Assembly: GCF_026712205.1 (NCBI RefSeq)
Contig: NZ_JAPPUW010000023.1
Location: forward strand, 1-64,000
DNA length: 64,000 bases
Reading direction: 5' to 3'
Source: Pelomonas aquatica
GTDB lineage: Bacteria > Pseudomonadota > Gammaproteobacteria > Burkholderiales > Burkholderiaceae_C
Below, piece by piece: positions 1-64,000 of the stretch. A model generated the notes under the pieces. That model had not been told where the DNA came from. It ran no database searches and was given only the letters and a program-made list of their open reading frames with translations. The position numbers were made by a program, and so were the translations under genes. How positions within the stretch are numbered: the first letter of the stretch is position 1; each line of letters begins with the position of its first letter.

Positions 1-119
1 GCCTGACGGCGCAGGAGATCGGCAGGAAGCTGGTCAAGGGCGGGGCCTTCATCGACGTGAAGGCGGCCTTCGACAGCAAGGCGCTCATCGACGCGGGCTT
101 CCGCCTCTGGCGCCTGTGA
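1..119 (+). CDS. Nucleotide-sugar dehydrogenase, C-terminal fragment (WbpA-like)
   Basis: Only the last 38 codons are present; the reading frame begins at base 3 and ends with TGA at 117-119. The tail contains FIDVKAAFD and ends in RLWRL. This is the usual C-terminus of UDP-N-acetylhexosamine 6-dehydrogenases such as WbpA and TviB, where a short DVK...FD segment precedes a WRL ending. Such enzymes oxidise C6 of UDP-GlcNAc twice with NAD to give UDP-GlcNAcA. That product is the substrate of the WbpB, WbpE and WbpD-like enzymes encoded at 12103-14871, so a WbpA role fits the context. The next gene starts inside its stop codon (GTGA overlap). With so little visible, a different UDP-sugar dehydrogenase cannot be excluded. 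Confidence 0.62.
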   Translation, partial: LTAQEIGRKLVKGGAFIDVKAAFDSKALIDAGFRLWRL

Positions 120-1273
120 GCCCGAACGGCGCTGCCGATGCACGGCCGCTGGTGGTGCACCTGCTGCACCGCTTCGACACCGGCGGGCTGGAGAATGGCG
201 TCGTCAGCGTCATCAACCATCTGCCGGCTTTCCGGCATGCGGTGGTGGCGGTGACGGAGATCACGGCGTTCAAGGAGCGCGTCAAGGCGCCCGGCACGCA
301 ATTCATTGCGCTGAACAAGCCGCCCGGCCAAGGCTTCTGGCTCTACCCGCGGGTCTACAGGCTGCTGCGCGAGTTGCGCCCGGCCGTCGTGCACACGCGC
401 AACCTCGGCGCGATGGAATTCCAGCTGCCGGCCTGGGCCGCGCGCGTGCCGCTGCGCGTGCACAGCGAGCATGGCTGGGACACCAATGACCTGGGCGGTG
501 TCAGCGTCACCAACCAGCGCCTGCGCCGCGTCTACGGCGTCGGCACGCAGCGTTTCGTGGCGTTGTCCAAGGCCATCGAGAACTACCTGACCGGCCCGGT
601 CGGCTTTGCGGCAGAGCGCGTCCAGCGCATCTGCAACGGTGTCGACACGCTGCGCTTCGCGCCGTCCACGACCGTGCCTGACGCCTGGCTCTACCGTCGA
701 AGCGAGCACCTCGTCATCGGTGCGGTCGGCCGCATGCAGGCCGTGAAGGACCCGCTCAACCTCGTCGACGCCTTCCTGCGCCTGCGCGAGCTGTGCCCGG
801 CCGACTGGCCGCGGCTGCGCCTGATCATGCTGGGCGGTGGCCCGCTGCTGGAGGCCGTGCAGCAGCGCCTGGCCGACACGGGCGCGGCGGGCCAGGCCTG
901 GTTGCCGGGTGACCGCAGCGACATCGCGCAACTGCTGCCGCAGTTCGACATCTTTGTGCTGCCATCGCAGGCCGAAGGCATCAGCAACACGTTGCTGGAA
1001 GCCATGGCCTGCGGCTGTGCGCCGGTTGCAACCGATGTGGGGGGCAATGCCGAACTGGTGGAGGCAGGCGAGGGCGGCAACGGCCTGCTGGTGCCGCCTC
1101 AGGACAGCGAGGCGTTGGCTGCCGCGCTGGCGCGCCTTGTCGCCGAGCCTCCGCTGCGCCAGCGCCTGGCTGCGGCCTCGCTCGCCCGCGTGCGCGAACA
1201 GTTCAGCCTGGACCGTATGGTCACCGCCTATGGCCACCTGTATGCCGGCGACCTCCCTCGGTCAGGGGGATAG
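116..1273 (+). CDS. Glycosyltransferase, XrtA/EpsH1 system-associated type
   Basis: 385-residue GT-B glycosyltransferase predicted to add one sugar to the lipid-linked exopolysaccharide repeat unit at the cytoplasmic face. The N-terminus has RFDTGGLENG, the hallmark of the sugar-transferase family (TIGR03088-like) found in exosortase A loci. The nucleotide-sugar binding half carries the EX7E motif E287-GISNTLL-E295 followed by AMACG and an ATDVGG loop. The start is GTG at 116, overlapping the previous stop by four bases, which implies translational coupling. It is followed by a 126-bp gap before the amidotransferase. The family is clear; donor and acceptor sugars cannot be read from the sequence. 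Confidence 0.9.
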   Translation: MSPNGAADARPLVVHLLHRFDTGGLENGVVSVINHLPAFRHAVVAVTEITAFKERVKAPGTQFIALNKPPGQGFWLYPRVYRLLRELRPAVVHTRNLGAMEFQLPAWAARVPLRVHSEHGWDTNDLGGVSVTNQRLRRVYGVGTQRFVALSKAIENYLTGPVGFAAERVQRICNGVDTLRFAPSTTVPDAWLYRRSEHLVIGAVGRMQAVKDPLNLVDAFLRLRELCPADWPRLRLIMLGGGPLLEAVQQRLADTGAAGQAWLPGDRSDIAQLLPQFDIFVLPSQAEGISNTLLEAMACGCAPVATDVGGNAELVEAGEGGNGLLVPPQDSEALAAALARLVAEPPLRQRLAAASLARVREQFSLDRMVTAYGHLYAGDLPRSGG

Positions 1274-1399
1274 GCGTGGCCGACATCACGCCCAGCCGGC
1301 GGAATGGCCGATGGCGGCACCAAGCTCGGTAAGAATCCGTCGTTGCCCGTGCCTGCGACGCGCGGCTTTCCCAATGATTGGCTGAATCAGGTCCAACCC

Positions 1400-3319
1400 A
1401 TGTGCGGCATCACCGGTCTGTTCGACATCCGTGGCCAGCGCCTCCCCGAGCGCGAACGCCTGCACCGGATGAACGAGTCCCAGCACCACCGCGGGCCTGA
1501 CGAGGGCGACCTGCACATCGAGCCCGGCGTGGGCTTCGGCCACCGGCGCCTGTCGGTCATCGACATCGCGACCGGCCAGCAGCCCATCTTCAACGACGAC
1601 AGGTCGGTGGCCCTGGTGTTCAACGGCGAGGTCTACAACTACCTCGAACTGATGGACGAACTGCGCGGCCACGGCTACGTGTTCCGCACCAAGAGCGACT
1701 CCGAGGCCATCGTGCGCGCCTGGGAGCACTGGGGCGAGGACTGCGTGCACCACCTGCGCGGCATGTTCGCCTTCATGATCCATGACCGCCGCCGCGACTG
1801 CTTATTCATGGCGCGCGACCGCCTGGGCGTGAAGCCGCTGCACTATGCGCTGACCGAGGACGGCTGGCTGCTGTTCGGGTCCGAGCTGAAGAGCCTGATG
1901 GCCCACGGCGGCCTGCGCCAGCAGATCGACCCGCGCGCCGTCGAGGCCTATTTCGCGCTGGGCTATGTGCCCGACCCCTGGACCATCTACCGCCATGCGC
2001 AGAAGCTCGCATCCGGCCACCGCCTGCTGGTCAAGCGCGGCCAGCCGCTGGGCGAGCCGCAGCGCTACTGGGACGTCAAGTTCACGCTGGACGCCAGGAT
2101 CGGCGAGGAGGCAGCGGCCGAGGAACTGCGCCGGCGCCTGTCCGAGTCCGTCAAGCTGCGGCTGAAGGCCGAGGTGCCGCTTGGCGCCTTCCTGTCCGGC
2201 GGCGTCGACTCCAGCGCCGTCGTCGCCGCGATGGCCCAACTGGACGAGCAGCCCGTCAACACCTGCTCCATCGGCTTCGACGATCCCAAGTTCAACGAGA
2301 CCGAGTTCGCGCAGCAGGTGGCGGACCGCTACCGCACCAACCACCGCGTCGAGGTCGTCAACAGCGACGATTTCGGCCTCGTCGACCTGCTGGCCCATCT
2401 CTACGACGAGCCCTATGCCGACTCGTCGGCCATCCCGACCTACCGCGTCTGCGAACTGGCCCGCAAGCACGTCACCGTGGCCCTGAGTGGCGACGGTGGC
2501 GACGAGAGCTTCGGCGGCTACCGCCGCTACAAGATGCACATGATGGAAGAGCGCATGCGGGGCGCCTTCCCGCTGGCGCTGCGCCGCGGCGTGTTCGGGC
2601 CGCTGGCCAGGCTCTATCCCAAGGCCGACTGGGCGCCGCGGGTGTTCCGCGCCAAGACCACCTTCCAGGCCATCGCGCGAAATTCGGTCGATGCCTACTT
2701 CAACACGATGGGCCTGGTGCGCGATCCGCTGCGCCAGCAGCTTTTCAGCAACGGCTTCAAGCGCGAGCTGCAGGGCTGGCATGCCAGCGAGGTCTTCCAC
2801 CACCACGCCCGCCGCGCCGAGACGGACGATCCGCTGGCGCTGATCCAGTACCTGGACATCCACACCTATCTGCCGGGCGACATCAACACCAAGGTCGACC
2901 GCGCCAGCATGGCCCACAGCCTGGAGGTGCGCGAGCCGCTGATGGACCACCAACTGGTCGAATGGCTCGCCACGCTGCCATCCAGCCTCAAGCTGCGCGG
3001 CCAGGAAGGCAAATACCTGTTCAAAAAAGCGCTGGAGCCCATGCTGCCGCATGACGTGCTCTACCGGCCAAAGATGGGCTTTGCCGTGCCGCTGGCGCGC
3101 TGGCTGCGCGGCCCGCTGCGCGAGCAGACCCGCCAGGCCCTGCAGCAGGGCGCGCTGGCGCAGACCGGCTGGTTCAACGCCGCCACCATCGCCCGGCTGC
3201 TGGACCAGCATGAGCGCGGCGCCATGGACCATGCCCAGCCGCTGTGGACGCTGCTGATGTTCGACGCCTTCCTGCGCAACGCGGGCCTGAGCACCGCCTC
3301 GGCGCGCGCGGCGGCCTGA
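1400..3319 (+). CDS. XrtA-associated asparagine-synthase-like amidotransferase
   Basis: 639-residue glutamine-dependent amidotransferase of the asparagine synthase B superfamily, closest in layout to amidotransferase 1 of exosortase A loci. The start is fixed at ATG 1400 because Cys2 (MCGITGLF) is the expected Ntn-glutaminase nucleophile after Met removal; open frame continues upstream but would bury this Cys. HHRGPD and FNGEVYN glutaminase motifs follow. The synthetase half has the ATP PP-loop SGGVDSS at residues 266-272 and a GDGGDE segment. In polysaccharide clusters such enzymes amidate uronic acid carboxyls, which would suit the two uronic acid pathways here; that role is inferred. A second, incomplete paralogue lies at 16779-18452. 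Confidence 0.9.
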   Translation: MCGITGLFDIRGQRLPERERLHRMNESQHHRGPDEGDLHIEPGVGFGHRRLSVIDIATGQQPIFNDDRSVALVFNGEVYNYLELMDELRGHGYVFRTKSDSEAIVRAWEHWGEDCVHHLRGMFAFMIHDRRRDCLFMARDRLGVKPLHYALTEDGWLLFGSELKSLMAHGGLRQQIDPRAVEAYFALGYVPDPWTIYRHAQKLASGHRLLVKRGQPLGEPQRYWDVKFTLDARIGEEAAAEELRRRLSESVKLRLKAEVPLGAFLSGGVDSSAVVAAMAQLDEQPVNTCSIGFDDPKFNETEFAQQVADRYRTNHRVEVVNSDDFGLVDLLAHLYDEPYADSSAIPTYRVCELARKHVTVALSGDGGDESFGGYRRYKMHMMEERMRGAFPLALRRGVFGPLARLYPKADWAPRVFRAKTTFQAIARNSVDAYFNTMGLVRDPLRQQLFSNGFKRELQGWHASEVFHHHARRAETDDPLALIQYLDIHTYLPGDINTKVDRASMAHSLEVREPLMDHQLVEWLATLPSSLKLRGQEGKYLFKKALEPMLPHDVLYRPKMGFAVPLARWLRGPLREQTRQALQQGALAQTGWFNAATIARLLDQHERGAMDHAQPLWTLLMFDAFLRNAGLSTASARAAA

Positions 3320-3341
3320 AGAATTTCAAAGGACAAGAACG

Positions 3342-4658
3342 ATGAAGGTTTCGGTTTTCGGTCTCGGCTACGTCGGCGCGGTTTCCTGCGCCTGCCTTCC
3401 GGAGTTGGGCCATGACGTCGTCGGCGTCGACATCAACCCGCTCAAGGTCGAGCTGATCGCGTCGGGCCAGTCGCCGGTGGTGGAGGAGGGTATCGAGGAG
3501 TTGATCGCCGCCGCAGTCAAGGCCGGCAAGCTGACGGCCACGCGTGACGTCGCCGCGGCCGTCCGGGCCACCGAGGTGTCGCTGATCTCGGTGGCCACGC
3601 CGTCGCTGCCCAACTACATGCCTGACCTGACCGCACTGGACGCCGTCGTCGGCCAGATCGGCGCGGAGATCGCGAAGAAGGACGGCCACCACACCCTGGT
3701 CATCCGCAGCACGGTCGCGCCGGGTACGACGCGCGAGCGCATTGCGCCGCTGCTGGAAATGGCGGCTGGCCGCAAGGTCGGCGAGCGCCTGTCGCTGGTC
3801 TTCAACCCCGAGTTCCTGCGCGAGGGCTCGTCGGTGTCCGACTTCCATAACCCGCCGCAGACCATCGTCGGCAGTATGGACGAGGCCGGTGTGGAGGTCA
3901 TGCGCCGGCTCTACAGCGGCGTGCCCGGCAGCTTCGTCGCGGCCGACGTCGGCGTGGCCGAGTCGGTCAAATACCTGTGCAACGTCTTCCACGCGCTGAA
4001 GATCGTCTTCGCCAACGAGGCTGGTGCCGTGCTGAAGGAGACGGGCCTGGACTCGCGCGACGTGCTGGAGCTGTTCTGCCGCGACACCCAGCTCAACATC
4101 TCCAAGGCCTACCTCCGGCCCGGCTTCGCCTTCGGCGGCTCCTGCCTGCCCAAGGAGGTCAAGGGCTTCCTGACCATCGCCCGCGAGCGTGGCGTGGAGA
4201 TCCCCGTTCTGGGCTCGCTGCTGGACAGCAACGAGGCGCACATCGGCCGTGCCTACGACATCATCGCCGCGGCCGGCCGCAAGCCGGTCGCGCTGTTCGG
4301 CCTGGCCTTCAAGCCAGGCACCGACGACCTGCGCGACTCGCCGCTGGTCGTGCTGGCCGAGAAGCTGCTCGGCAAGGGCTTCGACCTGACGATCTACGAC
4401 AAGTTCGTCAAGATCGCGCGGCTGCTCGGCAAGAACAAGGAATACATCGACCGCGAGATCCCCCACCTCGACAAGCTGCTGCAGGAAACGCCCGACGCGG
4501 CGCTGGCGCGGGCGGAGATCGTGGTCGTGGGCCATGCGGACGCCGACACCCGCCAGCGCATCATCGCCGTCGCCAGGAACGCCCGCGTGGTGGATTTGAA
4601 CGGCTATGCCGACCTGCGCGCCGCTGGTTTTGCGCAGTACGAGGGCATCTGCTGGTGA
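3342..4658 (+). CDS. algD: GDP-mannose 6-dehydrogenase (AlgD-like)
   Basis: 438-residue UDP-glucose/GDP-mannose dehydrogenase family enzyme that would oxidise GDP-mannose to GDP-mannuronic acid with two NAD. The N-terminal Rossmann motif is GLGYVG (residues 7-12). The active-site motif is FGGSCLPKE, with the cysteine at residue 268, the same number as the catalytic Cys of Pseudomonas AlgD. Total length and the GICW tail also match AlgD-type enzymes rather than UDP-glucose dehydrogenases. ATG 3342 is preceded by an AAAGGA ribosome site. The stop overlaps the next GTG start by four bases. GDP-specificity is inferred from the AlgD-like pattern and was not tested by alignment. Confidence 0.85.
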   Translation: MKVSVFGLGYVGAVSCACLPELGHDVVGVDINPLKVELIASGQSPVVEEGIEELIAAAVKAGKLTATRDVAAAVRATEVSLISVATPSLPNYMPDLTALDAVVGQIGAEIAKKDGHHTLVIRSTVAPGTTRERIAPLLEMAAGRKVGERLSLVFNPEFLREGSSVSDFHNPPQTIVGSMDEAGVEVMRRLYSGVPGSFVAADVGVAESVKYLCNVFHALKIVFANEAGAVLKETGLDSRDVLELFCRDTQLNISKAYLRPGFAFGGSCLPKEVKGFLTIARERGVEIPVLGSLLDSNEAHIGRAYDIIAAAGRKPVALFGLAFKPGTDDLRDSPLVVLAEKLLGKGFDLTIYDKFVKIARLLGKNKEYIDREIPHLDKLLQETPDAALARAEIVVVGHADADTRQRIIAVARNARVVDLNGYADLRAAGFAQYEGICW

Positions 4659-5878
4659 CTCGACTCAAGGTCGCCTTCGTCTCGCCGGTCTTCCTGTTCC
4701 CGGCCGATGCCGGCGGCAAGATCCGCACCGGCAACATCCTGCGCGGTCTGAAGGAGAGCGGCCGGTTCGACATCACGTTGCTGTCGCCGGCCACGGTGGA
4801 GCAGCAGCGCGAATGGCAGGGCGAGCTGGACAAGCGGTGCGAGCGTTTCATCGGCTGGACGCCGAGCACGCCGCGCCCGCGCTGGCAGCGCGCGCCCGAC
4901 CTGCTGTCGTCCCTGCCGATCAACGTGGCGGCGGACCGCACGCCGGCCGCCGTGGCCGCCGTCGAGCAGGCGCTGGCCGCCGAGCGCTTCGACGTGGTCG
5001 TGTTCGACTTCGTCCACGCCGCCGTGCTGCGCCCGGTGGGCTTGAAGTGCGCCACGGTCTGCTTCACGCACAACGTCGAGGCCGAGATATTCGAGCGCCA
5101 TGCCAGGATGGCCGCCAGCACGCCGCTGCGCTGGCTGTGGGCTTCGCAGGCAGCCAAGATGCGCCGCTTCGAGCGCGAGGCGCTGGCCAGGTTCACCCGC
5201 GTCGTCGCCGTGTCCGAGCGCGACGCGAAGATGTTCGAGAAGAACGATGGCTTGACGACCGTGCGTGCCATCCCGACGGGCGTCGACCTCGACTTTTTCT
5301 CGTGGCAGGCACCGGCCGACGGCGTGCCGACGGTCGTCTTCACGGGCTCGATGGACTGGGAAGCGAATGTCGACGGCATCCGCTTCTACATCGACGAAGT
5401 CTGGCCGCGCGTGCGCGCCAGGCTGCCGAGCGCGCTGCTGCGCGTCATCGGCAAGAACCCGCCCGCGGCGCTGGTGCAGCACGACGTGCCCGGCGTGAGC
5501 TTCACCGGCTTCGTCGACGACGTGCGCGACCATGCGCGCGGCGCCCAGGCCTTCGTCATTCCGCTGCGCGTCGGCGGTGGCACACGCATCAAGGCCTTCG
5601 AAGCGATGGCCATGGGCCTGCCGGTCGTGTCGACCAGCATCGGCATCGAGGGCCTCGATGTCGAGGACGGCACCCATTTCCTGCGCGCCGATGGTGCCGA
5701 GCCGCTGGCCGATGCGACGCTGCGGCTCATCGCCGACGGCGCGTTGCGCCTGAGGCTGTCACGCGCGGCACGCGAACTCGTCGAAGCCCAGTTCGGCCAC
5801 CGTGTCGCGGCAGAGGCCTTCGGCCGCATCCTCCTGGAAGCCGTGGCGGCCATAGAGGCCGTGAAGGCGCCGCAGTGA
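4655..5878 (+). CDS. Glycosyltransferase family 4, XrtA-locus type
   Basis: 407-residue GT-B glycosyltransferase. The start is GTG 4655, overlapping the algD stop (GTGA); longer open frame upstream lies within algD and is rejected. The N-terminus (VSPVFLFPADAGGKIRTGN) is the pattern of stp1-like sugar transferases, where a flexible DxGGKIR loop follows the first beta strand. The C-terminal donor-binding domain has FTGSMDWEANVDG and GGGTRIKAFEAMAMGLPVV, giving the terminal Glu of the EX7E region. No membrane segment is seen, so it should be cytosolic or peripheral. Substrates unknown. Confidence 0.86.
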   Translation: MTRLKVAFVSPVFLFPADAGGKIRTGNILRGLKESGRFDITLLSPATVEQQREWQGELDKRCERFIGWTPSTPRPRWQRAPDLLSSLPINVAADRTPAAVAAVEQALAAERFDVVVFDFVHAAVLRPVGLKCATVCFTHNVEAEIFERHARMAASTPLRWLWASQAAKMRRFEREALARFTRVVAVSERDAKMFEKNDGLTTVRAIPTGVDLDFFSWQAPADGVPTVVFTGSMDWEANVDGIRFYIDEVWPRVRARLPSALLRVIGKNPPAALVQHDVPGVSFTGFVDDVRDHARGAQAFVIPLRVGGGTRIKAFEAMAMGLPVVSTSIGIEGLDVEDGTHFLRADGAEPLADATLRLIADGALRLRLSRAARELVEAQFGHRVAAEAFGRILLEAVAAIEAVKAPQ

Positions 5879-7080
5879 GGCCGCTGAAGATCCTGACTTT
5901 CTCGACGCTGTTTCCCAGCAGCGTGCGGCCTAGCCACGGCATCTTCGTCGAGACGCGGCTGCGCGAACTGCTGAAGAGCGGCCAGGTCGAGTCGCGCGTC
6001 ATCGCACCGGTGCCCTGGTTCCCATCGACGAACCCGCGCTGGGGCGATTACGCCAGGTTCGCCGCCACGCCGCTGCGCGAACAGCGCAATGGCCTGGACG
6101 TGCGGCATCCTCGTTACCTATTGGCCCCCAAGGTGGGCATGACCTTGGCGCCGCTGACGCTGGCCCTGGGCGCCCGGGCCGTTGTCCGGGAGCTCATCGA
6201 CGAAGGCTTCGACTTCGACCTGATCGACGCCCACTACTACTACCCCGATGGCGTCGCCGCGGCCCTGCTTGCGAAATGGTTCGGCAAGCCGCTGACCATC
6301 ACCGCCCGCGGGACGGACCTGAACCTGATCTCGCAGTACGCCTTGCCCAGGCGCATGATCGAGTGGGCCGCCCGCCGCGCGGCCGGCTCCATCGGCGTGT
6401 GCGCGGCGCTGATGGACGTGCTGCGCGGCTGGGGCCACGATCCGGCGCGGTTGAACGTGCTGCGCAACGGCGTGGACCTGGAGCGCTTCAAGCCCCTGCC
6501 GCAGGATCGGATGCGCGCCGAGTTGGGTGTAGGCGGCGAGCCCTTGCTGCTGTCGGTCGGCCACCTGATCGAGCGCAAGGGTCACCATGTCGCGATCGAG
6601 GCGCTGGCCGAGATGGTCAAGACGCGTCCGGGCGCTCGCCTGCTCGTCATCGGCGAGGGCCAGGAGCGCGCAGCCCTGACCGCGCTGGCCGCGCGCCTGG
6701 GCGTGAACGACAAGCTGCGCCTGACCGGCTCGCTGCCCAACACCGAACTGCTGAAGTGGTATAGCGCCGCGGACGTGCTGCTGCTGTGTTCCAGCCGTGA
6801 GGGCTGGGCGAATGTGCTGCTCGAATCCATGGCCTGCGGCACGCCGGTCGTCGCCACCGACATCTGGGGCACGCCCGAGGTCGTTGCGGCACCCGAGGCC
6901 GGGCGGCTGGTTGCGGAGCGGACCGGCGCAGCGTTTGCCGCAGGTATCGAGGCACTGCTGGCCGATGGCACCGACCGTGCGGCGACGCGCCGCTATGCCG
7001 AAGGCTTCAGCTGGCAGTCGACGACGGACGGCCAGCTGAGGCTGTTCAACGCCATCAAGGGAGAGGGCGGCCGTGCGTGA
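5875..7080 (+). CDS. Glycosyltransferase family 4 (TuaC/WcaL-like)
   Basis: 401-residue GT-B enzyme starting at GTG 5875 (GTGA overlap with the upstream stop). The N-terminus has a TLFPSSVRPSHGIFVETR loop, characteristic of TuaC-type glycosyltransferases. The mid-protein ITARGTDLN and VLRNGVDLERF segments and the motif E-GWANVLL-E, followed by SMACGTPVVATDIWGTPEV, place it firmly in GT4. It is a further step in repeat-unit assembly. The following membrane protein starts eight bases before this stop, so the two are co-translated. Donor and linkage cannot be predicted. Confidence 0.88.
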   Translation: MRPLKILTFSTLFPSSVRPSHGIFVETRLRELLKSGQVESRVIAPVPWFPSTNPRWGDYARFAATPLREQRNGLDVRHPRYLLAPKVGMTLAPLTLALGARAVVRELIDEGFDFDLIDAHYYYPDGVAAALLAKWFGKPLTITARGTDLNLISQYALPRRMIEWAARRAAGSIGVCAALMDVLRGWGHDPARLNVLRNGVDLERFKPLPQDRMRAELGVGGEPLLLSVGHLIERKGHHVAIEALAEMVKTRPGARLLVIGEGQERAALTALAARLGVNDKLRLTGSLPNTELLKWYSAADVLLLCSSREGWANVLLESMACGTPVVATDIWGTPEVVAAPEAGRLVAERTGAAFAAGIEALLADGTDRAATRRYAEGFSWQSTTDGQLRLFNAIKGEGGRA

Positions 7081-8386
7081 TTTGATGCTGTTGGTTGTCA
7101 TCGGCTGGTGCTTCCTGCAAGCCTTCCGCCGCCCCTGGATCGGCATCATGTGCTGGACCTGGCTTAGCATCATGAACCCGCATCAACTGTCGTGGACGCT
7201 GCGGACCATGCCCTTCGCTGCGGTCATCGGCGGCGCCACGCTGGTGGGCTTGTTCATCACCAAGGACCGGTGCGACTACTCGCTGAACCGCGAGAACGTC
7301 ACCTTGATGATCTTCATGCTGTGGATGTGCATCACGCTGCCGTTCTCGATGCTCTTCGACGAGAGCTTCGAGTTGTGGAAGCGGGTCATGAAGATCGATC
7401 TGATGATCCTCGTTGCGATAGTCCTGCTGCACAGCAAGCGCCACATGATGCTGCTGGTCTGGACGCTGGTCATCTCCATCGGCTTCTTCGGCGTGAAGGG
7501 GGGGGCGTTCACCATCCTGACGGGGGGGAGCTACAGGGTCTGGGGGCCGGAGAACACCTATATCGACGGCAACAACGAGGTCGCGCTGGCCATCGTCATC
7601 GTCATTCCCTTGATGCGTTTCCTGCAGATGCAGATGCAGTCCAAATGGGCCAAGGTGACCATGACCATCTGCATGGTGTTGATGGCGATGGCTGCCCTGG
7701 GCAGCCATTCGCGCGGTGCGCTGCTGGCCATTGCAGCAATGGCCTTGGTGCTGTGGTGGCGTGGCAAGAACAAGTTCGTCGGAGCGATCACCATGGTCGC
7801 CATCGCCGTCGCGCTTTTGTCGCTAATGCCGGCCGAGTGGTGGGACCGCATGAACACCATCAAGACCTACCAGCAGGACGATTCGGCCCTGGGGCGCATC
7901 AACGCCTGGGGCATGGCGTGGAATCTGGCCAAGGCGAATTTCTTCGGCGGTGGCTTCATGGTCTGGACCGGCGTCATCTTCGCCATCTACGGGCCTGACC
8001 CCAACGACGTGCATGCCGCCCATAGCATCTACTTCATGGTGCTGGGCGAGCAGGGATTCATCGGCCTCTTCATCTTCCTCACGTTGTTCCTGATGGTCTG
8101 GTTCACGGCCGGCACCATCCGCACCAAGGCGCGTGGCAAGCCGGAGACCCAGTGGTTGTCGGATCTTGGCGGCATGCTGCAGGTGAGCCTGGCCGGTTAT
8201 GCGGTGGGCGGCGCCTTCCTGAGCCTGAGCTACTGGGATCTTCCTTACAACCTGCTGGTGCTGGCCGTCGTCGGTCGGCGTTGGCTTGAGCGCAAGGAAT
8301 GGCTGCGCGAGAAGGATGAGCCTGTCATCTACTGGCCGGATTTCCTGAAGAGGCGGTTCAACAAGAAGAACGCTCCGTTGCCATGA
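7073..8386 (+). CDS. Putative O-glycosylation ligase / Wzy-like polymerase, exosortase A-associated
   Basis: 437-residue polytopic inner membrane protein with about ten hydrophobic segments. It resembles the exosortase A-associated putative O-glycosylation ligase family (TIGR03097-like, with an N-terminal DUF5935-type region and a Wzy_C-type domain). Visible marks are SIMNPHQLSW near the N-terminus, VWGPENTYIDGNNE before a helix, GSHSRGALL and a periplasmic DDSALGRINAWGMA loop. Family members are thought to polymerise or ligate undecaprenyl-linked glycans in the periplasm, though direct evidence is sparse. The start GTG 7073 overlaps the upstream gene by 8 bp, and its stop overlaps the next ATG (ATGA). 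Confidence 0.87.
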   Translation: MRDLMLLVVIGWCFLQAFRRPWIGIMCWTWLSIMNPHQLSWTLRTMPFAAVIGGATLVGLFITKDRCDYSLNRENVTLMIFMLWMCITLPFSMLFDESFELWKRVMKIDLMILVAIVLLHSKRHMMLLVWTLVISIGFFGVKGGAFTILTGGSYRVWGPENTYIDGNNEVALAIVIVIPLMRFLQMQMQSKWAKVTMTICMVLMAMAALGSHSRGALLAIAAMALVLWWRGKNKFVGAITMVAIAVALLSLMPAEWWDRMNTIKTYQQDDSALGRINAWGMAWNLAKANFFGGGFMVWTGVIFAIYGPDPNDVHAAHSIYFMVLGEQGFIGLFIFLTLFLMVWFTAGTIRTKARGKPETQWLSDLGGMLQVSLAGYAVGGAFLSLSYWDLPYNLLVLAVVGRRWLERKEWLREKDEPVIYWPDFLKRRFNKKNAPLP

Positions 8387-9342
8387 AGACCTTGTTCAGC
8401 CTGCTGTCCCCGGCCGGCGCGCGTGCGCGCCTGACCGTGCTGATCTTCCATCGCGTGCTGCGCGAGCCCGACCCACTCTTCCCCGACGAAGTCGACGCCG
8501 CGCGCTTCGACGAACTGCTGGCTTGGGTCAAGTCATGGTTCAACGTGCTGCCTCTGGACACTGCGATCCGGCAACTGCACGAAGGTTGTCTGCCTGCGCG
8601 CGCAGCGGCGCTGAGTTTCGACGATGGCTACGCCGACAACCACGACATTGCGCTACCGCTGCTCCTGAAGCACGGCCTATCGTGCAGCTTCTTCATCGCC
8701 ACTGGCTTTCTCGATGGTGGGCGCATGTGGAACGACACCCTGATCGAATCCGTGCGGCTGAGCAGCCTTTCGATGTTGGACCTGCGCGGTCTTGCCGATG
8801 GCCGTGGCGAGGATCTCGGCCAGCATGCCCTTGGCGATGACGACTGCCGCCGTGCCGCGCTGGGACGCCTTGTCGAACGCGTCAAGTACCTGCCGCCTGC
8901 GCCCCGTCAGGCCTGCGTTGACGCGATCGCCATGCGCGCCGAAGTCAAACCGCCGGACGACCTGATGATGAGCAGCGAGCAAGTTCGTGGCCTTCAACGT
9001 GCTGGCATGCAGATTGGCGCCCACACGGTTAGCCATCCCATCCTGGCCAAGCTCGACGCGCTGAAGGCTGCGGACGAGATCGTTGGCAGCCGTAACCAGC
9101 TGCAGGCTTTGCTCCGAGAGAGGGTTGGCCTGTTTGCTTACCCGAACGGCAAACCCGGTACCGACTACCTGCCCGACGTGCATCCGGCCCTCGTGCGCGA
9201 GTTCGGCTTCGACGCAGCCGTGTCCACGCGTTGGGCAACGGCGCGTCGCGGCGATGATGTGTTCCAGATCCCACGGTTCACACCCTGGGATCGCGACCGC
9301 CTGAAGTTCGGCCTCAGGTTGGCGCGCAATCTCATCAGTTGA
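8383..9342 (+). CDS. Polysaccharide deacetylase family protein
   Basis: 319-residue NodB-homology carbohydrate esterase 4 protein, expected to remove N- or O-acetyl groups from the glycan in a metal-dependent reaction. The first metal/catalytic motif is SFDDGYADN (DD at residues 80-81) and the second is HTVSHP. YPNGKPGTDYLP corresponds to motif 3. There is no convincing signal peptide, although residues 1-25 are mildly hydrophobic, so a cytoplasmic action on precursors is possible. Start ATG 8383 overlaps the ligase stop. The neighbouring flippase and transferases support a role in exopolysaccharide modification. Confidence 0.88.
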   Translation: MKTLFSLLSPAGARARLTVLIFHRVLREPDPLFPDEVDAARFDELLAWVKSWFNVLPLDTAIRQLHEGCLPARAAALSFDDGYADNHDIALPLLLKHGLSCSFFIATGFLDGGRMWNDTLIESVRLSSLSMLDLRGLADGRGEDLGQHALGDDDCRRAALGRLVERVKYLPPAPRQACVDAIAMRAEVKPPDDLMMSSEQVRGLQRAGMQIGAHTVSHPILAKLDALKAADEIVGSRNQLQALLRERVGLFAYPNGKPGTDYLPDVHPALVREFGFDAAVSTRWATARRGDDVFQIPRFTPWDRDRLKFGLRLARNLIS

Positions 9343-10616
9343 TGCGTCGCGTCCTCTTCATTGCCTACTTGTTTCCGCCGATTGCCAATTCCGGCACTCG
9401 GCGCAGCCTTGCCTTCGCAAATCACCTGCCGGACCTTGGCTGGGAGCCACTGGTACTGAGTTGTGAGCCTGAGCCGCGCGCAGCGTTGGATGCCGAACTT
9501 TTGGCCGAGGTCCGGGTTGGCACGCGTGTCGAGAGGGTTGCGCTACAGAGTCGGCTGCATGCGCGCCGCTGGGCAGGCTGGCTGCCAGGCCGGCTTGGCG
9601 AGCGAGCTGCCGACGCGCTGGCTTGGAGGCTCGAGGCTCGGGCCGAAGTGCCTGATCAGGCAGCGAGCTGGATGGCACCAGCTGTCGAGCGGGCGATGGC
9701 CTGGCACGATAGTGCAGGCTTCGATGCCATTTATGCCAGTGGATGGCCCTGGACGGCCTTCCTGATCGCACGCGAGGTGTCGCGCCGCACCGGCAAGCCC
9801 TATGTTCTGGACTATCGTGATCAATGGGCGCCCAGCGGTGACATGGCCTGGGAGTCGGTCTCGCCTGCGCAGGCGCGTGAGAACCCAGCGCTGGAGCGTC
9901 TCGCAGCTCGTGATGCTGCGGCCGTCATTACCGTGACCCAGGCTCTTGTGGACAGCATCGGCCGCGACTGTGGCCGTGACGACCTGCACCTGATCACGAA
10001 CGGCTTCGAGTCCAAGGACTTTGCCGGCGATGTGGCGCCTGTCGGGGACGGCTTGCTGCGCATCAGCTATACCGGTGTCTGGCGCCCGGGCTATGGGTTG
10101 CAGGATCTGTACGCGGCCGTTGCCTTACTGAAGATGCAGGGCTACGCCGAACTGGAACGGTTGCGGGTGCGGGCGGCTGGTTTTGCGCCCGGGCCAGCCG
10201 CCGAGGCTGGTGTCACAGATTGGGTGACCGAATTCGGCCCGGTGCCCCATGGCCAGGCGTTGACACTGATGAAGCAGGCCGACCTGCTCTACCTGCCTGT
10301 GCCGACGGGCTACTACGCTACCGCATCGCTGCCTGGCAAACTGTTCGAATACCTCGCCTGCGGTCGCCCCATCCTCGCCGTCGTGCCCGAGCGTAGCGAG
10401 GTGGCCAGGGTGCTCGACGAAGTTGGCGGCGGTGTGCGCTGTGAGCCAGGCGACGTGCAGGGGCTGGCTCGGATGCTGTTGGGCTGGTTGCGCGGCGAGG
10501 CCAGCGTAGCGCCACCGTCGGGCATTGAACGCTACAGCCGAGCGGCGACGGCGAAGCACCTGGCTCAGGTGCTGACCGCGGCAGCTGACGGTCAGGCGCC
10601 GGAGTCTTTGCCGTGA
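9342..10616 (+). CDS. Glycosyltransferase family 4
   Basis: 424-residue GT-B glycosyltransferase. ATG 9342 is taken as start, sharing one base with the upstream TGA; a TTG immediately before it is less likely. The N-terminus AYLFPPIANSGTRRS is the glycine-containing acceptor loop, YRDQWAPSG is a frequent second motif in this subgroup, and the C-terminal half contains GKLFEYLACGRPILAVVP. Codon use is visibly less GC3-biased than in 1-8000, with more NNT and TTG codons. That may mean a separate acquisition, common for sugar-assembly genes. Its stop overlaps the flippase start by GTGA. Confidence 0.86.
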   Translation: MRRVLFIAYLFPPIANSGTRRSLAFANHLPDLGWEPLVLSCEPEPRAALDAELLAEVRVGTRVERVALQSRLHARRWAGWLPGRLGERAADALAWRLEARAEVPDQAASWMAPAVERAMAWHDSAGFDAIYASGWPWTAFLIAREVSRRTGKPYVLDYRDQWAPSGDMAWESVSPAQARENPALERLAARDAAAVITVTQALVDSIGRDCGRDDLHLITNGFESKDFAGDVAPVGDGLLRISYTGVWRPGYGLQDLYAAVALLKMQGYAELERLRVRAAGFAPGPAAEAGVTDWVTEFGPVPHGQALTLMKQADLLYLPVPTGYYATASLPGKLFEYLACGRPILAVVPERSEVARVLDEVGGGVRCEPGDVQGLARMLLGWLRGEASVAPPSGIERYSRAATAKHLAQVLTAAADGQAPESLP

Positions 10617-12106
10617 GCGTCGTGCGGCGTGCGTTGTTGTTCTCCTTCGCGGAGCGCTACGCGCTGATCGTCATCAACCTGGCGAGCAATCTGCTGATTG
10701 CCCGCCTGCTGACGCCGGCCGAGATCGGTGTCTATTCGGTGACGTTGGCCGTTATGAGCATTGCTCAGACGCTGCGCGACTTCGGCATCGCCAGCTACCT
10801 GATCCAGGAAAAGGAACTCACCGATGACCATGTCCGCACGGCGCTGGGCGTGACGCTGGCCATCGGCATCAGCCTGGCTCTGGTGCTGGCCGTGGCCGCA
10901 CCCTGGGTGGCGGATTTCTATCGAGAGCCACACATGCGTAGCTTGGTCTGGCTGGCCTCGCTGAACTTTCTGTTGCTGCCCTTCTCGACGATCTCGCTGG
11001 CGTTGCTGCGCCGGCGCATGGCCTTCAAGGCCGTCGCGGGCGTGAGCCTCGTCGCCACGGTGGCTGGGGCGATCACCAGTGTCAGCCTGTCCTGGGCGGG
11101 GTTTGGACCGCTCGGCCTGGTGGCGGGAACCCTCGTCGTCAGCGCAACAACTGGCTTTACGGCTTGGGTGGCGCAGGGGGAGCGGCGCTTGTTGCGACCA
11201 AGCCTGTCGCATTGGCGCAGCCTTTTCCGCTTCGGTGCCCAGAGCTCGGCCGTGGGCATCGTCACGTCGGTCGCCATGGACATCAACGATCTGGCCGTTG
11301 GCAAGCTGATGGGCTTCGAGCCGGTGGCACTGCTGAGCCGTGCTCAGGGCCTGATGTATCTCTTTTACCGTGACCTGATGGGGGCAGTGCGCAACGTTGC
11401 ATACCCGGCCTATGCCAAGGCTGTGCGGGAGCGGCAGGAGATGGAGCCGCTCTATGTGGCCAGCGTCAACTATGTCTGCGTCGTCGCCTGGCCCTTCTAC
11501 GGCTTCGTCTCCTTGTATGCACTGGAGACCTTGCGCCTGCTGTTCGGCCCGCAGTGGGATGCCGCAGCCCCCCTGGTGCCACTGTTCTGTCTAGGAGGGG
11601 CGTTTGCGGCGATTGGCAACCTGATGGGCAATCTGACGGTCGCGATGGGCCGCATGGATCTGCTGACGCGCATGGAGCTGTTCTTCCAGCCCGTACGTGC
11701 TGCCCTCGTCGTAGCGATGGCGGCCTATTGGCGTCAGCCCTGGGCCTGCGCTGCCGCATTCGCGCTGACCCTGCTGCTGCAACTGCCGTTGATCTACAGC
11801 GTGAAGGCCCGTTTCCTGTCCAACGACTGGCCGGCATTGCGCCGCAATCTGGCGCGTAGTGCACTCGTCGCGGTGCTGGCGCTGACTCTGCCCCTCTTGC
11901 TGAAACTGCTGCTGCCCTGTTCGCCGGGGCAGCCCATGCCCTGGCCTGGCTTTGCGCTGGCCATCGTCGGCTGCATTCTGGGTTGGCTGCTGGCGCTGTC
12001 CTGGTGCCGCCACCCATTGGCCTCGGACCCCGCATTTGCGAGGCTGACATGCTTTTGGCGGCACCGCCGGCACGACAATCCGCCCCGGATCGACAAAACC
12101 GAATGA
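10613..12106 (+). CDS. Lipopolysaccharide/oligosaccharide flippase (Wzx-like)
   Basis: 497-residue polytopic membrane protein of the polysaccharide biosynthesis/MOP exporter superfamily, with roughly 12-14 hydrophobic helices. It starts with FAERYALIVINLASNLLIAR, an N-terminus commonly seen in exopolysaccharide Wzx proteins. Such flippases move undecaprenyl-pyrophosphate-linked repeat units from cytoplasm to periplasm, handing them to a polymerase such as the product of 7073-8386. GTG 10613 overlaps the glycosyltransferase stop, and its own stop overlaps wbpB (ATGA). Specificity unknown; the family assignment is firm. Confidence 0.88.
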   Translation: MSVVRRALLFSFAERYALIVINLASNLLIARLLTPAEIGVYSVTLAVMSIAQTLRDFGIASYLIQEKELTDDHVRTALGVTLAIGISLALVLAVAAPWVADFYREPHMRSLVWLASLNFLLLPFSTISLALLRRRMAFKAVAGVSLVATVAGAITSVSLSWAGFGPLGLVAGTLVVSATTGFTAWVAQGERRLLRPSLSHWRSLFRFGAQSSAVGIVTSVAMDINDLAVGKLMGFEPVALLSRAQGLMYLFYRDLMGAVRNVAYPAYAKAVRERQEMEPLYVASVNYVCVVAWPFYGFVSLYALETLRLLFGPQWDAAAPLVPLFCLGGAFAAIGNLMGNLTVAMGRMDLLTRMELFFQPVRAALVVAMAAYWRQPWACAAAFALTLLLQLPLIYSVKARFLSNDWPALRRNLARSALVAVLALTLPLLLKLLLPCSPGQPMPWPGFALAIVGCILGWLLALSWCRHPLASDPAFARLTCFWRHRRHDNPPRIDKTE

Positions 12107-13182
12107 ATCCCATGTGCCAGTCCCATTCCCTTGTCAAAGACCGCAAGGTCCGCTTCGCGCTGATCGGCTGTGGCCGCATCGCCCAGAACCATTTCGAAGC
12201 CGTCAAGAAGCATGCCGACCGAGCCGAACTGGTGGCTGTGGCGGATGTCGATGCGACGGCACTGGCCGAGGCTGTCGCCAAGACAGGCGCACGCGGCTTC
12301 GTGTCGCTGACCGAACTGCTGGCGGCCCGTGTCGACCTGAACATCGACTGCGTCGTGCTGACGACGCCCAGCGGACTGCACCCGCGCCAGGCCATCGAGG
12401 CGGCCCAGGCCGGCCTCCATGTGATGACCGAGAAGCCCATGGCCACGCGCTGGCAGGATGGCCTGGCCATGGTCAAGGCCTGCGATGACGCCGGCGTGCA
12501 GCTCTTCGTCGTCAAGCAGAACCGCCGCAACTCGACGCTGCAGCTGCTCAAGCGGGCCGTGTCCGAGGGCCGCTTCGGACGCCTGTACAACATCGCCGTC
12601 AACGTGTTCTGGACCCGCCCACAGGCCTACTACGACAGCGCCGAATGGCGTGGCACCTGGGAGTTCGACGGCGGCGCTTTCATGAACCAGGCCAGCCATT
12701 ACATCGACCTGCTGGACTGGGTCTGCGGCCCGGTCGAAAGCGTCATGGCCTACACCGGCACGCTGGCGCGCAACATCGAGGTCGAGGACAGCGGCGTGGC
12801 CGCGCTGAAGTGGCGCAACGGCGCGATGGGCACCGTCAACGTCAGCATGCTGACCTACCCGAAGAACCTCGAAGGCTCGATCACCATCCTGGGCGAGAAG
12901 GGCTCCGTGCGCATCGGCGGCGTCGCCGTCAACGAGATCCAGCACTGGCAGTTCGAGGCGCCGCACGAGATGGACGCGCAGATCGCCGACGCGAGCTACC
13001 AGACCACGTCCGTCTACGGCTTCGGCCACCCGCTCTACTATGACAACGTCATTGGCACGCTGCGGGGCGAGGCCCAGGCCGAGACCGATGGCCGCGAGGG
13101 TCTGAAGTCGCTGGAACTGCTGATCGCGATGTATCTGAGCGCCCGTGACGGCAAGCGCATCAACCTGCCGCTGGCCTACTGA
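12103..13182 (+). CDS. wbpB: UDP-GlcNAcA 3-dehydrogenase (WbpB/WlbA-like)
   Basis: 359-residue Gfo/Idh/MocA oxidoreductase. It would oxidise C3 of UDP-GlcNAc uronic acid to the 3-keto sugar using tightly bound NAD. The NAD site is GCGRIAQNH (residues 22-30) and the family EKP motif lies at residues 110-112. QNRRNSTLQLL and WRGTWEFDGG are typical of the WlbA/WbpB branch. The start is ATG 12103 by the ATGA overlap with wzx; the longer frame upstream is inside wzx. wbpD and wbpE follow with spacings of 3 and 0 bases, giving the conserved B-D-E order for making UDP-2,3-diacetamido-2,3-dideoxyglucuronate. Confidence 0.9.
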   Translation: MNPMCQSHSLVKDRKVRFALIGCGRIAQNHFEAVKKHADRAELVAVADVDATALAEAVAKTGARGFVSLTELLAARVDLNIDCVVLTTPSGLHPRQAIEAAQAGLHVMTEKPMATRWQDGLAMVKACDDAGVQLFVVKQNRRNSTLQLLKRAVSEGRFGRLYNIAVNVFWTRPQAYYDSAEWRGTWEFDGGAFMNQASHYIDLLDWVCGPVESVMAYTGTLARNIEVEDSGVAALKWRNGAMGTVNVSMLTYPKNLEGSITILGEKGSVRIGGVAVNEIQHWQFEAPHEMDAQIADASYQTTSVYGFGHPLYYDNVIGTLRGEAQAETDGREGLKSLELLIAMYLSARDGKRINLPLAY

Positions 13183-13185
13183 AGC

Positions 13186-13773
13186 ATGCCGACAACCATC
13201 CACCCCAGCGCCATCGTCGACGACGGCGCCCGGCTCGGCGACGGCTGCCGTGTCTGGCACTTCGTGCACATCAGCGCCGGCGCGCGCATCGGTGCGAAGT
13301 GCTCCTTCGGCCAGAACGTCTTCGTCGGCAACGACGTGACGATCGGCGACAACGTCAAGATCCAGAACAACGTGTCGGTCTACGACGCGGTGACGCTGGA
13401 AGACGACGTCTTCTGCGGCCCCAGCATGGTGTTCACCAATGTCTACAACCCGCGCTCGGCCGTCACGCGCAAGGACGAGTACCGCCGCACGCTGGTGAAG
13501 CGGGGCGCGACGCTGGGCGCCAACTCCACCATCGTCTGCGGCACGACGGTCGGCCGCTTTGCCTTTGTGGGTGCCGGCGCCGTCATCAACCGCGACGTGC
13601 CCGACTTCGCGCTGATGGTGGGCGTGCCCGCCCGGCAGATCGGCTGGATGAGCCGCTTCGGCGAGCGCCTGGAACTGCCGCTGGCGAGCGAGCAGCCCGT
13701 CGAGGCCGTCTGCCCCCACACCGGCGACCGCTATGTCCTGAGTGGACAACAACTCCAACTGATCGAGAGCTGA
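13186..13773 (+). CDS. wbpD: UDP-3-amino-GlcNAcA N-acetyltransferase (WbpD/WlbB-like)
   Basis: 195-residue left-handed beta-helix acetyltransferase of the hexapeptide repeat family. It would transfer acetyl from acetyl-CoA to the 3-amino group produced by the WbpE-like aminotransferase. The hexapeptide repeats run through most of the protein ([30 protein letters not shown]). [13 protein letters not shown] and the [15 protein letters not shown] ending are diagnostic for WbpD/WlbB rather than general sugar O-acetyltransferases. A TGA-ATG junction joins it directly to wbpE. Confidence is high because all three pathway genes are adjacent. Confidence 0.91.
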
Positions 13774-14871
13774 ATGGACTTCATCGACCTCAAGAGCCAG
13801 TACGCGGCCCTGCGCGACAACATCAACGCCCGCATCCAGAAGTTGCTGGACCACGGCCAGTACATCCTCGGCCCCGAGGTCAGGGAGATGGAGGAGGCCC
13901 TAGTCGCCTACACCGGCGCCAGGCACTGCATCAGCGTCGCCAGCGGCACCGAGGCGCTGCTGATCTGCCTGATGGCGCTGGACCTGCAGCCCGGTGACGA
14001 GATCATCACCAGCCCCTTCACCTTCGCGGCCACGGCCGAGATGATCGTGCTGGCCGGTGGCGTGCCCGTCTTCGTCGACATCGAGCCCGATACGGCCAAT
14101 ATCGACGCCAATCTCATCGAGGCGGCGATCACGCCCCGGACCAAGGCCATCATGCCGGTCAGCCTCTATGGCCAGGTGGCCGACATGGACGCGATCAACG
14201 CGATTGCGCAGAAGCATGGCATCGCCGTCATCGAAGACGCCGCACAGAGCTTCGGTGCGAGCTACAAGGGCAGGAAAAGCTGCAACCTCTCCACCTTCGG
14301 CTGCACCAGCTTCTTCCCCAGCAAGCCGCTGGGCTGCTATGGCGACGGCGGCGCCATCTTCACGAGCGACGACAGGCTGGCTCAGGCCTGCCGCGAGATC
14401 CGCATCCACGGCCAGAGCCAACGCTATCTGCACACGCGCCTGGGCGTCGGAGGCCGCATGGACACGCTGCAATGCGCCGTCGTGCTCGGCAAGCTGGACC
14501 GCTTCGAGTGGGAAATCAAGCGCCGCCTGGAATTGGGCGATGCCTACCGCGCGAGGCTGAGCGCGGCCATCCCGGGCCTGCAGCCGCTGGCCGTGCGCGA
14601 CGATCGCGACTGCGTCTGGGCGCAGTACACCGTCTTCGTCGACGAGCGCGACGCCGTGCAGGCCAGGCTCAAGGCTGCCGGCGTGCCGACGGCCGTGCAC
14701 TATCCGCGGCCGCTGCACCACCAACCGGCCTACGCGCAATACGCGAGGCCCGAGGACTGCCCGCACAGCATCGCCGCCGCCGAGCGCGTGATGAGCCTGC
14801 CGATGAGCGCGGATCTCTCCGACGAGCAGCTGAATCGCGTCGTGACTGCATTGACCGCCGCGCTGGGCTGA
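13774..14871 (+). CDS. wbpE: UDP-2-acetamido-3-keto-glucuronate aminotransferase (WbpE/WlbC-like)
   Basis: 365-residue PLP-dependent DegT/DnrJ/EryC1/StrS sugar aminotransferase. The PLP lysine is K184 in SFFPSKPLG, with EDAAQSFGA upstream and SGTEAL near residue 58. WbpE uses glutamate to aminate the 3-keto sugar made by WbpB. The start ATG follows the wbpD TGA without a gap. It is the last gene of the coupled rightward operon; 65 non-coding bases follow before the membrane protein at 14937. A WbpI-type 2-epimerase is not seen here, so the gluco isomer is the predicted product unless one lies outside the window. Confidence 0.91.
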   Translation: MDFIDLKSQYAALRDNINARIQKLLDHGQYILGPEVREMEEALVAYTGARHCISVASGTEALLICLMALDLQPGDEIITSPFTFAATAEMIVLAGGVPVFVDIEPDTANIDANLIEAAITPRTKAIMPVSLYGQVADMDAINAIAQKHGIAVIEDAAQSFGASYKGRKSCNLSTFGCTSFFPSKPLGCYGDGGAIFTSDDRLAQACREIRIHGQSQRYLHTRLGVGGRMDTLQCAVVLGKLDRFEWEIKRRLELGDAYRARLSAAIPGLQPLAVRDDRDCVWAQYTVFVDERDAVQARLKAAGVPTAVHYPRPLHHQPAYAQYARPEDCPHSIAAAERVMSLPMSADLSDEQLNRVVTALTAALG

Positions 14872-14936
14872 CCGGCTGATGGCCCTGTTTTCGAGGCGCG
14901 CGGTTCGGCGCCTTGCAATGCTGAGATCAAGCTGCG

Positions 14937-16739
14937 ATGAAGCCGATTGAGCAAATCTCCTGGAGCTTCTGGAGAGGTATTGCCGGCAGCGTCCTGCTGG
15001 TGACGGTGGCCATCTTCGTCTGGCTGGCGCCACGCGGCTTCGAGTACACCGATGAGTCCTTCTACCTGCTCAGCCTGACCTCGTGGCGCGAGATTTCTTC
15101 CTCGCCCACGCTGTTCGGCGTGGTGCTGGGGGGACCGTTCGAACTCCTTGGACAGAGCATCGTGGTGTTCCGGCTGGCGGGCATGTTCGCGCTGCTGTGC
15201 TCGAGTGCCTACATGGCCAGGGCGGCCCTTCGATTCGCCGCCGCCGGACGGCGCTCCGCTGAGCCGGGATTGGACGGGTTCGTGGTGCTGGTGGTCATGG
15301 GCACGGCCATGCAGTTCTACACGGTGTTTGGTGTCCTTCGCGTGCCGTCCTACAACCTGCTGGCGTTGTGCGCCTTGATGTTTGCAACCGGCGCCATGCT
15401 GGGTCTTTCGGCGGCGCAGCGCGCTGGTGAGGCGTATTTTCTGCGGGCCGTCATCTATGGCGTTGCGCTCGGGCTGTGTGCTGCTGGCAAGGTGTCCACG
15501 GCCTTGCTGGGCTCCCTGCTCCACCTGGTCTATTTCGGCCTGTTGCTTCGTGGGCCCAGACCGGTGGCCATTGGCAAGGCGGCGATCGGTGCCGTGCTCG
15601 GTTTTGCGCTTGTCGCGGGCGCGGTGCTGGTGTTGCAGCCTAAGGCTGCTGCCATCCTGAGCATGGGTTTGTCCTTGTCCCGCATCGTCGACGACCGTTA
15701 TGGGCCCGCCAGCCTCGTCAACTTGCTTCGCTGGGACGTTCAGCGACAGGTGAGCGAATATTGGTTCGTTCCTGTCGGGCTGCTGGCGTTGGCCGCTGCC
15801 CAGAGGTGGTGGCCCGGCCGCATCGCAGCCTGGGTATACCGCGCCGTGTTCGCTGCATGCTTGCTCGCAAGCGTTGCGGCACAGACCAGTTCCGCCTGGT
15901 CGCACCTCTGGTTGTTGCTGGCCGCGTTGGGCCTGCTGTGGTCGTTTGCCCCTGCGGAGCGGTGTTCGTCGACGACCGACGCGCGGGGCCGTTCCGTCGA
16001 GGAGGCCAGCCTGCCGTTTCTGCTGATGAGCTTGCCGCTTGCCTTCTCCTTCGGTACGAACGGCAGGGTGCTGGCCCACTGTGAAGCGGCGGCAGCCCCG
16101 GCGATGTTGGGGGTGTGCCTGATCGCGATGACGGCATACAGGCAAGGGCGAATGGGACGTGGCGGTGCTGCGCTCTGCCTGCTGTTGCTGGCTTTGCCGG
16201 CCGTCGTCGGCCAATGGCGGCTGATTGCGGATCTGAGCGCCAACTATCGGCAGCGCGTGCCCTTGGGCGCGCAGCAGCTCGAGGTCCATGTCGGCCCTGC
16301 GGGCTCGCGACTTCTCGTGGACGAGGCAACCAGCAGCGCCATCCAATCGTTGCAAGTCGCAGCGTCGAAGGCCGGGTTCAAGTCGGGGACGGCTGTCCAG
16401 GACTTCACCGGCGACGGCGCCGGCATTGTGTTCATCCTGGGCGGCCGGCCATTGGCCGCGGCATGGATGAGTGGCGGCTATCCCGGCGCCGAAGCGGCCG
16501 CATCGAAGCTGCTGTCCGGCGTCGACAAACAGGCGCTGGCGAACGCCTGGCTTATCAGTTCGGAAGACAACCCGCGTTCGATCCCGAACTGGCACGGCAT
16601 CCTTGAGCAGCGACTCGGGCAAGGCTCCCACGAGCTTGCAGCGACTGTTGAAATCCGCTCGCCCTACGATTGGGTGCGGGATTCTCCGGGAACGTGGAGG
16701 GTTGCTTTGTGGCGGCCCGCCCGACCCAGTCCGCGCTGA
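14937..16739 (+). CDS. Polytopic membrane protein, possible GT-C glycosyltransferase
   Basis: 600-residue protein with about ten to twelve hydrophobic helices and a roughly 130-residue soluble C-terminal tail. The first loop after helix 1 contains EYTDESFYLL, an acidic DE pair in the position where GT-C enzymes (PMT/ArnT type) carry catalytic acids. On that basis it may transfer a sugar from a polyprenyl-phosphate donor in the periplasm; I do not recognise a named family. Codon use is less GC3-rich than that of wbpBDE. It is the last plus-strand gene before a convergent operon, with only 39 bases to the opposing stop. Alternative: a Wzy-like or structural membrane protein. Confidence 0.6.
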   Translation: MKPIEQISWSFWRGIAGSVLLVTVAIFVWLAPRGFEYTDESFYLLSLTSWREISSSPTLFGVVLGGPFELLGQSIVVFRLAGMFALLCSSAYMARAALRFAAAGRRSAEPGLDGFVVLVVMGTAMQFYTVFGVLRVPSYNLLALCALMFATGAMLGLSAAQRAGEAYFLRAVIYGVALGLCAAGKVSTALLGSLLHLVYFGLLLRGPRPVAIGKAAIGAVLGFALVAGAVLVLQPKAAAILSMGLSLSRIVDDRYGPASLVNLLRWDVQRQVSEYWFVPVGLLALAAAQRWWPGRIAAWVYRAVFAACLLASVAAQTSSAWSHLWLLLAALGLLWSFAPAERCSSTTDARGRSVEEASLPFLLMSLPLAFSFGTNGRVLAHCEAAAAPAMLGVCLIAMTAYRQGRMGRGGAALCLLLLALPAVVGQWRLIADLSANYRQRVPLGAQQLEVHVGPAGSRLLVDEATSSAIQSLQVAASKAGFKSGTAVQDFTGDGAGIVFILGGRPLAAAWMSGGYPGAEAAASKLLSGVDKQALANAWLISSEDNPRSIPNWHGILEQRLGQGSHELAATVEIRSPYDWVRDSPGTWRVALWRPARPSPR

Positions 16740-16778
16740 CCGCAGCGACGCGGGCCGGAGGGGCTCGCCGCCGCTGCT

Positions 16779-18452
16779 TCAAGCCAGGCGCCAGTCCGGC
16801 GCATGCCGGCGCAGCCACTGCTCCAGCATCATCAGGATCCAGACCATTTCGCCGTAGTAGCCCGCGTGTTCCTTGAGTCTGTGGGTCAGCAGGCTCTCGA
16901 CGAACTCGGTGCGCACGATGCCGCGCGCGGCGACGCCGCGCAGCGACTCGGCGGCCAGCGCGTTCAGCGCCGCGTCCTTGACGGCCCAGGGGCCGAAGGG
17001 CAGGCCGAAGCCGTGCTTCTTCTTCGTCAGGATCTCGTCCGGCAGGAAGCCGCGCAACGCTTCCTTGAAGAACCAGCGCAGCTTCAGGCCCTTGAGCTTG
17101 TAGTGGGTCGGCAGTTTCAGCGAGAAGTCCAGCAGCCGCGTGTCCAGCAGCGGAAAGCTGACGTCCACACCGGCCAGGCCGGTCGTGCCGACGACCTTGG
17201 GCAGGTCGTTCTCGGCCAGCGTGTAGCGCCAGTCGAAGGCCAGCATCTGGTTGACCAGGCTGGCGTCGTGCGGGCCGCCGTTCCAGGTGGCGCGCTGGTG
17301 CTCGCGCGGCGCATCGGTACTGACGGCCGCCAGGAAGGCCGGCGTCAGCACGTCGGCCAGGCCCAGGCGGTCCAGCAGGTTGTAGCTCTGCATGCGGTCC
17401 GGCATCGGCACGCGGGCCTGGCGGATGTAGCTGGTGCCCTTCTTCAGCAGCGGGATGTTGCCGGTGATCGGGTTCACGAACAGCGGGTTCAGCACGCCGG
17501 CGCGCAGCGGTGAAGGGATCTGGCTGTAGACGTGGAAGACGCGCTCCTTGGCGTAGCGCACGTTGCCGCCGAAGAGTTCGTCGCCGCCGTCGCCGGCCAG
17601 CATGCGGGTGTAGCCGTCGGCGCGCGCCTTGCTCGCGCAATAGAAGGCCGGCACGGCCGAGGAGTTGCCGAAGGGCTGGTCGTAGTGGGCCGCGACGTCG
17701 GGGATGGCGTTCACGAGGTCGGCGGGCGTCACGTAATACTCGTGGTGGTCGGCGCCGTAGGCCTTGGCCGCAATGCGCGCATAGGCCATCTCGTCATAGC
17801 CCTCGGCCTCGAAGCCGATGGAGTAGCTGGCTGCCGGCTTGCCGGTGGCCTCGCCGAGCAGGCCGCAAACCGTCGAGCTGTCGGTGCCGCCGCTCAGGAA
17901 GCAGGCGGTCCTGCCGTCGCTGCCGAGGCGGTCCTTGACCGCCGCGCGCAGGATGCCGCGGAACTCGTCGCGCAGCGCGTCGAAGTCGGGGTCGGCCTGC
18001 TCCACGAAGCGCGCGACCCAGTAGGGTGCGACGGTCAGCCTGCCGTTCTCGAACAGCGCGTAGTGGGCCGGCGGCAGGCGCAGGATGCCGGCGTAGATCG
18101 TGCGCGGCGACGGGATGCAGTGGTGGAAGAGGTAGTCGAAGATGGCCTGCCGGTCCAGCGCCGTGATGCCGAGGCGGCGGGCCAGGTCGTTCGCGCGCGT
18201 CGCATAGTGCAGCCGGCCGCCCTGCACCGCGTAGCAGAGGCTGTGCATGGCGAAGCGGTCGACGGCGAGCCAGGCACCGCCGCCGGGCAGGTCCAGCGCC
18301 ACCGCGAACTCGCCGCCCACGTCGGCCGCGCAGCTTGCACCGCGCGCGGCGTAGGCCTGCTGCCAGGCGGCCAGGGCGATAGGAGCGGGCGCGGAGAAGC
18401 GTGGGAGGCCGGAGGCGAAGGGTGTGTCGGGCGGCAGGGCTTGGGCTTGCAT
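16779..18452 (-). CDS. Asparagine-synthase-related protein lacking the glutaminase nucleophile
   Basis: 557-residue protein with a complete AsnB-type synthetase half: PP-loop SGGTDSS at residues 187-193, and GDGGDELFGG further on. The N-terminal glutaminase domain is shortened. The protein begins MQAQAL with no Met-Cys, and only the second half of the Ntn domain is recognisable (GGEFAVAL, DRFAMHSLCYA, RLPPAHYA). It therefore should not hydrolyse glutamine itself and may use free ammonia, borrow ammonia from a partner, or join an amine other than ammonia to a carboxylate. It is the last gene of the leftward operon, 16 bases after the GNAT gene. No Cys-starting alternative frame was found just upstream. 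Confidence 0.85.
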   Translation of the reverse strand: MQAQALPPDTPFASGLPRFSAPAPIALAAWQQAYAARGASCAADVGGEFAVALDLPGGGAWLAVDRFAMHSLCYAVQGGRLHYATRANDLARRLGITALDRQAIFDYLFHHCIPSPRTIYAGILRLPPAHYALFENGRLTVAPYWVARFVEQADPDFDALRDEFRGILRAAVKDRLGSDGRTACFLSGGTDSSTVCGLLGEATGKPAASYSIGFEAEGYDEMAYARIAAKAYGADHHEYYVTPADLVNAIPDVAAHYDQPFGNSSAVPAFYCASKARADGYTRMLAGDGGDELFGGNVRYAKERVFHVYSQIPSPLRAGVLNPLFVNPITGNIPLLKKGTSYIRQARVPMPDRMQSYNLLDRLGLADVLTPAFLAAVSTDAPREHQRATWNGGPHDASLVNQMLAFDWRYTLAENDLPKVVGTTGLAGVDVSFPLLDTRLLDFSLKLPTHYKLKGLKLRWFFKEALRGFLPDEILTKKKHGFGLPFGPWAVKDAALNALAAESLRGVAARGIVRTEFVESLLTHRLKEHAGYYGEMVWILMMLEQWLRRHAPDWRLA

Positions 18453-18468
18453 CTCGGGTCTTGTCGGA

Positions 18469-19578
18469 TCAGGCGGACGGATTGTCGGCGCGGGGTGCCG
18501 GCTTCGCGCGCAGGCGCCGCCAGGCTTCGCCGACGGCCTGGCGGGTGAGGCCGAGCAGGCCGCGAGGTGTCAGCGGGTCGTAGGCGACGAGGCCGAAGCG
18601 CTCGCGGCGCCGGCTCATCCAGGCGGCCTTGTAGGGGTCGTCGCCGATCAGGTAGTCGATCTCGAGAACGCCGTCAACGTCGATGGCCTGCTCCATCAGC
18701 AGGGCCGTCAGCAGCGTGCCCGGGGCGAGGGCCTTGTGGGCCTCATCGTAGGCGAGCTTGTAGATGTCGGCGCGGCCGTTGGCGACGATCCAGATCTGCG
18801 CGGCGACCGGCTTCTCGCCGAGCCACGCGAGGCCCAGGCGCAGCCAGCCGCGCCTGGCGCTCAGGCGGATGAGCCCGGGTACGAAGTCGGGGTAGGGCTC
18901 GGCCACCTTCCAGCTTTGCGCGTAGACGGCCTGGTAGGCCGCGATGCTGGCTTCCAGCCGTTCGCCGCCCTGCACGATCTCGAGCCGGCCGCCCTCGGCG
19001 GCGAACTTCTTGGCATTGCGCTTGATCGTGCTGCGTACCTGGCCGGCGCGGTCCTTGAGGTAGTCTGCCCAGTTCTGGCGCACCGGCTCGTACCAGTTGC
19101 CGAAGGCGAAGTAGGCATGGCTGCTCAGGCCCGCCAGCGCCAGCGCGCGCTTGAGCAGGGCGAACTCGCGCGAGGCCGGGTCCATCGGCGCGAAGCGGTA
19201 GGCCGCGGCGCGCGCGCCGTTCTTGCGCAGCGCGCGGGTCAGCGGCAGCAGGTCCTCGGGCTGGAGGTCGTCCGCGAGCGCCGGGGCGTAGATGGCGGTG
19301 TAGTAGTTGGACAGCGCGCTGACCTCGCGGCCCAGCGTGCCGGCGTGCGCCACGGTCGGCAGCACGGCGAGCACGCGGCCCTGGCCGTGCAGCACCTGGA
19401 AGCGCACTTCGTGCGTCTGCGGCTCGTGCGCGTAAACAGCATCGACGAGGTTGGCATGCCAGTCGGCGCCGAATTCGATGTGGCGCTCTTCCGCCCGGGC
19501 CAGGAGTGCAAGGGCCTCGGCCGGCAGCTCACGGACGTGGCGGTAGGTGTCGACGCGGGTGCTCGTGCCGTCGGTCAT
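18469..19578 (-). CDS. GNAT/FemAB-like acyltransferase (BcsL/CelD type)
   Basis: 369-residue protein of the double-GNAT type seen in CelD/BcsL-like and FemAB-like acyltransferases of polysaccharide loci. Recognisable features are a mid-protein basic stretch (GQVRSTIKRNAKKF), QIWIVANGRADIYKLAYDE, and LEIDYLIGDDPYKAAWMS, which matches the C-terminal GNAT fold. It probably transfers an acyl or aminoacyl group to a glycan or carrier-bound intermediate. Start ATG (complement of 19576-19578) overlaps the preceding glycosyltransferase stop. The acyl donor could be the acyl carrier protein encoded first in this operon; that link is inference. Confidence 0.75.
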   Translation of the reverse strand: MTDGTSTRVDTYRHVRELPAEALALLARAEERHIEFGADWHANLVDAVYAHEPQTHEVRFQVLHGQGRVLAVLPTVAHAGTLGREVSALSNYYTAIYAPALADDLQPEDLLPLTRALRKNGARAAAYRFAPMDPASREFALLKRALALAGLSSHAYFAFGNWYEPVRQNWADYLKDRAGQVRSTIKRNAKKFAAEGGRLEIVQGGERLEASIAAYQAVYAQSWKVAEPYPDFVPGLIRLSARRGWLRLGLAWLGEKPVAAQIWIVANGRADIYKLAYDEAHKALAPGTLLTALLMEQAIDVDGVLEIDYLIGDDPYKAAWMSRRRERFGLVAYDPLTPRGLLGLTRQAVGEAWRRLRAKPAPRADNPSA

Positions 19579-20681
19579 GGTCGCGTGCCCACCGCTTTGC
19601 GATACACCTCCTGATGGCGCTCCCAGCTCCGCGCCCAGCGGAAATGGCGCGCCCAGGCGCGCGCCTGGTCGGCCTTCTCGGCCCGTGCCTCGGCGCCGAG
19701 CGTCACGGCAGCGTGCAGCGCAGCGGCCCAGGCGCCGAGGTCGTCGGCAGGCACGAGCGTTGTCAACGGACCGACGAGTTCGGCCAGGCTGCCAAGCGGG
19801 CTGAAGAGGACCGGCACGCCGGCGGCCTGGGCCTCGATGGCCGGGAAGCCGAAGCCTTCGTACAGCGTCGGATAGAGCACGGCAGCGGCCCCCTTGTAGA
19901 GGGCCAGCAGTTCCGCGTCGGACAGGAAGTCGGCGAATAGCACGCGCGCTTGCAGTGCGTGCGGCAGCGCCGCGCGCGCCGCTTCGCGGGCCGCGGCGCC
20001 GAAGCCGCAGGCCACGAGCTTGAGCCGGGGGTCGGGCTGCGCGGCCAGCACCTGCAGCGCCCAGTCGAAGCGCTTGCGCTTCATGGGGCCGCCGACGTAG
20101 ACGGCATAGGCTGCCGAGTCCAGCGCCTGGCGCAGCGCCACGGGGACGGGGGCCGTCGGGGGGGCGAAATAGGTCGTGTCGATGCCATGGTGGATGACCG
20201 TCAGGCGCGGCTCCAGTTCGGGCCAGCGCGCGAGGATGTCGCGACGCGAGGATTCGCTGATGGTGATGACGTGGGCAGCCCTGCGCAACGCGGCCGGGAT
20301 GATGCGATCCCAGTACAGGCGATCAGCTGCGGTGTCGGGGCGGTCTTCGAACGCGAGCGTGTCGTGCAGCGTGACAACGGTGGGCAGGGGCTGCCACAGC
20401 GGCAGCGCGCCCTCGGTGCAGTGCAGCAGGCTCAGCGGCAGGCGCCGCGCCCGCAACGGCAGCCCCAGCTGTTCCCACAAACGGAAGCGGTCACCGCGGA
20501 ACTCGAAGATGTCCGGCGTGAGGCGCGCCCCTTCGGGATGCTGCAACGGGTGCCGGGGGTCGTCGGCGAACAGGTGCCAGTCGATGTCTGCGTTGCTGTG
20601 GCGAAGCAACTCCATGACGTACTTGCCCATGCCGCGCACGTGGGCCGTGTTCAGGCAGCGGGCTACGAGGCCGATCTTCAT
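19575..20681 (-). CDS. Glycosyltransferase family 4
   Basis: 368-residue GT-B enzyme. The start is MKIGLVARC at the complement of 20679-20681, overlapping the upstream GT2 stop by four bases; longer open frame beyond it lies inside that gene. GMGKYVMELL is the acceptor loop, VVTLHDTLAF and VIHHGIDTTYF are family segments, and the donor site has TLYEGFGFPAIEAQAAGVPV, carrying the EX7E-type glutamates. It resembles mannosyl/rhamnosyl-type GT4 enzymes, but donor prediction is not justified. It is one of two glycosyltransferases in the leftward operon and presumably works on the same polymer. Confidence 0.88.
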   Translation of the reverse strand: MKIGLVARCLNTAHVRGMGKYVMELLRHSNADIDWHLFADDPRHPLQHPEGARLTPDIFEFRGDRFRLWEQLGLPLRARRLPLSLLHCTEGALPLWQPLPTVVTLHDTLAFEDRPDTAADRLYWDRIIPAALRRAAHVITISESSRRDILARWPELEPRLTVIHHGIDTTYFAPPTAPVPVALRQALDSAAYAVYVGGPMKRKRFDWALQVLAAQPDPRLKLVACGFGAAAREAARAALPHALQARVLFADFLSDAELLALYKGAAAVLYPTLYEGFGFPAIEAQAAGVPVLFSPLGSLAELVGPLTTLVPADDLGAWAAALHAAVTLGAEARAEKADQARAWARHFRWARSWERHQEVYRKAVGTRP

Positions 20682-21622
20682 GCCGCCCGCCCTTCGCCCG
20701 GCAGCCAGGAGCGCAGCAGCAGCTTCCAGCCGGGCCAGTGGCCGGGTTGCACCCGCAGCGCCTGGCGAGCGCTGCGTCGCGCCGCGGCACGTTGGCCGGC
20801 CTGGAGCTGGGCATAGGCGAACTCGCTCCAGCTGCCTGCCAGCCTTTCGCGCACGGCGGCTGCATCGGCCTGGCGGCCGTCGGGGCCCGCGAGGCCCCAG
20901 GTGTCGACGGCCCGTTGCACCACGCGGCCCCGGTAGTTGTCGCGCGGGGCGCTGCGCGTGATGCTGGCCGGGTGCTTGCGGTACAGCGCCAGTGGCCGCG
21001 CGACCCGCTCGATGCGCGTCACGCGCGAGGCGCGCAGCCACAGGTCGTAGTCTTCGCCGATGCGCAGCTCAGTGTCGAAGCCGCCGATCTCGTCCAGCAG
21101 GTCGCGCCGCATCAGCACGGTGGACGTCCAGACGACGCAGTCCAGCAGCAACTCGGGGTAGAGCCAGCCGGTGGCGCCGGCCCATCGGGGGGTGTCTTGC
21201 GACTCGGCGGCCACTTGCTCAAGCAGCGCCGGGTCGGGCGCGGCTTCGTCGCTGGGCCAGACCTGCCAGGCCGCATAGCTCATGCGGCAGCCGGGCATGG
21301 CCGCCATGGCCTCGAACTGGGCGACGAGCTTGTCGGGCAGCCAGATGTCGTCGGCGTCGCAGAACGCAACCCACCGCGCCGTGGCGGCGGCGATGCCGGC
21401 ATTGCGCGCAGCGGCCACGCCTGCATTGGCGCGGCGGATCAGGCGGACCTGCGGGAATTCGCGCTCGACCAGCGCAGCCGAGCCGTCTGTCGAGCCGTCG
21501 TCGACGACGATGACCTCGAGCTCAGCGCCGGCCTGTGCCAGCACGGCACGCAAGGTGGCGGCGATGTAGCGCTCGGTGTTGAAGCAGGGGACGACGACGC
21601 TGACGCGGGGCAGGGCGCTCAT
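20678..21622 (-). CDS. Glycosyltransferase family 2
   Basis: 314-residue GT-A inverting glycosyltransferase. The N-terminal VSVVVPCFN and IVVDDGSTDGS are the nucleotide-binding signature, CDADDIW is the metal-binding DXD, and GEDYDLWLRAS supplies the catalytic-base region. The C-terminal 70 residues are Ala/Arg rich with a TPR-like helical look (QAGQRAAARRSARQAL). It is cytosolic. It lies three bases after the small secreted protein gene and overlaps the next glycosyltransferase by ATGA. Confidence 0.9.
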   Translation of the reverse strand: MSALPRVSVVVPCFNTERYIAATLRAVLAQAGAELEVIVVDDGSTDGSAALVEREFPQVRLIRRANAGVAAARNAGIAAATARWVAFCDADDIWLPDKLVAQFEAMAAMPGCRMSYAAWQVWPSDEAAPDPALLEQVAAESQDTPRWAGATGWLYPELLLDCVVWTSTVLMRRDLLDEIGGFDTELRIGEDYDLWLRASRVTRIERVARPLALYRKHPASITRSAPRDNYRGRVVQRAVDTWGLAGPDGRQADAAAVRERLAGSWSEFAYAQLQAGQRAAARRSARQALRVQPGHWPGWKLLLRSWLPGEGRAA

Positions 21623-21625
21623 GCG

Positions 21626-22360
21626 TCACTGCGAGGCGGCGGATGCGGGTGCGGAGGCGGCGGCCGGGGCGGACGCCGGCGCGGAAGCGGCGTCGGCGGG
21701 AGGCTCGGTCCAGCGGCCGATGGCCGTGAGCCGTTCGCGCAGCTCCTGGCGCTTGAAGCCCAGCGCCATGACGCGGTGGGCCTGGGCCAAGGCCTTGTCG
21801 TATTCCTTCATGTCGAAATACAGCATGCCCGCATTGAAATGGGTGAAGGCGTTGTCTGGCTCGGTATCGGTCACGACCTGATCGACGACTTTCGAGGCTT
21901 CCGGCATGCGGTTGCGCGAGATCAGGAAGAACGCGTAATACATGCGGAACACGAGGTCGTCCGGCGCATACCGGATGCCCCGCAGGAAATAGCACTCCAG
22001 GGACATCATGGCGCCAGGAGCCGGGTCCTGCTTGAGCTTGTCCACCAGTTGCATCATCGAGACGATGGCGCGGGGGTGGTTGGGAAACGCGCCCAGCGTG
22101 TAGCTGATGTCACCTCCGATGGGCCCCGTCATGCCCGCGCGCAGGTGTTCAACCTGCGGCGTGAAGTGGTAGTCCTCGACGATGTCGCGCCGCTGCTGCG
22201 GCGTGGTCCGGTAGTCGAAGGGGCCGAAGTAGTTGCCAGGGTATTGGCCGCAGCCCTCCGGCGCAGGCGCCTTCTGGACCGAGACGGCGTGGGCCGACAG
22301 GTTGACGGCCAGGAGCCCGCCCAGCATGACGTGTACGCAGCGCAGAACTTTGGGGTGCAT
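21626..22360 (-). CDS. Secreted TPR-like protein of unknown function
   Basis: 244 residues. Residues 1-26 form a Sec-type signal peptide with a hydrophobic core (VMLGGLLAVNLSAHA), so the protein should be periplasmic. The middle contains one or two TPR-like helical pairs (DNAFTHFNAGMLYFDMKEYDKAL). The C-terminus is a low-complexity Ala/Ser/Pro tail. I do not recognise a named family. Its place between the exosortase-type hydrolases and the glycosyltransferases suggests a periplasmic scaffold for polymer export or modification. It is separated by 35 bases from the upstream gene. Confidence 0.7.
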   Translation of the reverse strand: MHPKVLRCVHVMLGGLLAVNLSAHAVSVQKAPAPEGCGQYPGNYFGPFDYRTTPQQRRDIVEDYHFTPQVEHLRAGMTGPIGGDISYTLGAFPNHPRAIVSMMQLVDKLKQDPAPGAMMSLECYFLRGIRYAPDDLVFRMYYAFFLISRNRMPEASKVVDQVVTDTEPDNAFTHFNAGMLYFDMKEYDKALAQAHRVMALGFKRQELRERLTAIGRWTEPPADAASAPASAPAAASAPASAASQ

Positions 22361-22395
22361 AGGGGTCCAGCAGGATGGCGTTGTGTGTGTGCGGA

Positions 22396-23346
22396 TCAGG
22401 CGGGGCTGCTTGTCAGCCTCACATCCGACTCGGCCAGCATTTTCTTGACGGTATTCCAGAGGTCCGACAAGCCCATCGAGGCGCAGGCTTTCTCGAGTTC
22501 GAAGTTGGCGGAGAGCTCCATCGCGAGGTTGCGCCGCCAGTCGTCATGGCCGTGCACCTTATAGGTGTCGCGGCGGCCGATGCGCGTGAAATGGCCGGCA
22601 TCGATCTCCTGGTTCGGAATCAGCTGCAGCGGCCCGCCGCAGTGCTTGTGCCAATACAGGATGCCGGTGCCGTGGTCCCAATACTCCTGCACGCGGCGGC
22701 GCCTTTCCTCATGGCCGCGCAGCATCGGGTGCAGGTAAAAGCACATCCACCAGCCGCAGCCGGATTCGAAGGCGTGCTGGCTCCCGGCGCGGCTCACGCA
22801 GCCGAGCAGCTCCCAGGCGCGCGTCAGCTTTTTGCCGCGCAGCCGGTCGGCGATGGAGATGTCTTCCTGCGTGGCCATGATCTGGCCGGCCGGCATGTCC
22901 TCGAAGGATTGCGCATAACGCTTCAACTGCGGCAAAGGGACCAGCAGGTCCGAGTGCCAGAACGCCAGCTTGTCCGGAATGAAGGCGAACGCAAATTCCA
23001 GAGGAAAGTGCGGGTACATGGTGCGAAAGCCGAAGCCTTCGTTGAAGTCGATCGACAACGCGCCGGGCAGCAGCGGCGGCGGGCCCACGCGCGGGTCGAA
23101 CCCGACCAGCGGCGTCCAGCCCACTTCCAGCGCCATGGCCTGCTGGATCAGGCACCAGGCCGGGTCGACGTTCCAGCACAGCCACAGCTTGTTGTGGCCG
23201 GCCGTGACCTGCGACCATTTGCGCGCCTCGCGCAGCACGTCGTGGAGGGTGAAGGGCGAGCCGTTGAATGCCTCCCAGTTCCCGATGCCGGACGCCATGG
23301 CGAGGTAGTTGGTCTGCTCGGTCGGGAGCTCGAACATCTGGGTCAT
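22396..23346 (-). CDS. Uncharacterised protein in exosortase A-type operon
   Basis: 316 residues, with no signal peptide and no membrane helix. It is rich in Trp, Cys and His for this genome: LWLCWNVDPAWCLIQ, SGCGWWMCFYLHP, YWHKHCGG. I recognise no domain. The clustered Cys/His could bind metal, but no standard spacing is evident. Good codon bias and tight packing between the hydrolase gene (31 bases) and the TPR-like gene (35 bases) support it as a real gene. A dedicated enzyme for the exopolysaccharide is possible; nothing in the sequence proves it. Confidence 0.75.
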   Translation of the reverse strand: MTQMFELPTEQTNYLAMASGIGNWEAFNGSPFTLHDVLREARKWSQVTAGHNKLWLCWNVDPAWCLIQQAMALEVGWTPLVGFDPRVGPPPLLPGALSIDFNEGFGFRTMYPHFPLEFAFAFIPDKLAFWHSDLLVPLPQLKRYAQSFEDMPAGQIMATQEDISIADRLRGKKLTRAWELLGCVSRAGSQHAFESGCGWWMCFYLHPMLRGHEERRRRVQEYWDHGTGILYWHKHCGGPLQLIPNQEIDAGHFTRIGRRDTYKVHGHDDWRRNLAMELSANFELEKACASMGLSDLWNTVKKMLAESDVRLTSSPA

Positions 23347-23377
23347 GATGAGCGCGATGGTGGGTGGGCTTGGCGGT

Positions 23378-24223
23378 TCAAGCGAGCGCCTGAACGGTGG
23401 AGAGGCTCAGGGTGAACGCAAGGTCCTGGTCGGATGTTCGGCTCAGCGTGTGGTCGGCGTGCTCCAGGTCGACGCGGCGCAGGTTGGGGCGGCTGAGCAA
23501 TTTCTGCCAGACCTGCGATGGCAAGGCATGCTCGAAAAACTCCTTGGCGGTGAGGTCGTCGCCGCTCAGGATCAGCAGGACCGCGCCGGAAAACCCGCTC
23601 AGGCCATCCGCCATGCGGTGTTGAAAACTGCGTGAATCGGCGGCGGATTCATGCGCGCCGCGCGCCAGGCGCAAATTGGCGCCGAGCGTGCTCAGCGCCG
23701 TGCGACCCACGCCGCCGCGCAGCAGCTTCAACCAAAATTCTCGCTCACGCAGCCTTTGCCAGTAGTAGTGTTTCACATGGGTCCGCGCCAATGTGGCGGC
23801 CGAGCGTACCCACGGATTCAGCAAGATCAATCCCGCAATTCGTGGATCGTTCGTCGATTCGACATAGAGCAGCGCCGCCGAAGCCGCGTCGCACAGGCCC
23901 CACAGGACGACACGCTTGACGCCGGGCCGCGCTGCCCTCAGCGCACCGATGGCCGCGGCAATGTCGGCGTCGACGCCGAGGAAGTCCCGCGCTTCGCCCG
24001 GGCTGTCGCCCATGCTGCGGTAGTCGAAGCGCAGTGCCGTGATGCCATGAGCCGCAAAGTGCCGGGCCAGCAGCGTGAACTGGCGGTGGCTGCCGGCGCG
24101 GTACTGCGGGCCGCCGACGACGATGACGACACCGACCTCCGCCGGCTCGCCGGTCACGGGCTCGGCCAGGATCCCGACCAGGCGCTCGCCCTGGCAGTCG
24201 AAGCTGAGGGTCGACTCTTTCAC
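23378..24223 (-). CDS. Exosortase A system-associated hydrolase 1
   Basis: 281-residue alpha/beta hydrolase matching the hydrolase-1 family of exosortase A loci (TIGR03100-like). The oxyanion region is VGGPQYRAGSHRQF and the nucleophile elbow reads GLCDAAS, so the nucleophile would be Cys111 rather than Ser. A later GDD and ADHTLS supply Asp and His for a triad. The start is GTG at the complement of 24221-24223, overlapping the hydrolase-2 stop by four bases. It probably acts as a thioesterase or acyltransferase in the ACP-dependent branch, working with the genes on both sides of 25300; the substrate is unknown. Confidence 0.86.
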   Translation of the reverse strand: MKESTLSFDCQGERLVGILAEPVTGEPAEVGVVIVVGGPQYRAGSHRQFTLLARHFAAHGITALRFDYRSMGDSPGEARDFLGVDADIAAAIGALRAARPGVKRVVLWGLCDAASAALLYVESTNDPRIAGLILLNPWVRSAATLARTHVKHYYWQRLREREFWLKLLRGGVGRTALSTLGANLRLARGAHESAADSRSFQHRMADGLSGFSGAVLLILSGDDLTAKEFFEHALPSQVWQKLLSRPNLRRVDLEHADHTLSRTSDQDLAFTLSLSTVQALA

Positions 24224-25035
24224 GACAGCGCCTCCACGGTGCGCGCGATCAGCGCCGGCGCGAGTTCGATCTCGCTGGTGGCCCAGAAGCCCGGGCCTTG
24301 GACGATCAGCGGGTGGACGGCCCAGCCGGCGTCCTGCCAGCTCTTGATGGCCTGCTCGCTGACGGGGGTCAGCACGGCGTCCTCGCGCGTGCTGAGCTCC
24401 AGCCACTCGACGCGGCCGGGCGTGCCGGCCGGCGCGAGTTTCGCAGCCTCCAGGCCGGACGCGAGCGACGAGCCCAGCCGATACCCCGCCACTTCGACCG
24501 GCCGGCCCGCGGCCAGTTCGGCCTTCAACTGCTCCATCAGCCCCTTGCTCGCGCCGCCCGCGATCTCGGCGGCCAGCTTCAGCCGCAGGAACTGCTGCAA
24601 CGCGAGCTTGCCGCCCGCCATCGGCTGCCAGAACAGGTGGTTGACCGGCCGGCCCCAGTCGGTGGCTGCCAGCAGGCAGCCCGCGCGCAGCCCCCAGAGC
24701 CACAGCGGCGCGTCGGGCACGCGGGCATCGAGCCATTCGAGGCCCAGGCGCACGTCGGCCTGCCAGTCGGCCCAGCTCGCGTCGCCGAAGTCGGCCGACG
24801 AGTCGCCGCAGCCGCGCAGGTCGATCTGCAGCACGGCATGCCCGGCCTCGGCCAGCGCGCGGCAGGCCAGCGCCACCATGCGGCGCGACTTGTTCATCTC
24901 CTCCGCGAACGGATGCAGGTAGAGGAGCCGGCTGCGCGGCCTTTCACGAAACTCCGGGGCCGGCGTATGGAAGAGGCAAAGCCGCTGCTCGCCGCCGGCG
25001 GCGGGCAGGAAGAAGACGTCGGGGCGAGGGATCAA
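24220..25035 (-). CDS. Exosortase A system-associated hydrolase 2
   Basis: 271-residue alpha/beta hydrolase resembling the hydrolase-2 family of exosortase A loci (TIGR03101-like). The motif LHPFAEEMNKSRR after strand 3 is typical. At the nucleophile elbow the sequence is WGLRAG, with Arg117 where Ser is expected, so classical esterase activity is doubtful. The start is taken as TTG at the complement of 25033-25035, giving a TTGA overlap with the acp stop. No ATG or GTG occurs in frame nearby, and the LPA-GGEQRLCLFH N-terminus then aligns well. It is coupled to hydrolase 1 downstream. Confidence 0.82.
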   Translation of the reverse strand: MIPRPDVFFLPAAGGEQRLCLFHTPAPEFRERPRSRLLYLHPFAEEMNKSRRMVALACRALAEAGHAVLQIDLRGCGDSSADFGDASWADWQADVRLGLEWLDARVPDAPLWLWGLRAGCLLAATDWGRPVNHLFWQPMAGGKLALQQFLRLKLAAEIAGGASKGLMEQLKAELAAGRPVEVAGYRLGSSLASGLEAAKLAPAGTPGRVEWLELSTREDAVLTPVSEQAIKSWQDAGWAVHPLIVQGPGFWATSEIELAPALIARTVEALS

Positions 25036-25292
25036 CCCAGCCGGGCGGCGACGAAGTCCGCCAGCGAGCCCACGGTGGCGAAGGTGTCGCCGTCGATGTC
25101 GTCGTCGTCGACGGCAATGCCCAGCTGTTCCTCCATGGCCGTGATGAGGCTGACCACGGCCATCGAGTCCAGCTCGGGCAGGGCGCCGAGCAGGGCGGTG
25201 TCGCGGGTGAAAGAAATCTGGGCGCGGCCGTTCAGGCTCAGCACGTCGTCGAGAAGCCTCAGCACATGGCTGAGCACCTGGGCGTTGTCCAT
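25032..25292 (-). CDS. Acyl carrier protein
   Basis: 86-residue acidic four-helix carrier protein. The phosphopantetheine attachment serine is Ser43 in PELDSMAVV, and the downstream EEQLGIAVDDDDI helix is typical. In exosortase A loci this carrier accompanies the acyl-CoA ligase, decarboxylase and two hydrolases, so it is likely a dedicated shuttle for an acyl or aminoacyl group rather than the fatty-acid ACP. It is the first gene of the leftward operon, reading out of the divergent region 25293-25426. Its stop overlaps the hydrolase-2 TTG start. Confidence 0.9.
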   Translation of the reverse strand: MDNAQVLSHVLRLLDDVLSLNGRAQISFTRDTALLGALPELDSMAVVSLITAMEEQLGIAVDDDDIDGDTFATVGSLADFVAARLG

Positions 25293-25331
25293 GGATTTGA
25301 CGCAAGAAAAGCAGCCGCGCAGTTTAGCGGC

Positions 25332-25375
25332 CCGCCCCCTTGCCTCCGGGGGCGGCCACCCCTTGGCCTCGGGGT
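25332..25375. repeat. Two tandem GC hairpins in the acp/ligase divergent promoter region
   Basis: The 134-bp region 25293-25426 lies between divergent genes and must hold promoters for both operons. Within it, CCGCCCCC (25332-25339) pairs with GGGGGCGG (25348-25355), and ACCCC (25358-25362) pairs with GGGGT (25371-25375). The two 8-base loops are similar (TTGCCTCC and TTGGCCTC). The unit resembles dispersed CCCC-TTG-GGGG intergenic repeats seen in Burkholderiales; a related one is at 57190-57220. An AT-rich patch ATACTTTTTTCA at 25383-25394 is the only promoter-like stretch I can point to for the rightward ligase. Confidence 0.55.
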
Positions 25376-25426
25376 CGCGTGCGATACTTTTTTCACTGTC
25401 AACGCCCGCTTTGCGGCCGCGCCTTC

Positions 25427-27016
25427 ATGCCCGAATCGACCCTGCTGAACGAGTTGGTGGCCGTCGCCGCCGAGCGCACGCCCGACGCCCCGGCCCTGAG
25501 CTACGGCGCGGCGACGCTGGGCTACGGCGAGCTGGATGCGGCCGTGCGCGGCTTCGCCGGCGGGCTGATGCAGCTGGGCCTGGCCCGCGGCGAGCGCGTC
25601 GCGATCTACCTCGAGAAGCGCTTCGAGACGGTCGTCGCCAGCTTCGGCGCGCCGGCCGCCGGTGCTGTCTTCGTGCCGCTGAATCCGCTGCTCAAGCCCG
25701 AGCAGGTCGGCTTCATCCTGCGCGACTGCGACGTGCGGGTGCTCGTCACCTCGCCCGAGCGCCTGTCGCAGCTCGGCGAGGTGCTGACCCAGTGCCAGTC
25801 GCTGCGCCATGTCGTGCTGACCGGCGGCGCCGGCGCGGCGCCGGTGCCGGTGCATGACTGGGCGGCGCTGCTGGGCGCATCGGCGCGCGATGGTCACCGT
25901 GTCATCGACACCGACATGGCGGCCATCCTCTACACCTCGGGCTCGACGGGCCGGCCCAAGGGCGTCGTGCTGTCCCACCGCAACCTGGTGGCCGGCGGCA
26001 AGAGCGTGGCCGGCTACCTCGAGAACCGCGCCAGCGACACGCTGCTGGCCGCGCTGCCGCTGTCCTTCGATGCCGGCTTCAGCCAGCTGACGACGGCCTT
26101 CCACAGCGGCGCCCGCGTCGTGCTGCTGAACTATCTGCTGCCGCGCGACGTGCTCAAGGCCATGGAGCGCGAGAAGGTCACGGGCCTGACCGCCGTGCCG
26201 CCGCTTTACATCCAGCTGACCCAGCTCGAATGGCCCGCCGCCATCGACGCCCATCTGCGCTATTTCGCCAACACCGGCGGCCGCATGCCGCGCGCGACGC
26301 TGGACCTGCTGCGCGCCAAGGCGCCGTCCGCCAGGCCCTTCCTGATGTACGGGCTGACGGAAGCCTTCCGCTCGACCTATCTGCCGCCGAGCGAGGTGGA
26401 CCGCCGCCCGGACTCCATCGGCCGCGCCATCCCGAACGCCGAGATCCTGGTGCTGCGCGAGGACGGCACGGAATGCGCGCCCGACGAGCCCGGCGAGCTG
26501 GTGCACCGCGGCGCCCTCGTCGGCCTGGGCTACTGGAACGACGCCGAGAAGACGGCCGAGCGCTACAAGCCGCTGCCGGTCGGCGTCGGCGGGCGCGAGG
26601 GCGGCCTGCAGCTGCCCGAGTTCGCCGTGTTCTCCGGCGACACGGTGCGCCGCGATGCCGAGGGCTTCCTGTACTTCGTCGGCCGCCGCGACGAGATGAT
26701 GAAGACCTCGGGCTACCGCGTCAGCCCGACCGAGGTCGAGGAAATCCTGTACGCGACCGGCCTGGTGGGCGAGTGCGTCGCCTTCGGCGTCGATCACGAC
26801 ACCTTGGGCCAGGCTATCCAGGTCATCGTGACGCCGCCCGAAGGCGCGAGCGAACTGGATCTGGCCGCGCTGACCGCCGCCTGCAAGGCCCGCATGCCGG
26901 CCTATATGCTGCCCCACGGCATCGCTGCCCGCAGCGGCCCGCTGCCGCGCAACCCCAACGGCAAGATCGACCGCAAGACCCTCTCGACCGACTGGGCCGA
27001 GCGCCACGCAGCATGA
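25427..27016 (+). CDS. Acyl-CoA ligase (AMP-forming), exosortase A system-associated
   Basis: 529-residue ANL-superfamily adenylating enzyme. The P-loop motif is YTSGSTGRPKG, with GLTEAFRS (A5-like), GDTVRRDAEGFLYFVGRRD (A7-A8) and a C-terminal NPNGKIDRKTL containing the catalytic lysine. It activates a carboxylic acid as acyl-AMP, most likely loading the adjacent carrier protein, as in the exosortase A ligase family (TIGR03098-like). ATG 25427 is chosen because MPESTLLNEL aligns with family starts and the upstream frame crosses the hairpin repeat. The decarboxylase ATG overlaps its stop. Confidence 0.9.
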   Translation: MPESTLLNELVAVAAERTPDAPALSYGAATLGYGELDAAVRGFAGGLMQLGLARGERVAIYLEKRFETVVASFGAPAAGAVFVPLNPLLKPEQVGFILRDCDVRVLVTSPERLSQLGEVLTQCQSLRHVVLTGGAGAAPVPVHDWAALLGASARDGHRVIDTDMAAILYTSGSTGRPKGVVLSHRNLVAGGKSVAGYLENRASDTLLAALPLSFDAGFSQLTTAFHSGARVVLLNYLLPRDVLKAMEREKVTGLTAVPPLYIQLTQLEWPAAIDAHLRYFANTGGRMPRATLDLLRAKAPSARPFLMYGLTEAFRSTYLPPSEVDRRPDSIGRAIPNAEILVLREDGTECAPDEPGELVHRGALVGLGYWNDAEKTAERYKPLPVGVGGREGGLQLPEFAVFSGDTVRRDAEGFLYFVGRRDEMMKTSGYRVSPTEVEEILYATGLVGECVAFGVDHDTLGQAIQVIVTPPEGASELDLAALTAACKARMPAYMLPHGIAARSGPLPRNPNGKIDRKTLSTDWAERHAA

Positions 27017-28275
27017 GCGAACCCACTGCCCCGAAGCGCGTGCTCGAACACGCGCCCGTCCTCTTTCCCCGCGACGCCAGTGGCGAACTGCTCGTCGGCG
27101 GCCAGCGCCTGTCCGTGCTGGCCGAGCGCGTCGGCCAGACGCCCTTCTATGCCTACGACCGCGGCCTGCTGAAGGCCCGCGTGGCCGAGCTGCGCGCGGC
27201 CCTGCCCAAGGGCATCGAACTGCATTACGCGATGAAGGCCAACCCGATGCCGGCGCTGGTGCAGCTGATGGCGGGCCTGGTCGACGGCATCGACGTGGCC
27301 TCGGCCGGCGAGCTGCAGGTGGCGCTGAACGCGGGCGCCGACCCGCACGAGATCAGCTTCGCCGGCCCCGGCAAGCGCGACATCGAGCTGGCCCAGGCCG
27401 TCGCGGCCGGCGTGCTTGTCAACGTCGAGTCGGCACGCGAACTGGCGGCGCTGGCCAGGGCGTCGCAGCGCCTGGGCCAGCCGGCGCGCGTCGCGCTGCG
27501 CGTGAACCCGGACTTCGAGCTCAAGGGCTCGGGCATGCGCATGAGCGGCGGGCCCAAGCAGTTCGGCATCGATGCCGAGGCGCTGCCCGAGGTGCTGGCC
27601 GAGGTCGGCCGCCTCGGCGGCGACGGCCTCGCGTTCGAGGGCTTCCACCTGTTCGCCGGTTCGCAGAACCTGAAGGCCGAGGCCATCTGCGAGGCCCAGC
27701 TCAAGAGTTACGAGCTGGCCCTGCGCCTGTCCGAGTCGGCACCAGCGCCGGTCCGCTTCCTGAACCTGGGCGGCGGCTTCGGCATCCCCTATTTCCCGGG
27801 CGAGACGCGGCTGGACCTGGCGCCCATCGCGGCCAACCTCGCGGCCTTGCAGGAGCGCGCCAGGGCGGACCTGCCGCAGGCCAAGCTGGTCATCGAACTG
27901 GGCCGTTATTTCGTCGGCGAGGCCGGCATCTACGTCAGCCGCGTCGTCGACCGCAAGCTGTCGCGCGGCCAGGTCTTCCTGGTGGCGGACGGCGGCCTGC
28001 ACCACCACCTGTCGGCCTCGGGCAACTTCGGCCAGGTGCTGCGCAAGAACTACCCGGCCTCCGTCGAGCCCCAGGGCCGCCGCGAAGCGGCCACCGAGCC
28101 GGCGAGCATCGTCGGCCCGCTGTGCACACCGCTGGACCTGCTGGCGGACCGCATGGACATTGCCCGCGGCGAGGTCGGTGACCTGGCGGTCGTCTACCAG
28201 AGCGGCGCCTATGGACGCAGCGCCAGCCCCGAGGGCTTCCTCGGCCACCCGGCCTGTGTGGAAGTGCTGGTCTAG
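27013..28275 (+). CDS. PLP-dependent decarboxylase, exosortase A system-associated
   Basis: 420-residue fold-III (alanine racemase/DAP decarboxylase type) enzyme. The PLP lysine lies in HYAMKANP, glycine-rich phosphate binding is [12 protein letters not shown], and [13 protein letters not shown] carries the active-site Cys region. It would decarboxylate a D-centre amino acid such as diaminopimelate, ornithine or a derivative, matching the exosortase A decarboxylase family (TIGR03099-like). Real start ATG 27013 by ATGA overlap. Its TAG shares bases with the stop of the convergent bpt gene. Confidence 0.9.
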
Positions 28276-29012
28276 CTTTCTGCGGCGTCCGTCCAGACCC
28301 CGTTCTGCAGGATCTGGTGCGGCCTGAAGCCGGCCTTGTAGGCCATCTTCGGGCTCTCCTCGATCCAGTAGCCCAGGTAGAGGTGGCTGAGCTTGAGCTC
28401 GCGGGTCTGCTGGATCTGCCACAGCACGCCATAGGTGCCGTAGCTGGCGTCCACGTCCGGGTCGTAGAAGGTGTAGACCGCCGACAGGCCGTCGCTGAGG
28501 ATGTCGAGGATGGACACCATGCGCAGCGGCGCGCTGCCGTCCGGCATCGGCTCGCGGAACTCGACGAGGCGGGAGTTGATGCGGCTCTGCAGCAGGAATT
28601 GCGTGTACTGGTCGACGCTGTCGTGGTCCATGCCGCCGCCGCTGTGGCGGCCGGCCTGGTAGCGCAGGTAGAGGGCGTAGTGCTCGGGCGAGTAGCCCAG
28701 GCGCATGACCTTGGCCTGCAGCTGGCGATGGGCCTTCCAGGCGCGCTTCTGACTGCGGTTGGGCAGGAAGCGGTCGACCGGCACGCGCAGCGCGACGCAG
28801 GCGCGGCACTGGTCGCAGTAGGGGCGGTAGGTGAACAGGCCGCTGCGGCGAAAGCCCGCCGCGACGAGGTTGGAGTAGGCGTCGGCGTGGATCAGGTGGC
28901 TGGGCGTGGCGACCTGCGAGCGCGCCTGGCGGCCCGGCACATAGCTGCACGGATAGGCCGCCGTGGCATAGAACTGGATCTGCGCAAGCGGCAGTTCTTT
29001 GGGATGGGTCAC
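28272..29012 (-). CDS. bpt: Aspartate/glutamate leucyltransferase (Bpt)
   Basis: 246-residue bacterial ATE-like aminoacyl-tRNA protein transferase that adds Leu to N-terminal Asp/Glu, marking proteins for ClpAP/ClpS degradation. Visible: an N-terminal [15 protein letters not shown], the [15 protein letters not shown] Cys cluster, and [21 protein letters not shown] at the complement of 29010-29012 is the start, because it overlaps the aat stop (GTGA) and gives the normal family length. It converges on the decarboxylase gene, and the two stop codons share the palindrome CTAG. Confidence 0.94.
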
Positions 29013-29743
29013 GTCGGATTCAGCAGATGCTGGTGCCAGTAGTCCGGATGATAGGTCCACGGCCGCGGCGCGGGCTCGTCGACATGGGCGGCAAGATGGG
29101 CTTCGAACCTGTTCCTGGGCACTTCGGCGGCCCCCAGCGAGGCCAGGTGCCGGGTGTTCTGCTGGCAGTCGATCCACGGGATGCCGAATTCCCGGCACAG
29201 GCAGACCAGCGCGCACAGCGCGATCTTGGACGCGTCCGTGCGGCGCATGAACATCGATTCGCCGTAGAACATGCGGCCGAGGTTGACGCCGTACAGGCCG
29301 CCGGCGAGCTCGCCGTCCACCCAGGTCTCGACGCTGTGCAGGGCCGGCCAGGCCAGGTAGGCGGCCTGCAGCTCGGGCACGATCCAGGTGCCCGCCTGCC
29401 CGTCGCGCGGCGCGCCGGCGCAGGCCTGGAGCACGGCGGCGCGATCATGGTCGACGCGGATCTCGCAGCCGGGCGTCGCGGCGAAGCGCTGCACCGTCCT
29501 GCGCAGCGAGCGCGACAGCTTGAAGTCGGCCGTCTTCAACACCATGCGCGGGTCGGGCGCCCACCACAGCGGCGGCTGGCCGGGGCCGTACCAGGGGAAG
29601 ACGCCTCGGCGGTAGGCGGCTTCCAGTCGCTGCGGCGTCAGCGTGCCGCCGGCGGCGAGCAGGCCGGGTGCGTCGGTGCGCGCACCGAGGGCGTGCGAGC
29701 TCGGGGGGAAGTCGAGCGTGGCCTCGTCCAGCCAGTCGATCAT
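29009..29743 (-). CDS. aat: Leucyl/phenylalanyl-tRNA--protein transferase
   Basis: 244-residue Aat enzyme, adding Leu or Phe from tRNA to proteins with N-terminal Lys or Arg in the N-end rule pathway. [20 protein letters not shown] is the family core, and [16 protein letters not shown] lies near the C-terminus. ATG is at the complement of 29741-29743, overlapping the chemoreceptor stop. The bpt pairing, both in one transcript, is common in proteobacteria. Confidence 0.96.
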
Positions 29744-31545
29744 CGGCGGCCGATGCGGAAGGTGGCGACGATCTGCGACAGCTGCGCGGCCTGGTCCTTC
29801 AGGCTCTCGGCCGCGGCGGCGGACTGCTCGACGAGGGCGGCGTTCTGCTGCGTCATCTGGTCCAGCTGCAAGACGGCGGTGTTGACCTCGCCGATGCCGC
29901 GGCTCTGCTCGGCCGCGCCGGCGCTGATCTCGGTGACGATGGCCGTCACGCGCTGCACGCTGCGCAGGATCTCCTGCATGGTCTGCGCGCTCTCGTCGAC
30001 GAGGCGGCTGCCGTCGGCAACGCGCTCCACGCTGCTGCCGATCAGGCCCTTGATCTCCCGGGCCGCCTCGGCGCTGCGCTGGGCCAGCGCGCGCACTTCG
30101 CCGGCCACGACCGCGAAGCCGCGGCCCTGCTCGCCGGCGCGCGCGGCTTCCACGGCCGCGTTCAGCGCGAGGATGTTGGTCTGAAAGGCGATGCCGTCGA
30201 TGGTGCCGATGATGTCGTTGATGCGCACCGAGCTGGCGCTGATCTCCTGCATCGTCGAGGCCACCTGCTGGGCCACCTCACCGCCGCGCTGGGCCACGTC
30301 GGCGGTGCCGCGGGCATGGCCGTCGGCCTCCTGCGCCTGGTCGGCGCTGCGCTGCACGGTCTGCGTGATGTGCTGCATGGACGAGGCCGTCTGCTCCAGG
30401 CTGGCGGCGGCGCTCTCGGTGCGGCCGCTCAGATCCTGGGCGCCGGCCGCGATCTCGCGCGAGGCCGTCGCGATGGACTCGGCGCTGGCGGCCACGCCGC
30501 GCATGACGGATTCGATCTGCGACACGAACTGGTTGAAGGCGCGCGCGATGTCGCTCAGCTCGTCCTCGCCGGCGTCGTTCAGGCGCTGGGTCAGGTCGCC
30601 GCCCCCGGCGCTGCCGATCTGCAGCATCGCGTCCTTCACGACGACGAGGCGGTGCAGCAGGGAGTTGACCAGCCAGGTCGCGAACAGCGTCGCGCCGACG
30701 AGCAGCAGCACGAGGGCGATGCCGGCGTCGCGCAGCAGCGCGCTCAGCGAGGCCAGCGCCTCGCCGCGCTCGGCCGCCGTGACGAGCAGCCAGTCCGTGC
30801 CGGCCACGGGCGCTGCGCGCAGGAAGAAGCCGTGCTCGCCGACGTTGACCTCGACGAGTTCGTCGGCGCCGGCCCCGGTCAGCCTGGCCGGCGTCAGCTC
30901 GGGCGCCAGCTCGGTCATGGGCTTGAGCGTCAGCGCGGCATCCGGGTGGGCGATGATCTTGCCAGCCTTGTCGGCCAGGAAGGCGAAGCCCGACGGCGTG
31001 GGCTTGAGCTGGTTGATCGTCGTGACGACCTCGTCCAGCGTCACGTCGGAGCCGGCCACGCCCTTGATCTCGCCACCGGCGCGGATCGCATAGGCGAAGG
31101 TGACGACCAGCTTCTTGGACGAGGCGGCGATATAGGGCGCCGTCAGCACCGGCTCGGGGCTCGTGGACGCGAGCTTGTACCAGGTGCGCGACGTGGGGTC
31201 GTAGTCGGCCGCGCGCTGGCGGTCCGGCACCGAGACCATGCGCTTGTCGGCGCCGCCGACATAGGCCAGGTCCAGCGCGCCCGAGGTCAGCCCCTGCTGC
31301 AGCGCCGGCGCCGGGTCGGCCGCGGCCAGGGCCGGCGCCATGGCCTGCACGACATGCTTCTGCCCCTTGGCCCAGGAGGCGATGCGGTCCGCCTGCGCCT
31401 GGCCGTTGGCGCCGAGCTGCGCGGCCAGGTCGTGCAGGATGGTGCTGCGCGCGGCGCGGTAGCTGGTCAGCGTGGCCAGCAGCACCGACACCACCATCAG
31501 ACCCAGGCATGCCGCCAGCAGGCGGCTCTTGATCGTCTTCAGCAT
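29740..31545 (-). CDS. Methyl-accepting chemotaxis protein with Cache sensor domain
   Basis: 601-residue chemoreceptor. It has an N-terminal membrane anchor (residues 7-27), a periplasmic dCache-like domain to about residue 265 ([24 protein letters not shown]), a second membrane segment ([17 protein letters not shown]), a HAMP linker, and a cytoplasmic signalling domain with the hairpin tip [20 protein letters not shown]. No CheR-binding pentapeptide is seen at the end (ATFRIGRR). ATG at the complement of 31543-31545 starts the TM helix; the longer frame upstream lacks sense. It is divergent from the ArsC-like gene across 51 bases and overlaps aat downstream. Confidence 0.93.
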
Positions 31546-31596
31546 CGCATCTCCGTTGGCTTGGATGGCAACCGGCTCATGGTAGCTTCGCGCCCC

Positions 31597-31965
31597 ATGA
31601 TCACCGTCTATGGCATTCCCAATTGCGACACCGTCAAGAAGGCCCGCGCCTGGCTGGCCGGACAGGGCCTGGAGGTCGTCTTCCATGACTTCAAGAAGCA
31701 GGGCGTTCCCGCGGAACTGCTGCCGGCCTGGCTGCAGGCCTTCGGCCGCGACAGGCTGGTCAACCGCGCCGGCACGACCTGGCGCCGGCTGGACGATGCC
31801 ACCCAGGCCGGCGTCGTCGACGACGCCAGCGCCACGGCCCTGATGCTGGCCGAGCCCAGCGTCATCAAGCGACCGGTGGTGCGCTGGCCGGACGGCCGGC
31901 TGACGCTCGGATTCAGTGCGGAAGCGTTCGAGAAGAGTGCGCTCAGCGCACCAAACAAGGGCTGA
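31597..31965 (+). CDS. ArsC/Spx/YffB-family protein
   Basis: 122-residue thioredoxin-fold protein of the arsenate reductase C/Spx family. The N-terminal [15 protein letters not shown] holds the single catalytic-position Cys; there is no [12 protein letters not shown] is the conserved C-terminal cis-Pro/Arg segment. It resembles the YffB subgroup, whose members are predicted glutathione-dependent reductases. The ORF could extend upstream, but ATG 31597 aligns with family starts. It stands alone between the divergent chemoreceptor and the ammonium transporter. Confidence 0.88.
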
Positions 31966-31982
31966 TCGCCGCCTTGTGGTGC
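31948..31982 (+). other. Inverted repeat over the arsC-like stop codon, upstream of amt promoter
   Basis: GCACCA-AA-CAAGG (31948-31960) pairs with CCTTG-TGGTGC (31972-31982) with a two-base bulge; the loop holds the stop codon TGA at 31963-31965. There is no T-run, so it is not a standard terminator. The GCACC and GGTGC ends resemble NtrC half sites, but their separation is larger than in a normal NtrC operator. Confidence 0.4.
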
Positions 31983-32012
31983 CTTCCCGCCAAAAGACTG
32001 CGCCTTAAAAGC

Positions 32013-32028
32013 GGGCATTGAATTTGCT
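32013..32028 (+). promoter_or_regulatory. Sigma-54 (RpoN) -24/-12 promoter for amt
   Basis: GGGCATTGAATTTGCT matches the sigma-54 consensus TGGCACGN4TTGCW. The invariant GG (32014-32015) and GC (32026-32027) are separated by the required ten bases, and the -12 side TTGCT is perfect. The predicted transcription start is near 32039, about 13 bases before the amt start codon. Ammonium transporter genes are classic NtrC/RpoN targets, so position and neighbour agree. Confidence 0.75.
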
Positions 32029-32051
32029 GTTTCGGTGCATGCCGGTTCGGC

Positions 32052-33302
32052 TTGGTGCATGTCGCCCAAGCCTGGAACCTGGGGCCGGAGACAGCGTTGG
32101 AGTCATCGATCAAGCAGGGCGCGGACGCGCTCTTCATCCTGCTGGGCGCCATCATGGTGCTCGCCATGCATGCAGGCTTCGCCTTCCTGGAGCTGGGCAC
32201 CGTGCGCAAGAAGAACCAGGTCAATGCGCTGGTGAAGATCCTCGTGGACTTCGCCGTGTCCACGCTGGCCTATTTCCTGATCGGCTACCTCGTCGCCTAC
32301 GGCACGCACTTCTTCTCCGGGGCCGAGACGCTGGCGCAGAAGAACGGCTACGAGCTCGTCAAGTTCTTCTTCCTGCTGACCTTCGCGGCGGCCATTCCCG
32401 CCATCGTGTCGGGCGGCATCGCCGAACGGGCCCGCTTCGGCCCGCAGCTGGCGGCCACGTCGATCATCGTCGGCTTCGTCTACCCCTTCTTCGAGGGCAT
32501 CGCCTGGAACCAGGCCTTCGGCATCCAGGCCTGGCTCAAGGCCGCCACGGGCGCCGAGTTCCATGACTTCGCCGGCAGCGTCGTCGTGCACGCGGTGGGC
32601 GGCTGGATCGGCCTCGCGGCCGTGCTGCTGCTCGGCCCGCGCCTGAACCGCTACCGCAAGGACGGCGCGATGAGCGCCCACCCGCCATCCAGCATCCCCT
32701 TCCTGGCCCTGGGCGCCTGGGTGCTGACCGTGGGCTGGTTCGGCTTCAACGTGATGAGCGCGCAGACGCTGGACAAGATGTCCGGCCTCGTGGCCGTGAA
32801 CTCGCTGATGGCCATGGTGGGTGGCACGCTGGTGGCCACGCTGCTCGGCCGCAACGACCCCGGCTTTGCCTACAACGGCCCGCTGGCCGGCCTGGTGGCC
32901 GTCTGCGCCGGCTCGGACCTCATGCACCCGCTGGGCGCGCTGGTGACCGGCGGCGTGGCCGGCTGGCTGTTCGTCCAGTTCTTCACGCTGACGCAGAACC
33001 GCTGGAAGATCGACGACGTGCTCGGCGTCTGGCCGCTGCATGGCCTGTGCGGCGCCTGGGGCGGTATCGCCTGCGGCATCTTCGGCCAGAAGGCGCTGGG
33101 CGGTATCGGCGGCGTCAGCCTGAGTGCGCAGCTGCTGGGCACGCTGGGCGGCGTGGCCTGGGCGCTGGCGGGTGGCTTCGTCGTCTACGGCGTCATCAAG
33201 CGCTTCGTCGGCCTGCGGCTGGACGCCGAGCAGGAGTTCGAGGGCGCCGACCTGTCCATCCACAAGATCGGCTCGACCCCCGACCGCGAGGTCAGCTGGT
33301 AA
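32052..33302 (+). CDS. amt: Ammonium transporter
   Basis: 416-residue Amt/MEP/Rh channel with eleven hydrophobic helices. The pore histidines are recognisable in DFAGSVVVHAVGG and GVWPLHGLCGAWGG, and FLELGTVRKKNQ in helix 1 and GGWIGLAAVLLLGPR are typical. No ATG is available: the frame opens after a TGA at 32019-32021, and candidates are TTG 32052 or GTG 32055. Either gives a short 5-prime leader from the sigma-54 promoter. There is no glnK neighbour. A terminator hairpin follows directly. Confidence 0.92.
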   Translation: MVHVAQAWNLGPETALESSIKQGADALFILLGAIMVLAMHAGFAFLELGTVRKKNQVNALVKILVDFAVSTLAYFLIGYLVAYGTHFFSGAETLAQKNGYELVKFFFLLTFAAAIPAIVSGGIAERARFGPQLAATSIIVGFVYPFFEGIAWNQAFGIQAWLKAATGAEFHDFAGSVVVHAVGGWIGLAAVLLLGPRLNRYRKDGAMSAHPPSSIPFLALGAWVLTVGWFGFNVMSAQTLDKMSGLVAVNSLMAMVGGTLVATLLGRNDPGFAYNGPLAGLVAVCAGSDLMHPLGALVTGGVAGWLFVQFFTLTQNRWKIDDVLGVWPLHGLCGAWGGIACGIFGQKALGGIGGVSLSAQLLGTLGGVAWALAGGFVVYGVIKRFVGLRLDAEQEFEGADLSIHKIGSTPDREVSW

Positions 33303-33324
33303 GCTGGCCCGACTCTCTCCAGGC

Positions 33325-33345
33325 GGCCCTTCGGGGCCCTTTTTC
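33325..33345 (+). terminator. Rho-independent terminator after amt
   Basis: GGCCC (33325-33329), loop TTCG, GGGCC (33334-33338), then CTTTTT to 33344. The UUCG tetraloop and T-run make a convincing intrinsic terminator. The run ends only four bases before the riboflavin synthase ATG at 33349. Confidence 0.8.
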
Positions 33346-33348
33346 ATC

Positions 33349-34053
33349 ATGTTCACAGGCATCGTCCAGGGCGTCGCCCGCGTCGAATCCATCGAGGCCC
33401 GCGAGGGCCTGCACACGCTGCACCTGAAGTTCCCGCAGGGCTTCGACGCGGAACTGGCCATCGGTGCTAGCGTGTCCTGCGACGGCGTCTGCCTGACCGT
33501 CACCGAGCGCCCGGCGCCCGGCGTGGCCAGCTTCGACGTGATGGCGCAGACGCTCAGGCTGACGACGCTGGGCGGCCTGATGGTGGGCTCGGGCCTGAAC
33601 GTCGAGCGCGCCGCGAAGGAGGGCGTCGAGATCGGCGGCCATCCGCTGTCGGGGCATGTGGACGTGTCTGCCCGCATCGCAGAGATCCGCAGGCCCGACA
33701 ACAACCACGTCATCCGCTTCGCGCTGCCGGCGCCGTGGATGCGCTATGTCTTCGCCAAGGGATACATCGGCGTCAACGGCTGCAGCCTGACCGTGGCCGA
33801 GGCCCGGCGCGAGCGCGACGGCTCGGGCTGGTTCGAGGTCTGGCTCATCCCCGAGACGCTGCGCATGACGACCTTCGGCGACAAGGACGTTGGCGACGCG
33901 GTGCACATCGAGATCGAGCGCAGCACCCAGGTCGTCGTCGACACCGTGCGCGACGCGCTGGACGAGAAGCTGGGGCCGCTGCTGCCGGTGCTGGAAGCCA
34001 TCGCCGCGGAGCGCGGCATCGACATCACCCAGCTCGCGCTGCCCAAATCTTGA
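33349..34053 (+). CDS. ribE: Riboflavin synthase, alpha subunit
   Basis: 234-residue riboflavin synthase, dismutating two 6,7-dimethyl-8-ribityllumazine into riboflavin. It has two homologous lumazine-binding barrels: MFTGIVQGVA...CDGVCLTVTE...GLNVERA in the first, and GHPLSGHVDV...GVNGCSLTV...ETLRMTTFG in the second. The start MFTGIVQG is the near-invariant family N-terminus. There is no purine-rich ribosome site between the amt terminator and ATG; a GGGG lies inside the terminator stem. It does not sit with ribB, ribH or ribD in this window. Confidence 0.95.
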   Translation: MFTGIVQGVARVESIEAREGLHTLHLKFPQGFDAELAIGASVSCDGVCLTVTERPAPGVASFDVMAQTLRLTTLGGLMVGSGLNVERAAKEGVEIGGHPLSGHVDVSARIAEIRRPDNNHVIRFALPAPWMRYVFAKGYIGVNGCSLTVAEARRERDGSGWFEVWLIPETLRMTTFGDKDVGDAVHIEIERSTQVVVDTVRDALDEKLGPLLPVLEAIAAERGIDITQLALPKS

Positions 34054-34115
34054 TGCTTTCTTGATGCCGCCCGCCGCGTTCTTGTCGGCGGCTTGACGGC
34101 CCGATTTCCAGAATG

Positions 34116-34135
34116 ACCTCCATCGTTATGGAGGT
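34116..34135 (+). promoter_or_regulatory. Hairpin sequestering the ribosome binding site of the kdp operon
   Basis: ACCTCCAT (34116-34123), loop CGTT, ATGGAGGT (34128-34135): a perfect 8-bp stem. The 3-prime arm contains GGAGG, the Shine-Dalgarno of the first small ORF (ATG 34139), so the stem would block ribosome entry when folded. This is seen directly; regulation by it is inferred. Confidence 0.6.
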
Positions 34136-34138
34136 GTC

Positions 34139-34234
34139 ATGGACATCGTTTTTCTCGGTCTCTGCGCGGCTCTCGCGCTTGTGACCGGTCTCGCGGCCTG
34201 GGGCTGCGACAAGCTGGCGAGGAGGAAGTCATGA
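34139..34234 (+). CDS. 31-residue single-span membrane protein upstream of kdpF
   Basis: Small [23 protein letters not shown] followed by [11 protein letters not shown]: one hydrophobic helix then a WG-C-DKL and basic tail. It has a perfect ribosome site (GGAGGT) and its stop overlaps the kdpF ATG (ATGA), which argues strongly for translation. Comparable tiny proteins with a W-x-x-C-D/E-x-L tail occur ahead of kdpF in other bacteria but, to my knowledge, have no assigned role. It may stabilise or regulate the KdpFABC complex. Confidence 0.7.
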
Positions 34235-34323
34235 GCGGCTTCGAAATCGCTGCGACCATCCTCGTCGTCGGGCTGGTCGCTTATCTGTTCTGGGCGCTGC
34301 TGTTCCCGGAGGACCTGTCATGA
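34231..34323 (+). CDS. kdpF: K+-transporting ATPase subunit KdpF
   Basis: 30-residue single-helix peptide: [20 protein letters not shown] followed by FPEDLS. The YLxxALLxPE ending is characteristic of KdpF, the small lipid-like stabiliser of the KdpFABC potassium pump. ATGA overlaps at both ends link it to the 31-residue ORF and kdpA. Confidence 0.85.
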
Positions 34324-36116
34324 GCACGTCCGCCTGGATTCAGCTGATCGTCTTCCTCGTCGTCTTGTTCGCGCTGGCCTGGCCGCTGGCGCGCTGGATC
34401 CACGCGGCGATGGAAGGCCGCGTGGGCTGGCTGCGCCGCGTCGAGCGTGGCCTGCTGCGGCTGGCCGGCGTCGATGCCGATGCCGAGCAGGGCTGGCTGA
34501 GCTATGCGCTCGGCCTCTTGATCTTCAATGCGCTGGGCGTCTTCGCCGTCTACGCGCTGCAGCGCCTGCAGCAATGGCTGCCGCTGAACCCGCAGGGCCT
34601 GGCCGCCGTCACGCCCGACTCGGCCTTCAACACCGCCGTCAGCTTCGTGACCAACACCAACTGGCAGGGCTATGGCGGCGAGACGACGATGAGCTATCTG
34701 ACCCAGATGCTCGCGCTGACGGTGCAGAACTTCCTGTCCGCCGCCACCGGCATCGCCGTCGTCGTCGCGCTGGTGCGCGGCTTCGCCCGCCACAGCGGCA
34801 AGGCCATCGGCAATGTCTGGACCGACCTGACCCGCGCGACGCTGTGGGTGCTGCTGCCGCTGTCCCTGGTGTTCGCGCTGGTGCTGGCCGGCATGGGCGT
34901 CGTGCAGACGCTCAGGCCCTACCAGGACGTGACGACCCTCGAGGCGCAGAGCTGGCAGGAGCCCAAGGTCGGCGCCGACGGCCAGCCGCTCAAGGGCGCC
35001 GACGGCCAGCCCGTCATGGAAGACAAGAGCGGCCAGGGCCAGAGCATCGCCCTCGGCCCGGTGGCCTCGCAGCTCGCGATCAAGATGCTGGGCACCAACG
35101 GCGGCGGCTTCTTCAACGCGAACTCGGCGCATCCCTTCGAGAACCCCAGCGCGGCCACCAACGCGCTGCAGATGCTGTCCATCTTCCTGATCCCGGCGGC
35201 GCTGTGCTTCGTCATGGGCCGGCAGGTGGGCGACATGCGCCAGGGCTGGGCGCTGCTGGGCGCGATGACGGCGATGTTCGTCGTCGCGGTCGTCGTGGCC
35301 ACGGCGGCCGAACAGGCCGGCAACCCGCAGCTCGCCAAGCTCGGCGTCGACGCGACCCAGAGTATTGCGCAGTCCGGCGGCAACATGGAGGGCAAGGAAG
35401 TGCGCTTCGGCATCGAGGCCTCGTCGCTGTTCGCCGTCATCACGACCGCCGCCAGCTGCGGCGCCGTCAACGCGATGCACGACAGCTTCACGCCGCTGGG
35501 CGGCCTCGTGCCCCTGGTCATGATGCAGCTCGGCGAGGTCGTCTTCGGCGGCGTCGGCGCGGGCCTGTACGGCATGCTGGTGTTCGCCATCCTGGCCGTC
35601 TTCGTCGCCGGGCTGATGATCGGCCGCACGCCCGAATACCTCGGCAAGAAGATCGAGGCGCACGAGATGAAGATGGTGTCGCTGGCCATCCTGCTGACGC
35701 CGCTCGCCGTGCTCGTCGGCACGGCCATCGCCGTCGTCATGGAGCCGGGCAAGGCCGGCATCGCCGCGCCCGGCGCGCATGGCTTCAGCGAGGTGCTGTA
35801 TGCGTTCTCGTCCGCCGGCAACAACAACGGCAGCGCCTTCGCCGGCCTGTCGGCCAACACGCCCTTCTACAACCTGCTGCTGGGCCTGGTGATGTGGATC
35901 GGCCGCTTCGGCGTCATCGTGCCGGTGCTGGCCATGGCCGGCTCGCTGGCGGCCAAGAAGCGCCTCGCCCCCGGCGAGGGCACGCTGCCCACGCACGGCC
36001 CGCTGTTCGTCGTGCTGCTGATCGGCACCGTGCTGCTGGTCGGTCTTCTGAACTATGTGCCGGCGCTGGCCCTGGGGCCCGTCGTCGAGCATCTGACTCT
36101 GTGGGGTGCGCAATGA
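34320..36116 (+). CDS. kdpA: K+-transporting ATPase subunit A
   Basis: 598-residue potassium-binding channel subunit of the high-affinity Kdp pump. Filter-type segments are visible: [42 protein letters not shown]-like [14 protein letters not shown] and [13 protein letters not shown]. Selectivity is for K+ at micromolar levels. It is somewhat longer than the 557-residue E. coli protein, partly through a [16 protein letters not shown] insertion near residue 220 that contains a short duplicated unit (GADGQP twice). Confidence 0.97.
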
Positions 36117-38167
36117 AACGCGCCGGTTTCTCCCTGTTCGACCCCGCGCTGACCCGCGCCGCGCTGGCCGATTCCTTCCGCAAGCTGGACCCGCGCACGC
36201 AGTTGCGCAACCCGGTGATGTTCGTCGTCTACCTGGGCAGCCTGCTGACGACGGCCCTGTCCATCGCCCAACCGAATGGCTTCGTCATCGCGGTGACCGT
36301 GTGGCTGTGGTTCACCGTGCTGTTCGCCAACTTCGCCGAGGCACTGGCCGAGGGCCGAAGCAAGGCGCAGGCCGCGTCGCTGCGTGGCCTGAAGAAGGAG
36401 ACCTGGGCCAAGGTCCTCGCCGGCTGGAAGGCCGGCGCGCCACGCGAGTCGCTGAAGTGGACGCCGCGCGAGGCCAGCACGCTGCGCAAGGGCGAGCTGG
36501 TGTTCATCGAGACCGGCGACGTCGTGCCGGCCGATGCCGAGGTCGTCGACGGCGTCGCGTCCGTGGACGAGAGCGCCATCACCGGCGAATCGGCCCCCGT
36601 CATCCGCGAGAGCGGCGGCGACTTCTCGGCGCTGACCGGCGGCACGCGCGTGTTGTCCGACTGGGTCGTCGCCCGCGTGGCCGTCAACCCCGGCGAGACC
36701 TTCGTCGACCGCATGATCGCGATGGTCGAAGGCGCGCAGCGCAAGCGCACGCCCAACGAGATCGCGCTGACCATCCTGCTCGTCGCGCTGACGCTGGTCT
36801 TCCTGGGCGTGTGCGCCACGCTGCTGCCGTTCTCGCAGTTCAGCGTGGCGGTCGCGGGCGCCGGGCAGCCGGTTGGCATCGTCGTGCTCGTCGCACTGTT
36901 GGTCTGCCTGATCCCGACCACCATCGCCGGCTTGCTGTCGGCCGTGGGCGTGGCGGGCATGAGCCGCATGCTGCAGGCCAATGTCATCGCCACGTCGGGC
37001 CGCGCCGTCGAGGCCGCCGGCGACGTCGACGTGCTGCTGCTGGACAAGACCGGCACCATCACGCTGGGCAACCGCCAGGCCGATGCCTTCTGGCCGCTGG
37101 ACGGCGTCAGCGAGGCCCGGCTGGCCGACGCGGCGCGCCTGGCCTCGCTGGCCGATGAGACGCCCGAGGGCCGCAGCATCGTGGCCCTGGCCGACCGCAA
37201 GTTCGGCCCCGCTGCCCCGGCCTCCGGCCACGGCGAGTTCGTGCCGTTCACGGCGCAGACGCGCATGAGCGGCGTCGACCTCGGCGAGCGCCGCATCCGC
37301 AAGGGCGCCGGAAGCGCGGTGCGCACCCATGTCGAGGCCCTGGGTGGCCGCTGGCCCGCCAGCGTGCAGGCCACGGTGGACGAGGCCGCGCGCCGCGGCA
37401 GCACGCCGCTGGCGGTTGCCGACGGCGCGCGCATCCTCGGCGTCGTCGAACTGAAGGACATCGTCAAGCCCGGCATCAAGGAGCGCTTCGCGCAACTGCG
37501 CCGCATGGGCATCAAGACGGTCATGGTCACTGGCGACAACCGGCTGACGGCCGCAGCCATCGCGGCGGAGGCCGGTGTGGACGACTTCCTGGCCGAGGCC
37601 ACGCCCGAGGCCAAGCTGGCGCTGATCCGCGAGCAGCAGTCGCAGGGCAAGCTGGTCGCGATGACCGGTGACGGCACCAACGACGCGCCGGCCCTGGCCC
37701 AGGCCGACGTGGCTGTCGCGATGAACACCGGCACCCAGGCCGCCAAGGAGGCGGGCAACATGGTCGACCTCGACAGCAACCCGACCAAGCTCATCGAGGT
37801 CGTCGAGACCGGCAAGCAGATGCTGATGACGCGCGGGTCGCTGACAACCTTCTCCATCGCCAACGACCTGGCCAAGTATTTCGCCGTGCTGCCGGCGGCC
37901 TTCGTGTCGACCTACCCGCAGCTGTCGGCGCTGAACGTGATGCGCCTGGCCAGCCCCAACTCGGCCATCCTGAGCGCCGTCATCTTCAACGCGCTGATCA
38001 TCGTCGTGCTGATCCCGCTGGCCTTGAAGGGCGTGCGCTACCGCGCCATCGGCGCGGCCGCGCTGCTGCGCCGCAACCTGCTGGTCTACGGCCTGGGCGG
38101 AGTCATCGTGCCCTTCATCGGCATCAAGATCATCGACCTCATCCTCGTCGCGCTCGGCCTGGCTTGA
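36113..38167 (+). CDS. kdpB: K+-transporting ATPase subunit B
   Basis: 684-residue P-type ATPase catalytic subunit. The phosphorylation motif DKTGT begins at Asp311, TGES is the actuator loop, and [16 protein letters not shown] is the hinge. The start is ATG 36113 by the ATGA overlap with kdpA. Sequence motifs are complete, so the pump should be active. Downstream the usual kdpC is displaced by a porin-like gene. Confidence 0.97.
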
Positions 38168-38184
38168 ACCCACTTCCAAATTTC

Positions 38185-38910
38185 ATGAAAACACTCGTTT
38201 CCCTGCTGGCCCTCGCGGCCGCCATTCCCGCCTTTGCCGACGAACCCGCGCCCGCGGCAGATCCGCTGTCCTTCAATGTCGGCGTCGTCAGCGAGTACCG
38301 CTACCGCGGCATCTCGCAGAGCCGCCTGAGGCCCGCTCTGCAAGGCGGCATCGACTACGCCGGCGCGAACGGCTTCTATGTCGGCACCTGGGCCTCGACG
38401 ATCAAGTGGGTCAAGGACGCCGGTGGCGACGGCGACGTCGAGGTCGACCTGTACGGCGGCTACAGGACCGAGGTCGCCAAGGGCCTGACGCTGGACGTCG
38501 GCGTGCTGCAGTACGTCTACCCGAGCAACAAGCTCAACCCCAGCGCCAACACCTTCGAGCTCTACGGCGCGGTGAGCTTCGGCCCGGTGACGGCCAAGTA
38601 TTCGCACAGCACGACCAATTTGTTCGGCTACGCCGACAGCAGGAACAGCGGCTACCTCGACGTGACGGCCAACTTCGACATCGGCGACGGCTTCAGCCTG
38701 GCGCCGCACGTCGGCCACCAGACAGTCAGGCATCTCGCGGCCGCTTCCTACACCGACTACTCGCTGACGCTGGCCAAGGACTTCTCCGGCCTGGTACTGA
38801 GCGGATCCCTCGTCGGCACGGACGCCGACAAGACGACCTATGCCAGTCCCGTGAATGGAAAATTCATGGGCAAGACCGCGCTGGTCGTCGGCCTGAAGAA
38901 GACCTTCTGA
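38185..38910 (+). CDS. TorF-family putative porin between kdpB and kdpC
   Basis: 241-residue outer membrane beta-barrel protein. It has an N-terminal signal peptide ([15 protein letters not shown]), then [20 protein letters not shown], the signature of the TorF/gcw_chp putative porin family (TIGR02001-like), and a C-terminal barrel ending in Phe (GLKKTF). ATG 38185 is preferred over TTG 38164 because it starts the signal peptide. It lies 17 bases after kdpB and 14 before kdpC, so it is co-transcribed with the pump. A K+ or cation entry role across the outer membrane is plausible but unproven. Confidence 0.87.
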
Positions 38911-38924
38911 ACAGGAAACCCGTC

Positions 38925-39551
38925 ATGACCACCACGCTTTCCACCCCTCCCGCCGCCTCGGCGGCCACGGCCGAGGTGCCGCTGTGGCGGCCCGCGCTGA
39001 CGCTGTTCGTCGTGCTGAGCCTTGTCACCGGCCTGGCCTATCCGCTCGTCGTCACCGGCGTTGCGCAGGGGCTGTTCCCTGACGAGGCCAACGGCAGCCT
39101 CGTCGCGCGCGACGGCAAGCCCGTCGGCTCGACGCTGATCGGCCAGACCTTTGCCGACCCCGGCCACTTCTGGAGCCGCCCGTCGGCCACCGGCCCCATG
39201 CCCTACAACGCGGGCAATTCGTCCGGCTCCAACCTCGCGCCGACGGCGCCGGCCCTGGCGGATGCCGTCAAGGCGCGCATCCAGGCGCTGCGCGCGGCCG
39301 ATCCGGGCAACATGCTGCCCGTGCCGGTCGACCTCGTGACCACCTCGGCCAGCGGCCTGGACCCCCACATCAGCCGCGCCGCCGCCGACTACCAGCTGGC
39401 CCGCGTCGCGCGCGTGCGCGGCCTGCCGGTCGCGAAGCTGCGCGCCCTCGTCGAGCAGCACACCGAGGGCCGCTGGCTGGGCTTCATCGGCGAGCCGCGC
39501 GTCAATGTGCTGAGGCTTAATCTCGCACTTGATGCCCTGCCGCACGCCTGA
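38925..39551 (+). CDS. kdpC: K+-transporting ATPase subunit C
   Basis: 208-residue KdpC, the periplasm-facing chaperone-like subunit anchored by one N-terminal helix ([20 protein letters not shown]). [17 protein letters not shown] and SGSNLAPT are the family core, and [14 protein letters not shown] lies near the end. ATG 38925 has an AGGAAA site upstream. The stop shares a base with kdpD (TGATG). Confidence 0.95.
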
Positions 39552-42244
39552 TGACCGACGACCGCCCCGACCCTGATGCGCTGCTGGCCAAGGTGCAGCG
39601 CGACGAAGCCGCCGCCAAGCGCGGCCGGCTGAAGATCTTCTTCGGCGCCAATGCCGGCGTCGGCAAGACCTTCGCGATGCTGGCGGCCGCGCATGCCGCC
39701 AAGCTGCAGGGCCGGCCGGTGCGCATCGGCGTCGTCGAGACCCATGCACGTGCCGACACCGAGGCCATCGCCCGCGACCTGCCGCGCATCGCGCTGAGGG
39801 AGGTGGCCGGGCGCGGCCAGGCGCTGCGCGAATTCGACCTCGACGCGGCGCTGGCCTGGGGCGCGGCCGAACCCGGCGGCGTGTTGCTGCTGGACGAGCT
39901 GGCCCACAGCAACGCGCCCGGCTCGCGGCATGCCAAGCGCTGGCAGGACGCGCAGGAGCTGCGCGAGGCCGGCGTGGAGGTCTGGACGACGCTGAACGTG
40001 CAGCACCTGGAGAGCCTGAACGACGTCGTCGGCGGCATCACCGGCATCCGCGTCTGGGAGACGCTGCCCGACAAGGTCTTCGACGAGGCCGACGAGGTGG
40101 TCGTCGTCGACCTGCCGCCCGACGAGCTGCTGCAGCGGCTGAAAGAAGGCAAGGTCTATCTGCCGCAGCAGGCCGAGCGCGCGGCCAAGAACTTCTTCCG
40201 CAAGGGCAATCTGCTCGCGCTGCGCGAGCTGGCGCTGCGCCGCACGGCCGACCGCGTCGACGACCAGATGCAGGCCTACCGGCGCGAGCACACGCAGCTG
40301 GCGCAGGGGGCCGTCTGGCCCAACCGCGAATCGCTGCTGGCCTGCGTCGGCCCCGGCGGCAACAGCGACAAGGTCGTGCGCAGCGCGGCCCGCCTGGCCC
40401 AGCAGCTCGGGCTGGAGTGGCATGCCGTGCATGTGCAGACGGCAAGGGCGCTGGGCGACGCGGACCGCCAGCGCGTGCAGCGCACGCTGGAGCTGGCCAA
40501 GAGCCTGGGCGCGCGCACGGCCCTGCTGTCGGCGCCCGAGGTGGGGGCGGCGCTGGTGGGCTATGCGCGCGAGCACAACCTGGCCCGCCTTGTCGTCGGC
40601 CGGCGCGAGAGCGCCTGGCGCTGGCCGGGCCGGCTCTCGCTGGCCGAGGCGCTGAACCGCCTGGCCGACGACATGGACGTGCTGCAGGTCGCGCTGCCGA
40701 CCGTGGCGCGCGACGCAGAGCCGCAGCCGCGCATGCCGCGCGGCCTGCTGGCGCCGCACATGCTGCGCGGCTTCGCGGCGGCGCTGGCCGGCGTCGCGCT
40801 GACGACGGCCATCAACGGACTGCTGCTGGATCTCATCGCGGTGACCAATATCGCGATGCTCTACCTGCTCAACGTCGTCGGCGTGGCGCTGCGCTTCGGC
40901 CGCGCACCGGCGGCGCTGGCCGCGCTGGCGGGCGTCGCGGCCTTCGACTTCTTCTTCGTCGAGCCGCGCTGGTCCTTCGCCGTCAGTGACGCGCAATACC
41001 TCGTCACCTTCGCCGTGCTGCTGCTGGTGGGTCTGGTCATCGGCCAGCTCGCGGCCGGCCTGCAGGCCCAGGCCCGTGCGGCCCGGGAGCGCGAGCGCCG
41101 CGTGCGCGGGCTGTATGCGATGTCGCGCGACCTCGGCGCCGCCCTCGTGCCCGAGCAGGTGGCCGAGATCGGCACGCGCTTCCTGCGCGCCGAGTTCGGC
41201 GTCGCGTCGGCCGTGCTCGCGCCGCCGCTCGGCGCCACGCCCGGCCGCGAGGTGCTTTCCGTGCTGCCCGTCCAGGGCTCGGGCAGCGCCCAGCCCGACC
41301 TGGGCGTTGCGCAATGGGCCTTCGACCACGGCCAGCCGGCCGGGCAGGGCACCGACACGCTGCCCGCCAGCCCCTGCCTGATGCTGCCGCTGACGGCGCC
41401 GATGCGGCTGCGCGGCGTGCTCGCCGTCGACGGCCAGGGCCGGCGCTGGCTGCCCGACGAGCGCGAGCTGTTGGACACCTGTGCGGCGCTGCTGGCCATC
41501 TCGCTGGAGCGCATCCATTACATCGAGGTGGCGCAGCAGAGCACGCTGCAGATCGAGAGCGAGCGCCTGCGCAACTCGCTGCTGACGGCCGTCTCCCACG
41601 ACCTGCGCACGCCGCTGGCCGCCCTCGTGGGCCTGGCCGACGCGCTGAAGCTGACGCCGCTGAACCCGCCCCAGGCCGAGGTGGCCGACGCGGTGCGCCG
41701 CTCGGCGCTGCGCATGAGCGCGCTGGTGGGCAATCTGCTGGACATGGCGCGGCTGCAGTCCGGCGCGGTGCAGCTCAACCGCCACTGGCTGCCGCTGCAG
41801 GAGGTCGTCGGCAGCGCGCTCGCCGGCCTGGACGAAGTGCTGGCCGGCCGCGACGTGGCGGTGGACCTGGCGGCAGAGCTGCCCCTCGTCGAGCTGGACG
41901 CCGTGCTCATCGAGCGCGTGCTCGTCAACCTGCTGGAGAACGCGGCCAAGTACGCGTCCGGCCCCATCCGCGTCGCCGCGCGCACGGCGGGGCGGCAGGT
42001 CGAGATCGATGTCAGCGACAGCGGCCCGGGCTTTCCGGCGGGCCGCGAGGCCCAGCTCTTCGACAAGTTCGAGCGCGGCGACCGCGAGAGCGCCACGCCC
42101 GGCGTCGGCCTGGGCCTGGCCATCTGCAAGGCCATCGTCGAGGCGCATGGCGGGCGCATCAGCGCCCACAATGTGGCGACCGGCGGCGCCTGCGTTCGCA
42201 TCGAACTTCCTCTCGGTCAGCCGCCACAGGAGAAACCGGAGTGA
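39551..42244 (+). CDS. kdpD: Sensor histidine kinase KdpD
   Basis: 897-residue sensor of K+ limitation/turgor. The N-terminal KdpD domain has a Walker-type GANAGVGKT and the HSNAPGSRHAKRWQD region. A universal-stress-like domain follows, then four closely spaced helices (about residues 405-510, DUF4118), a GAF region, and the HisKA phosphoacceptor His683 in SHDLRTPLAAL. A HATPase with NLLENAAKYA and GVGLGLAICK completes the protein. It pairs with kdpE, whose GTG overlaps its stop. Confidence 0.97.
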   Translation: MTDDRPDPDALLAKVQRDEAAAKRGRLKIFFGANAGVGKTFAMLAAAHAAKLQGRPVRIGVVETHARADTEAIARDLPRIALREVAGRGQALREFDLDAALAWGAAEPGGVLLLDELAHSNAPGSRHAKRWQDAQELREAGVEVWTTLNVQHLESLNDVVGGITGIRVWETLPDKVFDEADEVVVVDLPPDELLQRLKEGKVYLPQQAERAAKNFFRKGNLLALRELALRRTADRVDDQMQAYRREHTQLAQGAVWPNRESLLACVGPGGNSDKVVRSAARLAQQLGLEWHAVHVQTARALGDADRQRVQRTLELAKSLGARTALLSAPEVGAALVGYAREHNLARLVVGRRESAWRWPGRLSLAEALNRLADDMDVLQVALPTVARDAEPQPRMPRGLLAPHMLRGFAAALAGVALTTAINGLLLDLIAVTNIAMLYLLNVVGVALRFGRAPAALAALAGVAAFDFFFVEPRWSFAVSDAQYLVTFAVLLLVGLVIGQLAAGLQAQARAARERERRVRGLYAMSRDLGAALVPEQVAEIGTRFLRAEFGVASAVLAPPLGATPGREVLSVLPVQGSGSAQPDLGVAQWAFDHGQPAGQGTDTLPASPCLMLPLTAPMRLRGVLAVDGQGRRWLPDERELLDTCAALLAISLERIHYIEVAQQSTLQIESERLRNSLLTAVSHDLRTPLAALVGLADALKLTPLNPPQAEVADAVRRSALRMSALVGNLLDMARLQSGAVQLNRHWLPLQEVVGSALAGLDEVLAGRDVAVDLAAELPLVELDAVLIERVLVNLLENAAKYASGPIRVAARTAGRQVEIDVSDSGPGFPAGREAQLFDKFERGDRESATPGVGLGLAICKAIVEAHGGRISAHNVATGGACVRIELPLGQPPQEKPE

Positions 42245-42939
42245 GCGCCGCACGCGTGTTGATGATCGAGGATGAGCCGGAGATCCGGCGCTTCGTGCGC
42301 ATGGCGCTGGAGAGCGAGGGCATCGAGGTCTTCGAGGCGGCCACGCTGGCCCGCGGCCTCATCGACGCGGCGACGCGCCGCCCCGAGCTGGTCGTGCTGG
42401 ACCTGGGCCTGCCCGACGGCGACGGCCTGGACTTCATCCGCGAGTTCCGCGGCTGGTCGCAGGCGCCGGTGCTGGTGCTGTCGGCCCGCGAGGGCGAGGA
42501 GCGCAAGGTGCAGGCCCTGGACGCCGGTGCCGACGACTACCTCGTCAAGCCCTTCGGCGTGGCCGAGCTGCTGGCTCGCGTGCGCGTGCAGCTGCGCCGC
42601 TTCACGAGGGGAGGTGGCGGCGGCGGCAACGATGCCGACCCCGTGCTGCGCTTCGGCGACATCGCCGTGGACCGCGCGCTGCGCACCGTCACGCGGGGCG
42701 GCGAGGAGCTGCGCCTGACGCCCATCGAGTACCGGCTGCTGCAGGAGCTGGCCGCCGCGCCGGGCCGCGTGCTGACCCACCAGCACCTGCTGAAGGCCGT
42801 CTGGGGCCCCGGCCATGCCGAGGACGTGCACTACGTCCGCGTGCACATGGCCAATCTGCGCAAGAAGCTGGAGGCCGACCCCAACCGGCCGCAGTGGCTG
42901 CTGACCGAGGCGGGCGTGGGCTACCGGCTCAAGACCTGA
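42241..42939 (+). CDS. kdpE: Response regulator KdpE
   Basis: 232-residue OmpR/PhoB-type regulator. The receiver carries acidic IEDEPE near the N-terminus, phosphoacceptor Asp54 in VLDLGLPDG and Lys in YLVKPFG. A Gly-rich linker (RGGGGGGN) leads to a winged-helix domain ending GVGYRLKT. Start GTG 42241 overlaps kdpD. It should activate the kdp promoter upstream of 34139; no operator could be identified by eye. Confidence 0.96.
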   Translation: MSAARVLMIEDEPEIRRFVRMALESEGIEVFEAATLARGLIDAATRRPELVVLDLGLPDGDGLDFIREFRGWSQAPVLVLSAREGEERKVQALDAGADDYLVKPFGVAELLARVRVQLRRFTRGGGGGGNDADPVLRFGDIAVDRALRTVTRGGEELRLTPIEYRLLQELAAAPGRVLTHQHLLKAVWGPGHAEDVHYVRVHMANLRKKLEADPNRPQWLLTEAGVGYRLKT

Positions 42940-42978
42940 CGCGGCCGCGTTGCGCTTTCAGGCGCCGGGCGGCAGACT

Positions 42979-43033
42979 GCGGCGTCGCTCCCATCGGAGG
43001 CTGCCGCGGCGAAGCGGAGCGACGAAACGCCGC
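42979..43033 (+). other. Long imperfect stem-loop between kdpE and ridA
   Basis: GCGGCGTCGCTCC (42979-42991) pairs with GGAGCGAC (43016-43023) and, after a five-base bulge, GCCGC (43029-43033). No T-run follows. It may act as an end-of-operon structure for kdp or as a folded leader of the RidA gene 23 bases downstream. Confidence 0.4.
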
Positions 43034-43056
43034 CAACCTGTCGTCCTGGAGGTCGC

Positions 43057-43494
43057 ATGAAGCGTGTGTTGTTTCCTCTGCTGCTCGCCCTGTCGGCTTG
43101 CGCTGCCCCGCCCCTCGTGAAGGAGGTCGTCGTGAGCAAGGATGCTCCCGCACCGATCGGCCCCTATTCGCAGGGCGTGCGGGTGGGCAACTTGCTGTTC
43201 CTGTCCGGCCAGGCCGCCATCGACCCGAAGACCAACCAGCTGAGCACCGGGCCCATCGAGGAACAGACGGCGATGGCGCTCGACAACCTGAAGGCCGTGC
43301 TGGCCGCTAACCACATGACGATGGCGGACGTCGTGTCGACGACGGTCTACCTGAAGGACATCAACGACTTCGGCAAGATGAACGCCGTCTACGCGAAGTT
43401 CTTCCAGGACAAGCCGCCCGCCCGGGCCACGATCCAGGCCGGCCGGCTGCCCCGGGACGCACTCATCCAGATCTCGGCCATCGCGGCGCGCTGA
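43057..43494 (+). CDS. RidA-family protein with lipoprotein-type signal
   Basis: 145 residues from ATG 43057, which has a GGAGGT ribosome site. Residues 1-16 (MKRVLFPLLLALSAC) form a lipoprotein signal with lipobox LSAC, followed by a complete RidA/YjgF domain (APIGPYSQGVRVG, LSGQAAID, DNLKAVL). The conserved Arg is present in KPPARATIQ, but the Glu pair of canonical RidA (IEIEAIAVR) is replaced in IQISAIAAR. Classical 2-iminobutanoate deaminase activity is therefore uncertain. An in-frame GTG at 43132 with its own strong ribosome site would give a cytosolic 120-residue RidA. The neighbours give no functional hint. Confidence 0.83.
   Translation: MKRVLFPLLLALSACAAPPLVKEVVVSKDAPAPIGPYSQGVRVGNLLFLSGQAAIDPKTNQLSTGPIEEQTAMALDNLKAVLAANHMTMADVVSTTVYLKDINDFGKMNAVYAKFFQDKPPARATIQAGRLPRDALIQISAIAAR
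43120..43134 (+). promoter_or_regulatory. Internal ribosome binding site and GTG start in the RidA gene
   Basis: AAGGAGGT at 43120-43127 is a perfect Shine-Dalgarno, five bases (from its last G) before in-frame GTG 43132. Initiation here gives a RidA starting SKDAPAPIGPYSQ, the normal N-terminus of cytosolic RidA proteins, without the lipoprotein signal. Confidence 0.6.
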
Positions 43495-43870
43495 GTCCGA
43501 TCGCCCGACGAAGAGCGCTTGAACCGGCGCTCAGGCGCCGGCGTGGCCGCGCTGCCGCATGCGGCAGCATCAGGCAAGCCCTGACTCCGTCGCCCGCATT
43601 CGCGGGGATGCGCCGCCGTTGCAAATGGATACAGTTGATCTCACTGCGCGGTTGCCAATGGCATTCATGCGCAGGCCATAGATGCCGCAGGGCTTTTGCC
43701 CGAAGCGCACGCAGGGGGAAGAGGCCGCCCGGACGACCGTCCACGGCTGCTCGCGAGCCCATCCCGGTGGGCTCAATCCGTTCCCGATGCCGTGCGGTCC
43801 CGACGGGGGCGAGGCGCTTTCTCAGCGCCCGCCGCCTCGCCACGTGCGGCGTCCCTTGCCTGCTTGCAAC
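43495..43870. other. 376-bp intergenic region with two palindromes
   Basis: No credible gene was found. CCGGCGC-TCAG-GCGCCGG (43524-43541) is a 7-bp stem that could end the RidA transcript, though it lacks a T-run. A perfect 18-base palindrome, GCTGCCGCATGCGGCAGC (43551-43568), is operator-like. A stretch at 43618-43665 is more AT-rich and may hold the promoter for the TPP-enzyme operon; no clear -35/-10 pair can be assigned. GAGCCCA and TGGGCTC around 43755-43775 form another short stem. No TPP-riboswitch core was seen. Confidence 0.5.
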
Positions 43871-45700
43871 GTGGAAGCCAACACTGCTCTTGCCCCGGCC
43901 TTCGCCCGGGTGACCGAACCGGCGCAGGACGCCGCCGACCTGATCGTCGCTGCGCTGGCGGCCCTGGGCGTCGACTACGTCTTCGGCGTGCCCGGCGGCG
44001 CCGTCGAGCCGCTCTACAACGCGCTGGCGCGCAGCGCCCGCCGCGGCGGCCCGCAGGCCGTCGTGGCGCGCAACGAGCAGGGCGCGGCCTATATGGCCGA
44101 CGGCTATGCCCGCGAGACCGGGCGGCTGGGCGTGTGCATCGCGACCTCCGGGCCGGGCGCCACCAACCTCATCACCGGCGTGGCCTGCGCCTACGACAAC
44201 CACGTGCCGCTGCTGGTCATCACCGGCCAGCCGCCGATTCGCAACTTCGGCCGGGGCGCGCTGCAGGAGTCGAGCTGCACGGGCATCAACACCGTTGCGA
44301 TGTTCCGGCCCTGCACGCGCTACAACTCGCTGGTCTCGCATGCCGAGCAGCTGCCGACCAAGCTCTTCAATGCGCTGATGCAGGCCCAGCGCGCGCCCAG
44401 CGGCCCCAGCCACCTGTCCATCCCGGTGGACATCCTGCGCCAGCCGCTGGCCGACGGGCTGGAGGCGCCGGACTTCGCCGGCCTGCTGCGCCGCGCGCCG
44501 GCCCTCGTCGATCTGCCCGCGGTGCGCCAGCTCGCGCGGCTGCTGTTCTCGGCGCGCCAGCCGGTCTGGCTGATCGGCGACGGCTGCGGCGAGGCGGCCA
44601 ACGAGCTGATGCAGCTCGTGCGGCGCACCGAAGGCCGCTTCATCACGACGCCGGACGGCAAGGGCTTCATCAACCCGCGCCACCCGAGCTACCGGGGCGT
44701 GTTCGGCTTCGGCGGCCATGCGAGCGCGGCCGAGCTGCTGCAGGGCGAGCCCGACCTCGTCATCGCGCTGGGCACGGGCTTCGGCGAGTTCAGCAGCGGC
44801 GGCTGGTCCACCGCGCTGCTGAACAGCCGCCTCGTCCATGTCGACGACAGCGACGAGAACCTGATGCGCTCGCCGATGGCGCGGCTGCACGTGCGTGGCC
44901 ACATCAAGTCGGTCTGCGAGCAGCTGATCGCGCTGCTCGCGCCGTCGCACCAGGGGCAGGAGGCGCAGCTGCTGCCCTTCCTGCACCCGCAGATGGCGCG
45001 CCAGGCCTACGAGGCCATGGTCGACAGCCCGCAGGCCCTGCGCGGCGACAGCGCGCCCGTGAAGCCGCAGCGCCTCGTCGCCAGCCTGGGCGAGCGCTGC
45101 CCGCCGCAGACCCGCTTCGTCGCCGACGCCGGCAACAGCGCGGCCTGGGCCGTGCACTACCTCGCGCCGCACGACCAGCGCAGCGCGCGCATGCCGGGCG
45201 GTGCCTTCCTGCCCGCGGGCCAGGAGAGGCGCATGCGCAGCTCCAGTTGGCTGCGCGTGACGATGGACTTCGCGCCCATGGGCTGGGCCATCGGCTCGGC
45301 CGTCGGCATCGCGCTGGCCAACCGCCGCTGCCCGGTCGTCTGCCTGACCGGCGACGGCAGCTATCTGATGAACGGCCAGGAGATCACCGTCGCGGCCGAA
45401 CTGGGCCTGACCGTGCTCTATGTCGTGCTCAACGACGGCGCGCTGGGCATGGTCAAGCACGGCCAGCGCCTGGCGGGCGCCGAGCCCATCGGCTTCCAGC
45501 TGCCCCAGGTCGACTTCGCCGCGATGGCCGCGGCCATGGGCATCCCCGGCCATGTCGTCCGCTCGACGCAGGACCTGGATGCGCTGGATTTCGGCGCGCT
45601 GCTGTCGCGCCGCGGGCCGACGCTGCTGGACGTGCGCATCGACGGCGAGGAAGTGCCGCCGATGAACCTGCGCATGCGCACCCTCGGGACGGCCAGATGA
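43871..45700 (+). CDS. Acetolactate-synthase-like thiamine pyrophosphate enzyme
   Basis: 609-residue TPP-dependent enzyme with the full N/M/C domain order. The cofactor-activating Glu is E69 in ARNEQGAAYMADGYAR, SGPGATNLITG is typical of the acetolactate synthase branch, and the TPP/Mg motif GDGSYLMNGQE begins at residue 494 and ends VVLNDG. It should join or cleave 2-keto acids, but an acetolactate synthase role is not assured: no small regulatory subunit follows, and the partner genes are citrate-synthase-like. Start GTG 43871 is the best guess; GTG 43910 is possible and neither has a clear ribosome site. ATG 43682 would add an unnatural Pro/Arg-rich leader. Coupled by ATGA to the next gene. 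Confidence 0.82.
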   Translation: MEANTALAPAFARVTEPAQDAADLIVAALAALGVDYVFGVPGGAVEPLYNALARSARRGGPQAVVARNEQGAAYMADGYARETGRLGVCIATSGPGATNLITGVACAYDNHVPLLVITGQPPIRNFGRGALQESSCTGINTVAMFRPCTRYNSLVSHAEQLPTKLFNALMQAQRAPSGPSHLSIPVDILRQPLADGLEAPDFAGLLRRAPALVDLPAVRQLARLLFSARQPVWLIGDGCGEAANELMQLVRRTEGRFITTPDGKGFINPRHPSYRGVFGFGGHASAAELLQGEPDLVIALGTGFGEFSSGGWSTALLNSRLVHVDDSDENLMRSPMARLHVRGHIKSVCEQLIALLAPSHQGQEAQLLPFLHPQMARQAYEAMVDSPQALRGDSAPVKPQRLVASLGERCPPQTRFVADAGNSAAWAVHYLAPHDQRSARMPGGAFLPAGQERRMRSSSWLRVTMDFAPMGWAIGSAVGIALANRRCPVVCLTGDGSYLMNGQEITVAAELGLTVLYVVLNDGALGMVKHGQRLAGAEPIGFQLPQVDFAAMAAAMGIPGHVVRSTQDLDALDFGALLSRRGPTLLDVRIDGEEVPPMNLRMRTLGTAR

Positions 45701-46494
45701 CGCAGACCTTGACGACCCGCATCTGGCGCGAGCACGCCGAGCCCGACAACGCCTTCGCGGCGAGCGCGGCCTTCTGCCACGGCTACGACGTCTATGGCGA
45801 GATGCTGGGCCAGGCGCGCTGGGCCGAGATGCTCTTCCTGCTGTTCCGCGGCGAGGCGCCCTGGCCCGAGCAGGCCGAACTGCTCGAAGCCCTGGCCGTG
45901 GCCCTGGCCAATGCCGGCCCGCGCGACCCCGCCGTGCAGGCCGCGATGGCCAGCAGCACCGGCGGCGCGCCGGCCGCCGCCGCGCTGATGGCCGCGCTGG
46001 CCACGGGCGCCGGGCGCCTGGGCGGCGCGCGCGACGTGTTCGAAGCGATGACGGGCTGGGCCGAATGCGGCATGGAGCTGGCCGCCTGGCAGGCCAGGCT
46101 TGGCGAGGCCCGGCCCGAGCGGCTGGAGATCTGGCCCGCCGCCGAGCGCGCCGCGGGCTTCGAGCCGCACGGGCTGCGCACCGCGGGCATCGTGCTGCAG
46201 GCGCTGCAGCGGCTGTCGGCGCATGCCGAGGCGCAGCGCCTGCGCTGGCTGGCCGCGCACCGCGCCGAACTGGAGGCCGCGGCGGGCCTGCCGCTGGCCA
46301 TGACCAGCCTGGCGGCGGCCGTGCTCGCCGACCTCGGCTTCAGCCCCGAGCAGGGCGAGATGCTGCATCTGCTGCTGCGCCTGCCGGGGGCCGCCGCGCA
46401 TGCGCTGGAGCAGCGCGCGCTGGGCTACAAGCGCTTCCCCTTCCCGCCGGTCGAGTTGCAGGACGACCCGGCCCGATCCGAGGCGCGGGCATGA
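45697..46494 (+). CDS. Citrate synthase/citryl-CoA lyase-like protein A
   Basis: 265-residue protein with a citrate-synthase-fold outline: an N-terminal WAEMLFLLFRGEAPWPEQ helix, the SSTGGAPAAAALMAALATGAG core, and a C-terminal VLADLGFSPEQGEML. By eye, the HGG catalytic-His position reads LGGA and the catalytic-Asp region reads LAMTS instead of NVD, so normal condensation chemistry is doubtful. Codon use and length are healthy, so it is not an obvious pseudogene. It overlaps the TPP enzyme upstream and protein B downstream (ATGA both), implying a complex made in fixed ratio. Function unknown. Confidence 0.72.
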   Translation: MTQTLTTRIWREHAEPDNAFAASAAFCHGYDVYGEMLGQARWAEMLFLLFRGEAPWPEQAELLEALAVALANAGPRDPAVQAAMASSTGGAPAAAALMAALATGAGRLGGARDVFEAMTGWAECGMELAAWQARLGEARPERLEIWPAAERAAGFEPHGLRTAGIVLQALQRLSAHAEAQRLRWLAAHRAELEAAAGLPLAMTSLAAAVLADLGFSPEQGEMLHLLLRLPGAAAHALEQRALGYKRFPFPPVELQDDPARSEARA

Positions 46495-47315
46495 GAGGTC
46501 CGGACATGCTGGCCGCGCAGGCCGAGGTGCTGCGCACGCGCGTCGGCGCCTGCTGGCCGGGCACGCGCGCGGTCTTCCGCGGCCAGGACCTGCACCGCGA
46601 CCTGGACGGCATCGGCTGGATGGGCCTGTATGTGTTCGGCATCACCGGCCGGCGCTTCGCGGCCCACGAGCTGCGCGTGCTGGAAGGCATCTGGACGCTG
46701 ACCAGCTACCCCGACACGCGGCTGTGGAACAACCGCGTCGCGGCGCTGGCGGCGAACGCGCGCAGCGCTTCGGTGCTGGGCCTGTCGGCGGCCATCGCGG
46801 CGACCGAGGCCGGCGTGTTCGGCGGCGGGCCGGGGCTGCAGGCCATCGACTTCTTCCTGCGTGCCGGCGCGCAGCTGCGCGCGGGCGCGTCGGCCGAGGC
46901 CATCGTCGCGGCGGAGCTGCTGGCCGGCCGGCGCGTGCTCGGCTTCGGCCGCCCCATCCATGCGAACGACGAGCGGCTGCCGCCGCTGATGCGCCTGGTC
47001 GAGCGCGAGGGCCTGGACCAGGGCCGGCACTACCGCCTGGCCTTCGACGTCGAGCAGGCGCTGCTGCGCCGCAAGCCCTTCCTGAAGCTGAACTTCGCCG
47101 GCCTGACGGCGGCGCTGGCGGCCGACCTCGGCTTCAGTGCGCGGCAGTACCAGCTCTACAACATCCTGAAGACGCTGGCCGGCATGCCGCCCTGCATCGT
47201 CGAGGCCGCGGAGAAACCCGAGGGCAGCCTGATGCCCATGCCCTGCGAGAACGTGAGTTATGAGGGGCCGGCGCCCCGCAGTTGGTCGCAAAGGGCGGTG
47301 GTGCGCCACCCATAA
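46491..47315 (+). CDS. Citrate synthase-like protein B
   Basis: 274-residue protein resembling the citrate synthase superfamily: an N-terminal VFRGQDLHRDL segment, TSYPDTRLWNNRVAALA (matching the INASTFAAR region), GFGRPIHANDER (matching GFGHRVYK-DPR) and KLNFAGLTAALAADLGF (matching the NVDF-YSG helix). The three catalytic positions H/H/D appear as F (VFGGG), R and N by eye. It is the third gene of an overlapping three-gene unit and is followed 32 bases later by a TonB-dependent receptor. It is likely a partner subunit of protein A. Confidence 0.72.
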   Translation: MRGPDMLAAQAEVLRTRVGACWPGTRAVFRGQDLHRDLDGIGWMGLYVFGITGRRFAAHELRVLEGIWTLTSYPDTRLWNNRVAALAANARSASVLGLSAAIAATEAGVFGGGPGLQAIDFFLRAGAQLRAGASAEAIVAAELLAGRRVLGFGRPIHANDERLPPLMRLVEREGLDQGRHYRLAFDVEQALLRRKPFLKLNFAGLTAALAADLGFSARQYQLYNILKTLAGMPPCIVEAAEKPEGSLMPMPCENVSYEGPAPRSWSQRAVVRHP

Positions 47316-47347
47316 TCGCGGCCGGATTCCCTTTCCGCAGGTGAGCT

Positions 47348-49432
47348 ATGGCATGTCGTTCTGCTGGCCTCGTGGGCTTGTCCACCATCCTGGCCCTGGG
47401 CTCGGCTGGGGCTTGGGCGCAATCCGACGAGGACGAGCTGACGCTGGCCTACGGCGACCAGCGCTCCGTCAGCATCGCGGCCGGCAGCGTGCAGCCGCTG
47501 CGCCAGGCGCCCGCGGTGGCCAGCGTCATCACGGCCGAGGCCATCCAGGCGATGGGGGCGGCAGACCTGGACGAGGTGCTGGAGTCGGTCGCCGGCCTGC
47601 ATGTCGGGCGCGCGGCCAACCAGTACATGCCGCTCTACATCTTCCGCGGCATCTACAGCCAGTTCACGTCGCAGGTGCTGGTGCTGCAGAACGGCGTGCC
47701 GATGACGACCCTCTTCGTCGGCAACAAGGGCAATGTCTGGGCCGGCTATCCCGTCGAGCACATCGCGCGCATCGAGCTCATTCGCGGCCCGGGCTCGGCG
47801 CTCTACGGCGCCGACGCTTTCGCGGGCGTCATCAACATCATCACCAAGTCCTCGGCCGACACGCCGGGCACGCGCGTCGGCCTGCGCGGCGGTTCCTTCG
47901 GCAGCGCCGACGGCTGGGTGCTGCACGGCGGCAAGCTCGGGCCGCTGGACGTGTCGGCCTATCTGCGCGTGGGCAGCACCGACGGCGCGCGCAGCCTCAT
48001 CGACAAGGACGCCGCCCGCCCGGCCGTCACGCGCGCGCCGGGGCCGATCAACGTCGGCCACGACGCGGTCGACGGCAATCTGGAGGTGGGGCAGGGAGCC
48101 TGGCGCGGGCGCCTCGGCTACAAGCTGCGCAGCCATGTCGGCAGCGGCGCCGGCGTCGCGTCGGCGCTGGATCCGGTCGGCAAGGGCCGCAGCGAGCGCA
48201 TCAACGGCGACCTGTCGTGGACCGAGCCGCGGCTGGCCGCCGACTGGGGCGCCGGCCTGCAGGCCAGCGTGCTGCGCTATGTCGAGCAGGCCACGACCAA
48301 CTACGTGCTGCTGCCGGCCGGCACGACGCTGGGGCCGGGCAATGGCTTCACCGACGGCCTGATCGGCGGGCCCAACAAATGGGAGCGGCAGCTGCGCCTG
48401 TCGGGCTTCGCCACCTACACGGGCTTCAGCGGCCACAGCCTGCGCCTGGGCCTGGGCCATGACGACCTCGACCTTTACAAGACCACCGAATACAAGAACT
48501 TCAATCCCAACTACAGCCGCATCGGCACCGGCTCCTTCGCCGACGTGACCGACTTCTCCGACACGCTGCTGAAGTTCATGCTGCCGCAGCGCCGCCGCGT
48601 GGACTATGCCTATGCGCAGGACGAGTGGCGCTTCCACCCGGACTGGATCCTGACCGCCGGCGTGCGCCGTGACCACTACTCCGACTTCGGCTCGACGACC
48701 AACCCGCGCCTGGCCCTGGTCTGGAGCGCGGCCTACGACCTGACGGCCAAGCTGCTCTACGGCCAGGCCTTCCGGGCGCCGTCCTTCAACGAGCAGCACA
48801 GCATCAACAACCCGGTGCTGGGCGGCAACCCGGCCGTCAAGCCCGAGAAGATCCGCACCGCCGAGGCCGCGCTGGCCTGGGCACCGTCCGAAGGCCTGCA
48901 GCTCAACCTCAGCCTGTTCCGCTACGCGATGCGCGACATCATCCGCGGCGCGCCCAACCCCGCCGCGCCGCCGGCCAACCTGATCCAGAACCGCGGCGGC
49001 CAGGACGGCCACGGCGCCGAGCTGGAGGCCGTCTGGGACGCGTCGCGCAGCCTGCGCCTGACGGGCAATTACGCCTACCAGCGTTCCGTGGACGAGGCGA
49101 CGCGGCTGGACGCCGGCTACGCGCCGCACCAGCACGCCTATGTGCAGGCCGACTGGGCCGGGGTGCGCGGTGCCACGCTCAGCGCCCAAATCAACCATGT
49201 GGCCGGCCGCTGCCGGCCGGCCGGCGACGCGCGCCCGCCGGTCAGGGACTACACGACGCTGGACCTGTCGGCGCGGACCCGGCTCGGCGCGTCGCACTGG
49301 GAACTCGCCGCGATGCTGCGCAACGTCTTCAACGCCGACGCGCGCGAGCCCAGCCTGGCCGGCAGCGGCATCGTCAACGACCTGCCCGTGGTGCCGCGGG
49401 CCGCCTATGTGCAGGCCCAGTACCACTACTGA
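47348..49432 (+). CDS. TonB-dependent outer membrane receptor
   Basis: 694-residue receptor. The signal peptide ends ...GAWAQ, and a short TonB-box-like DELTLAYGD follows. The plug domain (VASVITAEAIQAMGA, IELIRGPGSALYGADAFAGVINIIT) precedes a 22-strand barrel ending in AQYHY, with terminal Tyr rather than Phe. The N-terminal pattern after the TonB box is one I associate with receptors encoded next to ABC_sub_bind proteins and sensor kinases, which matches the next two genes. Ligand unknown. A GCAGGTGAG ribosome site precedes ATG 47348. Confidence 0.92.
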   Translation: MACRSAGLVGLSTILALGSAGAWAQSDEDELTLAYGDQRSVSIAAGSVQPLRQAPAVASVITAEAIQAMGAADLDEVLESVAGLHVGRAANQYMPLYIFRGIYSQFTSQVLVLQNGVPMTTLFVGNKGNVWAGYPVEHIARIELIRGPGSALYGADAFAGVINIITKSSADTPGTRVGLRGGSFGSADGWVLHGGKLGPLDVSAYLRVGSTDGARSLIDKDAARPAVTRAPGPINVGHDAVDGNLEVGQGAWRGRLGYKLRSHVGSGAGVASALDPVGKGRSERINGDLSWTEPRLAADWGAGLQASVLRYVEQATTNYVLLPAGTTLGPGNGFTDGLIGGPNKWERQLRLSGFATYTGFSGHSLRLGLGHDDLDLYKTTEYKNFNPNYSRIGTGSFADVTDFSDTLLKFMLPQRRRVDYAYAQDEWRFHPDWILTAGVRRDHYSDFGSTTNPRLALVWSAAYDLTAKLLYGQAFRAPSFNEQHSINNPVLGGNPAVKPEKIRTAEAALAWAPSEGLQLNLSLFRYAMRDIIRGAPNPAAPPANLIQNRGGQDGHGAELEAVWDASRSLRLTGNYAYQRSVDEATRLDAGYAPHQHAYVQADWAGVRGATLSAQINHVAGRCRPAGDARPPVRDYTTLDLSARTRLGASHWELAAMLRNVFNADAREPSLAGSGIVNDLPVVPRAAYVQAQYHY

Positions 49433-49487
49433 TCCCTTTGCATAATGCCGCACCTCCATTCGGCCTCCGCCTCGCGGCATTTCCCAC

Positions 49488-50468
49488 TTGACTGAGCACG
49501 GCTGCCCCGCCCAAGCCACACGCCGCGCGCTGCTGCAGCAGGCCCTGGGCGGCGCCGTGTGGCTGGCGGGGAAGGGCGCGTTCGCGGCCGAGGGTGCGCG
49601 CCCGCTGGCCGTGGCCTACCCCGACCTGGGCGAACCGTTCCGGCAGGTCTTCGCCGCCATCATCGAAGGCATCGCGGACCGGGCCGGCGGCGCCGTCGCC
49701 AGCTTCGCGATGGGCGGCAATGCCAACCCGGCCCAGGTCGCCGACGACGTCCGCAGGCGCGATGCGCAGGCGCTGATCGGCCTGGGCCGCGGCGGCATGC
49801 GCGTGGCCGCCGCGCTGGCCGGCGAGCTGGCGGTGCTGGTCGGCTGCGTGGTGTCGGTGCAGGAGTCCGAGGCGCGCGCCTTCCCGGTCCACACGCTGGC
49901 ACCCGACCCGGCCCTGCTGCTGGCACGGCTGCGGCGGCTGCGGCCGGCCGCGCGCCGCGTGCACCTGGTCCACGACGCCAGGCTCAACGGCTGGCTGGCG
50001 CGGCTGGCGCGCGAGGCCGCGCGCGTGGAAGGCCTGGAGCTGCTGGCCCAGGAGGCCGCCGACCAGGCCGAGGCCCTGCGCGCCTACACCCTGCTGCTGG
50101 CCGGCGCCGACCCCGCGCGCGACGCGCTGTGGCTGCCGCAGGATCCGACCACCGTGGACGACAACGCCGTGCTGCCGCTGGTGCTGCGCGAGAGCTGGAA
50201 CCGCGGCATCACGGTGTTCTCCAGCCACCTGGCCCATGTGAAGCGCGGCGCGCTGTTCTCGCTCTACCCCGACAACCGCGAGCTCGGCCGCACGCTGGCC
50301 GCGTCGGCCCAGCGCCTGCTGGGCAGCCCAAAGGCTGCGGCCGGCGCGGCCGGGGTGCTGCCGTTGCGCCAGGCGCTGGCCGCCATCAACATCCGCACCG
50401 CCGCCCACCTCGGCATCGACGTGGCAGCGGTGCAGCCCGGGTTCGACCTCGTCTACCCCAACAACTGA
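49488..50468 (+). CDS. Periplasmic ABC_sub_bind-type ligand-binding protein
   Basis: 326 residues. The N-terminus has a TAT-like twin arginine (QATRRALLQQALGGAVWLAG) and an AFAAEGA cleavage region. The rest is a two-lobed periplasmic binding protein of the ABC_sub_bind (PF04392-like) type with GLGRGGMRVAAAL and DPTTVDDNAVL. No ABC permease or ATPase is adjacent; the sensor kinase starts two bases later, so it more likely feeds a signal to that kinase. Start TTG 49488 is used because no ATG or GTG precedes the twin arginine in frame. Confidence 0.82.
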   Translation: MTEHGCPAQATRRALLQQALGGAVWLAGKGAFAAEGARPLAVAYPDLGEPFRQVFAAIIEGIADRAGGAVASFAMGGNANPAQVADDVRRRDAQALIGLGRGGMRVAAALAGELAVLVGCVVSVQESEARAFPVHTLAPDPALLLARLRRLRPAARRVHLVHDARLNGWLARLAREAARVEGLELLAQEAADQAEALRAYTLLLAGADPARDALWLPQDPTTVDDNAVLPLVLRESWNRGITVFSSHLAHVKRGALFSLYPDNRELGRTLAASAQRLLGSPKAAAGAAGVLPLRQALAAINIRTAAHLGIDVAAVQPGFDLVYPNN

Positions 50469-50470
50469 AG

Positions 50471-52138
<1,668 letters not shown>

Positions 52139-52188
52139 GGCCTGCTCACACGCCGGCAGCAGTCCGCCGCGTGGACCGCGAACGGCGC

Positions 52189-52665
52189 CTACTTCGGCGC
52201 GGCCGCGCCCTTCTGCGGGTCGTCGTCAGGGTTGACGTAGGTCAGGTCGAAGGGGCCTTCGCCGTGGATCTGGATGACGGTCGCCGTCTTCATGGCGGCG
52301 AAGTGGTGTTCCTTGGCCGGGACGGAGCCGAAGCTGCCCGCCTTCATCGTCTTCATGGCCTTGGGATCGAATTTGTCGCCCATGCCGATCATCAGCGTGC
52401 CCGAGATGACGGTGACGTTCTCGGTCTGGCTGTGCCAGTGCGGCATCACCTTGTAGCCGGCCGGCGCGCTCAGGCGCATGACGAAGGGCCCCGGCTTGCC
52501 GGGGTCGCCCATCAGCACGGCGAGCTTGGCCCCCTTGGCCAGGGCCGGCGGCGGGTCGCCCCAGTGCATGCCGTCGCCGCCGTGCACGGCCCAGGCGGGC
52601 ACGGCCAGCGCGAGCACCGCAGCCGCGGCGCAGGACAGAAGAACAGGACCGGAAGGACGGCTCAT
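52189..52665 (-). CDS. Secreted cupin-domain protein
   Basis: 158 residues with a Sec signal peptide (LLSCAAAAVLALAVPAWA) and a single cupin fold. Motif 1 is MPHWHSQTENVTVISG (two His and Glu metal ligands) and motif 2 is PAKEHHFAAM. Similar periplasmic cupins appear in Burkholderiales as uncharacterised, possibly metal-dependent dioxygenase-like or ligand-binding proteins. The ribosome site AAGGAG lies six bases before the ATG. It converges with the kinase gene across 50 bases that hold nothing notable. Confidence 0.85.
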   Translation of the reverse strand: MSRPSGPVLLSCAAAAVLALAVPAWAVHGGDGMHWGDPPPALAKGAKLAVLMGDPGKPGPFVMRLSAPAGYKVMPHWHSQTENVTVISGTLMIGMGDKFDPKAMKTMKAGSFGSVPAKEHHFAAMKTATVIQIHGEGPFDLTYVNPDDDPQKGAAAPK

Positions 52666-52680
52666 CTCGATCTCCTTGTC

Positions 52681-52717
52681 GCACGGTCGACGATGGGGCC
52701 CGCCGCCGCGACCGTGC
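52681..52717 (-). other. Inverted repeat downstream of acnA
   Basis: GCACGGTCG (52681-52689) and CGACCGTGC (52709-52717) are perfect 9-base complements with a 19-base GC-rich loop, in the 76-bp gap between acnA and the cupin gene. No T-run follows. It could be an mRNA-end structure for acnA or an operator for the cupin gene. Confidence 0.4.
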
Positions 52718-52741
52718 TTCGCGGCGCGGGTAGCCGCGGCC

Positions 52742-55453
<2,712 letters not shown>

Positions 55454-55474
55454 GGTTACTCCTTTAGGATGCAG

Positions 55475-55742
55475 AGGGTCTGTTGGCCTATGAATCGTCC
55501 CCGCGCTGGGGCGGCCAAGGGCGCAGAGCTAGGCGCAGTCCGCCGCCCAGGCTGGACGCCTGGGCAAGGGTTGCAACAACGCGCTGCGCCCTTGGCCGCC
55601 CCAGCCCGAAGGGTGAGGCCCCGCTCAGGGCCAACTCGTTGTTGCAAGTGCTCGCCGGGTGCCCATCCCGGCTCCGCCTTGCGCCTAGATTTGGCCCTGA
55701 GCGGGGCCTCACGCGGGGACGATTCATAGGTCAACAGACCCT
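55475..55742. mobile_element. MITE-like nested palindromic element with 31-bp terminal inverted repeats
   Basis: 31-base ends at 55475-55505 and 55712-55742 are reverse complements with one mismatch. Inside, 55505-55526 pairs perfectly with 55584-55605 and 55613-55634 with 55691-55712 (22 bp each), giving two hairpins within the outer stem. The hairpin loops are themselves partly complementary (55529-55537 with 55680-55688, and 55571-55580 with 55638-55647), and 55545-55552 pairs with 55558-55565. There is no transposase and no clear target duplication. Short open frames run through it on both strands but are by-products of the symmetry. It is probably a non-autonomous insertion or structured repeat. 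Together with 55743-55798 it fills the 345-bp acnA-MATE gap. Confidence 0.75.
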
Positions 55743-55798
55743 AATGATTCTGGCGAGCTTGTCGTGACTTGTGTGAATACCTTTGAACGGAGTCGGCC

Positions 55799-57148
55799 TT
55801 GACGGCTCCGTCCGCTCGCCCCCGGCTGTTCCCCCTGACCTGGCCGCTGCTGCTGGAGCTGCTGCTGGGCATCGGCATCGGCATCATCGGCACGGCGCTG
55901 GCGGCGCGGCTGTCGGACGACAGCGGCGCGGCCTTCGGCATCGCCAACCAGGTGTTCGCGGCGCTGTTCGTGCTGTTCCGCGTCATCGGCGCGGGCGTCA
56001 GCGTGGCCGTGACCCAGGCCCTGGGCGCCGGCCGGCGCGACCAGGCCGACGCCGTGGCCCGCGCCGTCGTCGGTGCCAGCACCTGGCTGGGCCTGGCGGG
56101 CGCGCTGCTGGCGCTGGTGGCGGCCGGGCCGCTGCTGGCCGTCGTCAACACGCCGCCCGAGGTGGCGCCGCTGGCGCGCACGCTGCTGCAGGCACTGGCG
56201 CCGGCCCTGCTGCTGGACGCGCTGAACGCCACCATGTCCAGCGTCATGCGCGCCCATCTGCGCAGCCGCGAGGCGCTGGTGGTCGTCGTCGCGATCCAGG
56301 TCGTCACGCTGGCGGTCGCCCTGTTGGCCATGCCCCACCTGGGCCTCGTCGGCTATGCGCTGGCCTGCATCTGCGGGCGCGGCATCGGCCTGGGCCTGCA
56401 CATCGCGCTGTGGCGGCTGCGGCTGGACCTGCGGCTGCGCGCGGCCGACTGGTGGCGCCTGGTGCGCGCGCCGCTGGCCACGGTGCTGCACATCGGCATC
56501 CCGGGCGCGGCCGAGAACATCTCCTGGCGCCTGGCCTTCATGACCAGCCTGGCCGCCGTGGCCCAGCTCGGCGCGCACGCGCTGGCCACGCATGCCTACA
56601 CGATGCAGTTCCTGCACGTCATCCTGATGTTCAGCCTGGCCATTGGCTTCGCGGTGGAGATCCTGGTGGGCCACATGATCGGCGCCGGGGAACTGCACGC
56701 GGCCCACCGGCTGGTGCGGCGCTCGCTGGCCCTGGGCTTCGTCGTCGCCTTCGTCGTGGCCGGCAGCTTCGCGCTGGCTGGGCCCTGGCTGCTGGCGCGC
56801 TTCACGTCCGACCCCGAGATCATCGCGCTCGGCTGCACGCTGCTGTGGTGGACCGTGCTGCTGGAGCCGGGGCGCAGCTTCAACCTCGTCGTCATCAACG
56901 CGCTGCGGGCGACGGGCGACGCGCGCTACCCCGTGATGGCCGGGGCGGCCTCGATGGCCATCGTGCTGGCGGGCGGCAGCTGGTTCCTCGGCGTGTACCT
57001 GGGCTGGGGCCTGGTGGGTGTCTGGATCGCCTACGCGGCGGACGAGTGGATTCGAGGCCTGTTGATGTGGCGGCGATGGGCGACACTCGGCTGGCTGCCC
57101 CATGCCCGCGCCTCGCATCGCAAATTGCGCCGTGCCAAGGCGGGGTGA
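55799..57148 (+). CDS. MATE-family efflux transporter
   Basis: 449-residue polytopic protein with about twelve helices in two halves, of the multidrug and toxin extrusion (MatE) superfamily, driven by Na+ or H+. Visible: FVLFRVIGAGVSVAVTQALGAG in helix 2, GIPGAAENISWR at the start of the second half, and VVINALRATGDARYPV near the end. The start is TTG 55799, supported by GGAG six bases upstream and no usable ATG. It begins 57 bases after the MITE-like element, which may affect its expression. Confidence 0.9.
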   Translation: MTAPSARPRLFPLTWPLLLELLLGIGIGIIGTALAARLSDDSGAAFGIANQVFAALFVLFRVIGAGVSVAVTQALGAGRRDQADAVARAVVGASTWLGLAGALLALVAAGPLLAVVNTPPEVAPLARTLLQALAPALLLDALNATMSSVMRAHLRSREALVVVVAIQVVTLAVALLAMPHLGLVGYALACICGRGIGLGLHIALWRLRLDLRLRAADWWRLVRAPLATVLHIGIPGAAENISWRLAFMTSLAAVAQLGAHALATHAYTMQFLHVILMFSLAIGFAVEILVGHMIGAGELHAAHRLVRRSLALGFVVAFVVAGSFALAGPWLLARFTSDPEIIALGCTLLWWTVLLEPGRSFNLVVINALRATGDARYPVMAGAASMAIVLAGGSWFLGVYLGWGLVGVWIAYAADEWIRGLLMWRRWATLGWLPHARASHRKLRRAKAG

Positions 57149-57189
57149 ATCCGTCAGGCCGAGCGCCGGGCCGCCCCAAGCCGGCCTGC

Positions 57190-57220
57190 GTCCCCTTGGG
57201 GGACCGAACGCCGAAAGGCG
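57190..57220. repeat. Paired small hairpins after the MATE gene
   Basis: GTCCCC-TTG-GGGGAC (57190-57204) and CGCC-GAAA-GGCG (57209-57220, a GNRA tetraloop) lie between the MATE gene and the nucleoside operon. The first resembles the hairpins at 25332-25375. A GTGTTTT run follows at 57233-57239, so the group may also serve as the MATE terminator. Confidence 0.5.
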
Positions 57221-57269
57221 GTCGAGGGGTCGGTGTTTTCCTGACCAGTAAAACTTGAGGGATGTTTTC

Positions 57270-57275
57270 TACAAT
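57270..57275 (+). promoter_or_regulatory. -10 element for the nucleoside operon
   Basis: TACAAT within TTTTCTACAATGCG is a good sigma-70 -10 box; no clear -35 is seen at 16-18 bases. Transcription would begin near 57282, downstream of an in-frame ATG at 57262, which supports 57307 as the true start of the binding-protein gene. Confidence 0.55.
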
Positions 57276-57306
57276 GCGCCCCTTTCGCCCAGCCCACGCC
57301 AATCCC

Positions 57307-58284
57307 ATGAAGTCTTCCCTGCCCCGTCTTGCGGCTTTGACCCTGGTCGCCGCTTCGGCCCTGGTCCAGGCCCAGCAGCCCGCGGTGATCTTCGACATGG
57401 GCGGCAAGTTCGACAAATCCTTCAACCAGGCCGGCTACCAGGGCGCCGAGCAGTGGAGGAAGGAAACGGGCAAGGCCTATCTCGAGTTCGAGATCAGCAA
57501 CGACACCCAGCGCGTGCAGGCCATCCGCCGCATGGCCGAGCGCGGCGCCAGCCCCATCATCAGCATCGGCTTCGCGCAGGCGTCGGCGCTGCAGCAGGTG
57601 GCCAAGGACTTCCCCAAGACCCAGTTCGCCATCATCGACGCCAAGGTCGACCTGCCCAACGTGCAGTCCGTGCTGTTCAAGGAGCATGAGGGCAGCTATC
57701 TCGTCGGTGCTTTTGCCGCCCTGGTCAGCAAAAGCGGCAAGGTCGGCTTCGTCGGCGGCATGGACATCCCGCTGATCCGCAAGTTCCAGTGCGGCTACGA
57801 GCAAGGCGCCAAGGCGACCAACCCGAAGATCGAGGTGTTCTCGAACATGACGGGCACCACCTCCACGGCCTGGAACGACCCGACCCGCGGCGGCGAGCTG
57901 GCCAAGGCCCAGTTCGCCAAGGGCTCGGACATCGTCTTCGCCGCCGCCGGCGGCACCGGCGTCGGCGTCTACCAGGCCGCCAAGGACGCCGGCAAGCTCG
58001 CCATCGGCGTCGACAGCAACCAGAACCATCTGCAACCCGGCACGATGCTGACCTCCATGGTCAAGCGCGTCGACGTGGCCGTCTACAACGTGCTCAAGGG
58101 CTGGAAGCAGGGCATCAGCGTGCTGGGCCTGAAGGAAGGCGGCGTGGACTACGCGCTGGACGCCAACAACGCCAAGCTCATCCCGGCACCGCTGAAGGTC
58201 AAGGTCGACGCGATCAAGGCCGACATCATTGCCGGCAAGATCAAGGTGGCCGACTACATGGCCGACAACGCCTGCAAATACTGA
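57307..58284 (+). CDS. BMP-family ABC transporter substrate-binding protein (nucleoside)
   Basis: 325-residue periplasmic binding protein with a Sec signal (LAALTLVAASALVQA, cleavage near residue 21). The mature start PAVIFDMGGKFDKSFNQ is the Bmp/PnrA signature. GFVGGMDIPLIRKFQCGYEQGA and AAGGTGVGVYQAAKDAG are family motifs for purine or pyrimidine nucleoside binding. The downstream deaminase, phosphorylase and aldolase genes support nucleosides as ligand. ATG 57307 is chosen because it starts the signal peptide and lies after the predicted transcription start. Confidence 0.92.
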   Translation: MKSSLPRLAALTLVAASALVQAQQPAVIFDMGGKFDKSFNQAGYQGAEQWRKETGKAYLEFEISNDTQRVQAIRRMAERGASPIISIGFAQASALQQVAKDFPKTQFAIIDAKVDLPNVQSVLFKEHEGSYLVGAFAALVSKSGKVGFVGGMDIPLIRKFQCGYEQGAKATNPKIEVFSNMTGTTSTAWNDPTRGGELAKAQFAKGSDIVFAAAGGTGVGVYQAAKDAGKLAIGVDSNQNHLQPGTMLTSMVKRVDVAVYNVLKGWKQGISVLGLKEGGVDYALDANNAKLIPAPLKVKVDAIKADIIAGKIKVADYMADNACKY

Positions 58285-58302
58285 TGGTCTTGCGGGATGG
58301 AC

Positions 58303-58324
58303 CTGACGGCGTACCCGCCGTCAG
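58303..58324 (+). other. Intercistronic stem-loop after the binding-protein gene
   Basis: CTGACGGCG-TACC-CGCCGTCAG is a perfect 9-bp stem with a four-base loop, 18 bases after the stop codon, with no T-run. Such structures often protect the 3-prime end of highly expressed binding-protein mRNA or cause partial termination. Confidence 0.6.
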
Positions 58325-58362
58325 CTCCGTCCTCAACTGACTAAGAGCGATCTCGCCCTGAC

Positions 58363-59907
58363 ATGCCAGAGCAAGCCAATCCAGCCGTTCGCCTCGGGGC
58401 GATCTCCAAGCGCTTCGGCGCCGTGCAGGCCAACCGCGAGGTGTCCTTCGACATCGCCGCGGGCAGCGTGCACGGCCTGGTTGGCGAGAACGGCGCCGGC
58501 AAGAGCACGCTGATGGCCATCCTGTATGGCTACTACCAAGCCGATTCCGGCCATATCGAGGTCGATGGCCGGCGGGCCCATATCGCCAATTCCCAGCAGG
58601 CGATCGCTTTGGGCATCGGCATGGTCCACCAGCACTTCATGCTGGTCGACACGCTGAGCTGCCTCGAAAACATCATGCTGGGCGCCGAGGGCGGCTTCTT
58701 CCTGACCGCCTCCAAGGCCAAGGTCAGGGCCAGGCTGGAAGCGCTGATGGCCGAGACCGGCCTGCAGGTGCAGCTGGACGCCCTCGTCGGCGACCTGCCC
58801 GTGGGCGAGCTGCAGCGGCTGGAGATCCTGAAGGCGCTCTACCGCGGCGCCCGCATCCTGATCCTGGACGAACCGACGGCCGTGCTGACGCCGCAAGAGA
58901 CCGACCAGCTGTTCGTCACGCTGCGCCGGCTGAAGGAGCGCGGCACGACCATCATCCTCATCACGCACAAGCTGCGCGAGGTCATGAGCCTGTGCTGCGC
59001 CGTCACGGTGATGCGCGCCGGCCAGGTCGTCGAGACGCGGCCCATCGCGCAGTGGAGCGAGGCCACGCTGGCCGAGTCCATGGTGGGCCGCAAGGTCACG
59101 CTGGGCCGGCCCGAGGGTATGGAAATGCATGCCGGCGAAGTGCGCCTGCAGGCCAGCGGCCTCAACCTCAAGCATGCCAACGGCGTCGCGGCGCTGAAGG
59201 ACGTCAGCCTGACGCTGAAGGCCGGCGAGATCGTCGGCGTGGCCGGCGTGTCGGGCAATGGCCAGAGCGAGCTGCTGGAGGTGCTGTCCGGCCTGCGCGC
59301 GCCCGAGGGCGGCCGCATGGAGCTGGGCGGCAAGGTCTTCACGCCCGAGGCCTGGCTGGACACCGCGCAGGCCCGCCCGCTGCGCCTGGCCCATGTGCCG
59401 GAAGACCGGCATGCGGTCGGCCTGGTCATGAGCTTCCCGGCCTGGGAGTCCGCCGTGCTGGGCTACCAGGGCCTGCCCAAGTACCGCAGGGGCGCGTCCA
59501 TGAACCACGCGGCGATGCGCGACGCCACGCGCCAGATGCAGGAGCGCTTCGACGTGCGCCCGCGCGACGAGAACCTGGGTTCGGCCAAGTTCTCCGGCGG
59601 CAACCAGCAGAAGCTCATCCTGGCCCGCGAGATCGGCGAGCAGCCGACCGTGCTGCTGGTGGGCCAGCCCACGCGCGGCGTCGACATCGGCGCCATCGAA
59701 TTCATCCACCACCAGCTGCGCGCGCTGCGTGACGCCGGCTGCGCGGTGCTGCTGGTCAGCAGCGAGCTGGACGAGATCCTGGCGCTGGCCGACCGCGTCG
59801 TCGTCATGAACTGCGGCCGCATCACCGGCGAGCTGGCTATTCAAGACTGCGACGAGAAACGCCTCGGCCTGCTGATGGCCGCACAAGAAGAACGAGCCGC
59901 TGCATGA
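58363..59907 (+). CDS. Nucleoside ABC transporter ATP-binding protein
   Basis: 514-residue fused double ATPase. The first half has Walker A GENGAGKST, signature VGELQRLEI and Walker B ILILDEPTA. The second half has a degenerate Walker A (GVSGNGQSE) but a good signature FSGGNQQKL and TRGVDIGAIE. This asymmetric layout is normal in RbsA/NupA-type transporters. It energises uptake through the two permeases encoded next. Its stop overlaps the first permease ATG. Confidence 0.94.
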   Translation: MPEQANPAVRLGAISKRFGAVQANREVSFDIAAGSVHGLVGENGAGKSTLMAILYGYYQADSGHIEVDGRRAHIANSQQAIALGIGMVHQHFMLVDTLSCLENIMLGAEGGFFLTASKAKVRARLEALMAETGLQVQLDALVGDLPVGELQRLEILKALYRGARILILDEPTAVLTPQETDQLFVTLRRLKERGTTIILITHKLREVMSLCCAVTVMRAGQVVETRPIAQWSEATLAESMVGRKVTLGRPEGMEMHAGEVRLQASGLNLKHANGVAALKDVSLTLKAGEIVGVAGVSGNGQSELLEVLSGLRAPEGGRMELGGKVFTPEAWLDTAQARPLRLAHVPEDRHAVGLVMSFPAWESAVLGYQGLPKYRRGASMNHAAMRDATRQMQERFDVRPRDENLGSAKFSGGNQQKLILAREIGEQPTVLLVGQPTRGVDIGAIEFIHHQLRALRDAGCAVLLVSSELDEILALADRVVVMNCGRITGELAIQDCDEKRLGLLMAAQEERAAA

Positions 59908-61007
59908 GTCAGCCCTTGCAACTCCCCCGCTGGATCGACCTCGGCCTGCTGCCGCTGTGGAACCTCGCCATCGCGATGCTGGTGGCCGGCCTCGTCGTCA
60001 TGGTCATCGGCCACAGCCCCTGGCAGGCGTTGACCGTGCTGCTGAACGGTGCCCTCGGCAGCGTGCGCGGCCTGGGCTATTCGCTGTACTACGCGACGAG
60101 CTTCATCTTCACCGGCCTCGCGGTCGCGGTGGCCATCCATGCCGGCCTGTTCAACATCGGTGGCGAGGGCCAGGCGACATTGGGCGGCGTGGGCGTGGCG
60201 CTGGTCGCGCTGTGGCTGGGTGCCAAGCTGCCGGCCATCGTCATGCTGCCGCTGCTGGTCGTGGCCGCGGCGCTGTTCGGCATGCTGTGGGCGGCGTTGC
60301 CGGCCTACTGCCAAGCCTGGCGCGGCAGCCATGTCGTCATCACGACGATCATGTTCAATTTCCTGTCCGCGAGCCTGAACAGCTATCTGCTCGTGAACTG
60401 GCTGCGCCCGGCCGACAGCATGGCCGTCGAGTCCGCCGAGTTCGCCGCCAGCGCCCGCATGCCGGCCCTGCACCAGATCGCCGCCGCTTTTGGCTATGAG
60501 CTGCCGTCGTCGCCGCTGAACCTCAGCCTCGTCATCGCGCTGGCCGCCTGCGTCTTCGTCGGCTGGTTCCTGTGGCGCAGCGCGGCCGGCTATGCGGTGC
60601 GCGCCGTCGGCAGCGCACCGCGCGCGGCCCACTACGCCGGCATCCACCCGCGCGCCCAGGTACTGCTGGCCATGGCCATCTCGGGTGCGCTGGCCGGCAT
60701 GGTGGGCATCAACGAAATCTCCGGCGTGCAGGGCAAGCTGACGCTGGACTTCGTCGCCGGCGCCGGCTTCACCGGCATCGCCGTGTCGCTGATGGGCCGC
60801 AACCATCCGGTCGGCATCGTGCTCGCGTCGCTGCTGTTCGGCATGCTCTACCAGGGCGGCGTCGAGGTCAGCTTCGAGCTGCAGGGCTTCAGCCGCGAGA
60901 TGGTCGTCACGGCCCAAGGGCTCATCGTGCTGTTCTCGGGCGCGATGGCCACGGTCAGTGCGCCGCTGTTCGCACGGGTCTACGCCGCCATCAAGGGAGT
61001 CCGCTGA
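59904..61007 (+). CDS. Nucleoside ABC transporter permease 1
   Basis: 367-residue BPD_transp_2-type inner membrane permease with about ten helices. HAGLFNIGGEGQATLGG and VGINEISGVQGKLTLDFVAGAGFTGIAVSLMGRNHP are the typical ATPase-contact and pore segments of the YufP/NupP group. ATG overlaps the ATPase stop; its TGA shares a base with the ATG of permease 2 (TGATG). Confidence 0.93.
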   Translation: MSQPLQLPRWIDLGLLPLWNLAIAMLVAGLVVMVIGHSPWQALTVLLNGALGSVRGLGYSLYYATSFIFTGLAVAVAIHAGLFNIGGEGQATLGGVGVALVALWLGAKLPAIVMLPLLVVAAALFGMLWAALPAYCQAWRGSHVVITTIMFNFLSASLNSYLLVNWLRPADSMAVESAEFAASARMPALHQIAAAFGYELPSSPLNLSLVIALAACVFVGWFLWRSAAGYAVRAVGSAPRAAHYAGIHPRAQVLLAMAISGALAGMVGINEISGVQGKLTLDFVAGAGFTGIAVSLMGRNHPVGIVLASLLFGMLYQGGVEVSFELQGFSREMVVTAQGLIVLFSGAMATVSAPLFARVYAAIKGVR

Positions 61008-61972
61008 TGGATGAAGTCCTGATCGCCTCGGTCATCGCGTCCACGCTGCGCGTCAGCGCACCGCTGCTGCTGTGCGCGATGGCGGGCGTGCTGTCCGAGC
61101 GTGCCGGCGTCATCGACCTGGGCCTGGAGGGCAAGATGCTGTTCGCGGCCTTCGCCGCCGCGGCGACGGCCTCGGTTACGCAGTCCACGGGCCTTGGCCT
61201 GCTGGCCGCGGTCGTCGTCGCCAGCGCCGCCTCGATGCTGCATGGCTTCGCCTGCGTGACCCATCGCGGCGATCAGGTCGTCTCCGGCATCGCGCTGAAC
61301 ATGATCGCGGCCGGCCTGACCGTGGTGCTCGGCATCGCCTGGTTCCAGCAGGGCGGCCAGACGCCGCCGATTGCTCCCGACGTGCGCCTGACGGCCCTGG
61401 CGGCGGGCTTTGCCGAGCCGCAGCCGGGCCATTGGCTCGCCGCCGTCCTCGGCCACGGCCTGCTGAGCCACAACGCGCTGGTCTACGCCGCCTTCCTGAT
61501 GGTCGCCGCGGTGTGGTTCTTCCTCGAGCGCACCCGCCCGGGCCTGCGCCTGCGCGCGGTCGGCGAGAACCCGGCCATGGTCGAGGCGGCCGGCATGTCC
61601 GTGCAGGGCCTGCGCTACCAGGCGCTGCTGATGAACGGCGCGCTCTGTGGCCTGGCGGGCGCCTATCTGACGCTGGCCCAGAACGCGTCCTTCTCGCCCA
61701 ATATGACCGCCGGCCGCGGCTATATCGCGCTGGCCGCGATGATCTTTGGCAAGTGGAAGCCGCTGCCGACGCTGGGCGCCTGCCTGCTGTTCGGCTTCCT
61801 CGACGCGATGGCCATCCGGCTGCAGGGCGTGCAACTGCCCAGCATTGGCGAAGTGCCGGTGCAGCTGATCCAGGCGCTGCCCTACATCTTGACGGTCGTG
61901 CTGCTCGCTGGCTTCATCGGCTCGGCCGTCGCACCCAAGGCCCTCGGCCGCCCTTACGTGAAGGAGCGCTGA
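61007..61972 (+). CDS. Nucleoside ABC transporter permease 2
   Basis: 321-residue second BPD_transp_2-type permease (YufQ/NupQ group) with about nine helices. AGVIDLGLEGKMLFAAF near residue 33, VVSGIALNMIAAGLT and GRGYIALAAMIFGKWKP are the family features. The start is ATG 61007 by the TGATG junction; longer open frame upstream lies in permease 1. Its TGA shares a base with the cytidine deaminase ATG. Confidence 0.93.
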   Translation: MDEVLIASVIASTLRVSAPLLLCAMAGVLSERAGVIDLGLEGKMLFAAFAAAATASVTQSTGLGLLAAVVVASAASMLHGFACVTHRGDQVVSGIALNMIAAGLTVVLGIAWFQQGGQTPPIAPDVRLTALAAGFAEPQPGHWLAAVLGHGLLSHNALVYAAFLMVAAVWFFLERTRPGLRLRAVGENPAMVEAAGMSVQGLRYQALLMNGALCGLAGAYLTLAQNASFSPNMTAGRGYIALAAMIFGKWKPLPTLGACLLFGFLDAMAIRLQGVQLPSIGEVPVQLIQALPYILTVVLLAGFIGSAVAPKALGRPYVKER

Positions 61973-62388
61973 TGGAACTCTCCCAAGACCTGCTGGACCG
62001 CCTGCTCGCCGAGTCGCTGCGTGCCCGCGAGTTCTCGCATTCGCCTTACTCCAATTACAAGGTCGGCGCCGCCATCCTCGACGAGCAGGGGCGCATCCAC
62101 ATCGGCGCGAACATGGAGAACGCGTCCTACCCGCAGGGCTGGTGCGCCGAGCCCTCGGCGCTGACGGCCATGATCATGGCCGGCGGCAAGCGGGCCGTGG
62201 CCGCGCTGGTCACCGGCCCCGGCCCGGGCATCATCACCCCCTGCGGCGGCTGCCGCCAGAAGCTGCGGGAGTTCTCGGTTCCCGAAGAGCTTGTCATCAT
62301 CGCCGGCGATCCTGGCGGTATCCGCCAACGCTGGACCCTGGCCGAACTGTTGCCCCACAGCTTCGGGCCCGGTCACTTGAACTTCTGA
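61972..62388 (+). CDS. cdd: Cytidine deaminase
   Basis: 138-residue homotetrameric-type cytidine deaminase, converting (deoxy)cytidine to (deoxy)uridine. Zinc ligands are Cys in GWCAEPSAL with the catalytic Glu next to it, and the two Cys of TPCGGCRQKL. SPYSNYKVGAAILD and GANMENASYP bind the nucleoside. ATG 61972 shares one base with the permease stop. Its place behind the transporter implies use of imported nucleosides. Confidence 0.96.
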   Translation: MELSQDLLDRLLAESLRAREFSHSPYSNYKVGAAILDEQGRIHIGANMENASYPQGWCAEPSALTAMIMAGGKRAVAALVTGPGPGIITPCGGCRQKLREFSVPEELVIIAGDPGGIRQRWTLAELLPHSFGPGHLNF

Positions 62389-62396
62389 GGTTCCTC

Positions 62397-63233
62397 ATGA
62401 TCGATCACAACAAGCTCGACGTCGCGGTCACCGCGAGCGTCGAGAAGCTGCAATCCCTGTTCGGCACCGCCCCCGAGGTCGCCGTCGTGCTCGGCTCCGG
62501 CTGGGCCGGCGCGGTCAGCCATGTGCGGGACGCGAAGAACCTGTCCTATGCCGAGCTGCCGGCCTTCCCGCAGCCCAAGGTCGAAGGCCACGTCAACGAG
62601 ATCGTCGTCGGCAAGATCGGCGCGCAGCGCGTCATCTTCCTGCGTGGCCGCGCCCACACCTACGAGAGCGGCGAATGCACCGGCATGGCCGGCGCGCTGC
62701 GTACGCTGAAGCGCTGGGGCGTCAGGGTTCTCGTGCAGACCAACGCCTCCGGCTCGCTGCGCGGCCATATGCCGCCCGGCAGCCTGATGCTGATCGCCGA
62801 CCACATCAATGCGCCGCAGCGCAGCCCGCTGGTGGGCGAGCAGGGCAGCCAGCGCTTCGTCGACATGGTCAACGCCTACGACGCCGAACTGCGCAAGCAT
62901 GCGCTGGCGCTGGCCAAGCGCGAGAACCTGATGCTGGGCGAGGGCACCTATTGCTGGGCGCTGGGCCCGCAGTTCGAGACGCCGGCCGAGATCCGCATGT
63001 TCGCGGCCTGGGGTGCCGACGCCGTCGGCATGAGCACCGTGCCCGAGACCATCCTGGCCCGCCACGCCGGCCTCAAGGTCATGGGCATTGCGCTGATGAC
63101 CAATATGGCCGCCGGCCTGTCGGCCGAGGCGCTGACACACGACCTGACGCTGAAACAGGCGCAGATGTCCGGTGAGCGCGCCTCCGCCTTCCTGGCCGCG
63201 CTGGTCGCCAGCCTCAAGGAAGTGGCGCTGTGA
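62397..63233 (+). CDS. punA: Purine nucleoside phosphorylase (trimeric, PNP-II type)
   Basis: 278-residue trimeric PNP, splitting purine nucleosides with phosphate into base and (deoxy)ribose-1-phosphate. VVLGSGWAG binds phosphate, GRAHTYE carries the phosphate-site His, VQTNASGSLR and ALGPQFETPAEIRM contact the nucleoside, and GMSTVPETILARH is typical. ATG 62397 follows cdd by eight bases. Its stop overlaps the deoC GTG. An MTA phosphorylase is less likely given the salvage context. Confidence 0.94.
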   Translation: MIDHNKLDVAVTASVEKLQSLFGTAPEVAVVLGSGWAGAVSHVRDAKNLSYAELPAFPQPKVEGHVNEIVVGKIGAQRVIFLRGRAHTYESGECTGMAGALRTLKRWGVRVLVQTNASGSLRGHMPPGSLMLIADHINAPQRSPLVGEQGSQRFVDMVNAYDAELRKHALALAKRENLMLGEGTYCWALGPQFETPAEIRMFAAWGADAVGMSTVPETILARHAGLKVMGIALMTNMAAGLSAEALTHDLTLKQAQMSGERASAFLAALVASLKEVAL

Positions 63234-63994
63234 ACGCCGACCTGAAGGCCGCCGCCCGCACGGCGCTGGCCTGCCTGGACCTGACCAGCTTGAACGATGC
63301 GGACACGCCCGCCGACATCGACGCGCTGTGCCGGCGCGCCCGCACGGCCCATGGTGATGTCGCCGCCGTCTGCGTCTGGCCGCGCTTCGTCGCCCAGGCG
63401 CGTGCGGCGCTGCCGGCCTCCATCAAGGTCGCCGCCGTCGCCAACTTCCCCGACGGTGCGCTCGACGTGCAGCGCGCTCTGGCCGACATCGCCGCGATCG
63501 CGCAGGCCGGCGGCGACGAGGTCGATGTCGTGCTGCCCCACCGCGCGCTGCTGGCCGACCAGTCCACCGAGGTCGCCGAGTTCCTGTCCGAGGTCCGCTT
63601 CGCCAGCCGTCCGCTGACGTTGAAGGTCATCATCGAATCGGGCGAACTCGGCACGACCGAGCGCATCGCCCAGGCCACGCGCATGGCCCTGGCCGCCGGT
63701 GCCGACTTCGTGAAGACCAGCACCGGCAAGACCCAGGTCGGCGCCACGCCCGCCGCCGCCGCGGTGATGCTGAAGGAGATTGCCGCCAGCGGCCTGCCCG
63801 CCGCCGGCTTCAAGGCCTCGGGTGGCGTGCGCTCCGTGGCGGACGCGGCCGGCTACATCGCGCAGGCCGAGGCCGCGCTGGGCGCCGGCGCGCTGAACCC
63901 GCAGCGCCTGCGCTTCGGCGCAAGCGGCCTGCTGACCGACATCGAATCCGTTCTCTCCGGCGCCGACTCGGTCGCGTCGACCGCCGCTTACTGA
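63230..63994 (+). CDS. deoC: Deoxyribose-phosphate aldolase
   Basis: 254-residue class I aldolase cleaving 2-deoxyribose-5-phosphate to glyceraldehyde-3-phosphate and acetaldehyde, the last step in using deoxynucleosides as carbon. The Schiff-base lysine lies in GADFVKTSTGK, and the second lysine region is GFKASGGVRS. Start GTG 63230 by GTGA overlap. An ATG at 63997-63999 just past its stop may begin a further gene beyond the window. A phosphopentomutase, needed between PNP and DeoC, is not seen here. Confidence 0.96.
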   Translation: MNADLKAAARTALACLDLTSLNDADTPADIDALCRRARTAHGDVAAVCVWPRFVAQARAALPASIKVAAVANFPDGALDVQRALADIAAIAQAGGDEVDVVLPHRALLADQSTEVAEFLSEVRFASRPLTLKVIIESGELGTTERIAQATRMALAAGADFVKTSTGKTQVGATPAAAAVMLKEIAASGLPAAGFKASGGVRSVADAAGYIAQAEAALGAGALNPQRLRFGASGLLTDIESVLSGADSVASTAAY

Positions 63995-64000
63995 CCATGC

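Follow-up and report, generated by a model that had tools for sequence, protein, structure and literature searches.

Between positions 43871 and 52138 of the window, the 64,000-nucleotide stretch of Pelomonas aquatica DNA that was analysed, the forward strand carries a single operon encoding a TPP enzyme, two proteins here called A and B, a TonB-dependent receptor, a periplasmic binding protein (PBP) and a histidine kinase (HK):

43871..45700, + strand: TPP-dependent acetolactate-synthase-like enzyme, 609 aa (Pfam PF02776/PF00205/PF02775)
45697..46494, + strand: protein A, citryl-CoA lyase fold without conservation of the catalytic residues, 265 aa
46491..47315, + strand: protein B, citryl-CoA lyase fold in which Y(F)-R, without an Asp, replaces His-His-Asp, 274 aa
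47348..49432, + strand: TonB-dependent outer-membrane receptor, 694 aa (PF00593, PF07715)
49488..50468, + strand: PBP of the ABC_sub_bind type, 326 aa with an uncertain TTG start (PF04392 in relatives)
50471..52138, + strand: membrane HK, 555 aa (HAMP PF00672, HisKA PF00512, HATPase PF02518)

The first three genes (43871-47315) are coupled by ATGA overlaps and, as the first-pass annotation had read them, encode an acetolactate-synthase-like TPP enzyme followed by two proteins of the citrate synthase fold; this triplet does recur widely, but it is not the whole unit, as the recurring unit comprises six genes and extends to 52138. The reported absence of an acetolactate synthase small subunit from the operon was also confirmed, the genome encoding one on another contig. 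The genes also look intact, as claimed earlier for A and B, with dN/dS values of 0.24 for the TPP enzyme, 0.22 for A and 0.22 for B in a single pair (the window versus locus L032), and we rejected decaying duplicates on the same values. A defence role was discarded on the absence of any PADLOC match at E 0.001 for the TPP enzyme, A, B and the PBP, and spread by plasmid after a search of 72,556 plasmid records had matched neither A nor B.

The TPP enzyme possesses all three TPP domains and the catalytic Glu of acetolactate synthase, and its E69 and GDG...ND motif are invariant across the 50 aligned rows. It shares the domains, the catalytic Glu and the GDG...ND motif with acetolactate synthase and the TPP carboligases, among them BbmA (8x3x) and CsmA (8x3z), its closest solved structures, on whose biology nothing was found in a literature search of incomplete coverage that included few subscription papers. 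From acetolactate synthase, however, it differs both in its sub-cut-off score against TIGR00118 (295.6 bits, cut-off 538.35) and in the lack of an adjoining small subunit, and it passes no NCBIfam cut-off among the 25 families listed of the 60 matched.

Both A and B have the citrate synthase fold. The AlphaFold model of A (pLDDT 94) finds its best Foldseek match in 6hxp, the Hydrogenobacter thermophilus entry for citryl-CoA lyase (the lyase module of ATP citrate lyase), which A and B match in fold and length. Their best NCBIfam matches bear the name citryl-CoA lyase, with 63.4 bits against a cut-off of 261 for A, which matches PRK06224 below its cut-off, and 57.1 against 245 for B; A scores 25.7 against the PF00285 cut-off of 27, and B has no Pfam match. 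The two are homologous to each other and probably partners in a heteromer. When B is aligned by profile to the citrate synthase of this genome, F110 falls at the His of AHGG, R154 at the His of GFGHR and A203 at the Asp of NVD, leaving no intact His/His/Asp. The direct alignment of A to citrate synthase spans the N-terminal part only, and residues of A were therefore placed through the A-B profile alignment, which puts L109 at the HGG position and T202 at the Asp position. These assignments bear out the by-eye readings of Leu in A and Phe in B for the HGG His, of GFGRP for GFGHR in B and of an altered NVD region (LAMTS) in A; the reading of NVD-F as KLN-F in B was right as to the loss of the Asp but not in its exact letters, since the Asn is kept and the Asp becomes Ala.

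The same substitutions extend across the family. Among 88 B sequences, the first His position holds Tyr in 84 and Phe in 4, the second is Arg in all 88, and the Asp position is occupied by Ala (59), Gly (13), Asn (6), Ser (3), Thr (3), Val (3) or Leu (1) and never by Asp, while N201 is kept in 87/88 and the Arg of D-E/P-R in 88/88. In the 85 A rows the HGG position is variable (His in 18/85), Asp is found at its position in 0/85, and no canonical catalytic residue is fixed. The shared fold and the names of the best NCBIfam matches would accord with an ordinary citryl-CoA lyase, citrate synthase or methylcitrate synthase whose motifs have drifted, but the scores far below the cut-offs, the missing Asp in 88/88 B and 85/85 A sequences, the Arg at the second His in 88/88 B and the one ordinary citrate synthase that the genome encodes elsewhere make this reading highly improbable, and we rejected it. 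Unlike 6hxp, A and B have lost the His/His/Asp set, and here two differing paralogues adjoin each other, in linkage with TPP enzyme and sensor genes. Because A and B lack the canonical residues and yet look intact and under purifying selection in a triplet that recurs widely, a new role is likely, as had been suggested from the sequence. Nor was any described pathway built from a TPP enzyme and two citrate-synthase-like proteins found in the literature searched, again of incomplete coverage and with few subscription papers, in agreement with the first-pass annotation.

The distribution of the genes points to a linked module. Among 60 relatives, counting the window's own genome, A and B occur in one and the same set of 15 and are neighbours in every one of these, and B was detected in 13/20 genomes of the genus, 18/399 of the order, 41/369 of the class and 10/398 of the phylum, with the window's own genome counted in each tally and one class genome recurring in that of the phylum. 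Co-occurrence of B with the TPP enzyme and with the PBP was also found by association tests in 303 class genomes, in which the 31 B positives come from the 369-genome class search and are inferred to belong to the 303-genome sample: B and the TPP enzyme are both present in 30 genomes, B alone in 1, the TPP enzyme alone in 8 and neither in 264 (Fisher 6e-33), with corresponding counts of 27, 4, 10 and 262 for B and the PBP (Fisher 3e-26). At E 1e-10, the 88 loci retrieved around B, which are not independent in that they come from related and possibly repeated species, contain A in 83, the TPP enzyme in 78, the receptor in 74, the HK in 68 (58/88 for the HK profile at E 1e-40) and the PBP in 61; the count for A takes the best family per frame and becomes 85 with L110 and L129, where the frame is shared with B or the TPP enzyme. 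Alignments took in 76/88 B rows, 73/85 A rows, 40/61 PBPs and 50/78 TPP enzymes. All six genes occur together in 57/88 loci at E 1e-10 and in 52/88 at E 1e-40, leaving 31/88 without one or more of them. Some contigs end within the locus, and L016 was left out as a duplicate of L032. Contig ends nevertheless explain only part of the absences, since among the 62 loci with at least 7 kb on both sides of B, 50 carry all six genes and 12 are still incomplete (L021, L023, L025, L128, L131, L137, L141, L148, L151, L155, L163 and L164).

Downstream of the triplet, the module includes the TonB-dependent receptor looked for in a siderophore system, one that resembles siderophore, heme and cobalamin receptors. 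PF04392 is detected in 39 of 40 aligned PBP members, with the window's own PBP under the threshold, and the HK has hydrophobic segments at residues 47-65 and 212-230 with a stretch between them, followed by HAMP, HisKA and HATPase domains, and matches the LuxQ and TorS models across its kinase part, below their cut-offs. The sensor takes other forms at other loci, either a fused HK-REC-Hpt-REC-GGDEF-EAL protein or a sensor-GGDEF-EAL protein without a kinase; GGDEF/EAL domains occur in 43/88 fetched loci and share a frame with the HK profile in 20/88, and none is present in the fetched stretch for the window or for 11 of the remaining 12 genus loci. In LuxP-LuxQ and NspS-MbaA, a binding protein works with a membrane kinase or a GGDEF-EAL protein. 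The module likewise pairs a PBP gene with a membrane HK or a sensor-GGDEF-EAL protein, but differs in its PF04392-type PBP, its linked synthesis genes and its TonB-dependent receptor. From the linkage of candidate synthesis genes with a sensor, we infer the making and sensing of one molecule.

Judged from sequence comparison, A, B and the receptor are a swappable cassette within the window's genus. Across 11 genus loci, Mantel correlations are high within this set (A-B 0.91, A-receptor 0.91, B-receptor 0.93) and among the remaining genes (TPP-PBP 0.74, TPP-HK 0.81, PBP-HK 0.85), whereas the nine cross pairs give r of 0.02-0.14, none significant, with 0.08 and 0.14 for the TPP enzyme against A and B and 0.02-0.06 for the PBP and HK against A, B and the receptor. 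Loci L028 and L036 illustrate the exchange: their TPP enzymes and HKs are 0.99 identical versus 0.64 for B and 0.61 for the receptor, and their DNA identity drops at the 3' end of the TPP gene and returns before the PBP gene, in a profile that is mostly flat for a same-type pair. Outside the genus the pattern is looser: over 57 loci, the receptor correlates with the PBP at 0.82, A at 0.81 and B at 0.80, the pairs L158-L159 and L124-L127 diverge mainly in B (receptor identity 0.94 and 0.77), and L139-L140 diverge mainly in the TPP enzyme. Since neither the PBP nor the HK follows the variation of A, B and the receptor in the genus, what the two sense would need to be an invariant portion of the product, or something else.

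Some loci carry an extra P450, a reductase, or a sulfotransferase with APS kinase (the last in 6 loci), and these putative tailoring genes track cassette type, with B at least 0.83 identical among four loci with a P450 after B and 0.85 between two genus SDR loci. With identities of 0.24-0.31 to the others, the SDR of L025 is not related to them, so that the nine SDR loci past 1e-60 are really eight. Genes between the TPP enzyme and A in L118 and L119 proved to be IS200-like transposases (the L118 match lies below the Pfam cut-off) and a gene in L146 an ISL3 transposase; none was counted as tailoring. We scanned 21 of the 60 recurrent neighbour groups (at least 3 loci, within 9 kb), plus one M28 peptidase. 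By eye, many of the remaining groups resemble antisense shadows of known genes. The 21 scanned groups hold no widely shared inner-membrane importer, one importer-type ABC ATPase group being present in 5 loci, and no NRPS, siderophore synthetase, catechol or other chelator synthesis genes; no exporter was identified.

That a TPP enzyme, a rewired citrate-synthase-like pair, an import receptor and a sensor recur together in many bacteria suggests a small molecule not yet described. With linkage conserved, catalytic residues altered, a cassette in the genus, tailoring genes and sensor-c-di-GMP fusions in related loci, we favour, at a probability of roughly 55%, an operon for a self-made small molecule that is taken back up and sensed. 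The cytoplasmic TPP enzyme would perform a common step, joining or decarboxylating a 2-oxo acid, after which A and B would take the TPP-derived intermediate and a second substrate in a citryl-CoA lyase pocket where Tyr and Arg stand in for His-His-Asp and one carboxylate-binding Arg of citrate synthase is retained, and would thereby determine the variable portion of the product. An optional P450, short-chain reductase or PAPS-dependent sulfotransferase may decorate the product, which would leave the cell and be returned to the periplasm, in the right variant, by the matched TonB-dependent receptor. There, the PBP and HK, or the GGDEF-EAL forms elsewhere, would convert it into a regulatory and often c-di-GMP response, the module working like a diffusible signal or a recognised public good.

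The main rival to this reading is a metallophore or similar scavenging system, in which the product would bind a metal or nutrient, the receptor would retake the loaded form and the PBP and HK would report its return. Besides the resemblance of the receptor to siderophore, heme and cobalamin receptors, it would account for the genus cassette, since in pyoverdine-type siderophore systems synthesis genes and receptor diversify together in the same manner. The module differs from such systems, however, in that the scanned 21/60 groups contain neither NRPS, siderophore synthetase or catechol genes nor, apart from the ABC ATPase of 5 loci, an inner-membrane importer that is widely shared, and in its HK/c-di-GMP output, with c-di-GMP domains in the sensor frame of 20 loci; a TPP/citrate-synthase-like core would, in our judgement, also be an unusual chelator source, and we regard the metallophore as rather unlikely.

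We also consider a non-catalytic role for A and B beside the TPP enzyme unlikely, whether as a scaffold for CoA transfer, in capture of the TPP-bound intermediate (both envisaged by the first-pass annotation) or in place of the acetolactate synthase small subunit. The loss of all three canonical residues from B, the lack of a fixed one in A and the translational coupling of both genes to the TPP gene would fit, but the strict set of R154, N201 and R162 kept by B across deep divergence looks like an active site. That A and B vary in the genus independently of the TPP enzyme, and with the outer-membrane receptor instead, is a further point against an intimate partnership. Less plausible still is a catabolic system, in which the receptor would import an environmental compound, the PBP and HK would sense it and the TPP enzyme, A and B would degrade it, the cassettes differing by substrate. 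In its favour are the lyase fold of A and B, the ability of TPP enzymes to act as lyases and the common occurrence of a receptor and sensor beside degradation genes; against this, sulfate addition by the sulfotransferase with APS kinase of 6 loci costs ATP, in keeping with synthesis, the genus shows an unchanging TPP gene while the cassette changes, and no widely shared periplasm-to-cytoplasm transporter lies among the scanned 21/60 neighbour groups.

Within the favoured reading of a self-made, re-imported and sensed molecule, we propose more tentatively, at somewhat less than even confidence, that the loci could represent a widespread undescribed class of bacterial signals, assembled by the TPP enzyme and a citrate-synthase-fold pair with reinvented catalysis, whose chemotypes would arise from exchangeable A-B-(tailoring)-receptor cassettes set between a constant synthesis gene and sensor, with own-chemotype recognition at the outer membrane and a c-di-GMP answer. 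If the favoured reading is right, roughly one genome in nine of those sampled from the class (41/369, own genome included) would hold an unrecognised metabolite system with its receptor and sensor, opening a new chemical family to isolation, adding new chemistry to the citrate synthase fold and providing a natural case of synthesis and recognition genes inherited together.

In the window, the TPP enzyme and the two citryl-CoA-lyase-fold proteins, A and B, which lack the canonical citrate-synthase catalytic residues, open a run of six genes:

43871-45700, + strand, acetolactate-synthase-like TPP enzyme (ATGA overlap with A)
45697-46494, + strand, protein A (ATGA overlaps with TPP enzyme and B)
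46491-47315, + strand, protein B (ATGA overlap with A)
47348-49432, + strand, TonB-dependent outer-membrane receptor (32-base gap after B)
49488-50468, + strand, periplasmic binding protein, PBP (55-base gap after receptor)
50471-52138, + strand, membrane histidine kinase, HK (2-base gap after PBP)

Their shared strand and short spacing suggest that all six form a single operon. The first-pass annotation had taken the triplet joined by ATGA overlaps as the unit; the overlaps are confirmed, but the triplet is only the first half, as same-strand genes continue to 52138. Upstream lie what we take to be a potassium (kdp) operon including the regulators KdpD/KdpE (34320-42939) and, presumably, a RidA-like gene (43057-43494), a context that locus L029 matches at ~90% DNA identity; by protein B, the closest named relative of the window's genome is Pelomonas sp. 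Root1444. The TPP enzyme retains all three TPP domains, with E69 and the GDG...ND motif invariant across 50 aligned rows, the window's own included, and falls under the NCBIfam cut-off for every one of the 25 families listed of 60 matched. Its nearest solved chains are BbmA and CsmA, of which we found no account in the incompletely covered literature searched. As first annotated, the locus carries no acetolactate synthase small subunit, and that of the genome sits on another contig.

Counting the window's own genome throughout, B is present in 13/20 genomes of the genus, 18/399 of the order, 41/369 of the class and 10/398 of the phylum, one of the last also being in the class count. The triplet, whose co-occurrence across genomes had been left as a check, does recur: among 60 genomes examined together, A and B occur in an identical set of 15 and are neighbours in every one, and among 303 class genomes, of which the 31 B-positive ones are presumed members, the TPP enzyme occurs in 38 and the PBP in 37, including 30/31 (Fisher 6e-33) and 27/31 (Fisher 3e-26) of the B-positive genomes, respectively. 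Around B homologues we collected 88 loci (the window, L017-L040 and L102-L164), where profiles at E 1e-10 detect A in 83, TPP in 78, the receptor in 74, HK in 68 and PBP in 61. The full set, each gene within 10 kb of B, is found in 57/88 loci at this threshold and in 52/88 at E 1e-40; where B has at least 7 kb of flank on both sides, it is complete in 50/62 loci and incomplete in 12. Strict linkage is argued against by TPP without B in 8 class genomes and PBP without B in 10, five being common to both lists. A wider profile picks up fragments of B in genomes G467, G485 and G497, and matches G645 weakly. Some of these genomes may be receiver-only or decayed; G467, G485, G645, G663 and G717, which have the PBP and no TPP match at the thresholds used, may be receiver-only strains. 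In G568, the B gene appears to be split by a large rearrangement, with residues 2-56 near TPP on contig C1 and residues 48-267 ~0.5 Mb away on that contig (L131). Transposase genes of IS200-like and ISL3 types are found within the module, in L118 and L119 between A and TPP, and also in L146.

Mantel tests on pairwise identity across the 11 genus loci carrying all six genes resolve two groups: r reaches 0.91, 0.91 and 0.93 (p 0.0002) among A, B and the receptor and 0.74, 0.81 and 0.85 among TPP, PBP and HK, with all nine between-group correlations at 0.02-0.14 and none significant. Across the genus pairs available for each protein, identity has a median of 0.89 for TPP, 0.80 for HK and 0.75 for PBP, versus 0.61 for A, 0.60 for the receptor and 0.53 for B. 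Loci L028 and L036, for example, are 0.99 identical in TPP and HK, but only 0.64 in B and 0.61 in the receptor; their DNA identity is ~0.94 across TPP, drops at its 3' end, stays low through A, B and a large part of the receptor gene, and returns to at least 0.93 over most of PBP and HK. L036 and L038, both of one cassette type, align at 0.82-0.96 with a single gap between receptor and PBP. Across 57 loci the structure is weaker: simple correlations are 0.89 (A-B), 0.81 (A-receptor) and 0.80 (B-receptor) in one group, 0.92 (TPP-PBP), 0.86 (TPP-HK) and 0.88 (PBP-HK) in the other, and 0.57-0.82 between groups, with the highest value, receptor-PBP, making the receptor intermediate. L108-L115 partly fit the genus pattern (TPP 0.86, B 0.49, receptor 0.52, PBP 0.64, HK 0.67); exceptions are L158-L159 and L124-L127, which differ mainly in B, and L139-L140, mainly in TPP.

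Tailoring genes track cassette type. A P450 follows B in L027, L028, L030 and L033 (B at least 0.83 identical), and a short-chain reductase separates TPP from A in L031 and L035 (B 0.85 identical), to which L034, with a P450 in that position, is closer in B (0.74 and 0.73). These reductases and P450s would suit a keto or hydroxy scaffold. One sulfotransferase family (at least 0.62 identical) recurs in 7 loci, in 6 alongside an APS kinase, which we count in favour of synthesis. In L149, an asparagine synthase-like gene (10271-12208) adjoins B, possibly a further tailoring step; L154 holds two TPP genes and two receptors, with a reductase adjoining B. A gene family absent from the window, whose L028 member is an M28-family peptidase, precedes TPP in the genus loci L027, L028, L030, L031, L032, L036, L037 and L038.

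On the sensory side, the PBP is of PF04392 type in 39/40 aligned members, the window's own being under threshold. GGDEF or EAL domains occur in 43/88 fetched loci and are absent from the fetched stretches of the window and 11 of the other 12 genus loci. In 20 loci a single open frame holds the HK profile match together with GGDEF and EAL; the protein in L017, L026, L040 and L139 combines HisKA, HATPase, Hpt, receiver, GGDEF and EAL domains, and in that of L039, L105 and L149 HAMP, GGDEF and EAL were detected and no kinase domain. The 21 of 60 recurrent neighbour groups scanned include an importer-type ABC ATPase (5 loci), no permease, and chemotaxis, c-di-GMP and housekeeping genes; this near-lack of importers fits, weakly, a molecule sensed in the periplasm. 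CheR, CheW and methyl-accepting chemotaxis protein genes recur upstream of TPP near L124, L125, L126, L128 and L136, perhaps as plain synteny of related genomes.

We propose, with a probability of about 0.75, that the TPP enzyme and A/B would make a small molecule. Because A/B co-vary with the receptor in the genus, they, rather than TPP, would probably fix its variable part; the receptor would likely bring the molecule back into the periplasm, where, somewhat less surely, PBP/HK would detect it. The missing co-variation of PBP/HK with the cassette in the genus is the weak point of this mechanism: the sensor would be detecting an invariant part of the molecule, and selectivity would fall to the receptor. 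Consistent with the first-pass annotation, which knew of no pathway built this way, we found no published description of either the core, in which a TPP enzyme is combined with two citrate-synthase-fold proteins devoid of the catalytic residues, or the six-gene build in the literature searched, whose coverage was incomplete. Systems that pair a self-made molecule with a matched receptor and a periplasmic sensor are already a known kind. We lean slightly towards the molecule being a signal rather than mainly a metal carrier.
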